Shown piece by piece: positions 1 to 64,000 of a DNA stretch of 64,000 nucleotides. The DNA comes from Dipteronia dyeriana. Taxonomy: Eukaryota; Streptophyta; Magnoliopsida; Sapindales; Sapindaceae. Within the stretch, counting starts at the first letter, position 1. Each line of letters starts with the position of its first letter. The notes below the pieces were generated by a model. That model saw only the letters and a list, made by a program, of their open reading frames with translations, did not search any database and was not told the origin of the DNA. The position numbers and the translations under genes are program-made. The stretch spans positions 83,011,819-83,075,818 of the forward strand of contig CM065295.1 in NCBI GenBank assembly GCA_032871835.1, written 5' to 3'.

Positions 1-418
1 AAGATCTGTGTTTGCCCGATGATGACGATGACTGCCCGATGATGACGATGACGATAACGATGACGATGTCGATAACGATGACGATGACGATGACGACGAC
101 GACGACGACGAGGAGCTGCGATGATGAAGACGATGAGGAAGAGCTACGATGATGAAGACGACGACGAGGAGCTACGATGATGAAGACGACGACGAACCCA
201 CCCAGATGAAGGGTACGATGACGAGGAGCTGCGATGACGAACCGAACCAGACGAATGCGACGACGACGACAAACAAGATCCAGACCAGAGTCGAAGACGG
301 CTGCGATGTGGAGGCAAGGAGACGACGGCGACAGCGATGTAGACGACAACGAGGAGTTGACCGACCGGAGGCGGCGATGACGACGACGTGGAGATGATTT
401 GGAGAGAAAGACAGAGAA
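1..418. repeat. (GAY)n / GACGAC low-complexity tract
   Basis: About 400 bases dominated by imperfect GAT/GAC/GAG triplets, with short longer-period repeats such as GAGCTACGATGATGAAGACG. One frame is open for 82 codons, but the peptide is only Asp/Glu/Thr/Arg-rich repeat translation, so it is not called as a gene. Confidence 0.8.
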
Positions 419-3400
419 TAAACTTATTTTTATTTTCAGCGGTTCATATTTTGATGTTGTGATTGGAATTGATCAATATATATGGGACCAGAAGTTCTAT
501 ATTCAAATCCAATTAGGAACTAAAAGTTTCAATTTTGAATCAAATTGAGAACGTGAAGTTCTAAATTTGAAGACGAACCAGAAGTTTTAATAGATAATAT
601 GATTTTATTAAGAACCTAGCATCTTGAAATAGTAAATCACAACCTCATGGTGAGACCAGAAGTTTCAACAAATTGTAAAGTATATATTTCTCTATCTCAA
701 AAGATGTTTTTCTTTTCTTTCTTTTATTTTATTCACATTATTTTGGTTTTGGGTTGTGAAGAAATGAAAAAAATTAGATGATTGTATTGCAACCTGAAGA
801 TTGCAAAAATATCGTGAACGTCTTGCAACCTAAAGATTGCATAAATTAAAACTCAAGCAAATGTGAGATTTTACGATTGCAAAATCAAAAAGTTGAAGCT
901 CAATTTGATGTTAGTCCTGAAGAGTCAGAGCTAATTATGAATTATAGTCAAATCAGAACATGAAATTTTGAATTTAAATCAAATTAGAGCTTAAAATTTT
1001 GAATATCAATTTATGTGATTATTATTTGGAACTTGAAGTTCTGAATTCATATTTTTAATTATATCTATGAAATTTATATATGAACTTGAAGTTCTAATGA
1101 AACTCAACATTTTAATTGAATATGAATTTTTTAAAAAAAAAACTTAAAGTTTTGAATTTGTACATCATAATCATAAAATTATGATATAAGTAGGTTCAAA
1201 ATTAATTTTCCTAACCTGTTGAGTTTCTTGCAGTTATGATATTTCTACATCATATTTATTGTTTATATTTCATATGAAAAGACTCCAACAATGTGATTGC
1301 TCATTCTTATCACGGTATGTAGAGTGTAAAAGATTATATTTTCACATATAAGACAACATGAATTTTGGCATTTCGCACATCTATTAGTTAAAAACTGTTT
1401 CTATTATTCATTCATTAGTCTATGAATTCACCGTGCGATATTTAGTTTTATAATTCTCGAATTTTGTGATTTTAAAATTGATGGCTTTATTATGAAGTGA
1501 ATTTGCATTCACATGGTCTTAAAATTAAGGTTTTGTATTGTTTTAGTAGTTTTGAATTATCATAACATGAAGTTGCTTTCAAGGTTTATTTATCCTAATA
1601 TTTGGTACGGATTCTTTATGAATTAAATTTTACTTAAATTCTCATCTCTAATTAAAAAAATGTATGATAAAAATAATGTTATTTCTTCCATAATTCTTTC
1701 TCTTAGTGATGTATGAAAGGTACGAAAATTTTCATAGAAAATATAAATTTTCAAATTTTGCATGATATAAACTTTACTGTCATATGTATATTTTGATATA
1801 TATATATATACATTATACATATGAACAATTAATATATTTTTTGATTAATATATTATATACTTAATTGTTTTGATATCGAGCATTCTTATTAAAATTGGAT
1901 ATATTTTGTATTTAGATTTTTATCACTTAAATAGTTACTCAAAATCATATTGATTTGTTATATTGTATCATTGTTTTTATTTATTTATGATAAGTTGAAA
2001 TATAATTATTTCATGGTAAAGATCCAATAGTCCATTTGATTCGATAAAATGAAGGATTTGATTACCAAGAAAAGACATGATTGAAATATATTACACGTCG
2101 TGACTCAAATATTTGTTCCTGAAGTAACAATAGATATTATGATAATTACATGCCTCTAATATGCTTTTAAATGAGCAATATTGAGATTAGTAATTTGAGA
2201 ATATTTGGATTAATATCATTCCCTGAAGTGAAAGATGTTTCTTTCAAAATGTCATGATTGTGATTGAAAATATAGATAGTTGAAATAATTATTGAAACTA
2301 AGGTGATTACTACGAGAAATTCATTTCAATCCACCAGAAGTGGAATAACACCAAAACAAAGCAAGAAAATTTGAAAGCATTTTGAATACACCTTTTAGGG
2401 ATTATAAAATCTTTCTACTTGCTTTAGGTGTTAAATAAAAGGACAAAAGGGCACATACGGTAAATTTTAATATTTTATTGATTTTTAACAAGAAAAAATG
2501 AATGCTCTACGAGAGCTATTATTTTGATACAAAGTGAAAAATAATTACATGAAAATACTTTGTATTTATTAGATCTGGAAGATCAATGAACAAAGAAATT
2601 ATTTTGTGTCAATTAAAAAATATTTTACATTCCAGAAGCATGCCTGTTTTTATAGTTTATCATGTCATAAGATCATATGATTAATATTATATTATGAACT
2701 AGAAGTTCAATTAAAGAAAATGATGCATCGAAATATTGAAATATTTTTCCTCAATGAAAAATATTTTTGCTATTGAATGTCTCCAAAGGACATAAGACGA
2801 TAGTACTTAAAATACAATATGACGGAATAAACGAGATCATATAGAAAATTACGATGATGCAGAAGATTTTCTTGAAATTTAATTTTCTCGTCGTTAGGGG
2901 GAGAATTGTCATAAATTGATAAACGACGTGAAATTACATTGTATGCATCATCTTGTGATTTGCATAGCATGCAAATAATTTTTCAGATGATTCAAAGAAA
3001 ATAATAAAATTACATTTTACCAATAAACAAACCCGGGTGGTTGTTCCTTAGAACAATTTATGAAATGACAGAAAAAAAAGGCATCTGTTAGTGAAAGACA
3101 ATTTAGTACAAATGATAAGGTTCCCTAGAAGTGGAATTTGAAATATCATAAACATAGTGAAAATAATACTCAATTGATAACTAAATCATCATCATCAAAG
3201 ACTCTAGAAGAGTTAGTCTCTCATAAGTAAAAAACAAAATCCTGAAGATACATAAAGAAATATTAATCCCCCCCTATGAGACTCTTGGAGTAGAAAATAG
3301 AAAGATTTCAATTATCCCAGTAGAGACACATGTACCAGAAACAAAGATATTATATTTATCCGAAAGAAATATTTATATAAAGAGGCATGTGTACCGAATA

Positions 3401-4663
3401 TTAAAGAGGATTCAATAACCCCTGAAAAGGCACCTGTATTACGAAATGTAAATCAATTATATTGATAATATATAAATTGAGATCATATATTGGTTTGCGT
3501 ATTATGAAAAATATGATAATGGTCTTAAACTATAAATTGTATATATGCCGACACAGTAGTGAAAAATAAAAGACAGAGTTATACTTACTTTATATTTGAA
3601 AATATTAGACCTGCAATCCAAATGTTTGATGACATCAAATTTATTGAATATAATTATTTTTCGTACAAATTAAGATAAAAGATTTACTGCAGAAACCTAG
3701 TTTGATAATGAATAGAAATTCTAGAAGAATTTAAATGCCTGAAGCAATGAATAGAAATTCTAGAAGGATTTAAATGCCTGAAGTAAGTAATTTGATACTA
3801 CATTTTATATATATTTTATATAACAAAATGCATGTAGTACATATGCATTTATGAATATTGTGTTGAAAGAATCCACAAATTTAATTCCAAAGAAATAAAT
3901 GTTGATCGTTTGAGACTTATTAATACTCCCGATGAGTATACAAATTATACATTTATAATGAATAATTTCTAAGATGAAAAAAAATCTTGGAAAATGATAT
4001 TTAGTCTCGATTAATAGCCGTGTTGAGTGTTTTTCAATTAACATAATAATATATGAATCAACATATATAAAAAAAGGTCATGAAACACATTTTCAAAGAT
4101 AAAACTTATTGGATGGATACCTTGATGCTTATTACATAAAATTAAAGTGATATATAATCCTCTTTCATTAATGAAAATAATAATGAAGAACCTTTTGGTC
4201 TTGAAGTACCAAATCTACGTTCAAATGATGTTTTTTTTTAATTATAAAATAACATAATGTTATATATAACAGGTTGCACCAATTTGAAAAGCAACATTCT
4301 TCATACAAGATTTCCAAAAGGTTGGGATGTGATAGATAGAAATATCTTAACAAAATATTAAAGCATCCACATAAGAATGAGGGGAAGCATATTTATCAAG
4401 GATTTTTACTATTTGGAGGAAATACAATGGAACTGTACTATTTTTCTTTCACTAGATTTTTATCCCACCGGGTTTTTACTAGTAAGATTTTAATGAGACA
4501 GTTTTTGCACCCCCATTACCTTTAAAGGTTAATTTGAGATGTAGATGAATAATGTACTCTTTTTCCTCTGCTAGTTTTTTTTTTTCCCACCGGGTTTTTA
4601 TTAGCAAAGGTTTTAATGAGGCATATTCACTGTATGATTGATGGAGATTAATTCAAGGGGGAG
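419..4663 (+). pseudogene. Decayed Ty1/copia retrotransposon interior
   Basis: A gag-pol region without any long open frame. The plus-strand translation, read through many stops and frameshifts, still shows copia landmarks. Near 2.87-2.95 kb there is a degenerate gag/integrase-like stretch. At 3.68-3.79 kb is a tandemly duplicated MPEA/MPEV segment like the FKMPEA region of plant copia reverse transcriptase. At 4.09-4.22 kb are DKTYWMDTLML and EEPFGLEVPNL, which resemble the DKxxPLxTxM and EEILGPEVPYLSAIGA segments before copia RNase H. At 4.44-4.64 kb is the twice-repeated CCCACCGGGTTTTTA tract typical just upstream of the 3' LTR. The first part (0.48-1.15 kb) repeats a GAAGTTCTAAAT-like phrase with no recognisable coding. 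The 5' LTR is not in the window. The family call is firm for the 3' half and weak for the 5' half. Confidence 0.65.
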
Positions 4664-4973
4664 TGTTATGAATATAATACAATTATATATGAATAAATAT
4701 CCATCAATCCATGGAAGAAACTTCCATCCTTTTGTATTCCCACTAGTTTTATCATAATGATTAATTTTATGATTCATTATAATGTAATTTATATATATTT
4801 AATGTAATATGGGATTGTGAGGCTATAAAAAAGGTCTCAAACCATTGTATTTGATACACTTTTTGTGACGAGGACAATTGATGAATAAAATACTTCTCTT
4901 TAGCTATTTTTGATCTCTTCTCTTTTCTAAGTTTATGTTTTATATTTTGTTTATTCTTAATCGATTTATAATA
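4664..4973 (+). mobile_element. 3' LTR of the decayed copia element
   Basis: It begins TGTTATGAATATAATAC directly after the polypurine tract CAAGGGGGAG. It contains a TATA-like GGCTATAAAAAAGG near 4,821 and ends around TTATAATA, which looks like a decayed TTATAACA mirroring the LTR start. The right boundary is approximate. It abuts the left end of the dispersed repeat that follows. Confidence 0.7.
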
Positions 4974-5733
4974 TTAATCACATTTTTACATTTTGCAAAT
5001 AAGAATAAATTATTTTAACTATTATTTTAATATTTTTTATACATTACACCTTCAAAGCCCCTTTTTAAATTTTCGTCTAAGCCTCTGTATACCTTTAAGC
5101 CTCTGTATACCTTTAAGCCGTCTCTACCTATTGCTAGCTATCCCTGGCTTGTATTATTAGGGCAACAATGATTATGAAGATCATATTCCTCGGTTATCAA
5201 CTTATCGTCATCAAAATGTTGAACCCAACTAGTGATTTGAATGTTGATCATGAGATGATCATGTTTGAAGTTCATGTTCTAGCTAGGAGGGTACATTATG
5301 AGTGAATTTAAATAAAAATAAATTAAACAATTATTGAATGAACACATTAAAATTAAAAACTTAAATGACAATATGAGGTTAGATTAGTGGTAACCTATTA
5401 TATTTACGCTCAAGAGGTAACGGGTTATGGTCTCCCGATCTCCTAATTACCGAAATATTATAATAGTTTTTTTTTAATTCAAAACTTAAATATTAATGAA
5501 TATAAAAAGTATATTTATCAATCAAATTATCCAAGTGATTTATTGCCAAAACTTTTAATAAAATATAAAGATAGTTTGGCTTCAATGTCCAACAATACTG
5601 GGATTATAACAGAGCATGTGTTTAGCTTCAAGTATTATTTGTTTGTGGATCATTGAAATTTGAAAGATCTTCTTTTTTTAAAAAATAAAAATAAAAATAA
5701 AAACTCACATAAAAGAACCTCAAAGATCAAGTG

Positions 5734-5764
<31 letters not shown>

Positions 5765-6040
5765 TAGGAATGCCTGTATAATTTACCCTTTAAAATGGTT
5801 TAAATTATTAGCTTATTATTAATAATTGTTGGTGACTATTGTATAGAAATCGAGTTGAGGAACAAAATTAGATTAAAAAGGATGAAAATGCTAACGAGAA
5901 GCATATACTCGGACTCCCTTAAAAACCGCCGAGGGAGAACATAATATGCTTAGGGTATATTTATTTTTACATTTTTATGCATTGGTTTATAGTTTAAACT
6001 GTCTTATTGCTTTATTCTTTTACTCATGAGGAAAAAACCG
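4974..6040. repeat. Copy 1 of a ~1.06-kb dispersed direct repeat
   Basis: This stretch matches 57,282-58,358 over almost its whole length with scattered substitutions and small indels. Both copies share the phrases ACATTACACCTTCAAAGCC, GAACCCAACTAGTGATTTGA and ACTGTCTTATTG, among many others. No open frame is conserved. The left end was cut by the copia insertion. Its class is unknown; a DNA transposon or a segmental copy would both fit. Confidence 0.75.
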
Positions 6041-6052
6041 CAGTTGTGGAAA

Positions 6053-6935
6053 TAGTGAGATATGTCACATTTTGTTGTTGTTGTAATAATGTCACTGTTT
6101 AATAACTTATATTTAAAAGACACATATTATGATGAACTATCCAAATTGCCCTTAAATACTCTATTTTTTATTCTCATTGTGCTTCCATCTACACTTTGAA
6201 AATGATAACTCCTCTCTCTCTCTCTCTCCAAAATAGTTGTCTGAAAATCGATCTACAACTCCTCTCTCTCTCTCTCTCCAAAAAACTTATCTCTCTCCAG
6301 ATTCTACACCAGAAGATAACATATATTTGTGATCTTCATTTATATATTTTTATATATTCTGTGTGGTTTAACAATGTATCCATTCGTTATAATTTGTTGT
6401 CCAGTCTTTGTATGAACATGTATAAACTTGTATGAACATTTAGACTGCAGATTTTGTCCGAGTCTTTTTTGAAATACTCCGAGCTTTTTTTATTAGTGTC
6501 CGAGCTTTTTTGATATGATTCCGAGTTTTTTTATACTCTTCTGAGCTTTTTTGACTTGTCTCTGGGCTTTTTTGTTAGGTTAATGTCTGAGTTTTTTTTT
6601 AAAATTGTCCGAGCATATTTTTTAAAGGATCGAGCATTTTATATTTGAAAATTATGTTTAGTTAAATCGAGTATATTTGTAGCTAAATTGAACATATATT
6701 TGAAAAAATCAAGCATATTTTTCAAAGGATCGAACATTTTATTTTTGAAAATAAGATTTCATTAAATCGAGTATATTTGTAGCCAAATCGAGCATTTTTT
6801 TAATATGATTGAGCTTATTTTTCAAAGAATCGAGCATATTTTTAATAGAATTGAGTCTTTTTGCCAAGGCTCCGAGACTTTTATTAAAGGCTCCAAGACT
6901 TTTGTAATTACATTTTGAGTCTTTTAAGTACTGAC
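6053..6935 (+). mobile_element. Truncated Mutator-like element end with subterminal minisatellite
   Basis: Bases 6,053-6,260 match the left end of the large MULE at 28.85-29.1 kb: GATATGTCAC, AATAACTTA, TTATGATGAACTA..CAAATTGCC, then CT-rich microsatellite and AGTTGTCTGAAAA. It is followed, as in the large copy, by short AT-rich repeats built on TCCGAGCTTTTTT and TTCAAAGGATCGAGCA up to about 6,900. No transposase is present; the element stops where the gag fragment begins. Confidence 0.55.
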
Positions 6936-6943
6936 CAGCTCCC

Positions 6944-7326
6944 ATGAAGGCACCAGTAGACACAAGGAACCGATACAAATATTCTATCTTCCACGAGGAT
7001 GTGAGACACAACTCTTCGGAGTGCTTTAGTCTGCGTAACCAGATCGAAGCACTAGTGAGGGGTGGTTGTTTGGTGGAGTTCCTACAACAGGTTCGAGATA
7101 GCATCCACACAGGCAAGAAGGTTTAAGCCGAGATCCGAGATCATATGGAGAAGAGGAAAGGTGAACAGAAAGACCTGATGCAGCAGATTCAGGTCATCTA
7201 TACCATCAGCGGAGTACCCACTCTAGTTGGAACCTCAGACAATTCTAGAAAGAATCATGCCGGAAAGATTCATCGGGTTGAAGATGGGCAAGGTATCTTC
7301 AAGGTAGATCGGGTAAAAGACCTTTG
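6944..7326 (+). pseudogene. Ty3/gypsy-type gag fragment
   Basis: Two short frames separated by a stop read as the C-terminal gag region of plant Ty3/gypsy elements. KYSIFHEDVRHNSSECFSLR resembles the usual CEFHxDxGHxTxECxxLR zinc-finger-like segment, and it is followed by IEALVRGGCLVEFL. The second frame has IYTISGVPTLVGTSDNSRK, like the IHVIxGGP.xAGxSxxARK segment before the protease. There is no protease, RT or LTR nearby, so this is an isolated fragment wedged between two DNA elements. Confidence 0.6.
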
Positions 7327-7947
7327 ATTCACCAAAAATATAAAATAACTAATTACATCAAACTCCCCTAAGGTTTGCTCTTTTATATACAAAAACAACT
7401 TTATTGATAGATGACACTCACCTCCCTTGTTGTTAGTCAAAGTTGGTCAAATTAAATTGTAGATCAATTTTGACTATCAAAACTAAGGATAGTTTAGTCA
7501 TTTGATGCATTTTAATTATATATATATTAAAAATTGAATAAATATTTTTAAATGGAGATTTTTTTAAGGTATTTTGAAATGAAGATTAGGTGAGCAAAAA
7601 AAACTGTTTTTAAAATTAAGATTTTTTTTGGAGAGAAAAATAATATTAATTGAAAAAATAAATTAGGTAGAAATTGTGATTTGTATTGTTTGTGGAACTG
7701 GAAAACTGGCTTAATCTGGCTCAATCTCTCATGGTGGAGATCGAACAAATTAGGAAGGGATTGTGATTCGTGGTGTTGGTGGAGCTGTCGAACTGATAAA
7801 GTTATTACCATTTTTTTATTTAATTTGAATTTTCTTTAAATTAGATTGGATTGTCCCATTTTTAATGAAAAATTCTGTTTTTTTTTTAATTCTTAATTAA
7901 ACAAAACAGTTTTGTTTTCACTTAATCTTCATTTTAAAATATTTATT

Positions 7948-7994
<47 letters not shown>

Positions 7995-8200
7995 AAATTC
8001 TTCAAATGACTAAACTATCTTTAGTTTTGATAGTCAAAATCGGTCTACTCTTTAATTTGACCAACTTTGAGTAACGGTAGGGGAAGTGAGTGTCAATTAT
8101 CAATAAAGTTGTTTCTCTATGTAGAAGAGCAAACCTCAGTGGAGTTTTGTATAATTAGTTATTTTAGATTTTGATGAATCAAGGGTATTTTTATCTTTTA
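7315..8200. mobile_element. Long-TIR foldback element (MULE-like MITE)
   Basis: The left arm (about 7,315-7,560) and right arm (about 7,925-8,200) are inverted copies. The left arm has TTTGATTCACC, AAAATAACTAATTACA, GGTTTGCTCTTTTATAT and GACACTCACCTCCC. The right arm has the reverse complements, including AGAGCAAACCTC, ATAATTAGTTATTTTAGA and GATGAATCAAGGG. The spacer holds a (TA)n run at 7,948-7,991 and no coding capacity. Long imperfect arms suggest a Mutator-type MITE; no clear target-site duplication was identified. Confidence 0.65.
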
Positions 8201-8261
8201 TCATTTTATAACGGTCAACCCTCATACTTAACGGTCAACTCTCGTACTTAACGGTCAAACC

Positions 8262-8356
8262 CTAATGACAGGGGAGGTGAGTGTCAATTAATGGTAAATT
8301 TATTTTCGTGTGTAAAAGAGCAAACATCTAGAGAATTTGGTGTAATTTGTTATTCT
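8262..8356. repeat. Partial extra arm of the foldback element
   Basis: GGGGAGGTGAGTGTCAATTA, then AAAGAGCAAACATCTAGAGAA and GGTGTAATTTGTTATTCTTTGA, repeats the outer part of the right arm of the preceding element. It is preceded by a twice-repeated CTTAACGGTCAAC(T/C)CTCGTA-like motif. It marks the junction with the LINE. Confidence 0.5.
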
Positions 8357-9229
8357 TTGAGGTACATTAATCCTCCATAGATTCTTCCAAAAAGATTCTG
8401 CTTTTTATAAACCGAGTTGCTTGACCCACCGGTATTAGAATCCGCCACCATCCGACACATACCTAAATTATATCCACTACGCACCGTGTCTTCACCATCC
8501 GTTGTGTAATGACACGTTATAGAATCATCTCTACAAAAATAACTCAGGAGGATGGACAAGATTATCTCCGATTCCTTGAAGAAAAGTTGACGAACAAGCT
8601 GGTTGTTCCAGCCACCCGACTCAGTCCTCAGATGGCTTACCAAATAAACATTATCCTGCACACAAGGACAAAAGACCTTGAAGGTAACTGGGTGAGGCAG
8701 CCATCGGTCCTCGTAAATACGAACTGAGGTCCCTGATCCAATTCTCTATCGCGAGCTATATTCCAAAAGCTCTTTCCCCTAACACAGGCTGTTCCAAATC
8801 ATAGAGTCTCTCTGCTTACAATCAACCTTTAGAAAAGACGATATGGGAAAAATAAGCTCCTCTTAAGACCCTTCCCACTAAAGAATTCGGGTACTTAACC
8901 AACCTCCACCTTTGTTTCGCAAGGAGGGCTTGATTGAACAACGAAAGATCATGGAAACCAAGACCCCCAGCATTCTTATTGCTACATAACCTTTTCCATG
9001 ACGACTAATGCATTTTCTTAGCTGTCTCAGTACTACCCCACCAAAACTTTGAACAGAGACGATGAAGATAAGAAACTAGGCTTTTCGGAATGCAAAACAA
9101 ATTCATAGTATAGGCTGGAATTGATTGCAAGACTGACTTGATTAAAACCTCTTTACCACCAACTGACAACAATTTATCCCTCCACCCTTTAACTCTCTCA
9201 CACATACGATCCTTTATATAATTAAAAAG
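8357..9229 (-). pseudogene. L1-type LINE, 3' segment (RT tail and zf-RVT region)
   Basis: Minus-strand translation gives the segment typical of plant non-LTR retrotransposons after the RT palm. It includes RMCERVKGWRDKLLSVGGKE, VLIKSVLQSIPAYTMNLFCI and LHRLCSKFWWGS (compare GWKxKLLSxAGKEILIKAV..IPxYxMxxFxLP..FWWG). Further on, RIYEDRWLP and EDTVRSGYN mark the zinc-binding RVT-associated domain. Stops interrupt the frame. The domain is cut at about 8,357. The upstream part continues beyond the copia insertion at 16,788. Confidence 0.85.
9225..9229. repeat. Target-site duplication AAAAG (left)
   Basis: Five bases directly left of the copia LTR; the same AAAAG is present at 16,783-16,787 directly right of the other LTR. 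It lies inside LINE coding sequence. Confidence 0.85.
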
Positions 9230-9700
9230 TGTTATGAAACTGACGTGTTTTGATTCCCAACGTAAATTCAAATTGAGAACAAAATATGCGATAAAAATAA
9301 TGGACACAAGATTTACGTGGTAAAACCCTCAATGTGAGGGAAACATCCATGGACAAAGACCATAATGATTTTATTAGACCAAAAAACGATTACAATCTCT
9401 CTCTAATATTTTAGGAGAGAACTACAATCTTTCTCACAAATAAGAGGAAAGAACAATTTAGGGAGAAATAAGATAAGAGCTTGTTAGCTTAGGATGATTT
9501 GTGGAGAAATATAGGGGGCTATTTATAGTCAAAGAACTCACCCACCTCATTAATGCTATGCATCCAAAGTCTCCTCACAATTAATGTGACTGGTTTGGAG
9601 ATTGAATTTTCATCCATCAAATCTTCAAAAGTCTTCAAGTCATTAATACATACCAACCAAGATTTACCAATCTAGAAAAAAAATGACTTTATTTCCTTCA
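9230..9700 (-). mobile_element. 3' LTR of copia element A
   Basis: A 471-base LTR with TGTTATGAAAC at its left end and TTTCCTTCA at its right end, near-identical to 16,313-16,782. The polypurine tract (reverse complement of TTCTCCCGCTTGAAG) lies directly inside it at 9,701-9,716. This fixes the element on the minus strand. Confidence 0.9.
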
Positions 9701-9716
9701 TTCTCCCGCTTGAAGT

Positions 9717-12700
9717 CATCTTTTCATGGTCTGATTATCATTCTAATCTTTGCTCTAATTCGTGCTACTTACGTTTCTGCTAGACCGTATGAGGATCTAC
9801 ACCATATGAACTTGTCAGTATTTATAGGTTTGGTCATTACATCTGCTAGATTCTCTTTGGTGTGTATCTTTTGCGTATCCACACTACCATCTTCCACAAC
9901 TTCCCGAACAAAGTGATATTGTACTCCTATGTGCTTGGTTCTGGAATGAAAAGCTGGATTCCTTACGATGTGCAAGGCACTCTGACTGTCACAAAACAAA
10001 ATGATCTTACTGATCTTCTCTTATTTGTGCCCAAGTTCTTCCATTAGCCTTTTAATACAAACTGCTTCCTTACAAGCTTGAGTGGCTGCCATGTACTCTA
10101 CCTCAGTTGTTGATAGAGCCACAACTGTTTGTAACTTAGAAATCTAGCTTACAACTCTTCTTGCAATTGTAAACACATAACCAGTAGTAGATTTTCTTTT
10201 TTCGAGATCTCCAGCAAAATCCGAATCCATATAACCCCTGACAGAAAATTCTGATCCTCCATAACATAATGCAGCATCTGAGGTTCCTCTTATGTATCTC
10301 AAAATCCTCTTCACAGCATTCCAATGCTCTATACTAGGATTCACCATGTATCGACTAACTGCTCCCACTGCTTGTACAATGTCTGGTCTTGTACATATCA
10401 TAGCGAACATCAAACTTCCCACTGCTGATGCATATGGCACTCGAGACATTTCCATCCTCTCCGCTTCAATGCTAGGACTCATACTTGAGGATAATTTGAA
10501 ATTCACAGGAAGTGGAGTAGAAATTGGCATACAATCTTGCATGTTGAAGCGTCGTAAAATTTTCCTCAAATAGTTCTTCTGAGAGAGCCAAAAATTCCTA
10601 TTTTTTCTGTCTCGGTAAATTTACATCCTTAGAATCTTGTTTGCTGGTCCTAGATCCTTCATATCAAACTCCCTAGCCGACTGTGCTTGGGGCCTGCTAC
10701 CAACATATCGTCCACATTCAACAACAAGATAATGAAGTCATCATCATCTTTAAACCTTTTGTAGTAAGTACAATGGTATGAACTGAGTCTATTGTACCCA
10801 AGACTTATAATGAAGGAATCAAATCTCTTGTACCAACACCTCGGCGCTTGTTTTAAACCGTACAGAGATTTGGTTAACCTGCAAACCAAGTTCTCATTTC
10901 CTCTTTTGGCAAAACCTTCGGGTTGAATCATATAAATTTATTTTTCAAGTTCTCCATGAAGAAATGCAGTTTTCACATCCAACTGCTCTAGGTGTAGGTC
11001 AAACGTAGCACACATGGCAAGAACTACTCTGACTGTTGTAAGTCGAACCATCGGAGAAAATATCTCATTGAAGTCAATACCTTCTTTATGAGCATATCCT
11101 TTCACCACCAGTCTTGCATGATACCACTTCACTTGGTCATTACTATCCCATTTGATCTTATAGACCCATTTGTTTCCGATGGCTATTCTTCCATGTGGTA
11201 GTGGAACAAGCTCCCATGTCTTGTTCTTGTGTAGAGCTTTAATTTCTTCCTGCATTGCTGTCATCCATATAGATGCATCTAAGCTATTTGTAGCTTCATG
11301 AAAAGTTAATGGCTCTCCATCCTCTGATAGTAGACAGTATTCTACGTTGCTCTCTGTAGCATACTTCGAGTGCCAACCTAAAGGTCTCTTCTCACGAGTT
11401 GACCTTCGAATTTCTAGAACCTCGGACTCGACTGGTTCTTACATCTCGTGCTCCGGTACTGTTTTAGAAAGATCTAAACCTTCTTGTTCTTGATTATCTT
11501 CCGCCTGAACTTCAGTAGTCTCTGAATTTTCTTTTAAAGTGCTATCGTCTCTTTCTCTTTGTAATTGATTCTCTACAAAGATAACGTCTCTGCTGACTAT
11601 AACCTTATGGGTAGTGGGTTCCCACAGGCGATACCCCTTCACACCGTCAGCATACCTCAAGAATATACATCTCCTGGATTTTGGATCAACCTTTGCTCTT
11701 TCTTGGGCATTGTACATCACGTACACATGACATCCAAATGAATGTAGATTAGAGTAGTCAACTGGCTTACCGATCCATATCTCCATTGGTGTTGTCAACT
11801 TAATTGTTATCGATGGGGATCGATTTACAACATAGCAAGAGGTTTTAGCTTCTTCTGCCCAAAATGAATTAGATAGACCTGCAGTCCTCAACATAGCTCT
11901 AATTCTTTCAGCAAGATTTTTATTCATCCGCTCTGCCACTCTATTTTGTTGAGGAGTGAATGTGACAGTGAATTGTCTTTCAATACATTCTTGCTTACAA
12001 AGTGCAAGAAACTTGCCATATGTATATTCTTTTCCATTATCTGTCCTTAAACACTTGATCTTCTTTCCAGAATAAAGTTCCTTACGTGCTTTGAAAGCTT
12101 TAAATACTTCAAACATATCTGACTTTCTCTTGATCGGGTATACCCAACATCTCCTGGAGTAATCATCAATAAAAGTCACCATGTACTTTGCTCCTCCTAT
12201 GGATATATCCGGTGATTCCCAGACATCAGAATGAATCAAGTCTAGAATGCATTTGGTCCTAGCAGTAGAACTGCTAAACTTCAATCTATGTTGCTTACTT
12301 GTAACATAATACTTACAGAACGGTAGATTTATCGATTTGAGCTCGGGAAGCAGATTCCGATCGGAGAGAATCTTTAAACCTCGTTCCGATATGTGGCCTC
12401 GTTTTTGATGCCACATCATCATTGACTCTTCTCCATCGTTAGATGATGCAACACATGCATCAGTTTCCTGTAGTGTTTCTCCCTTAAGTATGTATAGATT
12501 TGCTGTGATCTTCTCTGCCCTCATAACTACAATCACGCCTCTAACAATCTTCATGATCCTATTTCCTATATGGGATTTGCATATGAGATTATCTAATTGT
12601 CCCAAAGACAACAGATTCTTCTCTAGGCCCTTCACATGTCATACTTCCTGAATAGTGTGAACAGTACCATCATGCATCTTTATCTTGATAGCACCAATAC

Positions 12701-12825
12701 CAGCGATCTTCAAGGCATGATCATTACCCATAAATACAGTTCCTCTTGAGATAGGTTCATATTTGTAAAACCATTCTCTTCGAGAGGTCATGTGCCAGGT
12801 TGCTGTTGAGTCTAAAATCTAGACG
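9717..12825 (-). pseudogene. Copia element A pol (protease, integrase, RT, RNase H), decayed
   Basis: Read from high to low coordinates, the order is that of Ty1/copia pol. The protease remnant has ILDSTATWHMT near 12.8 kb. A 398-codon open frame (11,439-12,635) holds the pre-integrase and integrase core: DLIHSDVWESP, LRTDNGKEYT and NRVAERMNKN supply the D, D, E residues. The usual H-H-C-C finger is altered to a single visible C-K-Y-Y. RT follows in 10,938-11,264 (NKWVYKIKW, HARLVVKGY, LDVKTAFLHGEL) and 10,659-10,931 (KSLYGLKQAPRCWY, then NVDDM in place of YVDDM). RNase H lies at 9,769-10,569 (MDSDFAGD, KSTTGYVF, SRTKHI). Stops between these blocks show it is dead. It resembles the Tnt1-type group of plant copia elements. 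Confidence 0.9.
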
Positions 12826-13175
12826 TCTGTAAACTGCTTTCTGCCTTCACAATAGTTGTTGCCTCGCTGTATAGAACTTCACCATCGTCTGAAGTACTTG
12901 TTGCACATCCCTGAGAATTTGATGACACAGGAGCTTTGTTGCCTCCATTCTTCTCGTTTAGTCAAAACTCACTTTTGACATGCCCTTTCTTACCACAACA
13001 ATAGCATTTGATGTTCTTCTTACTTCTTGATTTTGATCTACCATGATTGTGACTCCCACTGGGGCCACGTTCCATTGATCTCCCTCTTGTCATCGATAAA
13101 GCTTCTGCTTGTTGTGAATTTACCAACTTGTCTTCCCTATTCTTACGTTTACTTTCTTATTCTAAAATAGCAGCC
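12826..13175. repeat. 350-bp perfect direct repeat, left copy
   Basis: This part of the copia gag/protease region, from TCTGTAAACTGCTTTCTGCC to AAAATAGCAGCC, is repeated at 15,092-15,441 with no difference that I can see. The two copies flank the small LTR element exactly. On the minus strand it encodes the gag zinc knuckle region (CYCCGKKGHVK). Confidence 0.95.
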
Positions 13176-13810
13176 TGTCACGGGCCGCAAGCTTACAAGC
13201 CCAGGAGTCCAACAAAGACCCTTACTCTGCCCAACTCCTGGAAGATTCTAGAGACCTCTCCATAATTCCAACATTGGTCAAGCTTCTGGAAGTCTCTAGC
13301 AACTCAACCATCTCTACACCATTTTTGTACTAAGCTAGATAGGTGTAGAATAATCTAGAACCTTGTAAAGGCATGTAAATACATGTAGAGTATTCTAGTT
13401 AGATGTAGAATATTCTGGAGACTTAATCTCCACTATTAGACTAGATTAGTCTAGAACATTCCTTAAGGAGGTGGCTCACCTATAAATAGCCAACCCCTCT
13501 CATTTGTAAATCATCCTAGAATTCTTACATTAATACAACTCTTCCTTTGAGAGTATTTGTGAGCATTCTAGTGATCCAGAGCATCGTGGTCTTCCTTCGC
13601 AAGTCCACCGATCCTCTGCCTCGGGGCTTCCCATTTCGACCCTCTCCCGACTCTCCTCACTCTAAATCGCTTCCGTATCTTCACACTCGGCAACGTTCGT
13701 CCAAGAACTTGCCCGAGTGTCCCTCTTACAAGGCTTACTTAGCAACGTTCCCACGGAAGTTGCCTAAGTGCCGCACGGGTGTGCCTAGATGAAATTCTCA
13801 CCCCGTGACA
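13176..13810 (+). mobile_element. 5' LTR of a small non-autonomous LTR element (TRIM/LARD-like)
   Basis: A 635-base LTR starting TGTCACGGGCCGC and ending CCCCGTGACA, so its ends are inverted complements (TGTCACGGG / CCCGTGACA). It contains a TATAAATAG box (near 13,480) and CATCCTAGAATTCTT. It is nearly identical to 14,455-15,091. The tRNA-Met primer site follows directly. Confidence 0.92.
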
Positions 13811-14454
13811 AGTGGTATCAGAGCAGGTCGGTTCCAAGCAGCAGGGTTCAGAGCTCGTTACTAGGCAATCACAGCTAGCACAAGTCATGCACTCTGATAG
13901 CGAAGTTGTCACCAAAAAAGCAATCACAGCTAGCACGAGTCATGCACTCCGATAGCGAAGTTGCCACCATAGAGCAATCACAGCTAGCACGAGCCATGTT
14001 CTCCGATAGCGAAGTTGCTCGATTCGAAATCCAAATGCTTGTTCATGGTGACCAACGTTCCCACAACAAGCAAAGCAAGTCCAAGACACTCTCCATCCAG
14101 GCGGAATCCCTGCCCGAGCCATGCAGGATGCAGCCCGCCGTAAAACTTGAGGTGTCATCTAGTTTTCCCACTTCTCCACAGAACCAGCCGACCGTAGGCG
14201 TTCGAAGGAGCAAGAAGTGCGCAAGCTATGGGAAGCGATCGAAGGCACCGAGAGAAGGCACCTGAGATGCTGGATCACCTTCGAAACCTAGCCAGCCCAC
14301 TTGCGTCGAGTTAAGGATGCGAGACTCGAATTCGGTCTCTCAAGGGAGGCTTCCCAAGCCGAAGACCTTTCGCATGAATGAACCAACTTATGGCCAACTC
14401 CAACATACTCAACGCCCACGCAACGAGGACGTTGTGAACTTAGGTGGGGGAGGA
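13811..14454 (+). mobile_element. Interior of the small LTR element (PBS, short repeats, PPT)
   Basis: The interior is only 644 bases. TGGTATCAGAGCA at 13,813-13,825 matches the initiator-tRNA-Met primer-binding site. About 13,868-14,030 holds three imperfect ~57-base repeats with GCAATCACAGCTAGCAC and GATAGCGAAGTTG. A plus-strand frame at 13,906-14,265 (119 codons) reads through these as EQSQLARAM.SDSEVA repeats followed by a basic Ser/Pro-rich tail; it may be a gag relic but no domain is recognised. The polypurine tract GGTGGGGGAGGA ends at 14,454. With no protease, RT or integrase, mobility would need enzymes from another element. Confidence 0.85.
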
Positions 14455-15091
14455 TGTCACGGGCCGCAAGCTTACAAACCCAGGAGTCCAACAAAGACCC
14501 TTACTCTGCCCAACTCCTGGAAGATTCTAGAGACCTCTCCATAATTCCAACATTGGTCAAGCTTCTGGAAGTCTCTAACAATTCAACCATCTCTACACCA
14601 TTTTTGTACTAAGCTAGATAGGTGTAGAATAATCTAGAACCTTGTAAAGGCATGTAAATACATGTAGAGTATTCTAGTTAGATGTAGAATATTCTGGAGA
14701 CTTAATCTCCACTATTAGACTAGATTAGTCTAGAACATTCCTTAAGGAGGTGGCTCACCTATAAATAGCCAACCCCTCTCATTTGTAAATCATCCTAGAA
14801 TTCTTTCATTAATACAAACTCTTCCTTTGAGAGTATTTGAGAGCATTCTAGCGATCCAGAGCATCGTGGTCTTCCGTCGTAAGTCCCTCCGATCCTCTGT
14901 CTCCGGGGTCCCCATTTCGACCCTCTCCCGACTCTCCTCACTCTAAATCGCTTCCGCATCTTCACACTCGGCAACGTTCGTCCAAGAACTTGCCTGAGTG
15001 TCCCACTTACAAAGGTTTACTTAGCAACGTTCCCACGGAATTTGCCTAAGTGCCGCACGGGTGTGCCTAGATGAAATTCTCACCCCGTGAC
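14455..15091 (+). mobile_element. 3' LTR of the small LTR element
   Basis: Near-identical to 13,176-13,810. It ends CCCCGTGAC and lacks the final A of the LTR before it joins TCTGTAAACTG. There is no normal 5-bp target-site duplication; instead the flanks are the 350-bp direct repeats. Confidence 0.9.
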
Positions 15092-15441
15092 TCTGTAAAC
15101 TGCTTTCTGCCTTCACAATAGTTGTTGCCTCGCTGTATAGAACTTCACCATCGTCTGAAGTACTTGTTGCACATCCCTGAGAATTTGATGACACAGGAGC
15201 TTTGTTGCCTCCATTCTTCTCGTTTAGTCAAAACTCACTTTTGACATGCCCTTTCTTACCACAACAATAGCATTTGATGTTCTTCTTACTTCTTGATTTT
15301 GATCTACCATGATTGTGACTCCCACTGGGGCCACGTTCCATTGATCTCCCTCTTGTCATCGATAAAGCTTCTGCTTGTTGTGAATTTACCAACTTGTCTT
15401 CCCTATTCTTACGTTTACTTTCTTATTCTAAAATAGCAGCC
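15092..15441. repeat. 350-bp perfect direct repeat, right copy
   Basis: Same sequence as 12,826-13,175. It continues into unique copia gag sequence (CGCAATGTTATCGAATAG) that is absent after the left copy, so the right copy is joined to the original downstream sequence and the left copy to the original upstream sequence. Confidence 0.95.
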
Positions 15442-16298
15442 GCAATGTTATCGAATAGTAGATAGTCTGAAAGGATATTGTTGGTCAAATTGATAACAAG
15501 TTGATCATATGAGTCAGGTAGACTTTGAAGTTGAAGTTCCGCACGTTCATTTTCATTTATTTTATGGCCCAACACAGTGAGCTGAGAAAATAGTGTATTT
15601 AGGGTGTTGCAATGGTCGGTCACCGATGAAGATTCTGTCATTCGAAGAGTGTAAAGTCTTCATTCAAGAAAATCTTGTGGTGTAGTGATTTGGCCTCGTA
15701 TAGCTTTGTCAAAGTATCTCATATCTCTTTTACCGTTTTCTTCTCTGCCACACTTGATAATACTCCATCGGCTAGTGCTAGATGTAGATTGGCAATTGCA
15801 TTGCCATCAATCTTGTCCCACTCGCCATCATCAGTGATCTCTATTGGCCTTGCACTAATTGCTGCCAATCAATTATTCTTCATCAAGATTGCCCTTATCT
15901 TCATTTTCCATAACGTGAAATTACTTTCGTTGAATTTCTCGAATTCGAACTTCACTCCCATCTTTGTGAAATTCACACAAGACATTTGATAAATAATGCA
16001 TGTGAGCAATACCGTATACTGGAATAGTGACCGTAGTTGTGAAGAGTACACCAGATAGGTTCCGAGGTAAGAGAGGTGGGTCACAATGGACCTCTTAAGT
16101 ACCAAGTCTTTCCTTAGCCAGAACCTTTCCTAGACATGCACTTTCCACACCACCACCACACTTATTTCCAGCACATGTACAATCCGTAGCTGTGATAACT
16201 CAAGACCAAATCTTTTCTGATGTGGAAGATCAGACAATGCTTTAACCACAAAGCATACTAAGATTTTTCAAGAGAGTATAACACCTTGCCAACCAAAT
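15442..16298 (-). pseudogene. Copia element A gag, decayed
   Basis: Minus-strand frames show a copia gag. 15,869-16,105 ends in KFEFEKFNESNFTLWKMKIR, the usual start of plant copia gag (LDGxNFxxWKxxM). 15,423-15,641 has DHCNTLNTLFSQLTVLGHKI and LQSLPDSYDQLVINL, matching the LLxSLPxSYxxLV gag segment. A stop and frameshift separate them. The zinc knuckle lies further on, in the 350-bp repeats. Confidence 0.85.
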
Positions 16299-16311
16299 GG
16301 CTCAGATACCA
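16299..16311 (-). other. Primer-binding site of copia element A
   Basis: On the minus strand TGGTATCTGAGCC follows the LTR after a one-base spacer. It matches the initiator-tRNA-Met complement TGGTATCAGAGC with one mismatch. Confidence 0.75.
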
Positions 16312-16312
16312 C

Positions 16313-16782
16313 TGTTATGAAACTTACGTGTTTCGATTCCCAACGTAAATTCGAATTGAGAATAAAATTTGAGATAAAAATAATGGACACAATATTTACG
16401 TGGTAAAACCCTCAATGTGAGGGAAACATCCAAGGACAAAGACCAGAAGGATTTTATTATACCAAAAACGATTACAACCTCTTTCTAATATTTTAGGAGA
16501 GAATTGTAATTTTTCTCTCAAATAAGAGGAAAGAACAATTTAGGGAGAAAGAAGATAAGAGCTTGTTAGCTTGGGATGATTTGTGGAGAAATATGGGGGG
16601 CTATTTATAGCCAAAGAATTCACCCACCTCATTAATGCTATGCACCCAAAGTCTCCTCACAATTAATGTGAGTGGTTTGGAGATTGAATTTTCATCCATC
16701 AAATCTTCAAAAGTCTTTAAGTCATTAATACATACCAACCAAGATTTGTCAATCTAGAAAAAAAATGACCTTGTTTCCTTCA
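16313..16782 (-). mobile_element. 5' LTR of copia element A
   Basis: A 470-base copy of 9,230-9,700 with the same TGTTATGAAAC and TTTCCTTCA ends. The target-site duplication AAAAG follows at 16,783-16,787. The whole element spans 9,230-16,782. Confidence 0.9.
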
Positions 16783-16787
16783 AAAAG

Positions 16788-17731
16788 AACTCACTTATTA
16801 CGTCCACCAAGGCTAGAAGGCCTAGATACCTCTCATGACACCTCTCATGACACCTCAACCTCTTCACACCAATTATACTAGCTAACTGGTTCCCTTCAAC
16901 AGAAGAAACAACCTTACTCGTACAGACCGCAGACTTGTCGAAATTAACAAGTTGACCCCGAAGCATTCGAATAATCCTCCATAATTCTCCTTATCACACC
17001 ACACTCAAAATCTTTGTGAAGAATAAGTTGTCATCCACGAAAAATAGATGTGCGACAACTGGCCTAATTTGCCCACATTTAAGACCTGTCAACTCCCCGC
17101 TCTCAACCGAATCATGAAGCATGCTAGACAATCCCTCCGTACAGAATAAAAATAAATAAGGGAAGATTGGATCGCCCTACTGAAAAACCCGAGTTGGCTT
17201 AACAAAACCGCATATCTCCCTGTTAACCAAGAAGGAAAAAGAAACAGTGGACACATATTCCATCACTCGGTTAATCCATTTATCTGAAAAGCCAAGTTTC
17301 TCTAACATTTCTCTATAAAAACCCCATTCAACATGGTCGTAAGCCTTTGCCATATCTAATTTATGAGCTATAGAACCATCCTTGCGCTCCTTCGTCTTGA
17401 TAGTATGATTGTGTTATCGTAAATTAGGGGACCTAGAATGAAAGCGCACTCTGCTTCCAATATAACTTCACTAAGGACTGTCCGCAAACGATTCGACAAC
17501 GCTTTCGACACAATCTTATATATCACGTTGCATAGGCTAATTGGTCAGAATTCAGTCATCCGTTCAACTCGAGTTACCTTCGGTATAAGAGAAATAAGTG
17601 TATCATTAACATCATATAAGGAACTCCCAGAATTAAGACACTTTAGGCACGCCTCTCTCACACCTGGACTTAGTGAATCCTAATAATTCTGATAGAAAAT
17701 TGCTGGAAAACCATCAGGACTAGGAGCCTTA
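16788..17731 (-). pseudogene. L1-type LINE, central RT segment
   Basis: On the minus strand, after the Tourist insertion point, translation reads SPDGFPAIFYQNY, then SLIPKVTRVERMTEF*PISL and CNVIYKIVSKALSNRLR, the fingers and palm start of plant LINE RT. A degraded middle follows with FSRAIQSSL and an altered catalytic region (IYFSWMTT in place of FADD). The end reads ERYLGLLALVDVISEF, matching HERYLGLPxLVGRSK before the GWKEKLLS segment at 9.2 kb. The copia element lies exactly at this point. Confidence 0.85.
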
Positions 17732-18458
17732 GGCCCAGTTTGGTATTGTTTCCCCAACTGCTTTTGGAGCTAAAAGTGATTCTGGACCTAAGACAGGATG
17801 TTTGGTAAAATCGTTAGGAAGTGCTTTTTGCCACTTTTTGCTTCTCCCAACTGAGTTTTTGAGTAGCTACAAATACATGCTTTTGGATTTTGGCTTCTGC
17901 TTTTAGAAAACGTGCTACAGTGATATTAAATGAAATTTTACTAACTTTCCAACTTTGTCCTTACCTTTAATGAAATTTAACAAAAAAAATTGGACTTATA
18001 TTTTTATACAAAAAAAAATGTTGTCATAACTGTATAAAAAAATTGGGATAATTAATTTAATAAAGTATAATAAAATGAAATTAAAAAATAAAGTAGAATA
18101 AAATAAAGAAATAAATAAATTGAACTAATGAATTAAATAAAGTAGAATAAAAAATGGGGTTAATTAATTCAATAAAGTACCATAATTATATAACACTTAA
18201 CACTAAATACAAATAAACAAGAAAAATGTAAAGTATAGCACATTAGTACCATTTAGATATCTATGTCCTTTTAGTAATTTTACACACTCACAACACTTTT
18301 TATTTCAGTTTACTAAACACATTGAAATTACTTTTAGTTCTCACAGCACTTTTGAAAATCAGTTTACCAAACACTCAGCTGATTCTTCCCACAACAATTC
18401 CCCCCACAACAATTTCAAAAGCAATTCTCCCCACAATACAACAATACCAAACTGGACC
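17732..18458. mobile_element. Tourist-like (PIF/Harbinger) MITE in the LINE
   Basis: The left end GGCCCAGTTTGGTATTGTTT and the right end ACAATACCAAACTGGACC are ~20-base terminal inverted repeats. TTA at 17,729-17,731 and 18,459-18,461 is the 3-bp target duplication typical of PIF/Harbinger elements. Inside the TIRs are further inverted GCTTTTGGAGCTAAAAGTG-type stretches and AT-rich filler, with no coding sequence. The LINE RT frame resumes on both sides (VLDIHLPK ... APSPDGFP). Confidence 0.88.
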
Positions 18459-18461
18459 TTA

Positions 18462-18695
18462 GGTAGGTGTATATCTAATACAGCCTTCTTAATTTCCACT
18501 CCATTAAAATCCAATGCAAGAAATTCCCTAGACCGTTGCTATAGGCTTCGACGGACACAATTTAGAACCTTGCTTTTAGCCTCCTCATTCAGTTCTTGAG
18601 CAGTAAATAGATGAGAAAAATAGCTTTCAATGATTCCCTGTATATCCATCTGAGCATCCCACCAAACCCCATTATCATCACCCCAATTAAAATAC
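18462..18695 (-). pseudogene. L1-type LINE, 5'-most segment in the window
   Basis: Minus-strand translation gives VWWDAQMDIQGIIESYFSHL, then FTAQELNEEAKSKVLNCVRR and REFLALDFNGVEIKKAVLDI. This is the spacer between the endonuclease and RT of plant LINEs (compare I..YFxxLFTS...LxxxFTxxEVxxALxxxHPxKAPGPDG). It ends near 18,695; the endonuclease is missing, as in a 5'-truncated LINE. Confidence 0.8.
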
Positions 18696-19985
18696 AACTT
18701 TAATATGTAGAATTCTTAAAGAAAAATTATTGATTGTTTGGTTATCGGAAATCCGTTAATAAAGATGTTTTAAATAATAAGATTATTAAAATATTTAAAA
18801 AATATATTAAATAATATAGTTATATTAAATATTTTAGTGTTATTATAAAAAGATTAAAAAAAAAGTCTATTTAGAAGAACCTCTTTCAATAGACGATTTT
18901 TTTTTATCATCCAAAAACTCTATTAGATGATAACTAGATGTTACAAATTATTTTGAAAAAAACTGTTTTAAAGCTCTTTAGACAATAAAAAGGTTCTTCT
19001 GAACCAACACAAAAATCATTTGAAAAATAAATCTTTACTTTACTTTAATGCATTAAAATAACTCAAAAAGAGCTTGTAACATATATATAACATAATACAT
19101 TTACAAAAGTGTACTTTGATGTTTACTTAAAAAACATTGAGAATGAAGTCAGGTGAACCTTACAAACAGATTAAGTATCAGATTAAGTTATTGTTGGAAA
19201 AGGAACTCATGAATCCCTCTCTTGATTCCCTTTCTAATGAAAGTTGATTCATTTTGATTTTCATTCCCAATTAGTAAATCTACTATTTAATAAAAATTTG
19301 CTATGGCATCAGATATACCGAACAATAATTCTCAATTTATGGGTTAAAAAAAATCATTCTCAATTTATACTCAATATTTCGTAACATATAGCAATCAATA
19401 CCTACTTATATGTACTTTGGATACACAACTGCACGATATAGACAAAATGTTATAACACATGAACTTATTCCCAAACGTTATTATAATTTTGATACTGAGT
19501 GAGAGGGTATAATTGAACCTAGAATTTCTTAGATGTAAATTTAAAAGACTTACTAATAAGCTAACCTCGTTTTGTCATTAATGAATCGATTTTTTTCATT
19601 TGAGACATTTTGATTTATATTATATAATGTCCATTAGTTATACCGTTATACATATTGAAACCCCCAAAGTTCATTTTTATTTATGAACCCAATCTCATAC
19701 TCATGTCTCATGCATGCACCTACAAGTAATACGCCCGGGATACATATAATAATTAACTAATCCAATCAATAAATTATCTCATTGCTATTTAAGAGGATGT
19801 CAAAAAGTTTATCATCTCTTAATAGAGGCGGTAGTGTACCTCCCTTCCACACTTGGTGGTTAGAGATTCGAATCCTATCATAATATATGTGGAGTTTTCT
19901 CCCGATTGTTAGGAATAGTAATTTTAAATATAATACTTAAAAAAAAAACATAAATCATGTCTCACACAATACTAGTGAAGTAGTT
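18696..19985. other. Non-coding AT-rich intergenic stretch
   Basis: No gene is seen. The part from 19,026 to 19,380 is a dispersed repeat: AAATAAATCTTTACTTTACT at 19,026 recurs at 56,387, and GCTATGGCATCAGATATACC with AACAATAATTCTCAATTTAT at 19,306-19,340 recurs (diverged) at 57,050-57,090. The rest is short A/T runs. Confidence 0.6.
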
Positions 19986-20113
19986 TTTCATTGGAATAGC
20001 TTTGGAAACCGACATTGAAAATACAAAACAACAAGCAGCAACAAATTAAAACTACAAAAGAAAGATTACAAACCATCTTAGTGTTTCACATATCTATTCT
20101 TAACAGGGCCACT

Positions 20114-20634
20114 TTATTCATCATCACTCTCACTATCCTCACCACCACCACCACCACCACCATAATCATCATGCTCCCCGAGATCCTCGACATTGTTAGC
20201 ATCTCCATTATTTTGCCCTCTGTTACGTACAAAAACACCATCAACATGCAACAACAACAACAGCAATAATTAATAATAATAAGTTGTTTAGAAAACCAAC
20301 ATCTATAAACACAAATACAAATTAAGAAGATGCATGTATACCCCTGCTGCTGGTTCTGGCCTTCATTGGCTTCTTCTTCCAAATCTTCATCTCCAGTGTT
20401 AATTTTAGTCAGAATAGCATGAGCAGGGAACTGTGGGTCGTACACAGATACGTGCATCTCGAAATCAGTGTTCGTTTCAAAGCGGTTGAAACAGATATGA
20501 CAACGATATTTTCTCTCTTGCAACACATCGTCAAATATTTCGTAGTGATCCCAGGAGTCATAGTGATCATCTATCGCTTGCGGCGACTCAAAATACTTTC
20601 CGCATAACATACAACGATATGGCGGATAATCCAT
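20114..20634 (-). CDS. Small acidic C2H2-like zinc-finger protein
   Basis: Two exons, 20,634-20,342 and 20,219-20,114, joined by a GT-AG intron, encode 132 residues. The N-terminal CMLCGKYFESPQAIDDH..WDH (residues 8-30) fits Cx2Cx12Hx5H. A second half-finger, CHICFNRFETNTDFEMH, follows at about residue 44 but has no clear second His. The C-terminus is Gln-rich, then a seven-Gly run from (GGT)n, then EDSESDDE before the stop. Such proteins bind nucleic acid or act as adaptors; the role here cannot be named. The start ATG is the first in frame. A TATATAA box about 100 bases upstream and the intact frame across the splice support expression, but the short length and low-complexity tail leave doubt. 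Confidence 0.6.
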
Positions 20635-20734
20635 CCGAAAATCGAAATGGAGATCAAGGATCTCAAACGTTTTTTTTTTTTTAATTTAAAAAAAAAACAG
20701 AAGCTTGATTCTGAACAGTGATCCTTGCAAGGCT

Positions 20735-20741
20735 TTATATA
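20735..20741 (-). promoter_or_regulatory. TATA box of the zinc-finger gene
   Basis: Reverse complement reads ATTATATAAAGCC, a canonical plant TATA context, 101 bases upstream of the ATG at 20,634. Confidence 0.5.
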
Positions 20742-20801
20742 ATTCTGATCTCTCAGCCATCTCCATTGGAGTGTGTGATTCCTCATGATGCTCGCATGCA
20801 T

Positions 20802-21325
20802 TGCATGAAAGGGATTAGAGACAATTAAGGGTCATTTTCAGACCTTATTTCCCAATCAACCCATCATTTTCTTTTGTATATTGGTGACATTTTCACATCT
20901 ACATATTTATTGAGGTTCTGAGAAACCTAATAAAAGAGATGAAATGAAGAGACCGATGATTTTGATATTTGAAACTGATGAGAATCTTTTCTACTTGAGC
21001 AATGTGAAGATAAAAGTAGAATTGCGAAGTGGTATGGACATTTTCAAAGTAAAATAGTAAGAATTCACTATAATAGTAATATACATATCAATATCAACCA
21101 TCTCCGGCTATTAATTGGAGTCGTTGAAGCTAATATTTACTAACTCTGCCAATAGCAGTGAAGAGATCAGGAAGAGAGGATGAAGATGGAAGGGTGAAAT
21201 CGTGAGAGAAAATACTAAAAGGTCTGAAAAACAAATAATTAAACAAAGTATTTATTAACATATATTGTTTATTTGTTGTAGTCTGTGTATCAATAATGGT
21301 AAAGCAAGAGAAAAGGAAAGACAAG

Positions 21326-21387
<62 letters not shown>

Positions 21388-23020
21388 GGACAGTCTGACA
21401 GGACTTCATTAATAGAAAAACAGGTCCATAGATATAGATATATTAAGTGGACAGCCCGATAGGACTTCATTAATAGAAAAACAGGTCCAGCTATGAGCTA
21501 ACTAGGTAGAAGGTACAGCATATCAACGATATCCAAATAAATAGATGGATGGATTAAGACTAGGAAACACAAGTGCATTGGGCCAAGCTTAGGTTTAACT
21601 TGAAATTCCAGAATTATGCATGTCTTGCATATATAAAGACTGATGTTGTGTTATTTAGAAGAAAAAAAAAGACTGATGTTGCGATAGAAATTAAGCTACA
21701 GAAAATACAAGGTGCACATATATAAAGTCTGATGTTATAAAAAAAAAAAATTAAGGGAGAATTGTATAAAGTTATTCTGAGTTTTGTGATCCCCTTATGT
21801 GGATACCGGTCATTTTGGGGTTAAAAATAAATTAAATAAATTCGCCTCATATAGACAGTAAAACATAAATAGCCTGATAAACTTTTGAACCATAGAATTT
21901 TTATATATATATTACACTAATTTGAAATTTTAGGTATACAGTATAGGTTGGAAGGATAAACCAGTGGAATAATCTTATATTGTCAGATTTGTGAACCATA
22001 GATCAATATGAGGAAATTGAATAAATAAAAATTAACAACTATTAATTGGACGTTAAAATTCAAAACTTAAATGATAAGATCAAGTTTCAAACATTTTTTT
22101 ATCACCAAATTGTTATATATAAGTGCTATATCGGATATCGAATCAAGGCTACCCGCCCAATCTGACAGAGTTTTGGGTGTTATACCCATATGTGTCATAT
22201 AATAATGCAATTTCTAAATTTTTGAACATTTGTTTTAAATATAAATACAAATTTCTACAACCCATAGAGAAAACACAAAGAGTAATAACTAAATCAATAT
22301 TGGAAATGTATTTTGAAAGCGATAAATTTGTATTTATACTATTCAAAATTCCTCGTTTTTCAAGTTGTTTTCAATAATCACAATTAAATTAAAAAACGCA
22401 GTTTGATTTGTTGAGATATAATCCAGTAACTTTCAAGAAATCATGAATTAACTCATAAAAATGACCCTTCACATACGTTTTTGTCCATCAATTTCATTTA
22501 AAACATATATTTTAAAATAAATTTGTTTGAGTTATACAGTTAACAATCCACGCAATATCTATTTATACTTTATTTTAACATCTTTTATGAATGATAATTT
22601 TAATCTGAATTAAAATTAGATAAAAACAATTTCTAAAGATAATCCAAATTATTATTATTATTTAAACAATTCTTCTTCTTCTTTTTTAATTCGATGGTGC
22701 AAAGAATTCAAAAATAAAATAAAATTACGCAGATTGCATCTTTGTGCACAGAATTTTATTCTAAAAAAAATCATATATTGGTTAACATAACTTTAATCCA
22801 CTAGGTTGAAACTAATTTATGAGGTAAAATGTTCTCTGGAGAATCCAATCCTAAATCTAAATATTCTTGTCAAAGGTTTATGTATACAATAGGATGGAGG
22901 AAGTTTGATTCATCTTCTTATATTCAACAAGTTAAATTTGATTAATTGTTTGATTTGTTTGTATTAGAATGAGATTATTGAATTATTATTTAAATAAAAA
23001 AATTCTCAAGAATTAATCAT
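20802..23020. other. Intergenic AT-rich DNA with a microsatellite and a tandem duplication
   Basis: No gene is supported. (AT)n runs from about 21,331 to 21,382. It is followed at 21,385-21,488 by two ~45-base units with AGTGGACAG(T/C)C(T/C)GA and GGACTTCATTAATAGAAAAA. Open frames in this stretch are short and made of AT-rich codons. Confidence 0.6.
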
Positions 23021-23023
23021 GGG

Positions 23024-23527
23024 TGGCTCTGATACCAATTGTTAGGAATTTTGATTAACACAATAAAACAAAATCATCATGCTTAGGCACAAAATTAATC
23101 TGAATGTTTAACCTAAACATGTTTCTATACATATTTAATCAAACCCTAAATAATATAATATAACATAACCCATATCAATTCAAGAGAAAATATGTAAATC
23201 TAGAAAGTGGAAACGTACCTGAATCCATCGCTGGAGGTTTGTGAATGGGTTGTGATCTTTATGAACCCTAGTGTGTTCTATTTGCTCTGGTGATGGGGAT
23301 ACAGAGAAAACAAAAGTATCGTGTAATTTGGGGACCATAACCCTAAATATATATAATAATCAAATTATCATATATTGGTTATTTCTAATTCGGCCCCTCA
23401 ACAAATTAGAAATAGTACTATGGTATCTACACATTAATTCCATGATAATTATACCCTTAAACCTTAATGCTTTATATCTTAATTAGATCACTTTAATTTA
23501 GGCTTAACCAAAAGATAGCACAACACA
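23024..23527 (-). mobile_element. LTR-plus-PBS remnant of a copia-like element
   Basis: On the minus strand TGGTATCAGAGCCA (23,024-23,037) is an exact initiator-tRNA-Met primer site, two bases from an LTR whose inner border is TGTTAGG at 23,040. The LTR runs to roughly 23,527, where the outer border is uncertain. No gag or pol follows on the PBS side, so the interior was lost. Confidence 0.55.
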
Positions 23528-24000
23528 TTTAATGTTCACATGTGTGGCCCCATATGATAGAATTTTTTCAACATATGATACCTTTTAAAAACAATCATAA
23601 TGTCTTGATAATGTTATGATGTTGTTTAAAAAAACTGTTAAAATATCAGAGCATCTCAAAAGGCTTTCGAATAAGATATTTGTTGAAATCAAATGAGTCA
23701 CATCCGAATATTTATTTTCAATAGACTCTTCAAATGTGATTCTTCAAATAAGATTTTCTTTCTCTCTGTCTAATATTGAAGAGAAATTTCTCCCTCTTCA
23801 ATTATTATTATATTATTTTTTATATCACATCATCATTAATATTTAATATCTGTATCTTTTTTTATCTTTTTTATCTTGTTTATTAAATTCAATTAATATA
23901 TAATAAGTTTTAATTTATAATTTTTATCACCATAAAAATTATATCATTAGAAAATTATCTTAAAATGAGATTAATATTGAATATTTAATAATACATTAAT
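23528..24000. other. Non-coding AT-rich stretch
   Basis: No gene or clear element is seen between the LTR remnant and the small MITE. Confidence 0.5.
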
Positions 24001-24146
24001 GCTAGTCAACCCAAAAATTTAACCCAAATGATGTGGCAATTGATTTTTTCATTAATCACGTCATCTCATGTTTTATGTGATGATGACAACTCACTTGCCA
24101 CATCATTTGGGTTGAAATTTGGATTAAATTTTTAGGTTGTCTAGCA
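24001..24146. mobile_element. Small hairpin MITE
   Basis: About 146 bases with inverted ends: GCTAGTCAACCCAAAAATTT on the left and AAATTTTTAGGTTGTCTAGC on the right. Inside, CCCAAATGATGTGGCAA is mirrored by TTGCCACATCATTTGGG. It would fold into one long hairpin. Family and target duplication are unclear. Confidence 0.6.
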
Positions 24147-24866
24147 CTACTCTTAATAATAACATATTAATAATTTGAAAGGTTATTGAAATGATTTTTA
24201 TATTCACCTAAAACTCTAAAAGTAATTAAAATTGTTAGTGATGAGGAAGAAATTTAAGTGTTTTTATTAAAATAATATAAATATATTTATAATTGAAGAG
24301 TCTTTTAGAAGAACTCTTCTTTTTTACTCCTCAAATTGTTATATAGGTAAACAATCAGACATTTAAAGAATGAAACTAGAAGAGTCTTTTATGGATGGTC
24401 TTGTGATATGTGGTCACATAATAATACTATAAACCCACTCACACCTTAATATATTATAAATAAACTTTAAACAAAACCCTAGCTATTTGTTTCACACATA
24501 CACCACACTTCTCTTATTCTAACTTTTCTCTTTCATTTTAACACAACAACCACACTTCTCATCCAACTTCTTCTTTTTCAATTCTCATATCTCTCATATC
24601 CATAAAAAAGAAAAAATCTCCACAGTATAGATTGTAGTTACAATTGAGGTTTTGTTCTTCATATTTATTTTTCTCTCTTTTTTTTTGTTGTGTTTTTCAT
24701 GTATTTATGTGTGCATTTTTCATGTATGTTGAAATGGTTTTGTGCATGTTTTGTATATTAGTATCTTATATTTGGTTCAATTTTTGCAGATCTTTACTTG
24801 GCTTGACATGGTTTTATTCATTATTTGTTTTGGATAAAAGGTATGGCATTTGTTTATAATTAATTT

Positions 24867-24918
<52 letters not shown>

Positions 24919-25884
24919 ATCTACTTATACACTCATAAAAAATTTATTTATGTGAAACCACTTACTTTTACATACAATTTGTTTGAAGAAATGTTTGAAT
25001 GAGAAATTGTGTATTTTATTATTAAAATAAATCTTGCAATTATTTATATCAATTTTGAATTGATTATTGATTATTATTTTTTTAATCATGCAGAATTTGT
25101 TGGAGACATTTGATGAAATCAAGTATTATTAGATATTCTTATGGATGTAACTTGTCATTTGTAATGTTTTTTATTTTCTAGCTATGATTTTTTTCATATG
25201 AGAAAAAATTTATTTAATAAAATTTATATTGATTTTTTGAAATATTACAAAAGATTACTGTGTTTTTTCTAACGCGATCATGGTTTAATAATAGATAATA
25301 TCCGTCAAGATTTTATGCCGGAAACTACCGTTGATTTTTCCATCGCACCACCTTAATTGGTGGATGGGATGGGATGGGATGTGATGAGATAGTATAAGAC
25401 CAATTTTAGTCTCTTCTCCTGTATGTGTTGGTTATTTCTGATGGAATTAAAATAATTTCATGTAACCAATTTATCCTATATTTGTGGGACTAAATTTAAA
25501 TATATATTTTTCAAACTTTAATTTAAATATTTTTTTTAACCATTTTCTTTATGTGAGGTGGGGCTATTTAGCCCATGTTTTTTTAATTATTCTTCTTTTA
25601 TTTTTTAATTTAATTCTAAAATTTTAAATTTTATAAATTTATCTTATTATAATATTTAAAAAATATTTTAATATATTAAATATTAATTTAAAAAATATTT
25701 TTTTTTTATTAATTTTAAATCTTTTATCTTCATATTAAATTTTATTAAAAAATTATTTAATTTAGTTTTATATTAATAAATTTCATATAGTACTAAATAC
25801 ATTATATTTTTTTATATACAATCTCATCATACCTTACCAAACAATAGACATGATTATTTTAGTCCAATCCTATACACCACCAAA
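24147..25884. other. Intergenic DNA with a transcript-leader-like patch
   Basis: No coding gene is supported. At 24,455-24,650 a TATTATAAATAAAC motif is followed by CT/AC-rich sequence (CACACTTCTC, CTTCTTCTTTTTC) that looks like a plant 5' leader, but only a Phe-rich 71-codon frame follows. A (TA)n run lies at 24,876-24,915. 25,355-25,384 has GGGAT repeats. Confidence 0.4.
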
Positions 25885-26252
25885 TGTTGGAATTTTTGGA
25901 GATGGGTTTGAAACACGTAGTGTGTACACTTTCTAAAAAGCGATATTTGCACCCTTTCTAATTGTTTGATGGTTTCTCTGCAAATAGCCTTCGGGATATG
26001 ACAAGCTTTCAAGTGAATTTGCTTTAAGCAAAAAAGAAAATTGAAGAAAATTCACAGATGAGGAAATATGGAATTTGAGATTCTGACAATTGAGAGAATT
26101 TTTTTTATTAACAATAATAATTTAAACAATTCTCCGTACACTCTTATATAGAGTTTTTATAGACAGTTGTACATTTTCAAAAAGACATTAATCACATCTT
26201 TTAAAACTACAAAAATTATTAAAAGGTGTCTATTTATTGAGATTTGTCTTTT

Positions 26253-26288
<36 letters not shown>

Positions 26289-26370
26289 TATAAAGGCATC
26301 TATTTAAATAGTTGTGTTTGTATGTAATCTATCAACCAATTTAATATTTGACCAATATTATATTCTAACA
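25885..26370 (-). mobile_element. 3' LTR of copia element B
   Basis: A 486-base LTR (TGTTGGAATTTTTGGAG ... TATTCTAACA) paired with 28,156-28,615. Flanking CCAAA at 25,880-25,884 and 28,616-28,620 is a perfect 5-bp target duplication. The polypurine tract lies inside at 26,371 (reverse complement of ATCCCCCACTTGG). A (TA)n run near 26,260 lies within it. Confidence 0.9.
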
Positions 26371-28155
26371 ATCCCCCACTTGGTCAAATATTCTTCACCC
26401 CTACCACTTCTAAGTATTTTAATCTTTCTCCCTAATTAGTTTTCAACTTCGGCCTTATAAATTTTAAATGCATTAAAAGCCTTATATTTATGCTTTAGCA
26501 AATAAACATAAGTATATCTAGAACAATCATATATAAAAGTTATAAAATATCGTTTAGCACCCCTTGTTAGTATGTCATTTAATTCATATAAATCACTATG
26601 CACTAGATCAAGTAATTGGGAAGATCTTTCAACAACACCATGAAAAGGTTTCTTTACCATTTTTGATTTAGTGCATATTTCACATTGTTCAAAATTACTA
26701 ACATCACAAGATAGTAAACCACACTTTATGATTCTTTTAATTGTACTAATACCTATATGCGAAAGTCTAATATGCCATAAAGTAATAGAATTTGAAGCAA
26801 ACATATAAGCAGAACTCGAAACATTTTTATTGTTATCATTGTCAACAATACAAAGCTTAACCATCCCATAACATGAATAACCCTTTCCAATAAAATTTCC
26901 AGACTTGGTAAGGATTAATTTTCCAAATTCATACACAGATTTTATTCCAGGTTTACCTAACAAATCACCACTAACTAAGTTCTTGTTCATACCTGGAACA
27001 TATAATAAGTTAGCTAAAGTGATTTTTCTTCCTGAAGTGAATGAGAGTTCGATGCTTCCTTTGCCAAGGACCCTAGAGCGACCTTCGTTTCCCATTTAAA
27101 CCTCTTGTCTATTATTGACTTCTTCAAATGTCTTGAAAAGATATTTGTCATAAGAAACGTGGACTGTTGCACAAGTATCGTACCACCAGCCCTGAACTTT
27201 TCCTTGGACAACACATATCTCGCTCACAACAACAATGATTTCTTCTTTTTTGGCATTAACCTTGGCCTTTCACTTTATTTCTTTCGAAATTTGCAATCAC
27301 GAGCATAATGCCCAGATTTTCCACAAACAAAGCATACCCCTTTTTTCTATTCTTGAATTTTCCTTGATCCTGCCTTGGACCAAGAGAATTTCTAGAATTT
27401 TCTTTTTTATGGTTGTTTCCAAAATTTCTTTTCTGGTTGTTTCCTTTGGGATCGGTGGGTTTGTTTACAACATTTGTCTTGCCAATGGTAAACTCTTCAA
27501 TAGTCTTGCCTCTTGAACGTGATTCTTCCTCAATGAGAAAATGATTCTGAATCTCTTCCAAAGAGTAATATTCGCTCTTGTGAATAATCCTCTTCCTGTA
27601 GCCTTTTCAACTTGGTGGCAATTTAGCAATAATTGCACCAAGTTGAAACGGTTCAGGAAGTTCAATTTTGACAGCCCTCAGATTATTGACTATGATTTGC
27701 ATTTCATGAATTTGAGGTAAAAGAGGTTTTTCATAAAAAAAAATGAAATCAAAATATTTTGAGATCATAAACTTTTTTGTACCTTCCTCATCGGCCTTAT
27801 ATTTGTAGTGCAGTGCATTCCATATCTCCTTGCAGATTTAGTGTTGGTGTAGAGATCATAGAGTCTGTCAGATAATGCATTCAGGATGTGTCCACGACAG
27901 ATTAACTCATCCTTCTCACGTTTATTTTTGGCGGCCTTCACCTCATCAGAATCTTTATCTGTAGGCTTTGGCAGTGGCTGCAAGTCAGGATCCAGAATGT
28001 AGAAAATTTTCAAAGCAGTTAGTAGAAACTTCAATTTGTCCTATCAGCGGGTGAAGTTTAAGCCATCAAAACGATCGAGTCGAACAAGGTCTTGATTCAT
28101 CGTTTGATTGTGAATACAATCGTCTCGGTCTCCAGTGAAAATATCGATTTTTGAT
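26371..28155 (-). pseudogene. Copia element B interior: gag, protease, partial integrase; RT deleted
   Basis: Minus-strand order is gag (28,034-27,256), then protease and integrase. Gag has LLTALKIFYILDPDLQPLP and, past breaks, CRGHILNALSDRLYDLY. The knuckle-containing stretch is rich in Lys/Asn and reads ALFVENLGIM near its finger, with the Cys residues largely lost. The 26,436-27,095 frame (219 codons) has LANLLYVPGMNKNLVSGDLL, LWHIRLSHIG..IKRIIKCG, CEICTKSKMVKKPF and LVHSDLYE: the pre-integrase zinc finger and the first catalytic Asp. The frame then runs straight into the PPT, so the rest of integrase, RT and RNase H is missing by deletion. No standard PBS is recognised next to the 5' LTR. 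Confidence 0.85.
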
Positions 28156-28615
28156 TGTTGGAAATGTTGGAGATGGGCTTAAAACATGTAGTGTGTATAC
28201 TTTTCAAAAAGCGATATTTGTGCCCTCTCTAATTGCTTGTTTGTTTCTCTGCAAATACTTTTCGGGATATGACAAGTTTTCAAGTGAATTTGCTTCAAGC
28301 AAGAAAGAAAATTCACAAATGGGGAAATATGGAATTTGGGATTCTGACAATTGAGAGAATTTTGTTTTGTTAACAATAATAATTTAAACACTTCTCTACA
28401 CACTCTTATATAGAGTTTTTATAGACAGTTGTACCTTTTAAAAAAGACATTAATCATGTCTTTTAAAACTACAACAATTATTAAAAGATGTCTATTCATT
28501 GAGATTTGTCTTTCATATATATATATATATATATATAAAGACATCTATTTGAATAGTTGTATTTATCTGTAATCTATCAACCAATTTAATATTTGACCAA
28601 CATTAAATTCTAACA
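28156..28615 (-). mobile_element. 5' LTR of copia element B
   Basis: Copy of 25,885-26,370 with TGTTGGAAATGTTGG and TAAATTCTAACA ends and a shorter (TA)n run at 28,517-28,538. The target duplication CCAAA follows. Confidence 0.88.
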
Positions 28616-29329
28616 CCAAATACATCATAATAATAATTTTAGTCAAATCTTATTATCCAATCCAATCTCATAAAAATAATCTTATCATATTCCGCACACC
28701 AAACAATCTTGGTTCTTATTTTTAGGCCAATTGCTTTAAGTTTACTAAACTTTGGTTTGCACTTTGTGCAAATGTTAATCGGTTGATGCATAGTAGTCAT
28801 TACCGAAATTAAAATAAGAGATTTATTATGAGAGATTCACTATATATATAATGGAAATGATAAGATATGTCACCTTTTTTATTGTGTCTTGTAATGATGT
28901 CACCTTTTTTATTGTGTCTTGTGATGATGTCACCGTTTTAATAACTTAAGTTTAAAATGTCCATATTATGGTGAACTACCCAAGTTGCCTCTAAACTTTA
29001 ATTTTTAAAAGGAAACTTGATGAACTCCCAAAACAGTTGTCTGAAAAACGTGTCTCTCTCTCTAAAAAAGTTGTCCCTCTCTAGAATCTGCACAAGGTAA
29101 GAAATATTTATGATATGGTGTATTCTCTTTTCTGTTTTCATCCAATTCAGATATTTTACATGCATTTCTGTGTGGGTTAATAATGTATCAATTCCTCAAT
29201 AATATGTTGTCACAGTCTTTATAAGAACATGTATGAACATTTAATAAATCCGAGTTTTTTTCATGTGTGACCGATAATATTTAAAGATGAATCGAGCTTA
29301 TTTTATATTGGATCGAGCTTTGAAAAAAC

Positions 29330-30130
29330 CTCTCGCTACCTTGATAAAAGTTTGATTATTAGAAAAAAAAATGCTCAATAATTTGATAAATATTCTCGAT
29401 CCTTTGATAAAATTTCTCGATCCCATGAAAAAAAATCTCGATAATTTGATAAATATTCTCGATCCCTTGATAAAATTTCTCGATCAATTGAAAAGGTTCT
29501 CGATCCCTTGAAAAAAGTTATCGATCAATTGAAAAAGCTCTTTCTCGATCCCTTGATAAAATTTCTCGATCAATTGAAAAGGTTCTCGATCCCTTGAAAA
29601 AAGTTATCGATCCCTTGAAAAAGCTCTCGATCCCTTATAAAATGTTCTCGATCCCTTGATAAAAGTTCTCGAACCGTTATAAAAGTTCTCGAACCGTTAT
29701 AAAAGTTCTCGAACCCTTGAAAAAGTTCTCGATCCCTTAGAAAAAGTTCTTGTCCCAACAAAAAGTTCTCGAACCCTTGTAAAAGTTCTCGAACCCTTGT
29801 AAAAGTTCTCGAACCCTTGTAAAAGTTCTCGATCCCTTGAAAAAGTTTTTGAACCCTTGAAAAAGTTCTGGATCCCTTATAAAAAATTCTCGTTCTCAAC
29901 AAAAAGTTCTCGAACCCTTGTAAAAGTTCTCGATCCCTTGTAAAAGTTCTCGAACCCTTGAAAAAGTTCACGATCCCTTATAAAAGGTTCTCAATCCATT
30001 TGAAAAAAGCTCGATCCCTTAGAAAATGTTCTTGATCCATTTCCTAAAAGCTCGATCCGTTTGTAAATGTTCTCGATCCCTTACAAAAAAAGTTTGACCC
30101 CTAAGAAAACGTTCTCGATCCCTTATAGTT
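29330..30130. repeat. 20-bp minisatellite, left subterminal region of the MULE
   Basis: About 35-40 imperfect tandem units of the form AAAAGTTCTCGATCCCTTGA (20 bases), with CGAACCCTTGT variants at 29,690-29,960. The opposite strand is open for 133 codons (29,570-29,971), encoding a 20-residue repeat that is just the minisatellite read in three successive frames. Confidence 0.9.
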
Positions 30131-30217
30131 GAGAAATATTTGTAATTCCTAGTAATTGTAAAAGTATTTTTTTTTAATTTGTTAATAATGGTTTGTGGTA
30201 ATGATTTTCACAGGACA

Positions 30218-30280
30218 ATGGATCAGGTTAGATGGGAGCAATTACCTGACGAAGGTCAAAGGTTTTTTTGTTCCGATAAC
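30218..30280 (+). pseudogene. First exon fragment of the mudrA-like gene
   Basis: An intron-like AG precedes GACAATGG; the frame MDQVRWEQLPDEGQRF..SDN then runs into the left target duplication of LTR copy 1. The same frame resumes at 37,078 as QGMYVSRHM. The LTR element therefore split the transposase gene near its start. Confidence 0.55.
30276..30280. repeat. Target-site duplication ATAAC (left) of LTR copy 1
   Basis: ATAAC at 30,276-30,280 is repeated exactly at 37,078-37,082, immediately outside the two LTR ends. Confidence 0.9.
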
Positions 30281-31679
30281 TGACACGTTCTAAAGAAGTG
30301 TTCCTACTCCTAAGTATAAGAGTGTCATAGTAATAAATTAACCAGTAAGACCGGGTCGAACCATAGGGAGGTTGTTCACTTGTCCTTGTAGAATTAATTA
30401 TCTAGATTAACTAAGAAGTTTGTTATAAAAATGTAAATCAATTAAAATTAAAACTGGGGCTAAGGGATCCACTGTTGGTAATTCGAATATGATCAAATAA
30501 TTAATATTTAGTCTAGAATAATGGGAGGGTATTCCACTTCACTGATCACTGTCTGATAGATGTGGGTAAAAGTACTCACTGTGCTAGACAACATCTGTCT
30601 CTCTACAGTGAGTAAAAACTCCACAAAGATCAGAAAGGATAAACCACTCTCTGATAGATATGGGTAAAAGTACTCACTGTTCTAGATAATATCTGTCTGT
30701 CTACAGTGAGTAAAAACTCCACAAAGATCAGAAAGGATAAACCACTCTCTGATAGATATGGGTAAAAGTACTCACTGTGCTAGACAATATCTGTCTAACT
30801 ACAGTGAGTCAAAAACTCCACAAAGATCAGAGGAGAGAAAGCAAAAAAATAATAAACTTACCATAATTGGATCATATTTTCCATACCAACAGTATCACCT
30901 TTGGCCTCAATTATATAAAATTAGCCAGACACAATTTAACTAGAAAATAGTTATTTTATTTAAACAGAGAATTTGAGAATAAAAGAGAGAGAATTTCACA
31001 AATCTAATATCAGATTTGGATTTAGAATGTGTAAATTAGGGGTGAGAGGTCCCCTATTTATACAAAATACGGATGAAAATTAACTATCTGATGAATTTAG
31101 AATGGAGCGTCCAGATTCGCCACGTCATCAACAAATAGTGAACAATGAACAGTAAACAGTAAACGCATCCGTGAAAGTCAATAGTGAACAGTGCACCGGC
31201 TTCTAGAATATGATTCTCTGCAACACGTGTACGGTGCACTCACAACTCGGGCCAATAGAATTGTGTCACGTCATCGGTCAATAATCTTCTAGAAAGTCAA
31301 CTATGAATAGTGCACCGACTTCTAGAATGTGATTCTCTGCAGCCGCGTGTACGGTGCACTCGCAGTTTGGTCCAATAGTAATGTGTCACATCATCAGGAA
31401 CATTGAATAGTCAAAATTACAAAAATATCCTTTGTGGCCTTCATAAGGTTTTTGACTTTCTAAACTTGAAAACGATGTTTGTTTTGCCATCTGACTTCTC
31501 CATAATTCTGAATTGATCGAATTACCTCTTAAATACAAAGAAAAATACATTGATTACTACACAACACGTTTATTTAAGCGAGCGAACGAAATTATATCTA
31601 AATTAGAGAATTAATCATATTGGAAGTGTAAAATGGTGATATTATCCATTAGTAAACATGCACTTTTCAGTGTTAATCA
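30281..31679 (-). mobile_element. 3' LTR of LOG-carrying LTR element, copy 1
   Basis: A 1,399-base LTR with TGACACGTTCTAAAGAAGTG at its left and GTGTTAATCA at its right end (TG...CA when read on minus). At 30,530-30,830 it holds three ~125-base tandem units with CTCTGATAGATATGGGTAAA and CTCACTGTGCTAGACAA. At 31.1-31.4 kb are GTGAACAGT-type short repeats. It pairs with 35,663-37,077 and with both LTRs of copy 2. Confidence 0.92.
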
Positions 31680-31703
31680 TACCCCCCCCCCCCCCCCCCC
31701 CCC
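31680..31703 (-). other. Polypurine tract, expanded poly-G
   Basis: TA plus 22 consecutive C on plus (poly-G on minus) directly abuts the 3' LTR. Copy 2 has only GGGGGGTA at the equivalent place (44,578-44,585), so the run expanded in copy 1 or was misassembled. Confidence 0.8.
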
Positions 31704-32912
31704 AACCATCTTATTGCTAGTCCCTAACAACTAAAGCGAAAATAGTAAAAACTCAAATTCAAATCTCTAAACTACCAAATAGACAAACTCTCACATACCT
31801 CTTTTTGACAACTAGTCATCAATTGAGTATCAATCAAACTTTCTTGTGCTAAATAAAGATCAACACAATAACTATGAGATTCAATTGAAATCAAGCAACA
31901 TTTTCATTCCGAAATCTCATCAAGGCTTCTTCCTTAGGCAGTAGTTTTATTTCTTTTCTTTTTTTGGTTTTTTTTTAATATAACGAAATTGGAAACAAAC
32001 ATTCCATCTTTAATCCATGTATCGAGCTTTAGACCAATGACTCCCAAACCAGTTGCCTTTAGGGTATTAACTGTTAAAATACTCCTACAGGGTTAATTAC
32101 TCGGATAGCATATGTTTTTTTTTAATAGTACAATTCTCTTAAGCTTTCTCTTTAACCCGTGTAACGAGCTTTGGGTCAATGACTCCCAAACCAGTTGGTC
32201 TTAGGTCATTAGGTGTTAAAGCACCCCTCGAACCTAATTACTCGAGTTAAAGATGCTAAGAAACTGTATTTTATTCTTATCCAGACTCTACCATTTTACG
32301 CAAACACTCTTTGATTACTATGGCATGAGGTCCGGCTACTAAGTAAGAGTTTTGGTCACAACACATAAAATTATTATTATTCTTACTACTATATATTTTT
32401 TGAAACAAGACCACTGCCTTTGGTTGTTACCCTTGAATGATGTTTAAGAACTAAATATCGTAAAATCTCAACTTACTGCACATAATCACGTGTCGATGTG
32501 CGAGTGTGTCCAGAATAGTTTGAAAATTTTCTCAAGATGACTTAACGAACAAAAGAATTAGTCAATGATATCACAATGGAGAGTTTATAAATTTGAATAG
32601 TCAGAATAGAGGAAAAAAATGCATCAGAACTATAAAGATGCGTCTCAGAAGTATCTAAAAGATCTCCTTACTCGACCATCTTTACAAAAAAAATGTTCAG
32701 AAGTTAGTTTTTTTTTTTTTTTGAAAAATAAAAGTTATTGAATCAACTATCCCCTTCCCCCCAACCAGAACGAGACATTGTCCCCAATGTCTTTAGAAAG
32801 AGGTAAGGTTTAGAAGATATCACCTGAACAACTTGAAAGACAACAAAATCCTGTAAAACAACAAAAGAAATACAGAATAAAGGAAATAAAATGCATAAAA
32901 ACCATGGGACAA
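31704..32912 (-). other. Non-coding 3' interior of LTR copy 1
   Basis: No open frame of note. At 32,025-32,245 two ~125-base units share CGAGCTTT, CAATGACTCCCAAACCAGTT and AATTACTCG; the same units occur at 44,030-44,270 in copy 2. Downstream of the LOG stop there is an A/T-rich tail that also matches copy 2 (43,373-43,560). Confidence 0.7.
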
Positions 32913-33566
32913 TCACAAACTGAGATTTAGATCAATTCCGTGTTTCTTGTTCTCTTCATCAATAGACCAATCTATTTTGGAGGTTGAGGGATCTGGCTCA
33001 TAATTAAAAGCCTGTAACTGGTCAATCAGCTCATGATGACTTGAATCAGAGATAAAGATTTTTCGGATTGAAGGTGGAATGTAATAATTTTTCTGAGCAT
33101 GATCAAGAAATGAAAGCAAACCATCATAAAATTTATTAACATTCAACAAACTGATGAGTTTCTCATGGATGTGTAGTTGCGCCCAGGATGCCATTGTAAA
33201 GATTTCTTCTAAGGTTCCAAAACCACCTGGCAAAGCTATAAACGCATCAGCATGATGTAACATAGCAGTCAATCTTTCAGGCATACCTGAAACAGCTAGC
33301 TCTTTGCCGTTTGTCTTTCCGATGATGTTTGTTGCGGCCATAGGTTTTAGGACAATACCAAGAACTTGACTACCTCCGTCTCGTGCAGCTCGTGAAACAC
33401 ACCATATTAATCCCAAGTTACCTCCTTCATACACTAGGTGTATTTTTCGCTCAGCCAAAACCTTACCAAGTTGAGTTGCAGTCTCAACAAACTCTCTGTA
33501 TTTCCCATAATTAGTGCCACCAAACACACAAATGTTTGTGAATTGTTTAGTTGAATGCGACGCCAT
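32913..33566 (-). CDS. LOG: LOG-type cytokinin riboside 5'-monophosphate phosphoribohydrolase, inside an LTR retrotransposon
   Basis: 217 residues, one exon. LOG enzymes remove ribose 5'-phosphate from cytokinin nucleotides to give active free bases, usually in the cytosol and nucleus. The frame covers the whole family domain. NICVFGGTNYGKY (11-23) replaces the usual CVFCGSSxGxxxxY. VYEGGNLGLIW (45-55) replaces VYGGGxxGLMG. GMPERLTAM keeps the conserved Arg. PGGFGTLEE (113-121) is the PGGxGTxxE signature, followed by WAQLHIHEK and LLNVNKFYDGLL. The C-terminus is LNLSL. An upstream in-frame Met (33,668) is disfavoured: the family begins near MASHS, and a CTATAAATAC box lies 75 bases above this ATG. 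The gene is on the same strand as the element, between gag and the 3' LTR. Most plant LOG genes have introns. The altered YEGG and GLIW loops make full activity uncertain. Confidence 0.93.
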   Translation of the reverse strand: MASHSTKQFTNICVFGGTNYGKYREFVETATQLGKVLAERKIHLVYEGGNLGLIWCVSRAARDGGSQVLGIVLKPMAATNIIGKTNGKELAVSGMPERLTAMLHHADAFIALPGGFGTLEEIFTMASWAQLHIHEKLISLLNVNKFYDGLLSFLDHAQKNYYIPPSIRKIFISDSSHHELIDQLQAFNYEPDPSTSKIDWSIDEENKKHGIDLNLSL

Positions 33567-34151
33567 TAATGCACTCTCTGAATTTTTCTTTTGAATGTTT
33601 ATGAGTGCTTTGAAGCAAAAAAAGGAAAACAAATGTTTGTATTTATAGATCCCGAAAAGGTAACACAATGATACACCTATATGTATAGAGCGACGTATTT
33701 GTCAATGATATTATATCCAAATGGTTCAAAAATCAAAAGTAAAGAACAATAATTACAAAAGACATTAAATACGGAAAGAAAAAAATAATAAAAACAAAAG
33801 GATATTTACTGGTAGTTGTGATTGTGGCTCACATCTTCCTATGGGTCGGAGATATGTTTCCCATCCAATTTTCTTATAAATTGACAAACAGGGTCTTTTA
33901 AAGTCAGATTCCCAAGACTATATTGTGCATGTTCTTTTTAAAATTGTGGTCATAATCGGTCAATTGTCATTTGCACATATCCACTAGGATGTGCATCAAG
34001 AGTCGTTAGGATATTATCCAATGACTCCCTACGCAAACCATGCCTAATGAATAAAATTTTATCTTCCCGATTATTAGACACCATTCCTAAATAACTACAA
34101 CGTGTGTTGCAAGTTGTACGTGCACATTTGTGACAAGTAACTCATAACTTC
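33567..34151 (-). other. LOG leader and unassigned interior of LTR copy 1
   Basis: From 33,567 to about 33,726 is LOG-specific leader that is absent from copy 2. From 33,727 to 33,840 the sequence is shared with copy 2 (43,207-43,325). From 33,860 to 34,140 the minus strand can be read as REDKILFIRHGLRRESLDNI and LDAHPSGYVQMTID with stops; I do not recognise this product. Confidence 0.5.
33641..33647 (-). promoter_or_regulatory. TATA box upstream of the LOG gene
   Basis: Minus strand reads GATCTATAAATACAAAC, 75 bases from the ATG. This suggests that the gene brought its own promoter rather than depending on the LTR alone. Confidence 0.5.
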
Positions 34152-34391
34152 TTAGCCCTTCATTTTTTTTGCAAGGTTACTTCTTCTAAAACCAGGCATG
34201 TAAGATATAAATGAATCATCGGACTCACCTGCTAGACGTACCTTAGCTTCAATCAACCAGCGAAATTCAACAGGAATTTTGTATATCATCAGTAAGTGTA
34301 ATCTTTCAGAACGTGCTTTGTAAATCTTTTTCAGAGTATTATAGGGCAACGATGGAAAATGTTTTCGTAGGTTTGTGAAAAATTCTTCCAT
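34152..34391 (-). CDS. Hypothetical 79-residue ORF in LTR copy 1
   Basis: A clean frame from ATG, with MEEFFTNLRKHFPSLPYNTL at its start and RWLIEAKVRLAGESDDSFIS later, ending in a Lys-rich tail. It is basic, with no signal peptide or membrane segment. It does not look like gag, protease or RT. It lies in the sense direction between the gag remnant and LOG. Codon-like composition and the adjoining readable stretch at 33.86-34.14 kb suggest the remnant of a second captured gene, but it may equally be chance. It is absent from copy 2, which has a deletion here. Confidence 0.3.
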   Translation of the reverse strand: MEEFFTNLRKHFPSLPYNTLKKIYKARSERLHLLMIYKIPVEFRWLIEAKVRLAGESDDSFISYMPGFRRSNLAKKMKG

Positions 34392-34639
34392 GCCTTGTTT
34401 TGGGGATCAGTTATTTGGAAAACTTAATTAAACCGACTTGAATTGTCACGGAGTACCGTTATCCGCCACTTAACCGAGGTTATATAGCAAAACACAACAA
34501 GCAAAAATTAAACTTAGAAATTAATCCTGCAAAAATTCAAAACGTAAAAGCAAACAAAAACAAAAAAAAATAATTGCAAACACAAATAAAGTCAAAAGCA
34601 AAAGATTTGTTTACTCACCTTTGTAACAAGGGTCAAAAA

Positions 34640-35160
34640 AGACGGCAAAGTCTTTTTGAAAATCTTTATTTTCTAAGAGTCTTTTTGTAACCAAGTTTTA
34701 GCTTTATCTTTTAAGGAAAAAGGGAAAAACTTAAGCCTAGTTATATCCATGCTAACATTTTGGTCAGTGCAAGTGTTACAGACTTCCTCAAACTCTCTAA
34801 GATGAAAACATGGGTTTTCATATTCAAGACCGTAAAAATTGGGTAAAAGTTTAATAATTCCCAGTTTAAAATTAAACTGTGCTAAATTTGGTGGGAAAGC
34901 TATGCATGAAGGTGCTCCAGTACGTGTGGGGTTCATATAGTCTCTAAGAGTTCTAGGTGGATTGGGTTAATGTGTTGGTCATGATCAACATAAGGCTAAT
35001 GGTTGCTGTGTTGAGACACGTTGTCAAGGTTGTCTAAAAGGTTCTCAGCTTGGTTTCCTGCTGGATGTCTAAGTGGGTTTTCAGTCATGCTGTTGGTAAA
35101 TGTGGGTGATTGTGATCTCCTAATTAATTTACCACTAGATGTTCGAGACCAACGTCTCAT
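34640..35160 (-). pseudogene. gag remnant of LTR copy 1
   Basis: The frame starts at 35,160 with MRRWSRTSSGKLIRRSQS and reads ENPLRHPAGNQAENLLDNL before a stop. The gag domain resumes in another frame at 34,936: MNPTRTGAPSCIAFPPNLAQ, then FNFKLGIIKLLPNFYGLEYE, HLREFEEVCNT and LKFFPFSLKDKAKTWLQ. This is the Retrotrans_gag domain of plant Ty3/gypsy elements (LRDYxxP...PSC..P......F.IK..LI..L..F.GL..E.P..HL..F...C). It ends there; there is no knuckle, protease, RT or integrase, so the element is non-autonomous. Confidence 0.85.
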
Positions 35161-35638
35161 GCAAATTTAATGAGGGTTCATGGAGGTGAAATACACAAAT
35201 ATGAAGAAAATAAACTAAAAAAGAAAAAAAAAAGTGATGAAAATAACATGCAAAAATTTTAAGGGTGTAAATGCAAACATTCACAAATTTTGGGGTAAAA
35301 ATGTAAATAATTATAAATATAGGGACTAAAGTGAAAATATGATAATTACATGGACTGATATGAAAAAATAAAAAATAAAATGACCTATATGCAAATACAA
35401 ACTAGATCAAAGCTAAAATGCAAATAAAAATTTGAATGACTAAAATGCAAAAATATGATTAATGATTACAAGTGTTTTTTTTTTAAGTGGATGAAGTTTA
35501 TGATTGAGATGAGTGATGCAAAATTGAATGCAAAATTGAATATAAAATAAGAACAAAGAAGATAGAAAAGAAAAAAAATAGCAAAACTAAAATAAAATTA
35601 AAAAGAAATTACTTCTACGAAGAAAAAACGGATTTACC

Positions 35639-35656
35639 TCCCCGGCAGCGGTGTCA
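35639..35656 (-). other. Primer-binding site of LTR copy 1 (tRNA-Asp type)
   Basis: Minus strand TGACACCGCTGCCGGGGA lies just inside the LTR. It matches the complement of the plant tRNA-Asp 3' end (TGGCGCCGTTGCCGGGGA) except for two G-to-A changes and one T-to-C. Copy 2 retains TGGCGCC. Confidence 0.75.
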
Positions 35657-35662
35657 AAAACT

Positions 35663-37077
35663 TGACACGTTCTAAAGAAGTGTTCCTACTCCCAAGTATA
35701 AGAGTGTCATAATAATAAATTAACCGGTAAGACCGGTTCGAACCACATGGAAGTTTTTCACTTGTCCTTGTAGAATTAATTATCTAGATTAATTAAGAAG
35801 CTTGTTATAAAAATGTAAATCAATTAAAATTAAAACTGGGGCTAAGGGATCCACTGTTGGTAATTCGAATATGATCCAATAATTAATATTTAGTCCAGAT
35901 TAATGGGAGGGTATTCCACTCCACTGATCACTCTTTGATAGATGTGGGTAAAAATACCCACTGTGCTAGACAACATCTGTCTGTGTACAGTGAGTCAAAA
36001 CTTCATAAAGATCAGAGGGGATAAACCACTCTCTGATAGATATGGGTAAAAGTACTCACTGTGCTAGACAATATCTGTCTGTCTACAATGAGTCAAAAAC
36101 TCCACAAAGATCATAGGGGAGAAACCACTCTCTGATAAATATAGGTAAAAGTACTCACTGTGCTAGACAATATCTGTCTAACTACAGTGAGTAAAAAACC
36201 CCACAAAGATCAGAGGGGAGAAAGCAAAAAAATAATAAACTTACCATAATTGGATCATATTTTCCATACCAACAGTATCACATTTGGCCCCAATTATATA
36301 AAATTAGCTAGACATAATTTAACTAGAAAATAGTTATTTTATTTAAACTGAGAATTTGAGAACAAAAGAGAGTGAATTTCATAAATCTAATATCATATTT
36401 GGATTTAGAATGTGTAAATTAGGGTTGAGAGGTCCCCTATTTATACAAAATACGGATGAAAATTGACCCTCGGATGAATTTCGAATGGAGCATCCAGATT
36501 TCACCACGTCATCAGTGAACAGTGAACAATGAACAGTAAACGCATCCGTAAAAGTCAATAGTGAATAGTGCACCAGCTTCTAGAATATGATTCTCTGCAG
36601 CACGTGTATGGTGCACTCACAACTCGGGCCAATAGAATTGTGTCACGTCATCGGTCAATAATCTTCTAGAAAGTCAACTATGAACAGTGCACCGACTTCT
36701 AGAATGTGATTCTCTGTAGCCGCATGTACGGTGCACTCGCAGTTTGATCCAATAGTAATGTGTGTCATCAGGAATAGTGAAAGTCAATTGTGAACAGTGA
36801 ATTGTCAAAATTACAAAAATATCCTTCGTTGTCTTCCTAAGGTTTTTGACGTTCTAAACTTGAAAACGAAGTTTGTTTTGCCATCTAACTTCTCCATAAT
36901 TCTGAATTGATAGAATTACCTCTGAAATACAAAGAAAAATACACTGATTACTACACAACACATTTATTTAAGCAAACGAACGAACAAAATTATGTCTAAA
37001 TTGGGGAATTAGTCATATTGGAAGTGTAAAATGATGATATTATCCCTTAGTAAACATACACTTTTCAGTGTTAATCA
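35663..37077 (-). mobile_element. 5' LTR of LOG-carrying LTR element, copy 1
   Basis: A 1,415-base partner of 30,281-31,679 with the same ends (TGACACGTTC left, TGTTAATCA right) and the same internal 125-base tandem units at 35,930-36,220. Scattered differences between the two LTRs show that the insertion is not very recent. Confidence 0.92.
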
Positions 37078-39656
37078 ATAACCAAGGAATGTATGTGTCA
37101 AGACATATGATATAAGAATAGCTGGTGCCGATCGTGCAAATTGTTGTGAAGTACAATGTGAACAAATACATTGCTGATCTGCAATCTATATCAATCGTTT
37201 CCGGAACAACATGTCACACATTTGTAAGAGACGATGACGATGTTTTGTTTATGCTAGGGGAAGATAGGGTGATCCCTCAAGTATGTGTCAGTCTAATTGA
37301 GAGGGTTGCAGGAGGTGTCATTGGTGAAGAAATCCCTCCTCGTGATAACACCCAACAATTTTGATCTTCGGGCGGAAGCAACCAGTTGTTCACAGACAGA
37401 AATGGGGATTAACGGTAGGGAAAACCTATGTGGTGTCCCACCTGAAGTAGCCGACCATGGTGATATAGTTGGACCTCAATTGGACGATGATTTTGGTTGT
37501 CAAATTGAGCCAAATATACATCCGGTAGATAATGTAGCGAACAATGAAGAAGATGAATAACCATTCGAAACGGAAAGACGTGAAAGACGTGTACACAGAT
37601 GTAGTTTCACTGCAGTAGATATAGCTGGGACCTCTGAGGTCCTACCTAATGTAACTCCAACTGATTTTAAGAATGCCACAATGTGGGTTATTCCAGGAGC
37701 AAAATCATACTCGTTTGGTATGGGTGGAAGCAGAAACTTGGTAGAAGATGAACCTACATGAATGATATATAAAATGTAATTTTTTCCTACTAAAAAGGAT
37801 TTGAAGAGATTGGCTGGGCATTTTACAATGCGGCACAACTTCGAGTGGAAGGTGAAAAGGTCGAATAAGACAACATTACATCTGGTTTGTTTGATGGACA
37901 ACTGTACGTGGAAATTAAAAGCGGTAAGGAGAGATGAAGGGACATACTTCCAAGTAAGAAGTTTTATCAACGAACACACTTCTCCTTTGGAGGAGATTCA
38001 CCGCCGCCATCGATAAGCTAGTGCAGTCATAATTGGAGAAATGGTTGCACCTAGATTGTAACAACAGGATGGTAGACTAATGCGTCCGAAAGACATAATC
38101 ATTGACATGAAAATAATGTATGGCATCCAAATCATGTATAATAAGGCACATCAAGCCCTTGATTATGCGTTGTCACTGACTTATGGAACGCATGAGGAAA
38201 CCTTCCAACTACTGTCATCATTCGGTTACGTGTTGGAACAAAAAAATTCTGAAACAATCATTGACTTACAATATGATGAAAATGGTAAATTCCTCTACTT
38301 TTTCACGTCGTTTGGTGCCTCAGTTAAAGGATTCCAGTGGTGTATGCTTCCAGTTATTATCGTTGATGGTACCCATTTAAAGGGTAGATTCGGGGGCACA
38401 ATGTTTGTTGCAAGTGCACAATATGGGAATGAACAGGTTTATCCAATTGGTTTTGAGTACAGTGACTCGAAAAAAAACCTATCATGGGAGTGGTTTTTGG
38501 ATAACTTGAAAGGTGCCATTGGCCATATAGATGATTTGGTATTCATTTATGATCAACATGCAAGCATTGAAGCAGAGATTTCTAAAGTGCTCCCTTATGC
38601 CACACATACCGTATGTTGCTGGCACTTTAATGAAAATATTAAGAAACGATATATAAGAAAGGATTTTGAAGTAATAATGGACAAAGCAGCCCGAGCGTAC
38701 ACCGAGTTGCAATATAACCGGTACATGGAAGAGTTACGAAACTTGCACCCGAATACATATGATTATGTAATTGATGTCAGTCCACATAAGTGGTCCCATG
38801 TACACAGCCCCGACAAAAGGTACAGGATGATGAAAAAAAATACTGCAGAATGCATAAACTCATACCTCATTTTTGCATGGAAACTGTCTATGTTGACTCT
38901 GGCAGAATTCATTAGGAATATGCTACAATGTTGGTTTCACGATCGTCATAGCGCTGCACAGTCCATGCATCATCAGTTGACCGATGCAGCACATCTTGTG
39001 ATCCTAAAACGTGTGGATAAGTGCAATTTTATGACCGTAAATCCAGTTGACTGGAACATATTCTCGGTTAAACGATCTGAAAAATAGTGGACCATTGACT
39101 TAGCGTGGAAGACCTGCACATGCAACAAATTTCAAATGGATATTCTTCCATGTTCTCAAGCTCTCGCTGCCGCAAGGTACATCATACGTTTTAATCTACG
39201 GTTAATATTACTGAAACGTGAATTTCATTGTTTTCATTATTTTCATTGTTTTTACAGGGACCGAAACATTGATTTTACATCCCTGTATACGGACTACTAC
39301 AAGAGATAAACACTTATTGATGCGTACTCGGTTCCTATTATACCGGTTGGACATCTTTCTACTTGGATTGTGCCATCAGACATCACTAAGAGAGTGGTTT
39401 TGAATCTAATCTCCAGGAGACAATCAGGCCGCTCGAGGGCAGGTTGCCATATCTCGACTTCGAAAAGGATAACTACACAGAACTGTAGAAGATGTGGACA
39501 CCAGAGCATAATTCCAGGAGATATTCTAACCCAGCTTTGATTAATGAAGGTCTGATCAGAGTTGTTCCTGAAGAATACAGGTGCAAGTGTACCATCTGTC
39601 ATACAATTGGCCACAACAGACAAACGTGCCCTATCAGAGGCTCCACCATGGAATGA
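37078..39656 (+). pseudogene. mudrA-type MULE transposase, interrupted
   Basis: Continues from 30,218-30,280 beyond the LTR insertion. Order on plus: an N-terminal part (37.1-37.6 kb); the MuDR DNA-binding region (DFKNATMW, KKDLKRLAGHFTMRHNFEWK, CTWKLKAVRR) with stops; then a 335-codon clean frame (38,080-39,087) holding the MULE domain. The catalytic residues are visible there: Asp in VDGTHLKGRFGG (residue 96), Asp in FIYDQHASI (158) and Glu in NTAECINS (257), plus CCWHF. After a stop come a degraded SWIM finger (CTCNKFQMDILPCSQAL, with Gln in place of His) and a zinc knuckle CTICHTIGHNRQTC near 39.6 kb. Several stops and frameshifts outside the core make it non-functional as it stands. Confidence 0.85.
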
Positions 39657-40973
39657 TTTGAGGCGTTATGATGATGACATTGTGATAATTTGTACTCGTA
39701 TGACTTGTTCATTAACTTAAATGCAATTTTATTTAAATATGATTGGTACATATACAAATGTAAACATTGTTATACAAAATAATTAATACATATACAAATG
39801 AATTACTACATAAATCTAAACGGGCTGGGAGTTAGAAAAAATCTAAGATGTCATCTTCTCCCGAATGATCCCTATATCGTCTTCCGACCAATTGAAATCT
39901 AAGGACTAAATGGGATGGTCACCCACATCTAACCCTCAACATCATAAATTAAATAATCCTAACACAAACATTCATTGAGGTCTCATTTGAATATAAGTGA
40001 AGGAATTAGAGCAAGTATTGCAATAAAATAGACTACCAATGTAATTAATTAATAAGCATAGATCGTATGATTACAAAGAGTTGTTCAATCGATTTACAAT
40101 AATCCCCTAACTTAGAATTAGTTACACATCAAAGAAATGAAATAAAACAAGGAAGAGTGAAAGAAGAAACCAAGGTTGGTCATTAAGGTTCTTTGACTTG
40201 TAAGCTTCCTCTTCTTGCCTTCCAAGTTCCAAGATGGATGGATGGGAAAGTTGTCCAAGAATGGTGATGGAGGGGTGAAAGTGTCCAAAATCTCGTGTGG
40301 CTGATGATACCTTTCCAAAAACTCATAAGGGTATTTATATGGGTCCAAAAATAGATCAACAATCAACCTAGGGACGCGTACAACATACTGTCGCGTCGTT
40401 GATTTATCGTATCATTGATTTGTCGCGGTTGTGCATGACGAAAATCCAATTGCAACATTCCAACTCTTGTTCTCTGCGTCTTCCCGTCAGAAAACACCTA
40501 TCCAATAATGTCCACGGAAGTTTATGTCGCCCGGTATGTCGCGGTTGTCCATGATGGAACTTGACCGCGACATGTAGCTCCTTTGGTAGCTTGCACGCGA
40601 TCTTCAAGCGATAATTCTGGCGACTTCTAAAATATGTTGTTATCGTTCATGGTGTCGCGGTTGTCCATGACGACATGCCCCGACCGCGACAGCTCGTCTT
40701 TTTACCCAAGTTTCTGACTTCCAGCACTCTTGAGTCCCAACTTCACTCAAATCACCAAATGATACCCCTAATCATGAAATCCTACAAAAACACTCAATCG
40801 AGCCATTAAATACTTGATTTTACTCGAGAATTAAGCAACAAGCGCATGAGGGAGACTCGAAAACTAGTGTTATCATGGCTCGATCACGCCTGCATTAATT
40901 TTTCATTAGCTACACAAATATTTAATTGAATAGAAGAAAACATGCCACCTAAATAAAAAAGAAATTTACTTAC
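39657..40973. other. MULE interior without a recognisable gene
   Basis: No gene is seen. At 40,385-40,700 a short motif, TGTCGCGGTTGTCCATGA(C/T), occurs three to four times along with CCGCGAC and looks like repeat-derived, GC-richer sequence. The rest is AT-rich. Confidence 0.45.
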
Positions 40974-41192
40974 AGTTCCCCGTTTATGTTCTTCTTGAAG
41001 ACTCGATAAGCATTCAACTGGTCACCATTCACCAGTTCGTAGGGATCAAAAACGTGGTCAGGTCCCTAAAATATTACCCTCGCCCTCTTCTGTCGGCACA
41101 GATCTGTGTACGGGCTGAGCAACTGCCAACCGCGCTTCAATACACGCCTCTCGAGTCGAACTCCCCCCGCTGGGGTGTGCTGGGATGAAGAG
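40974..41192 (-). pseudogene. Downstream exon of the DUF1985/Ulp1-type gene
   Basis: Minus strand, directly beyond LTR copy 2. It begins FIPAHPSGGSSTREACIEA and, after a stop, has FDPYELVNGDQLNAYRVFKK and NINGEL ending at a GTAAGT donor. This resembles the linker before the Ulp1 protease domain in plant MULE-borne genes. The protease core (His-Asp-Cys) is not found downstream. Confidence 0.5.
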
Positions 41193-42488
41193 TGATTAAC
41201 AATGAAAAATGTATGTTTACTAAGAGATAATATCATCATTTTACACTTCCAATATGATTAATTCCCCAATTTAGATATAATTCCGTTCGCTCGCTTAAAT
41301 AAATGTGTTATGTAGTAATTAGTGTATTTTTCTTTATATTTCAGAGGTAATTCTATCAATTCAGAATTATGGAGAAGTTAGATGGAAAAATAAACATCGT
41401 TTTCAAGTTTAGAACGTCAAAAACCTTAGGAAGACCATGAAGGGTATTTTTATAATTTTGACTATTCACTGTTCACAGTTGACTTTCACTGTTCACAGTT
41501 GACTTTCATTGTTCCTGATGATGTGGCACATTCCACTTGGCCCAAACTGCGAGTGCACCGTACACACGGCTACAGAGAATCACATTCTAGAAACGGGTCT
41601 ACTGTTTACTGTTTACTGTTTACTGTTCACTGTTTACTGTTCACTATTCATTGATGACGTGGTGAAATCTGGACGCTCCATTCTAAATTCATCCGATGGT
41701 CAATTTTCATCCGTATGGGGGCCTCTCCCCCCTAATTTCTAGATTCTGAATCTAAATCTGATATTAGATTTGTGAAATTCTCTCTTTTATTTTCAAATTC
41801 TCTGTTTAAATAAAATAACTATTTTCTAGTTAAATTGTGTCTGGTTAATTTTATATAAATGGGGCCAAAGGTGATACTGTTGGTATGAAAAATATGATCC
41901 AATTTTGGTAAGTTTATTATTTTTATGCTTTCACCCATCTGATCTTTGTAGAGTTTTTGACTCACTGTAGATAGACAGATATTGTCTAGCACAGTGGGTA
42001 CTTTTACCCATATTTATCAGAGAGTAGTTTCTCCCATCTGGTCTTTATGGAGTTTTTGACTCACTGTAGACAGACAGATATTGTCTAGCACAGTGAGTAC
42101 TTTTACCCATATCTATCAGAAAATGGTTTATCCCCTTTAATTTTTATGAAGTTTTGACTCACTGTAGACAGACAGATGTTGTCTAGCACAGTGAGTACTT
42201 TTACCCACATCTATCAGAGAGTGGTGAGTGGAGTGGAATATCATCCCATTAATCTGGACTAAATATTAATTATTTGATCATAATCGAATTACCAACAGTG
42301 GATCTCTTAGCCCCAGTTTTAATTTTAATTGATTTACAATTTATAACAAGCTTAGTAATTAATCTAGATAATTAATTCTATAAGGACAAGTGAACAACCT
42401 CCATGTGGTTCGATCCGGTCTTACAGGTTAATTTATTACTATGATACTCTTATACTTGGGAGTAAGAACACTTCTTTAGGACGTGTCA
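41193..42488 (+). mobile_element. 5' LTR of LOG-family LTR element, copy 2
   Basis: 1,296 bases from TGATTAACAATG to GGACGTGTCA. It matches the copy 1 LTRs in inverted orientation, including the 125-base units at 41,930-42,230. The left flank AAGAG and the right flank ATGAG (46,059-46,063) agree at 4 of 5 bases as the target duplication. Confidence 0.9.
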
Positions 42489-44585
42489 AGTTTTTGGCGC
42501 CGCTGCCGGAGAGGTAAGTCCGTATTTTCTTTGTAGAAGTAATTTCTTTTTAATTTTATTTTAGTTTTGTTATTTTTTTTTTATCTTCTTTGTTCTTATT
42601 TTGTGTTCAGTTTTGCATCACTCATCTCAATCATAAACTTCATGCACTTAAAAAAAAAAAAACACTTTTAATCATTAATCACATTTTTGCATTTTAGTCT
42701 TTCAACTTTTTATTTGCATTTTAGTGTAGAGCTAGTTTGCATTTCCATATAGGTCATTTTATTTTTTATTTTTACATATCAGTCCCTGTAATTATCACAT
42801 TTTTTCTTTAGTCCTTAGATTTATTGATATTTACACTTTCACCCCAACACTTGTGTATATTTGCATTTACACCCCTAGAATTTTACATCTTGTTATTTTT
42901 ATCACTTTTTCTTTTATTTTCTTCATTTTTATGTATTTCACCTCCATTAACCCTCATTAAATTTGTATGAGACGTTGGTCTCGAACATCTAGTGGTAGAT
43001 TAATTAGGAGATCTCAATCATCCACATTCACTAACAACATGGCTGAAAATACACTTAGACATCCAGCAGGAAACCAAGCCGAGAACATGCACAGTATAGT
43101 CTTGGGAATCTGACTTTAAAAGACCTTGTTTGCCAATTTATAAGAAAATTGGATGGGAAGCATATCCCTGACCCATAGAGGGCGTTGAAGCCGTTTCTGG
43201 ACGTAAAACTAGAGGAAGATGTGAGCCACAATCACAACTACCAGTAAATATTCTTTTATTTTTATTATCTTTTTCCTTCCGCATTTAATGTCTTTTGTAA
43301 TTATTATTGTTTACTTTTGATTTTTGAAGAGAACAAGTAATGCATAATTGATCTGAATCTCAGTTTGTGATTGTCCCATGGCTTTTATGCATTTTATTTT
43401 CCTATATTTTGTATTTTTTTTTTATTGTTTTGTAGGATTTTGTTGTTTTTCAAGTTGTTCAGGTGATATCTTCTAAACCTTACCTCTTTCTAATGACATT
43501 GGGGAACAATGTCTCGTTCTAGTTGGGGGAGGGGATAGTTGATTAAATAACTTTTATTTTTAAAAAAAAAAACTTCAGACTTTTTTTTTTGTAAAGATGG
43601 TCGAGTAAGAAGATCTTTTAATACTTCTGAGACTCATCTTTATAGTTCTGATACATTTTTCATCTCTTCTAACTATTTAAATTTATAAACTCTCCACTGT
43701 GATATCATTGACTAATCCTTTTGTTCATTAAGTCATCTTGAGAAAATTTTCAAACTATTCTAGACACACACGCACATTGACACGTGATTATATGCAGTAA
43801 GTTGAGATTTTACGACATTGAGTTCTGAAACATTATTCAAGGGTAACAACCGAAGGCAGTGGTCTTGTTTAAAAATATATATAGTAATAATAATAATAAT
43901 ATTTTTGTGTGTTGTGATCAAAACTCTTACTTAGTAGTCGGGCCTCATGCCTCAGTAAGCATAGAGTGTTCATGCAAAACGGTGGAGTCTGGATAAGAAT
44001 AAAGTGCAGTTTTTTAGCCTCTTTAACTCTAGCAATTAAGTCCGAGGGGTGCTTCAACACCTAATGCCCTAAGACCAACTGGTTTGGGAGTCATTGACCA
44101 CCCAAAGCTCGTTACAGAGGTTAAAGAGAAAGCTTAAGGGAATTGTACTATTAAAAAAAAAACATCTGCAATCCGAGTAATTAAGCACGTATGAGTGTTT
44201 TAACACTTAATACCCTAAAGCCAATTGGTTTGGGAGTCATTGGCCTAAAGTTCGCTACATGGATTAAATATGGAATGTTTGTTTCCAATTTTGTTATATT
44301 AAAAAAAAAAAAAAAAAAAGAAATAAAACTACTGCCTAAGGAAGAAGCTTTGATGAGATTTCGGAATGAAAATGTTGTTTGATTTCAATTGAATCTCATA
44401 GTTATTGTGTTGATCTTTATTGAGCACAAGAAATTTTGATTAATAACTCAATTGATGACTGGTTGTCAAAGGGTGAGAAAAGAGGTATGGGAGAGTTTGT
44501 CTATTTGGTAGTTTAGATATTTGAATTTGAGTTTTTACTATTTTCGTTTTAATTGTTAGGGACTATCAATAAGCTGTGGGGGGTA
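42489..44585 (+). pseudogene. Interior of LTR copy 2 with gag start and LOG 3' remnant
   Basis: PBS TGGCGCCGCTGCCGG at 42,495 (tRNA-Asp type). The gag start at 42,967 reads MRRWSRTSSGRLIRRSQSS and ends at GNQAEN, where a deletion joins it to sequence equivalent to 33.9 kb of copy 1. At 43,207-43,328 it matches the copy 1 region just upstream of the LOG leader, then jumps to GAAGAGAACAAG and ATTGATCTGAATCTCAGTTT with TGA. This is the last ~14 codons of LOG (IDLNLSL and stop, with one inserted stop). The 3' non-coding part and the GGGGGGTA polypurine tract follow. It also has a ~42-base stretch (GAGGGCGTTGAAGCCG) that copy 1 lost. Confidence 0.85.
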
Positions 44586-46058
44586 TGATTAACACTGAAA
44601 AGTGTATGTTTACTAAGGGAGAATATCATCATTTTACACTTCCAATATGACTAATTCCTCAATTTATGCACAATTTCGTTTGCTCGCTTAAATAAATATG
44701 TTGTATAGTAATTAGTGTATTTTTCATTGTATTTCAGAGGTAATTCGATAGATTCAGAATTATGGAGAAAGTAGATGGCAAAACAAACATCGTTTTCAAG
44801 TTTAGAACGTCAAAAACTTTAGGAAGGCCACGATGGGTATTTTTATAATTTTAACTATTTCACTATTCACATGTGACTTTCACTGTTTACAGTTGACTTT
44901 TACTGTTCACAGTTGACTTTCACTGTTCACGGGTGACTTTCACTGTTCACGGTTGAATTTCACTGTTTACGGTTGACTTTTACTGTTTACAATTGACTTT
45001 CACTATTCCTGATGACATGGCACATTCCTATTGGCCCAAACTGCGAGTGCACCGTACACACGGCTGCAGAGAATCATATTCTAGAAACGGGTGCACTGTT
45101 CACTATTCACTTTTCACGGATGCGTTCACTGTCACTGTTCACTATTCACTTTCACGGATGTGTTTACTGTTCACTGTCACTGTTCATTGTTCACTGTTCA
45201 CTATTTACTGATGACGTGGTGAAATCTAGATGCTCCATTCTAAATTCATCATATGGTTAATTTTCATTCGTATTTTGTATAAATAGAGGGTCTTTCCCCC
45301 CTAATTTCCAGATTCTGCATCCAAATCTGATATTAGATTTGTGAAATTCTCTCTCTTTTGTTCTCAAATTCTCAGTTTAAATAAAATAGTTATTTTCTAG
45401 TTAAATTATGTCTGGCTAATTTTATATAGCTAGGGTCAAAGGTGATACTGTTGGTATGGAAAATATGATCCAATTTTGTTAAATTTATTATTTTTATGCT
45501 TTCTTCCCTCTGATCTTTGTGGAGTTTTTGAATCACTGTAGATAAGCAGATATTGTCTAGCACAGTGAGTACTTTTACCCATATTTATCAGAGAGTGGTT
45601 TCTCCCCTCTGATCTTTGTAGAGTTTTTGACTCACTGTAGACAGACAGATATTGTCTAGCACAACAAGTACTTTTACCCATATCTATCAGAGAGTGGTTT
45701 ATCCCCTCTAATTTTTATGGAGTTTTGACTCACTGTAGACAGACATATGTTGTCTAGCACAGAGAGTACTTTTACCCACATCTATCAGAGAGTGGTCAGT
45801 GGAGTGGAATACCATCCCATTAATCTGACTAAATATTAATTATTGGATCATAATCGAATTACCAACAGTGGATTTCTTAGCCTCAGTTTTAATTTTAATT
45901 GATTTACAATTTATAACAAGCTTAGTAATTAATCTAGATAATTAATTCTATAAGGACAAGTGAACAACCTCCATGTGGTTCGACCTGGTCTTACCGATTA
46001 ATTTATTACTATGACACTCTTATACTTGGAAGTAGGAACACTTCTTTAGGACGTGTCA
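44586..46058 (+). mobile_element. 3' LTR of LOG-family LTR element, copy 2
   Basis: 1,473 bases, TGATTAACACTG to GGACGTGTCA. It is longer than its partner because of expansion of TTCACTGTT(C/T)AC(A/G)GTTGACT-type short repeats at 44,865-45,005 and 45,090-45,215. The 125-base units are at 45,500-45,790. Confidence 0.9.
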
Positions 46059-47890
46059 ATGAGCTTCATTCCATGTGCGGCTGGATCGATGTAGGCGGTG
46101 GAGGGGGCGGGGGAGTCTGTCGCTCGATCGGAGGAGGAAAGAGAGTCTGCTGCTCTATCGGAGGGAGAGGGGGAGCCTGTTGCTCAATCGATGGGGGAGG
46201 GGGATCCCCACTCTCTGGAACTCCCCCTCCGGTATGTGGATCCTCCCGACGTCCACCAGTCCTGAAGCCCCTTGATCAATGCGAGCAACTCCCTATGCTT
46301 TTGCTATCGATCCTCCTCGCTCTTCCGGATCATATCCAGTAACTCCCGGTGTTGTTGTTATCGATCATCCACACTCTTCTGGAGGGCTTCACATAACTCG
46401 TTGAACTAATGTTCCTATGCGGCCTGAAATCATGTCAACATTGTTAGTACTAAAACAATCAACAGATCTTGTTAATAAAAACAAAACTATCATCTCAACT
46501 TACCTCCCCATCAGGTCCAATGCCTGCACGGGAATCCCCTGTAGCTGCACCAGGTCCTGAGGTGGTAAACCGAACCCTTCTATGCCCCACTCGTGGAGGA
46601 GACGGCTCAGATCCGTTAGTTTCCATTGCACTGAAACCCGGACCCGATGGGTCTGAAGCCTCCGTCTCACTGCACCTCCCACCCCCACCATCCTCCTTGG
46701 GACCCTCTGCACTACTAGTCTAATCAGGGATAGTTGGAAGGTGAACCCTGTCATCCTCTACATACAGGCTCCCCCCCCCCCCCCCCCCCCCCCCCCCCAC
46801 TTAGGCCTGTGAAGTACGGTGCCACCACCTCAGCTGCTGTGGGCACGAATTCCTTCCTCGTAAACATCTGAAAGCTTAGTTAGAGGAATGTCATTGTAAA
46901 CATAGTAAGTAATATAATGATTAACAAATTAAATAAATACCCTAGCACTGAAAAGCTTGGCCAGCTTCTTCCCTTTAGGTTGTTTGGTCAGCTCCCACTT
47001 CAACATATGAGGAGAAAGCTCTGTAACCCTTTGGGCCCCAAAATCAACGGTTAGTTGGGGGATCACCTTGAAAACAAATATCTGCATCAAAGATAAGTAC
47101 AGTTATAATCTAAAAAAAAAATAGGGAACGAAACTTAATGTACATGTTGTAAATCAAATTTCTTACAAAAAGAGCATGTGATAGACCGTAAATGTTGTAT
47201 CCCACCACGGAATGTACAACAACACCCTGTGACTGCTGACGTCTCTCCTCACGTCGTCGCGGTAACGCATGCTTAAATGAAAATATAGAATGCATGTAGA
47301 CGTGGGTACCCTACGGGAACGCATCGAAGGCATTGAGGTCCTCCACCAACCGAAACTGCCAAACTGGAATATTCAATCTCTAGTCCACCCCCATCAATAT
47401 CCAATTCAACATGTAAATGAGGCACAAATTCACAGCATCGTACGCCTCCTGAAACACTCCGAGGGTAAGAACAACCTTAACACCTCCAACGATACCTCAT
47501 CGGCTCAAGGAAAGTACCGTTCATGTATGTCATTCTCCACTGCAACATACAAACTCGTGTTTGGTACGGCTCCAAAACATAATCCGGTGATGAGGTAAAA
47601 TTCCACCTCTGAAAACCTCACCACATGGTTCCCTAACAAGAACCGCATCTCATATGTTGGTCCGTCATGGTCCAACTCCCGCAACAGCAGCTGATGAATA
47701 ACACCACCCAAAAAATTCAGCTCCCGGTGCACCGACATGAAATGCCCGAAACAGGACGCCATGAACCGACACCGATCATCAACAGCAAAATCCTCAGGGA
47801 CCCGGTTCAGTGCATCGTCTATACGGGTGAGGGATTCAAAATGGTCGTATCGAGTCAATTTTCCATTGAATCAATCTTCCTCTAGAGTTT
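46059..47890 (-). pseudogene. DUF1985/Ulp1-associated MULE-borne gene, broken
   Basis: Minus strand. The first clear block (47,505-47,858) has FMASCFGHFMSVHRELNFLG and YEMRFLLGNHVVRFSEVEFY followed by LITGLCFG, the DUF1985 pattern (FxxGxxxxRFSxxEFxLITGLxFG). After a frameshift the usual continuation appears in pieces: YMHSIFSFKHALPRRREERR and VVGYNIYGLSHAL near 47.2 kb, then VFKVIPQLTVDFGAQRVTEL and KQPKGKKLAKLFSAR near 47.0 kb, then MFTRKEFVPTAAEVVAPYF at 46.83 kb. The low-complexity 3' part (46.07-46.75 kb) is cut by LTR copy 2. A 28-base poly-C run sits in an intron-like gap. Confidence 0.7.
46771..46798. repeat. Poly-C run of 28 bases
   Basis: Twenty-eight consecutive C on plus inside the DUF1985 pseudogene. 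Homopolymer expansion or collapse is likely. Confidence 0.9.
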
Positions 47891-47959
47891 TAAGCAAATC
47901 CTTCAACATGCTCATCATCTGCAATGTCACAGAAACAATACATCAGTAAACTGGAAAAA

Positions 47960-49010
47960 ACTACGTTCTTTGAAAAACATTCTCGATCTTTTGAAAAACA
48001 TTCTCGATCTTTTGAAAAACATTCTCGATCGTTACAAAGATATTCTCTATCATTTGAAACAAATTCTCGATCCTTTAAAAATTCTTCTCTATCATTTGAA
48101 AAATCTTCTCGATCATTTTAAAAAATCTCGACCCTTTGAAAAACATTCTCTATCGTTAGACAAATATTCTCGATCATTTGAAACAAATTCTCGATCCTTT
48201 GAAAAACGTCTCGAATCTTTGAAAATAGTCTCGATCCTTTAAAAAACTTCTCGATTCTTTGAAATAAGCTCGATCCTTTGAAAAACTTCTCGATCATTTT
48301 GAAAAATCTTCTCGATCGTTAGAAACAAATTCTCGATTCTTTGAAAATATTCTCGATCCTTTGAAAAAGTTCTCGATTCTTTGAAAAATCTTCTCGATCA
48401 TTTTAAAAAATCTCGACCCTTTGAAAAACATTCTCGATCGTTTGAAACAAATTCTCGATCGTTTGAAACAAATTCTCAATCGTTTGAAAATATTCTCAAT
48501 CCTTTGAAAATATTCTCGATCCTTTGAAAAACTTCTCCGAAAATAGTCTCGATCCTTTGCAAAAACTTCTTGATTCTTTGAAAAACTTCTCAATCATTTT
48601 GAAAAATCTTCTCGCTCATTTTAAAAAATCTTGACCCTTTGAAAAACATTTTCGATCGTTAGAAACAAATTCTCGATTCTTTGAAAATAGTCTCAATCCT
48701 TTGAAAATATTCTCTATACTTTGAAAAACTTCTCGATTCTTTGAAAATATTCTCGATCCTTTGAAAATAGTCTCGATCCTTTGAAAAACTTCTCGATTCT
48801 TTGAAAAACTTCTCGAACATTTTGAAAAATCTCTACCCTTTGAAAAACATTCTCGATCGTTAGAAAAAAATTATCGATCATTTGAAAAGCTTCTCGATTC
48901 TTTGAAAAAATTACTCGAATCTTTCTAAAAAAACCTCGATACTGTTTAAAAAAACCTGATTTCGATTGAAATATTCTCGATTTATTTTTATTTATAAAAA
49001 AAAAAAACAA
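47960..49010. repeat. 20-bp minisatellite, right subterminal region of the MULE
   Basis: About 50 imperfect units of TTCTCGATCCTTTGAAAAAC (20 bases) with ATCATTT and ATCGTTAG variants. It is in the same orientation as the left array, not inverted. Long reading frames through it are repeat translations. Confidence 0.9.
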
Positions 49011-49445
49011 TCCTCGATACCCGGAATTTCATCTTCCTCATCACATATTCAACCTCATTTTAAACCCAAACCTAAACCACAACCATTCTCAGACCTGTTT
49101 TTCAACCATAATCTACAATTTCAATCAACAAAAAACGAGTCTAGCATGCAATGATAAGTTATCAATAGTAAATCGAGAAATAAAACAAACGGAACTTACC
49201 TCTGTCAATCGCTGTGAAATCTACTATATTCCCGTTTCCATCAATTCGCTGTCGATTTCCTTACCGTCGGTTTCTTTCTCACTCTTGCTTTTCTCAGACT
49301 AACAAAATGATAACTTTCTCACTTTTTCAATCTTTCGGGGTATTCTCGTCTCTTTACGTTAAATGGTGTATTTTAAACTTACATTACTAAACTGATGATA
49401 TTTGCACAACACCCCTATTCAATAGTGTCATTTATTTTTCAAACC

Positions 49446-49448
<3 letters not shown>

Positions 49449-49485
<37 letters not shown>

Positions 49486-50635
49486 CACTCACAAAGTTGT
49501 AGGTTTATATATACTAAAAGTTTTTAAAATCATTAATAAATGACCAACGTATATTAGTAAAAAAACTTATTGGAGAAAAAAATGTAGGATTGAATTGAAT
49601 AAGATTTTTTTTTCTCTACGTTGAATTTGTATTTTTTTTTTCTCACATTTGTATCATATAATAAAAATAAATAAATAAATAAACATGAAGAGAGATACAT
49701 ACAACCCTGCCTTAAAATTTAACTCACTTGTTAATTGTATTCATCTGCTTTTGTTAATTTTTCTTTTTGAGAATTAGCCTTTATTATTTTTTTAAGTTTT
49801 ATTTTTTAAACTATGAATTTATAACTTGATAATACAGAATAAATTAACAATGAAATATATTATAAAATTGCATGTGTTGTTCAATAGTTAAAAGGTGTTA
49901 TCTTAGTATCTTACATATATGATTTTTATTCTAATAAATAATTAATAAATCATAAAACTGATGTTAATACCATATCTTCCACGTGACGGATTCGAGTCCC
50001 TCCATAAATATTAAACAATACGGATGACGTGCTCAGGTACCTTATAGATGGAGCCCAAAGCTGTTTTTTAGATATATTTATAAACGGGTCGAACCAATAG
50101 CAGTGAGAATGTTAAAATGATTTTGAAAGGCCAGGTGCGGCGTTGTTTGAGTGTAATCGGTTTCATTGAGTTTGAAGCTAGACCACACCGTTTTTGTATC
50201 GCTGCTCAAATGCAGACTAAAAGCACCAAGTTAGATTAAAGGCGTCAAATGGATCCAATTCGAATTTATTTTCAGTTTTTTCAGATTTTTGGGTCCATAT
50301 CGATCTTGGTCTGAAAATTTTCAGATTTGATTGCTTCGGATCTTTAAATAGAATGTCTCTCAATTGGATAATTTCTACCGGATATGGATAGATATGTTCG
50401 GATTGTCATCGGTTATGATGATAGAAGAAAACCGGATATGGCGCAAGCATGGTTTTCATTTGGCGTCAATCTTACGATATATAACAAATATTATTTTGCT
50501 GATTATTAACATAATGTCTCAACATAAGCATGCACGAGTTACTGCCATTGAAGTGCAAGTCATGAACAGAATGAGAACAATTTTTTCATTGAAGAAGATG
50601 CCAGTCTCGTGATGTCTGTATCGCTCTCATGTCCC
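49449..50635. other. Intergenic DNA with a (TA)n run
   Basis: (TA)n at 49,449-49,484. No gene is seen up to the hAT-like element. 50,130-50,235 has moderately GC-rich sequence (AGGTGCGGCGTTGTTTGAG ... GCTCAAATGCAGAC) that could be a small MITE with inverted TTGAG/CTCAA ends. Confidence 0.5.
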
Positions 50636-51201
50636 GTGTAAGTTAGGGGTGTATAAAAAACCGTCAAACCGAACCAACCCGTCTAATCTAACCTAAACTT
50701 TATGAGTTGGTTTGGTTTCACATATAAAAAAATTATTAATCGGTTTGTCATTTACCAATCCAATAAAAGATTGGTTTGATTTGGTTTGATTTGGTTTGGA
50801 TTACTAAAAAGAAAATTCATACAACTCAAACCCACCCATATATTTAATAAAATCCAATCCATATTTCTTGGGGTTTTGTAACTTTTATTTATATTTAATT
50901 GCTTCTCATATAAAAAAGTCTTTTTTTTTCTTCTCATTCATTATCATCAACCATTTTGTATTATACTACTTCTTTTTTTATTTTTACATATTATATATTT
51001 TTAATAAATAAAATATAGTTATTTATCTCTTCCATTACATTTTAGAATATGAGTTTTATTATGTTTTATTTTTTATTTTTCTGTTATGGTACCTTTTATT
51101 GTCAATTTGTCAATTATATAATATTTTTAATTTTTAAAATAACTAAATAACACCTACTTAATATTTTTATATTTAGATATTTTTTATAATAATACAAAAA
51201 A

Positions 51202-52469
51202 TGAATATTATCATTTTCCTCCTATAATTTGACCTATTAGTAATTTTACCCCCTTTTAGTTCTGAAAATGATTGATCTTTCTCTTGAAAACCAAAATATT
51301 CAAAGTTTTACCCCTTCCATCATGATTTCCGTTAAAAAAGTTGATTCTCATTTCCCCCCTAAGGTATGTCATATTAGATAAACTAGTCCCTCTAGTTTCA
51401 ATAATAGTCGATCAACCCCCTGAAACCAAAACTATTGGTTATTTTGCCAATTGTCAAGTTTTCTAACAAAAATCTGTTTGACCGTTAATTAATAAATAAA
51501 TATATCTCCATCAAGGACTGATCTTTGGACCTTAAGGTTAATAGCCACAAGCTCTAACCAGCTAAGCTACTACAACTCATTGTTGAATGTTTGTTGATTT
51601 AAATGTATATATATATTTATATAATTTGTTTAAAATAATTTAAATATGTTTATATAATTTAAAATAAAGTTATATATAATTTAAAATAAACACATATTTA
51701 ATAATAATATATAAAAATGGATTTATGAAAAAGAAAAAGAAAATAACAAAATAAAAGGAAAACAATTTTTTTTAAAGGAAAATATTATTATTATTCTTTC
51801 TTTCTTTCTTTCTTTTGATTTTTTTTTCCCTTTTCATTTTATAAGCTTTGATTTTCTGAGTTTTTTTTATCAAATTGAAATAATATATTTTTTGAAAATG
51901 AAAAAAATTCAAAAAAAAAATATGAGCTTTGAATTTCTGGATTTCCAAGGTTTTCTTTTGTTTTTTTATTTTTTTAATTTCTTTTTCATAAATTTGTTTT
52001 TATATATTATTATTAAATATGAGTTTATTTTAAATTATATAAATAGATTTAAATTATTTTAGGGCTTGTGGCTATTAACCTTAAGGTCCAAGGTTCAATT
52101 CCTAATACAGACGTTTTTCTTATTTAATTAACGGTCAAGGAATTTGGAATGAAAACTTGACATAAGAGGCAAAATTACCAATAGTTTAGGTTTTCGAGGG
52201 TTCATCGCTCTTATTGAAAATAAAAGAACTATTTTATCTAATATGGTAAACCTAAAAGTGGGAAATGATAATTTTCTATTAAGTTTGATTTACCTTTTAC
52301 CATATTACCCTTCCAATTCAACAGTCAACGGAGGATTTAACGGAATTATTAATGATAAGGGGAAAAACTTAGAATATTTTGGTTTTTAAGGGGAAGATCA
52401 ATCATTTTTAAAACTAGATGGGGTAAAGTTACTAATATGTCAAACTATAGGGGGGAAATGATAATATCC
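51202..52469. mobile_element. MULE-type MITE nested in the hAT element, with tRNA-Asn-like arms
   Basis: Long inverted arms begin TGAATATTATCATTTTCCTC on the left. The reverse complement of the right end begins GGGATATTATCATTTCCCCC. TACAAAAAA at 51,193-51,201 and 52,470-52,478 is a 9-bp target duplication typical of Mutator-like elements. The arms extend several hundred bases and include a tRNA-derived segment. The centre is T/A-rich. No coding capacity. Confidence 0.82.
51520..51590 (-). pseudogene. tRNA-Asn-derived sequence in the MITE arm
   Basis: Minus strand reads TAGCTTAGCTGGTTAGAGCT, then TGTGGCTATTAACCTTAAGG. Plant tRNA-Asn has ATAGCTCAGTTGGTTAGAGC and TGTGGCTGTTAACCACAAGG, so the D arm and anticodon arm are recognisable. 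The anticodon position is changed (ATT for GTT), the stem is mispaired and the T arm is degraded. The other arm (52,066-52,115, plus) keeps CTTGTGGCTATTAACCTTAA and a better T arm, GGTTCAATTCC. Not a functional tRNA. Confidence 0.6.
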
Positions 52470-52935
52470 CTACAAAAAATGATTTTTAGGTTTAAACCTA
52501 AACCATCAAATCAACCCAAACCAACCCGACTTTTTTTTGTTTGGTTTGAATCGGTTCGACAAATCACATCGATTTGGTTTGGATTGAAATATAGTCAAAC
52601 CGATATATATATATATGTTTGGTTTGATATTGAGCTTCAATCCAAACCAAACCGAAATTGCACACACCTAGTGTAAGTGCTCGCAAACTTGTAAGCATAA
52701 CAAATTTATTCACCAAGATGAATAATCGAGATTTATTTATAACATTTAGGCAAACGTTTGAAGGGAAAATAATTACAAGTAATTAAATTTAGATGTCAAA
52801 AATGCTTGAAAGGAGTATACGCATTAGTATTACCATTAATATAAATAGTGAACTCGATGAAAAGTATGAAATAAATAAAAAATTGTTTCTTCCCCCTCCA
52901 TACCGGAAGAACATGTAATCTGCTAAGAAAAATCG

Positions 52936-53294
52936 TTAGGAAATCTTTCTGGATACATTCTTATATCCACATCCCATACCTAGAAATATTAAAGTCCCCG
53001 TCGATGGATCCTGATTAATGCTAAACTTTAAACCCAGAAATTCTCTTATGCTTTTTAGTGTTTCGATCCCATATGGCGACAACTTCCCAATACGGACCTT
53101 AGAAACATCTGGTTCACTTAATGCACAAAGTAGAAACAACAAACCCTACAAAACAGAACATAATAGCTTATCAGGTCTCATGCAATCTTGAAATATTGGA
53201 TGCTCACAGAAACGTGTTTGTCTTGCATTGAAGAAACTAGTACAGACTTCTTCAGCATTTTAAGACAATACAGAGAAGTGAAAATAGCTTTTAG

Positions 53295-53351
<57 letters not shown>

Positions 53352-55585
53352 AATATTTAGTCATGCTTCCAGGAATGCCAGAGCCGAAATTTGATAGAAA
53401 ACATTCAAATGGGTGCACATTAACAATGAGCAGTAAAAACTATATATATTATAGAGCAAAGCACCCATATCTAATCACACAGTTTCGGTTAAAAACAATA
53501 TGATCCCATGGGCAAAACTGCTAAATTGAGGTTAAATCCTACGTTAGAATAAAACGTAAAACCATATAATCTTCATTAAACAAGGGAAACTCAGCAATGG
53601 GAACAGAGCTTTTCATTCACAAAATATTCATTAATAAAATAGTGAAGAAATGAAGCACACTGGACACAAACCTGGTGTGTCAAATCCACAACTCCACCTT
53701 GCTGAATCTGTTCAAGAACAAATGAAGCAATTTGCTCTCCAACATCTTCGGGTGGAGTCAGCACTCTCTTCTCCTCATCTTCAATTTCACCAACTTCTCC
53801 TATTTGTGCATAAGAAACTGCAGTATCAGCAGAAATGAAGGAACCAGAAGTAGTTTCTGCTACCAGTGATATTCCATAACCGGGTGACCTGCCATGAAAT
53901 GCCTTTTCTTTATGAGATAAACTGTGCCTAGCTAGCATACAACACAATACAATCGAAAGACCACTTTGCCATTTTATCATCAATAAACAACTAGATAATA
54001 TTGATGGTTAATGAGAACCCATACTTTCCAGCTTGAGGACCAGCTTTATGATCAGTAAAGATGTGAACATCTGGAAGCAAGCAATTGAAGATTCCACGAG
54101 CAGAACGAATCATAGCATTTTCAAATTGAGAAGACACTCTGGCGGAGAAGGTAACCCCTCTAATTCTCTTCACCATTCCCTCGTCAAGCCAGTTAACAGC
54201 CTGTAGAGAGGACAACTCGTAAGAAAACGATAAAATCAATAAGCTAACACAAGATTTATTCTGTCTTTTACTATTTTTTCTAAGTCTCGTAAGTTAGCTT
54301 TATATTCCTTCTCTTATTTTCTTATATATCTTGGTGTTTCTATTGTATATGTGCCCAAGTTAATAATTTCTCTTACTAGAGGTGAATTAAAATAAGATTC
54401 AAAAACTCACTGTTAACTTTTCAACAGTTGGAACCGTTAAAATAACTTCTCCCCCACCATGGGGTGTAGCTCCACGACTCTCTATTTTCAACTCCAATCC
54501 TTCAGAGGGAACCCCAAAACGCTTCAACATTGGTAAGGTAGTAGACCGGAAAGTGTCAACACATGGGTCCTTAGAATCATTTGTAATTCCTGAAAAACAA
54601 ACAAATTGCATTTGAAACACAGACCAAGACATTATTGGTTAATCTTTTGCCATTTATCAATTATTCCTATCCATCACAATGTAAATTTCGACTTCCAATT
54701 TTCCAAATCTTTTATTTCAATGTAATGTAAAACATGTTCTGATCCATAGAAATCTGTCACAAAAATTTACGAACCATCCATGAACAGATACCTTATCAAA
54801 ATTCTACACTCCTAGTTCTAATCTACTGCTGCAACTAAAGAAGCACTAGAAAAACAAAATCATTTATCAACCACAAAAGTGAACTGCTTGTGTTTCATAG
54901 CATATTTCGCAATTCTATAAAATAAAAACGATAGCATTTTCGAGCTATAAAAGCACACAATGATACCTTTGAGCCTTATCGAAATAGGTTTCTTAGCGAA
55001 CAAGGCCAACAGAATCAATGGCTCCAAGAAATACCCGATGGACCGACTAACACCGCAGTCGTGAACTAGATTTTTGCCTCCCATCACCGTTCCTGGCTTG
55101 TACTTCAATTTTGTCCCTGCAAAATATCAAACCATTTGTACAACAACAGCACCAATAATACCAAAACTAAGATAACACAGTTCATGTAAATATAAATTGA
55201 AATAATCGAATAGCACTTGTCCACTATTAGCTTATGTTTTACTAAGTCCATTAAAATGGAAATAATGAAGAGAGTTACCAGTTTCGTTGATTTCTACGAT
55301 GCAGTCATCGCAGACTTTCTCGATAAGGCGGAGGAGCGAAACCTCGTGGGGGCGAAGGCCAGGCCACGTGTCTTCAGCACGGATTTCCTCTATGAGAAGG
55401 GGAGTAGACGATAGAGTAGACAAAACAAGTCTCTGCCTCAGGTTCTGGCTCCCCTTTAGCTTCTTGTATGTTGTCTTCCCCGTTTTTGAGAGAGACTGAT
55501 CTCTTACGATACTGTTTCGGTTATATGGGCAGCTCTTTAAAACCCCAAACCCCAACTTCAGCTTCTTGTTCACTGTCTTCCCCAT
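52936..55585 (-). CDS. RCL1: RNA 3'-terminal phosphate cyclase-like protein (18S rRNA processing)
   Basis: Six exons: 55,585-55,279; 55,116-54,967; 54,589-54,411; 54,200-54,025; 53,888-53,672; 53,145-52,936. All have GT-AG junctions and phases that join cleanly, giving 412 residues. Family landmarks in order: GSQNLRQRLVLSTLS, RPHEVSLLRLIEKVCDD, HDCGVSRSIGYFLEPL, KDPCVDTFRSTTLPML, GLELKIESRGATPHGGGEV, GMVKRIRGVTFSARVSSQFE, FTDHKAGPQAGKSPGYGISL, LTPPEDVGE, QGGVVDLTHQGLLFLLCALS and KLSPYGIETLKSIREFLG. RCL1 acts in the nucleolus with BMS1 in the small-subunit processome at pre-18S site A2; it lacks the cyclase activity of RtcA. The protein is ~34 residues longer than usual because of a 102-bp 5' duplication that moved the start codon. 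Confidence 0.97.
53298..53344. repeat. (TA)n microsatellite in RCL1 intron 5
   Basis: About 23 TA units inside the intron between exons 5 and 6. The 68-codon frame through it is an artefact. Confidence 0.9.
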
Positions 55586-55655
55586 TTTTCAGAGAGAGAC
55601 AGGTGTTTTACGGCAGCGTTTCGTTTATATGGCCACCTCTGCAGTCTGCACTTCT
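55457..55655. repeat. 102-bp tandem duplication at the RCL1 start
   Basis: Two units 102 bases apart: TAGCTTCTTGTATGTTGTCT and CAGCTTCTTGTTCACTGTCT, each followed by TCTTCCCC(A/G)TTTTT and AGAGAGAC, and later by GTTT(A/C)GGTTATATGG-like sequence. The upstream unit keeps CAT (ATG on minus, 55,583-55,585); the gene-proximal unit has CGT (ACG, 55,481-55,483). Confidence 0.85.
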
Positions 55656-55659
55656 CTTC

Positions 55660-57281
55660 TCTTTCAAGCTGGTTAGATTTCTTAGGAGAGTTAGATACTC
55701 TCCAAGTTTTAAAAAAATCAATTCCATACCAATTACGTTCAAGTTACTTCACATATTAGTTAAAATATTAAATATTACAACACATATCAATCCTAATTTC
55801 CTAACATTGCATCATCACATATAATCCAAGCATCCCATATGATCAGTTTTAGGAGTACATATTTAAAACACATCCACAATTGAAATAATATCACCAGATT
55901 GTGTTGAACTCTTCCTACCAATCAATGAATACTGCCAGGATAATCTATTGAACTTTTGTTCTTTTTGTTATAGTATAAACTAGAATGTCATTGAAGGCCA
56001 TAACTATATAATATTTGTTCCAGGAGCAAGACCCAATTCTATACTTGGTCGAAGCAAATTTGTCAAAGATTAACAGTCAAGACAATGTTTTTGATTAAAA
56101 AATCAAGACATGAAAATCATCAAGTACTAATAAAATTCATTATTTACAATGGACTAATGGAGGAAATATGTAAGCGTGAAGGCCAGACCTAAGAAGAGCA
56201 GCTGAGTGGAGGCTTCAGGTGACCGCTAGAGCAGCAGCATGGGCCGTGGAGGAGCGGTGTGTGGCAGCAACGATAAGATGAAGAGATGCAGCGGCGCCGA
56301 TGTGCCGTGAAAGGAGAAGAAGGGCTGTTGCAGGGTTGAGACTTGAGAGGAATAAATAAATGGTGGCCTTGAAACAGTCTAGGTAAATAAATCTTTACTT
56401 TACTTTAATGCATTAAAATAACTCAAAAAGAGCTTGTAACATTAATCCCTTAAAAATAAAAATAAAACAGTAACGATATTTTTAATGATATTAGGGCGCA
56501 CTAACGAGGTATTACAGTATTTCCAATGAGGAATAGTGAATTTAATTCCTAATTTGTAGTCAGGATGTTTAATTAAGAAAAAAAAATCTCATGGTATGAC
56601 TTTTTAAGTAGAGTTTCTAAAGTATATCTTTTTATAGTATAGCTTTAAATAAAATAAAAAATTGGTTGTATAAATTATAAAAAATGTGTTCAGACATTGA
56701 TAATGTATTTTTAAAAATAGTTTTTTGTTGTATGAATTATAAAAAAAAAAAAAATTGATAATTTATAATAAAAGAGTTGTTTAATGGAATATCTAAAATT
56801 TATAAAAGATAGTTACGACAATTTATATGTTTTAAAAAAACTCAAAAAGAAACTTTTAAAAAGAAACGTTGTTTTGAGTTTTGCCAAACAAAAAAAAACT
56901 AACATTAAAAAAACGATTTTTATCCTTTTAAAAGTCATATCAAACATTAGGAAAGTTACTATTGGAAAAATAACTTGATCCCTTATTGATTCTCTTTCCA
57001 ATAAAAGTTTATTCATTTTGATTAGTAACCGTATTATTTAATAAAAATTTGATATGGCATCAAATATACCAAACAATAATTCTCAATTTATAGATTAAAA
57101 AAATCATTTTTTTTAAGTATTAAATTGATTCTCTTTAATTCCCCACACATGCATATAATATACTTATTATGGAACTCGAACATCTGACCATCAAATGTGA
57201 AAGAGAGGTGCACCGTCATATAATGGTATACTAGAAAATATTAATCAGAATACAAAAAACTTAAAAAAAAAAATTACAAAA
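55660..57281. other. Intergenic DNA with dispersed repeat
   Basis: No gene is supported. 56,160-56,345 is a GC-richer patch (GGCCGTGGAGGAGCGGTG, GCAGCGGCGCCGATGTG) with no open frame of note; it may be an old exon or repeat fragment. 56,387-57,105 contains pieces homologous to 19,026-19,380. Confidence 0.5.
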
Positions 57282-58358
57282 ACTTAATCAACATTTTTAC
57301 ATTTTACAAACTAGAATAAATTATTTTAACTATTAGTTTAATATTTTTTATACATTACACCTTCAAAGCCTCCTTTTAAATTTTTGTGTAAGGTTCTGTA
57401 ACCCTTGAGCCGTCTCTATCTATTGCTAGTCAGCCCTAGCTTGTATTATTAGGGAATCAATGATTACGAATATCATATTCCTCAGTTATCTACTTATCAT
57501 CATCAAAATGTTGAACCCAACTAGTGATTTGAAGGTTGATCATGAGATGATCATGTTTGAAGCTCATGTTCTAGCTAGGAGGGTACATTATGAGTGAATT
57601 TAAATAAAAATAAATTAAACAACTATTAAATGAACACATTAAAATTAAAAACTTAAATGACAATATGAGGTTATATTAGTGGTAAGTGGTAACCCTATTA
57701 TATTTACACTCAAGAGGTAATGGGTTATTGTCTCTCGATCTCCTAATTACCGAAATGTTATAATTGTTTTTTTTAAAAAAAAATCAAAACTTAAATATTA
57801 ATAAATATAAACAGTATATTTATCAATCAAATTATCCAAGTGATTTATTGCAAAAAATTTAATAAAATATAAAGATAGTTTGGCATCAATGTCCAACAAT
57901 ACTGGGATTATAATAGAGCATGTGCTTAGCTTCAACTCCTTCAAGTATTATTTGTTTGTGGATCATTGAAATTCAAAGATCTTGTTTTTTTAAAAAAAAA
58001 TATATATCAAGTGAGTTTTTTTTGTTGATAAAAGTTACATATACAGTGCAATTAAGTTTAATATCAGGAATGTTAGTATAATTTACCCTTTAAAATGGTT
58101 TAAATTATTAGCTTATTATTAATAATTGTTGGCGACTATTATATAGAAATCGAGTTCAGGAATAAAATCAGATTAAAAAGGATGAAAATACTAACATGAA
58201 GCCCATACTCAGAGTCTCAGACTCTCTTAAAAACCATCGACAGAGAACAGAATATGCTTACGGTTTATTTATTTTTACATTTTTATGCATTTTGGTTTGT
58301 AGTTTAAACTGTCTTATTGTTTTATTCTCACACTTCATGAGGAGAAAACCGGAGCTAG
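57282..58358. repeat. Copy 2 of the ~1.06-kb dispersed direct repeat
   Basis: Same orientation as 4,974-6,040, from AATCAACATTTTTACATTTT to ATTCTCACACTTCATGAGG. It lacks the (TA)n run of copy 1 and has several small indels. It is uninterrupted at its left edge, unlike copy 1. Confidence 0.75.
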
Positions 58359-59434
58359 CCTAATATAAAAAATTTATAATCTAGTATTATTGACTTTATT
58401 ATAAAATCGCATGTGTAATGTGTTGTTCAATATTTAAAAGGTGTTAACTTTATTATATTACATGTATATTTGTATTATTCAATATTCCATGTTCAGCGGC
58501 ATCAAACTAAGTAACCAACCAAGGGTGGCCAGTAGTCCCAGCACTGTTGGCTGGGTTTCAATTTTTTTTGTTATTTGATTATTTCTAGAATTTATCCAAA
58601 CACACATTATATTTCTCAAATCAAACATGAGTTGTGTGTGTATGAAGTGAATTATCATAGTGTGATCTTTTGTGGTTTCACTTTTCAATTATACTCTTGT
58701 ACATTTTATATTCATTATAATTCTTATTTCAATACACATATTGTCTCTTAACATAAGTTATAGTGTGTCTCTTAAAATATTGATGTTTCACTAAAAAATT
58801 AGGACTGAATTGATACTACCCCTACTAAAACTAATTTACTGGGATGAAAAACCAGAAAAAATATCATAAATAGAGTGTTTACCGATGCTGAATTAATATC
58901 AAAAGGAATCAACGTTAAATGGGGAAAAAAAAATCAGCAAAGATAATTTATATCACATTTATTAATCAAGAATGAAATAAAAAATAAAATGAAAACATAA
59001 TTATTTGATGGGAGTGATGAATAAATTCTCTTTCCCCGTATGAACTTAATTCCAATATTGGACCCACTGAATTTGATTTTAATAAACGCTTTAACCGGAA
59101 ATCAAAAATTAAGTTCATTTTCTAACATGTTCCTAATTTGTATACAATTCTCGTACTCACTAAATATCAAATCAATAACTAAATTCTCTTTCCTATCGGT
59201 AAAAGAGCCCCCGATTGTGAAAATGCTTTATATAATTATATATCCAATTTATACAAAGATTTCAGAATTATAAATCATAATTTAAGGAATTAAAATACAA
59301 CGTTAAACAAATAAAAATTAAAATAAGAAACACGAGCACTATTGGGTTTTTAGTTAGTTGATCTATACACGCTCATATGTTCTGCATTAATCTAATATAT
59401 GTATGTTTGAATAAACATATGATATAATTTGAAA
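58359..59434. other. Intergenic, no feature seen
   Basis: AT-rich, only short chance frames. It separates the repeat from the 3' end of the kinase gene. Confidence 0.5.
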
Positions 59435-59834
59435 CTGCTACGGTACATAAACCGACATAAACAACTTTTCATTCTTCTGCTTCCGAGAGAATTTACTACC
59501 TGATGAGGTTTTAAAACTTTTAAACATATCATAGATCAGCTTGGATCTCATATTCCTGAAAGAGACGAACATCTGGGCATCCGGACATGTCTGCTTATTT
59601 ATCATCAGAGGATGGCACAGACCTAAAAAGAAATCAATGTAATAATGTTGTTGTTGCAGTATAGATCTAAAGCAAAGATGATGCTGCCCTTCATTCACTA
59701 TCTTCTACCATCTTTAAAGGCCAGATAATATATCCGGTACGAAATAGAAAATAAAGAATACAGGATAAAACACACATCTGCAAGATTTACTTTACAGTTC
59801 TTGCCTGAATGTCGACATTTTTTATTTTTTATTT
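59435..59834 (-). other. Probable 3' untranslated region of the kinase gene
   Basis: Follows the TGA at 59,835-59,837. An 86-codon frame at 59,438-59,698 shows no family features and is treated as UTR. No polyadenylation signal was fixed. Confidence 0.4.
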
Positions 59835-62800
59835 TCAGGCGTCCCCTTCCCTTCTATCTCCATTTTGTTCCTGACAAGTTATGGCATTCAGCTGTTGCTG
59901 CAGCTGTCAAATAATAATAGTCAAACCTTCAATTCCAGGATTCAAGATTCTGATAGTAAACGTTATTGTTACTGTAATGAAAGTGCGTGCAACAACTACC
60001 AGTATAGTGGGTCGCCATCAGACAGCAGAACAATATTTAAAACGTCTCCAGAGAGGAAATTACACAAAATCAAAGAAGCGGTGTAGTTCAAAACGAGAGC
60101 AACCACAACTAAATGGAAAACCTAAAGAGCAAACTCACTTGTACGTATTTTGACTTTTCCGAGGTCAGTTCATCATTTAAATTGATCATCCTGCAATATG
60201 CGACAGGGAGACCACATCAGATAAACTTTCAGATGTGAACAAAAAAAACATTCATTACAGTTGACTTGATTCAAAGAGGCAAGAGACCGACCTAGATTGT
60301 AGCTCTGATATCTTGAGGAGCAGTAATTGTTCCCTCTCAGAGGCAGCGGGTTCAACCTGCCAAATGAGCAAAATCAGACAAGGATGAAGATATCTACTAA
60401 TACTTCATCATGATAGACCATTCCGACTGGATTTAGTAACCAAGATGATTCATTAAAGAGAAGTGATGCATTTTACATGGGGATGCTTACACTAGAGAGA
60501 TATCCTAAGAACAGTAAATGTAATCAAATTTCCATGCAAAACTAAAAAGATGTGCTTATCAAATTCCAAGCTGTCATCCATTAAGAAGATATGAGGAATC
60601 CTTAACATATAAAAAATTGATCAAACAACTCAAGCCTATATATGTAAAACTATGTATCCACTAAAAAACTGTGTTTGATGAAGCTAAAGAATATATAACC
60701 AGAAGGGTGCAACAACAAGAAAGTTCTAAGATCTGAAAAAAGTGCTTCAACATGAGCATTACACACATATGTAACAAAACCCCACACAGTAGTATTTACT
60801 CAAAAGACAAATGACAAGCAACTCATACACAGAGAAACAAAAAACGATAACTAGCAAATTACAAAAGAGAATATTTACAATTCCATTGTTCTCAGGACAA
60901 CGAGGCAGTGGGGGCAACTTTCCGTTTTGCAAAGCTGAAACAAGAAATGAAACATGTTCAACACACCATACTTCTATGTACAATCATGTCAAATATCATA
61001 AGAGAATCTATTCCACCTACCATCTACAGCCTCAGCCGGTTGCAAGCTATTCAATAAATTGACAATAAGATCCTGGCATTGGAAAAAATCAATCAGAACA
61101 TTTATTCAGAATTTAGGTTCTTTAGGTCAAACAAAACTTGGATAAAAATCAAGGACACCAACGTCTCGACTGTTCAGTTGTTTTTCACCTGCTGAAGTGA
61201 TGTCTGTTGAAAGAGATTCTGAAGATGAGGCATAAAGAGTGATGTGGACAAATTACTTTTGCTCGTTTCTGAAGGTGGCTGACTAGCTGACTGGAAAACA
61301 ATAATATAACACAAAATTTAATCAAAGGTCAAACAAAGAAAGTCCGGTTACAGTGACTCAATCCAGGTATTCTGCAACCTAACATTTTTAATATACAAAA
61401 ACAACCATCTGAAAATAAATAGGGAGCAAAACCCAGTGCACGGACCAATTGTTGTTTGGATTCAAATATCCATTCACCAACGCTGGCAGATTTCCTCAGA
61501 GGTGATCCCTAAAAAACACAGGAAAAGTATCAAGACTCCAGAGAGAAGAAGGCAATTGCAATTGATTTGGCTGCTTGAAAAGTGTTTTAAACAAAGACAC
61601 CCACCTGTGATCGACGGGGAACGGTACTTAATGGAATATCCTATGGAACATCATTTAGTTAGTGATGGTTACATAATTGAACAATCATTACTTAAGAATA
61701 GACCATTACCTTTGCAAGATCTAAATTTTCTGATGTTACTGAGAAACGCCCTTTAATCTGCACTAGATTAGCTTTTGTCTTGTCGTCCATAGAATCTCTG
61801 TATCCTATAAGAGCAGAAATATTCAATAGAGTACTCACACAAGTATATAGTAGCAACATAAAAAATGATAGTAATGATAACATAAATGCAAACAAAAAAA
61901 ATAATGATAATGATAATCATCTCCAAAATGCCCATTAAAAAACTGTCTCACCTCCTGAAGATTTTATGGGAGCTGATAAACTGTTTGCTGAAGCTCGATT
62001 TGGAAGCATCAAAGGACCACTAAAGCTCGGTGCTCTTCGAGCTTCACACTTAGCTTTCTCAGTTGGTGGTTGATTATCCATCTCAAACCTGATAGTCAAA
62101 AAAACAGAAACAGGATCAGTTGCGAGTGTAGGAGCAGATAAAATAAGAAGAGATTGGCCATAATTTCCCACACATTAATTAAACTACAGAAACAAAGTTA
62201 CATTTTGGTTTATCATTTGTAAATACACCATATAGAAATTGTTTTCACATACACAGGAGATAAAGAATTTATAAAACATTTCTTCCTTAAGAGGGTAAGG
62301 ATGAGATTATGCTTCAATTTACTTATATTCTAAAAGACAACAATGACAACATGATTGAATTCAGCTTCTAAGAACTTCTTCCTTTTTTGCTTCATTAAGA
62401 TCTTTACCAACGGTACTCAGCTCACAAAGTTCAAATAAGTTCTACTTATAATGGAATCCAATCACATGTAGACCATATGAAAAAATAATAAATTTTGGAC
62501 TTCTCCAAATCCCCTACTACCAAGGCAATAAAACATAGCAGGCTCATTAATATATAATATAGTTTTGACATTACCTTAATAACAATCACTTCAACTCTTT
62601 TCGTTTCAGATTAAAAAAAAAGAAGGAATTTTAGGATAATTATGTATTTACCACCTGCTTAACTACATTCAGATGTCATTGTAAACAACCACAAACTAAG
62701 GATATAAATGTAGCTGGACCAACTTAATATGAAATATGACGAACCTTTCTGAGTAACGCTTTTCTGATGCTGAATGACTAAGCACAACACCAGGCATGAG

Positions 62801-63449
62801 AGGCCCACTCTGAGTTTGGCGAGTTTGCACTGTTTTAACCTTGGTTGACATCAAGTCCTTTTCTGAAGTTGATGCCATTGCCTCAGTGCTTAATCCATTT
62901 TTCTTCAGAACAATATTCTCTTGGATTCCAGATTCTAGTGAATCAACTTCCAGAATCTTTCCCTTTCTGTTCAAGTACTCAGATTGTTGTTGATCACTTT
63001 TTCCTCTACATAACTCTATATTAGAATTTGATTTCCCAAAAGTGGATTTAGAATCAGTTGCAGCCTGTAAACAATAAACAAGAGATGTAATAGCTTATCT
63101 GCTTAAGGATTAAAACTTTCAAGCATGAAATAAAAAACATAAAATGTCAAGAAATATAATCAAATAACAAAGCATAGAAAATTCACTATGAATTGCTGAC
63201 AACCTTGTCACCAACGAATTGTTTCATGATTTCATCTTCTTCCCTGGTCTCTGGCATATCATCATCATCTCGCACCTTAAAATTTAGTTAAATAAATTAC
63301 AAATAGTTAACTATTTCTCAAAATACAACCTTTCATTATGAAATATCTTAAAACTTGTTCAATATTAAAATCTGACTTACTAGTGATGCTTGTGCTTTCA
63401 AATCCTCAATATCAAAGTTCCATGCACTAACTCCTCTCTGATACTCACT
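59835..63449 (-). CDS. Ste20/FRAY-type Ser/Thr protein kinase, C-terminal half (gene continues beyond the window)
   Basis: Thirteen coding exons with consistent phases: 63,449-63,381; 63,275-63,204; 63,064-62,745; 62,088-61,952; 61,804-61,710; 61,640-61,605; 61,508-61,446; 61,290-61,189; 61,072-61,021; 60,934-60,879; 60,356-60,292; 60,190-60,139; 59,903-59,835. Together they give 395 residues to a TGA. They read SEYQRGVSAWNFDIEDLKAQ, then RDDDDMPETREEDEIM, a Ser-rich linker, SGPLMLPNRASANSLSAPIK, RDSMDDKTKANLVQIKGRFS, VPRRSQGSPLRKSASVGEW, LFMPHLQNLFQQTSLQQ, LIVNLLNSLQP and a coiled-coil-like end. This is the tail of the plant Ste20-like kinases related to BLUS1 and annimal SPAK/OSR1; the kinase domain lies to the right. 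Such kinases relay stress, light or ion signals; the specific role here is unknown. The donor at 61,445 (GTCCGT) is weak. Confidence 0.93.
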
Positions 63450-64000
63450 CTGATGACGATGAAGAAAAATTCAGATGTAAGTGGAAAAACATAGATACAT
63501 GCAACAATCTGTTTAGCTTACATAATAGCAACTGGTAAATTGTAATTGATGTAAGATTAAGTAGAGAGAACAAGGTAGGTACATAATGCCATAAAAAAAA
63601 AAGAGCTATAGTCTCAATCCAGTCAGCTTGAATCTACCATAGCCAGAAATAATTCTCACCCTCGTGGGAAGTGTTCATACTTAAGAACCTCTGTTGAAAA
63701 TCTAAAACAAAAAAACTAATATATTTCTCCAGTCAGATAGCTTCTAATGGACCTGCCATTGTGTTATTTTAAATTACAGTAAAGATAAGAGACAACTTGC
63801 AGTCCATAAATATTTTATTTGGGGTTTGTCAACCATAAGAGAAAAGAACAAAGTACATTTTTGTCGGTAAACAAAGAGCAGGCAGGAAACTACAATCTCA
63901 AAATCATAATTTGAGGAATGAGAATCAAGAAAAAATACAAATTTATGGCAACAAAACAATATTTAGTAGCTTATTTAGGGCTTTAAAACTTGACAATTGA
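63450..64000 (-). other. Intron of the Ste20-type kinase gene
   Basis: The acceptor CAG ends at 63,450. No kinase-domain exon is recognised up to the window edge, so the intron is at least 551 bases long. The 61-codon frame at 63,774-63,959 is chance. Confidence 0.65.

Follow-up and report, generated by a model that had tools for sequence, protein, structure and literature searches.

LOG-family and carlavirus-like reading frames carried by LTR retrotransposons of Dipteronia dyeriana

The element and its signals

The window (the whole stretch of Dipteronia dyeriana DNA that was analysed, 64 kb in length) holds an LTR retrotransposon, here called copy 1, with the following features.

30276-30280: left target-site duplication (TSD), ATAAC, an exact match to the right TSD
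30281-31679, minus strand: 3' LTR (in element sense), with TATAAATA at 31055-31062
31703-31682, minus strand: PPT of 22 G, adjoining the 3' LTR
33566-32913, minus strand: LOG ORF, open, 217 aa
33838-33567, minus strand: spacer between the two cargo ORFs, with TATAAATA at 33640-33647
34391-33839, minus strand: broken carlavirus-like ORF (4 stops and 1 frameshift), directly upstream of LOG
34673-35166, minus strand: fragmented remnant, likely of gag (34999-35166 and 34676-34966)
35656-35640, minus strand: PBS TGACACCGCTGCCGGGG, adjoining the 5' LTR
35663-37077, minus strand: 5' LTR, with TATAAATA at 36438-36445
37078-37082: right TSD, ATAAC, an exact match to the left TSD

Copy 1 is recognised as an LTR retrotransposon by its two LTRs, which have TG..CA ends, and by its 5-bp TSD. 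Its LTRs differ at 93 of 1392 aligned sites (K2P 0.070) and by 6 indels, which is 93% identity outside gaps (91.6% by BLAST, with gaps counted). The element reads along the minus strand, and LOG lies in the sense orientation to it. The LTRs of ~1.4 kb, the ATAAC TSD, the poly-G PPT and the 217-residue sense LOG frame of the original prediction were all confirmed. Its PBS is likewise present and is taken to be tRNA-Asp-like. The pieces assigned to gag are a likely remnant only: in a Pfam scan of 15 ORF pieces from the internal region, none (0/15) scored above the curated cut-off, and no gag or pol domain was found. Since those 15 pieces yield neither pol nor a Pfam gag match, and thus no gag-pol with the gypsy order of domains, assignment to a superfamily depends on indirect signs. 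Ty3/gypsy is the most likely, a label that copy 1 acquires solely through its tie to the gypsy LOG elements of Citrus.

A second insertion of the same family

A second member of the family, copy 2, lies at 41193-46058 in the same window.

41193-42488, plus strand: 5' LTR
43083-43178, plus strand: tail of the carlavirus-like ORF, including its stop
43325-43370, plus strand: last 14 codons of LOG and stop, with one new in-frame stop within; the body of LOG is deleted
44586-46058, plus strand: 3' LTR

Copy 2 is flanked by AAGAG and ATGAG, an imperfect TSD (4 of 5 positions match), and a 770-bp deletion, bounded on either side by TGAA, has removed most of LOG, leaving 46 bp of the 3' end. The two copies can be aligned, with gaps, along the element; similarity ends at the LTR ends and the flanks differ. 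A 15-A run in copy 1 (minus strand, 32722-32708) was weighed as a possible mRNA-derived tail and dropped: it lies ~190 bp beyond the LOG stop, in sequence common to copy 2, where the run is shorter.

As judged from these alignments, the copies inserted separately and share a LOG-bearing ancestor element, because copy 2 retains the LOG 3' end. The proposal that the element had mobilised LOG thus holds in the sense that LOG was already present in the family at the time of transposition, copy 2 lying at another target site; entry of the 32.9-33.7 kb segment into copy 1 alone, after its insertion, is contradicted by the same LOG remnant. It is scarcely credible that a host LOG gene or retrocopy dropped into an already complete element, which was later multiplied by duplication of a genomic segment that contained it. 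The open frame of LOG and the TATAAATA that it has for itself, with its end 73 bp before the ATG, would suit such a landing, but copy 2 holds the LOG 3' end between its own LTRs at a different site, similarity does not continue past the ends of the element, and the flanks of the copy 2 remnant are unrelated.

The internal regions of the two copies diverge by 0.090-0.107 and their LTR pairs by 0.070 (copy 1) and 0.094 (copy 2), values that fit a common source followed by separate insertion events. Comparisons of LTRs between the copies give 0.105-0.163; since this exceeds the internal divergence, a single recent source for both is not a clean fit.

The LOG frame

The LOG ORF belongs to the LOG family by its matches to Pfam PF03641 (E 1.2e-31) and TIGR00730 (E 1.3e-39); against the NF058542 CtkRMPhLog equivalog, a model intended for annotation of bacteria and archaea, it scores 88.3 bits, below the 300-bit cut-off. 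The TATA box that had been ascribed to it is there, TATAAATA at 33647-33640 with its 3' end 73 bp before the LOG ATG, and the identical octamer also occurs in both LTRs of copy 1. The motif PGGxGTxxE is intact as PGGFGTLEE, as is the catalytic Arg, R98 (for the roles of both, see PMC4979012). In contrast, the glycine loop reads EGGNLGLIW, departing from the GGGxxGLMG of the present alignments by G47E, M54I and G55W; G139S and P73L lie elsewhere in the protein. Changes fall in 6 of 68 near-invariant columns, against a mean of 1.25 and a maximum of 4 in 80 reference LOGs; among the six, S18T and L76M also occur in Dipteronia copies, and P137L in one. The copy 1 protein is probably impaired as an enzyme, to judge by these substitutions, though with R98 and PGGxGTxxE intact it may still be active, and the cytokinin-activating role originally given to it is doubtful because the near-invariant glycine loop is mutated.

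The original contrast between a broken gag and an intact LOG argues only weakly that the gene was retained: a simulated neutral ORF of the same age stays open in 5-9% of cases with indels and in 21-38% without. Among the private changes of copy 1 LOG, 5 of 9 fall at columns that are at least 90% conserved (60 of 133 columns available are of this kind); they give no sign of purifying selection, and LOG appears to have been unconstrained since insertion. Lesions number 0 in the 654 bp of LOG and 5 in ~550 bp of the neighbouring ORF (chance probability 0.02, post hoc), a difference that hints at LOG having been kept longer than the carlavirus-like ORF. Might the host have co-opted copy 1 LOG as a working hormone gene under selection? 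The 5-9% neutral survival with indels, the intact catalytic Arg and PGGxGTxxE, and the absence of lesions beside an ORF with five would be expected of such a gene. Set against these are the three glycine-loop substitutions together with G139S and P73L, and private changes that hit conserved columns at chance frequency; we consider co-option highly improbable.

The carlavirus-like ORF and the spacer

The pieces of the ORF at 34391-33839 are 52-66% identical to Citrus gene models and to protein P0240, the latter matching at 66% over 116 aa. The Pfam family Carla_C4 (PF01623, carlavirus nucleic-acid-binding protein; cut-off 20.9 bits) is matched by P0240 (30.5 bits), P0205 and P0238 (21.9 each), with P0224 (20.5) below the cut-off; the window's own pieces give no match to PF01623. 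A protein search with the second piece returned one match, P0240, and none from Dipteronia, within length limits that left out the fused Citrus models (338-381 aa). Structure prediction for P0240 and three Citrus homologues was unusable (mean pLDDT 41.7). The first reading of this DNA overlooked the second cargo ORF, and by its expression "copy 1" hinted at a second element.

Conservation of the spacer with the Citrus models is seen only at its upstream end (9 aa, weak) and is better in copy 2, where P0158 matches 43115-43240 at 76% over 42 aa, reaching ~60 bp beyond the ORF stop into the spacer.

Relatives in Dipteronia and Citrus

Four Dipteronia proteins, apparently on three contigs, are 74-85% identical to copy 1 LOG. 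In Citrus gene models the carlavirus-like ORF is fused to LOG in the order seen in the window, the spacer being partly conserved. P0205 aligns to the window as three collinear blocks, the first two at 34388-34164 and 34168-33893 (E 4e-48 jointly) and the third at 33539-32916 (E 3e-63). At the level of sequence, the ordered cassette of carlavirus-like ORF, spacer (in part) and LOG is common to the window and the Citrus models. In a LOG tree of 36 rows, the window and the four Dipteronia rows group with support of 100/98, and the six Citrus rows join them at 82/79, which is moderate. Grouping of the window LOG with Xanthoceras LOGs, a group picked after the tree was seen, was rejected (AU p 2e-5). 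The motif PGGxGTxxE, intact in the window LOG, is found in none of the 120 proteins listed in the Citrus search. An IMG/VR scan with alignment A2 gave 38 pattern matches and no relatives among them.

A one-off capture, in which a host LOG entered the ancestor of the two local copies with no relation to the Citrus LOG elements, would agree with the moderate Citrus-window support; plant LTR elements with pieces of host genes are, moreover, well known, maize Bs1 among them (PMC13317346). Against it stand three features common to the Citrus models: the carlavirus-like ORF ahead of LOG, the arrangement of the two ORFs and the first part of the spacer; because each would need repeating, two independent captures are hardly likely, and we regard this account as improbable.

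A probable old gene-carrying lineage

The occurrence of the same gene pair in Citrus models argues for a branch of an old gene-carrying element family rather than a one-off. Copy 1 is very probably a non-autonomous element in decay, from an old lineage of LOG-carrying LTR elements in the Sapindales. The cargo, a carlavirus-like nucleic-acid-binding ORF and an open-frame LOG-family gene placed between the gag remnant and the 3' LTR, would have been acquired by the lineage long before copies 1 and 2 inserted. LOG would have been copied by ordinary retrotransposition, from LTR-driven RNA through reverse transcription to integration with a 5-bp TSD, with pol presumably supplied by an autonomous relative. 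The LOG proteins of Citrus and Dipteronia would then reside in LTR elements, and the cargo may once have been of help to the element.

A bolder version, which we put forward as speculation and think rather unlikely, is that one retrotransposon lineage of the Sapindales has carried, from before the Rutaceae/Sapindaceae split, a two-gene kit: a nucleic-acid-binding protein of carlavirus origin, perhaps a counter to RNA silencing, and an enzyme that activates cytokinin and promotes meristems. Together they would favour transposition in germ-line-founding cells; Citrus LOG would later have lost the catalytic glutamate and taken on a new role in the element.

Comparison with known elements, and significance

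The original prediction knew of no LOG-carrying family, yet YgdH (LOG-family) domains in Ty3/gypsy elements of Citrus sinensis, C. clementina and Populus trichocarpa are in print (PMC9289625, citing Steinbauerova et al. 2011). Those consensuses were found by way of reverse transcriptase and so have pol. The window copies resemble them in that a plant LTR element contains a LOG-family ORF, and differ in host family and in that no pol was seen. With the plant LTR elements that have additional ORFs, or aORFs (ENV-like in sense; antisense in Grande, RIRE2 and Retand; PMC7264820), they share extra sense ORFs near the 3' LTR, whereas their cargo is a LOG-family gene with a carlavirus-like ORF, without pol to place the element. 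The AlkB-carrying gypsy elements of Phalaenopsis, described in PMC9289625, also bear a host-type enzyme over many copies; that enzyme is a different one, active in vitro. Bs1 likewise is an LTR element with host sequence, in its case partial host genes (PMC13317346) and in the window a whole LOG frame.

In the one paper found on the subject, PMC9289625, LOG in gypsy elements figures only as a domain recorded for the consensuses of Citrus and Populus. The window extends this cargo to a genome related to the Sapindaceae and pairs it with a carlavirus-like ORF; no report of that pairing was found among the matches listed in the open-licence literature, and "carla" is absent from PMC9289625. Should the pair be ancient and selection have maintained it, retrotransposons may, like viruses, manipulate the hormones and silencing of plants. 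The many LOG-like gene models of Citrus, with 106 named Citrus proteins among the best 120 of the 625 matches to P0060, are candidate element genes, which bears on counts of hormone gene families.

Structure of copy 1

The window is plant DNA with a GC content of 33%. Copy 1 and the related copy 2 contain the following features.

30281-37077, minus strand (sense): copy 1, an LTR element
35663-37077 and 30281-31679, minus: LTRs of copy 1 (paired repeats)
Flanks of copy 1: target-site duplication (TSD) ATAAC
35656-35640, minus: PBS of copy 1
34391-33839, minus: broken, carlavirus-like ORF of copy 1
33566-32913, minus: open LOG ORF of copy 1
31703-31682, minus: poly-G tract of copy 1
41193-46058, orientation opposite to copy 1: copy 2, an LTR element (LTR divergence 0.094)
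30547-30831, 35929-36223, 41929-42222 and 45500-45796: LTR tandem repeats, one per LTR

The LTRs, TSD, PBS and poly-G tract were all found, and the original prediction of an LTR element with an open LOG frame is right. The LTRs of copy 1 diverge by 0.070 (60 transitions and 33 transversions over 1392 sites). A gag remnant is likely to lie inside the element. In a Pfam scan of 15 ORF pieces from its interior, no match, pol domains included, passed a cut-off. In each of the four LTRs of the two copies, a unit of 98-99 bp is tandemly repeated three times.

Mobilisation of LOG

Copy 2 aligns with copy 1, with gaps, on the PBS side, in the last part of the broken ORF, across the spacer, in the 3' region and along both LTRs. 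The gap at LOG corresponds to 33728 to 32959 of copy 1, a 770-bp deletion with TGAA present at both of its ends in copy 1. What copy 2 retains of LOG (43325-43370) is its last 14 codons, one now a stop, and the final stop. Because this 3' end survives, LOG must have been present in the common ancestor of both copies, and the alignment indicates that it travelled with the element. Similarity stops at the element ends, which rules out a segmental copy and makes the copies two insertions; the claim that an LTR element mobilised LOG is upheld. Copy 2 is flanked by AAGAG and ATGAG. Between the copies, two stretches of the interior diverge by 0.090 and 0.107 but the LTRs by 0.105-0.163, so that the two need not share one immediate source.

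A cassette common to Citrus

In three Citrus gene models (P0205, P0224 and P0238), LOG is preceded by an N-terminal part that is 55-61% identical to window 34388-34164 and 34168-33893 or nearby. P0240, a 147-aa protein and the sole match when the second window piece of the ORF was used as query, is 66% identical to 34189-33842 over 116 aa, 52% to 34289-34164 over 42 aa and 77% to the copy 2 tail (43083-43175) over 31 aa. It scores 30.5 bits against Pfam Carla_C4, the carlavirus nucleic-acid-binding protein (cut-off 20.9); P0205 and P0238 score 21.9 each and P0224, below the cut-off, 20.5. The window pieces of this ORF have no Pfam match. Two further Citrus models also cover some of the spacer after the ORF stop: P0158 matches copy 2 as far as 43240, and P0193 gives a weak 9-aa match at 33838-33812. 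Since Citrus models match the upstream ORF, LOG and part of the spacer, Citrus shares the cassette.

That Citrus LOG genes lie inside LTR elements rests on published consensuses: the YgdH domain (LONELY GUY family) is reported for Citrus sinensis and C. clementina gypsy consensuses and, under a looser filter, for those of Populus trichocarpa (PMC9289625, which describes the finding as agreeing with Steinbauerova et al. 2011). LOG-carrying families, of which the original prediction knew none, were thus already in print. Three points are new: LOG has a carlavirus-like partner ORF, the lineage has a Sapindaceae branch, and this branch contrasts with Citrus in motif loss.

LOG relatives

A search with the window LOG returned 3459 proteins at E <= 1e-20, and the best 120 of these include four from Dipteronia dyeriana (Sapindaceae), 74-85% identical to it and apparently spread over three contigs; the host thus probably belongs to that family or lies close to it. 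One of these proteins, P0003, continues upstream of its ATG into LINIQKKNSKSAL; the window frame there reads LINIQKKNSESAL, so that sequence before the LOG ATG is common to both as well. A search with the Citrus protein P0060 returned 625 proteins, the best 120 of which include 103 from Citrus x changshan-huyou and 3 from C. sinensis. In a tree of 36 rows, support is 100/98 for the window LOG with Dipteronia, 82/79 when six Citrus rows are included and 98/93 once two rows not labelled Citrus are added. A topology that joins the window's group to four Xanthoceras LOGs can be rejected (p-AU 2e-5, for a group chosen after the tree was seen).

Motifs and enzyme status

R98 and PGGFGTLEE are present in the window LOG. 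In Corynebacterium LOG the corresponding Arg and Glu are proposed to be catalytic, and alanine at the binding and catalytic residues nearly abolishes activity (PMC4979012). The prediction of an intact, active frame survives in part: the frame is open and keeps R98 and PGGFGTLEE, but changes in the glycine loop (G47E, M54I, G55W) make activity doubtful. G139S and P73L lie elsewhere. Changes affect 6 of 68 near-invariant columns (mean 1.25 in 80 reference LOGs), and 5/64, 7/50, 11/65 and 6/58 in the Dipteronia copies.

Of the four Dipteronia copies, three carry the glycine loop as well as PGGxGTxxE, and P0005 lacks the two, whereas PGGxGTxxE occurs in none of the best 120 of 625 P0060 matches. 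The commonest form among these is PGDLATLEA, in which the last motif glutamate is alanine; PGDLATLEAL occurs in 45 of the 120. Crystal chain 5zbk differs from 5zbj by the same E-to-A change. The 120 include 106 Citrus LOG-like clusters (P0060, P0117, P0122-P0239), none with PGGxGTxxE, and the P0140 cluster alone represents 705 sequences. This large Citrus set, many of whose members are annotated as cytokinin enzymes, probably consists of element genes.

Selection on the LOG frame

The open frame is weak evidence for selection: when neutral decay is simulated at the copy 1 LTR rate, 9% of runs keep it open, and the share is 7% and 5% for two faster rates (38%, 28% and 21% without indels). Of nine private changes, five hit columns with conservation of at least 90%, a class that makes up 60 of the 133 columns, so that no purifying selection is seen by this measure; at a 95% cut-off the figures are 2 of 9 and 48 of 133. 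Against its absence counts the post hoc contrast of five lesions in ~550 bp of the carlavirus-like ORF with none in 654 bp of LOG (chance 0.02).

Proposed mechanism

Most likely, transcription from the LTR promoter would yield an RNA with both cargo ORFs, which proteins from an autonomous relative would copy, and integration would leave the 5-bp TSD. TATAAATA, ending 73 bp before LOG, makes separate transcription of LOG possible as well. The active cytokinin that LOG releases acts in meristems. Several plant viruses have cysteine-rich proteins that are described as suppressors of RNA silencing. Either cytokinin release or silencing suppression by the cargo could help an element to reach the germ line.

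Neighbourhood

Two minisatellite arrays ~18 kb apart (29383-30124 and 47968-48953) are built of similar 20-21 bp units, and one of them ends ~160 bp before copy 1. About 1 kb beyond copy 1 is a MULE transposase frame (38062-39084, plus; PF10551, E 5e-18), and the flanks of copy 1 may be part of the same Mutator-like element. Minus-strand frames at 11442-12638 and 26439-27095, which we take to be Copia-type, have GAG-pre-integrase domains, the first also an integrase core, and are pieces of other retroelements. The repeats at 12822-13809 and 14455-15441 are 97-99.7% identical with their order swapped, perhaps through a recent rearrangement.
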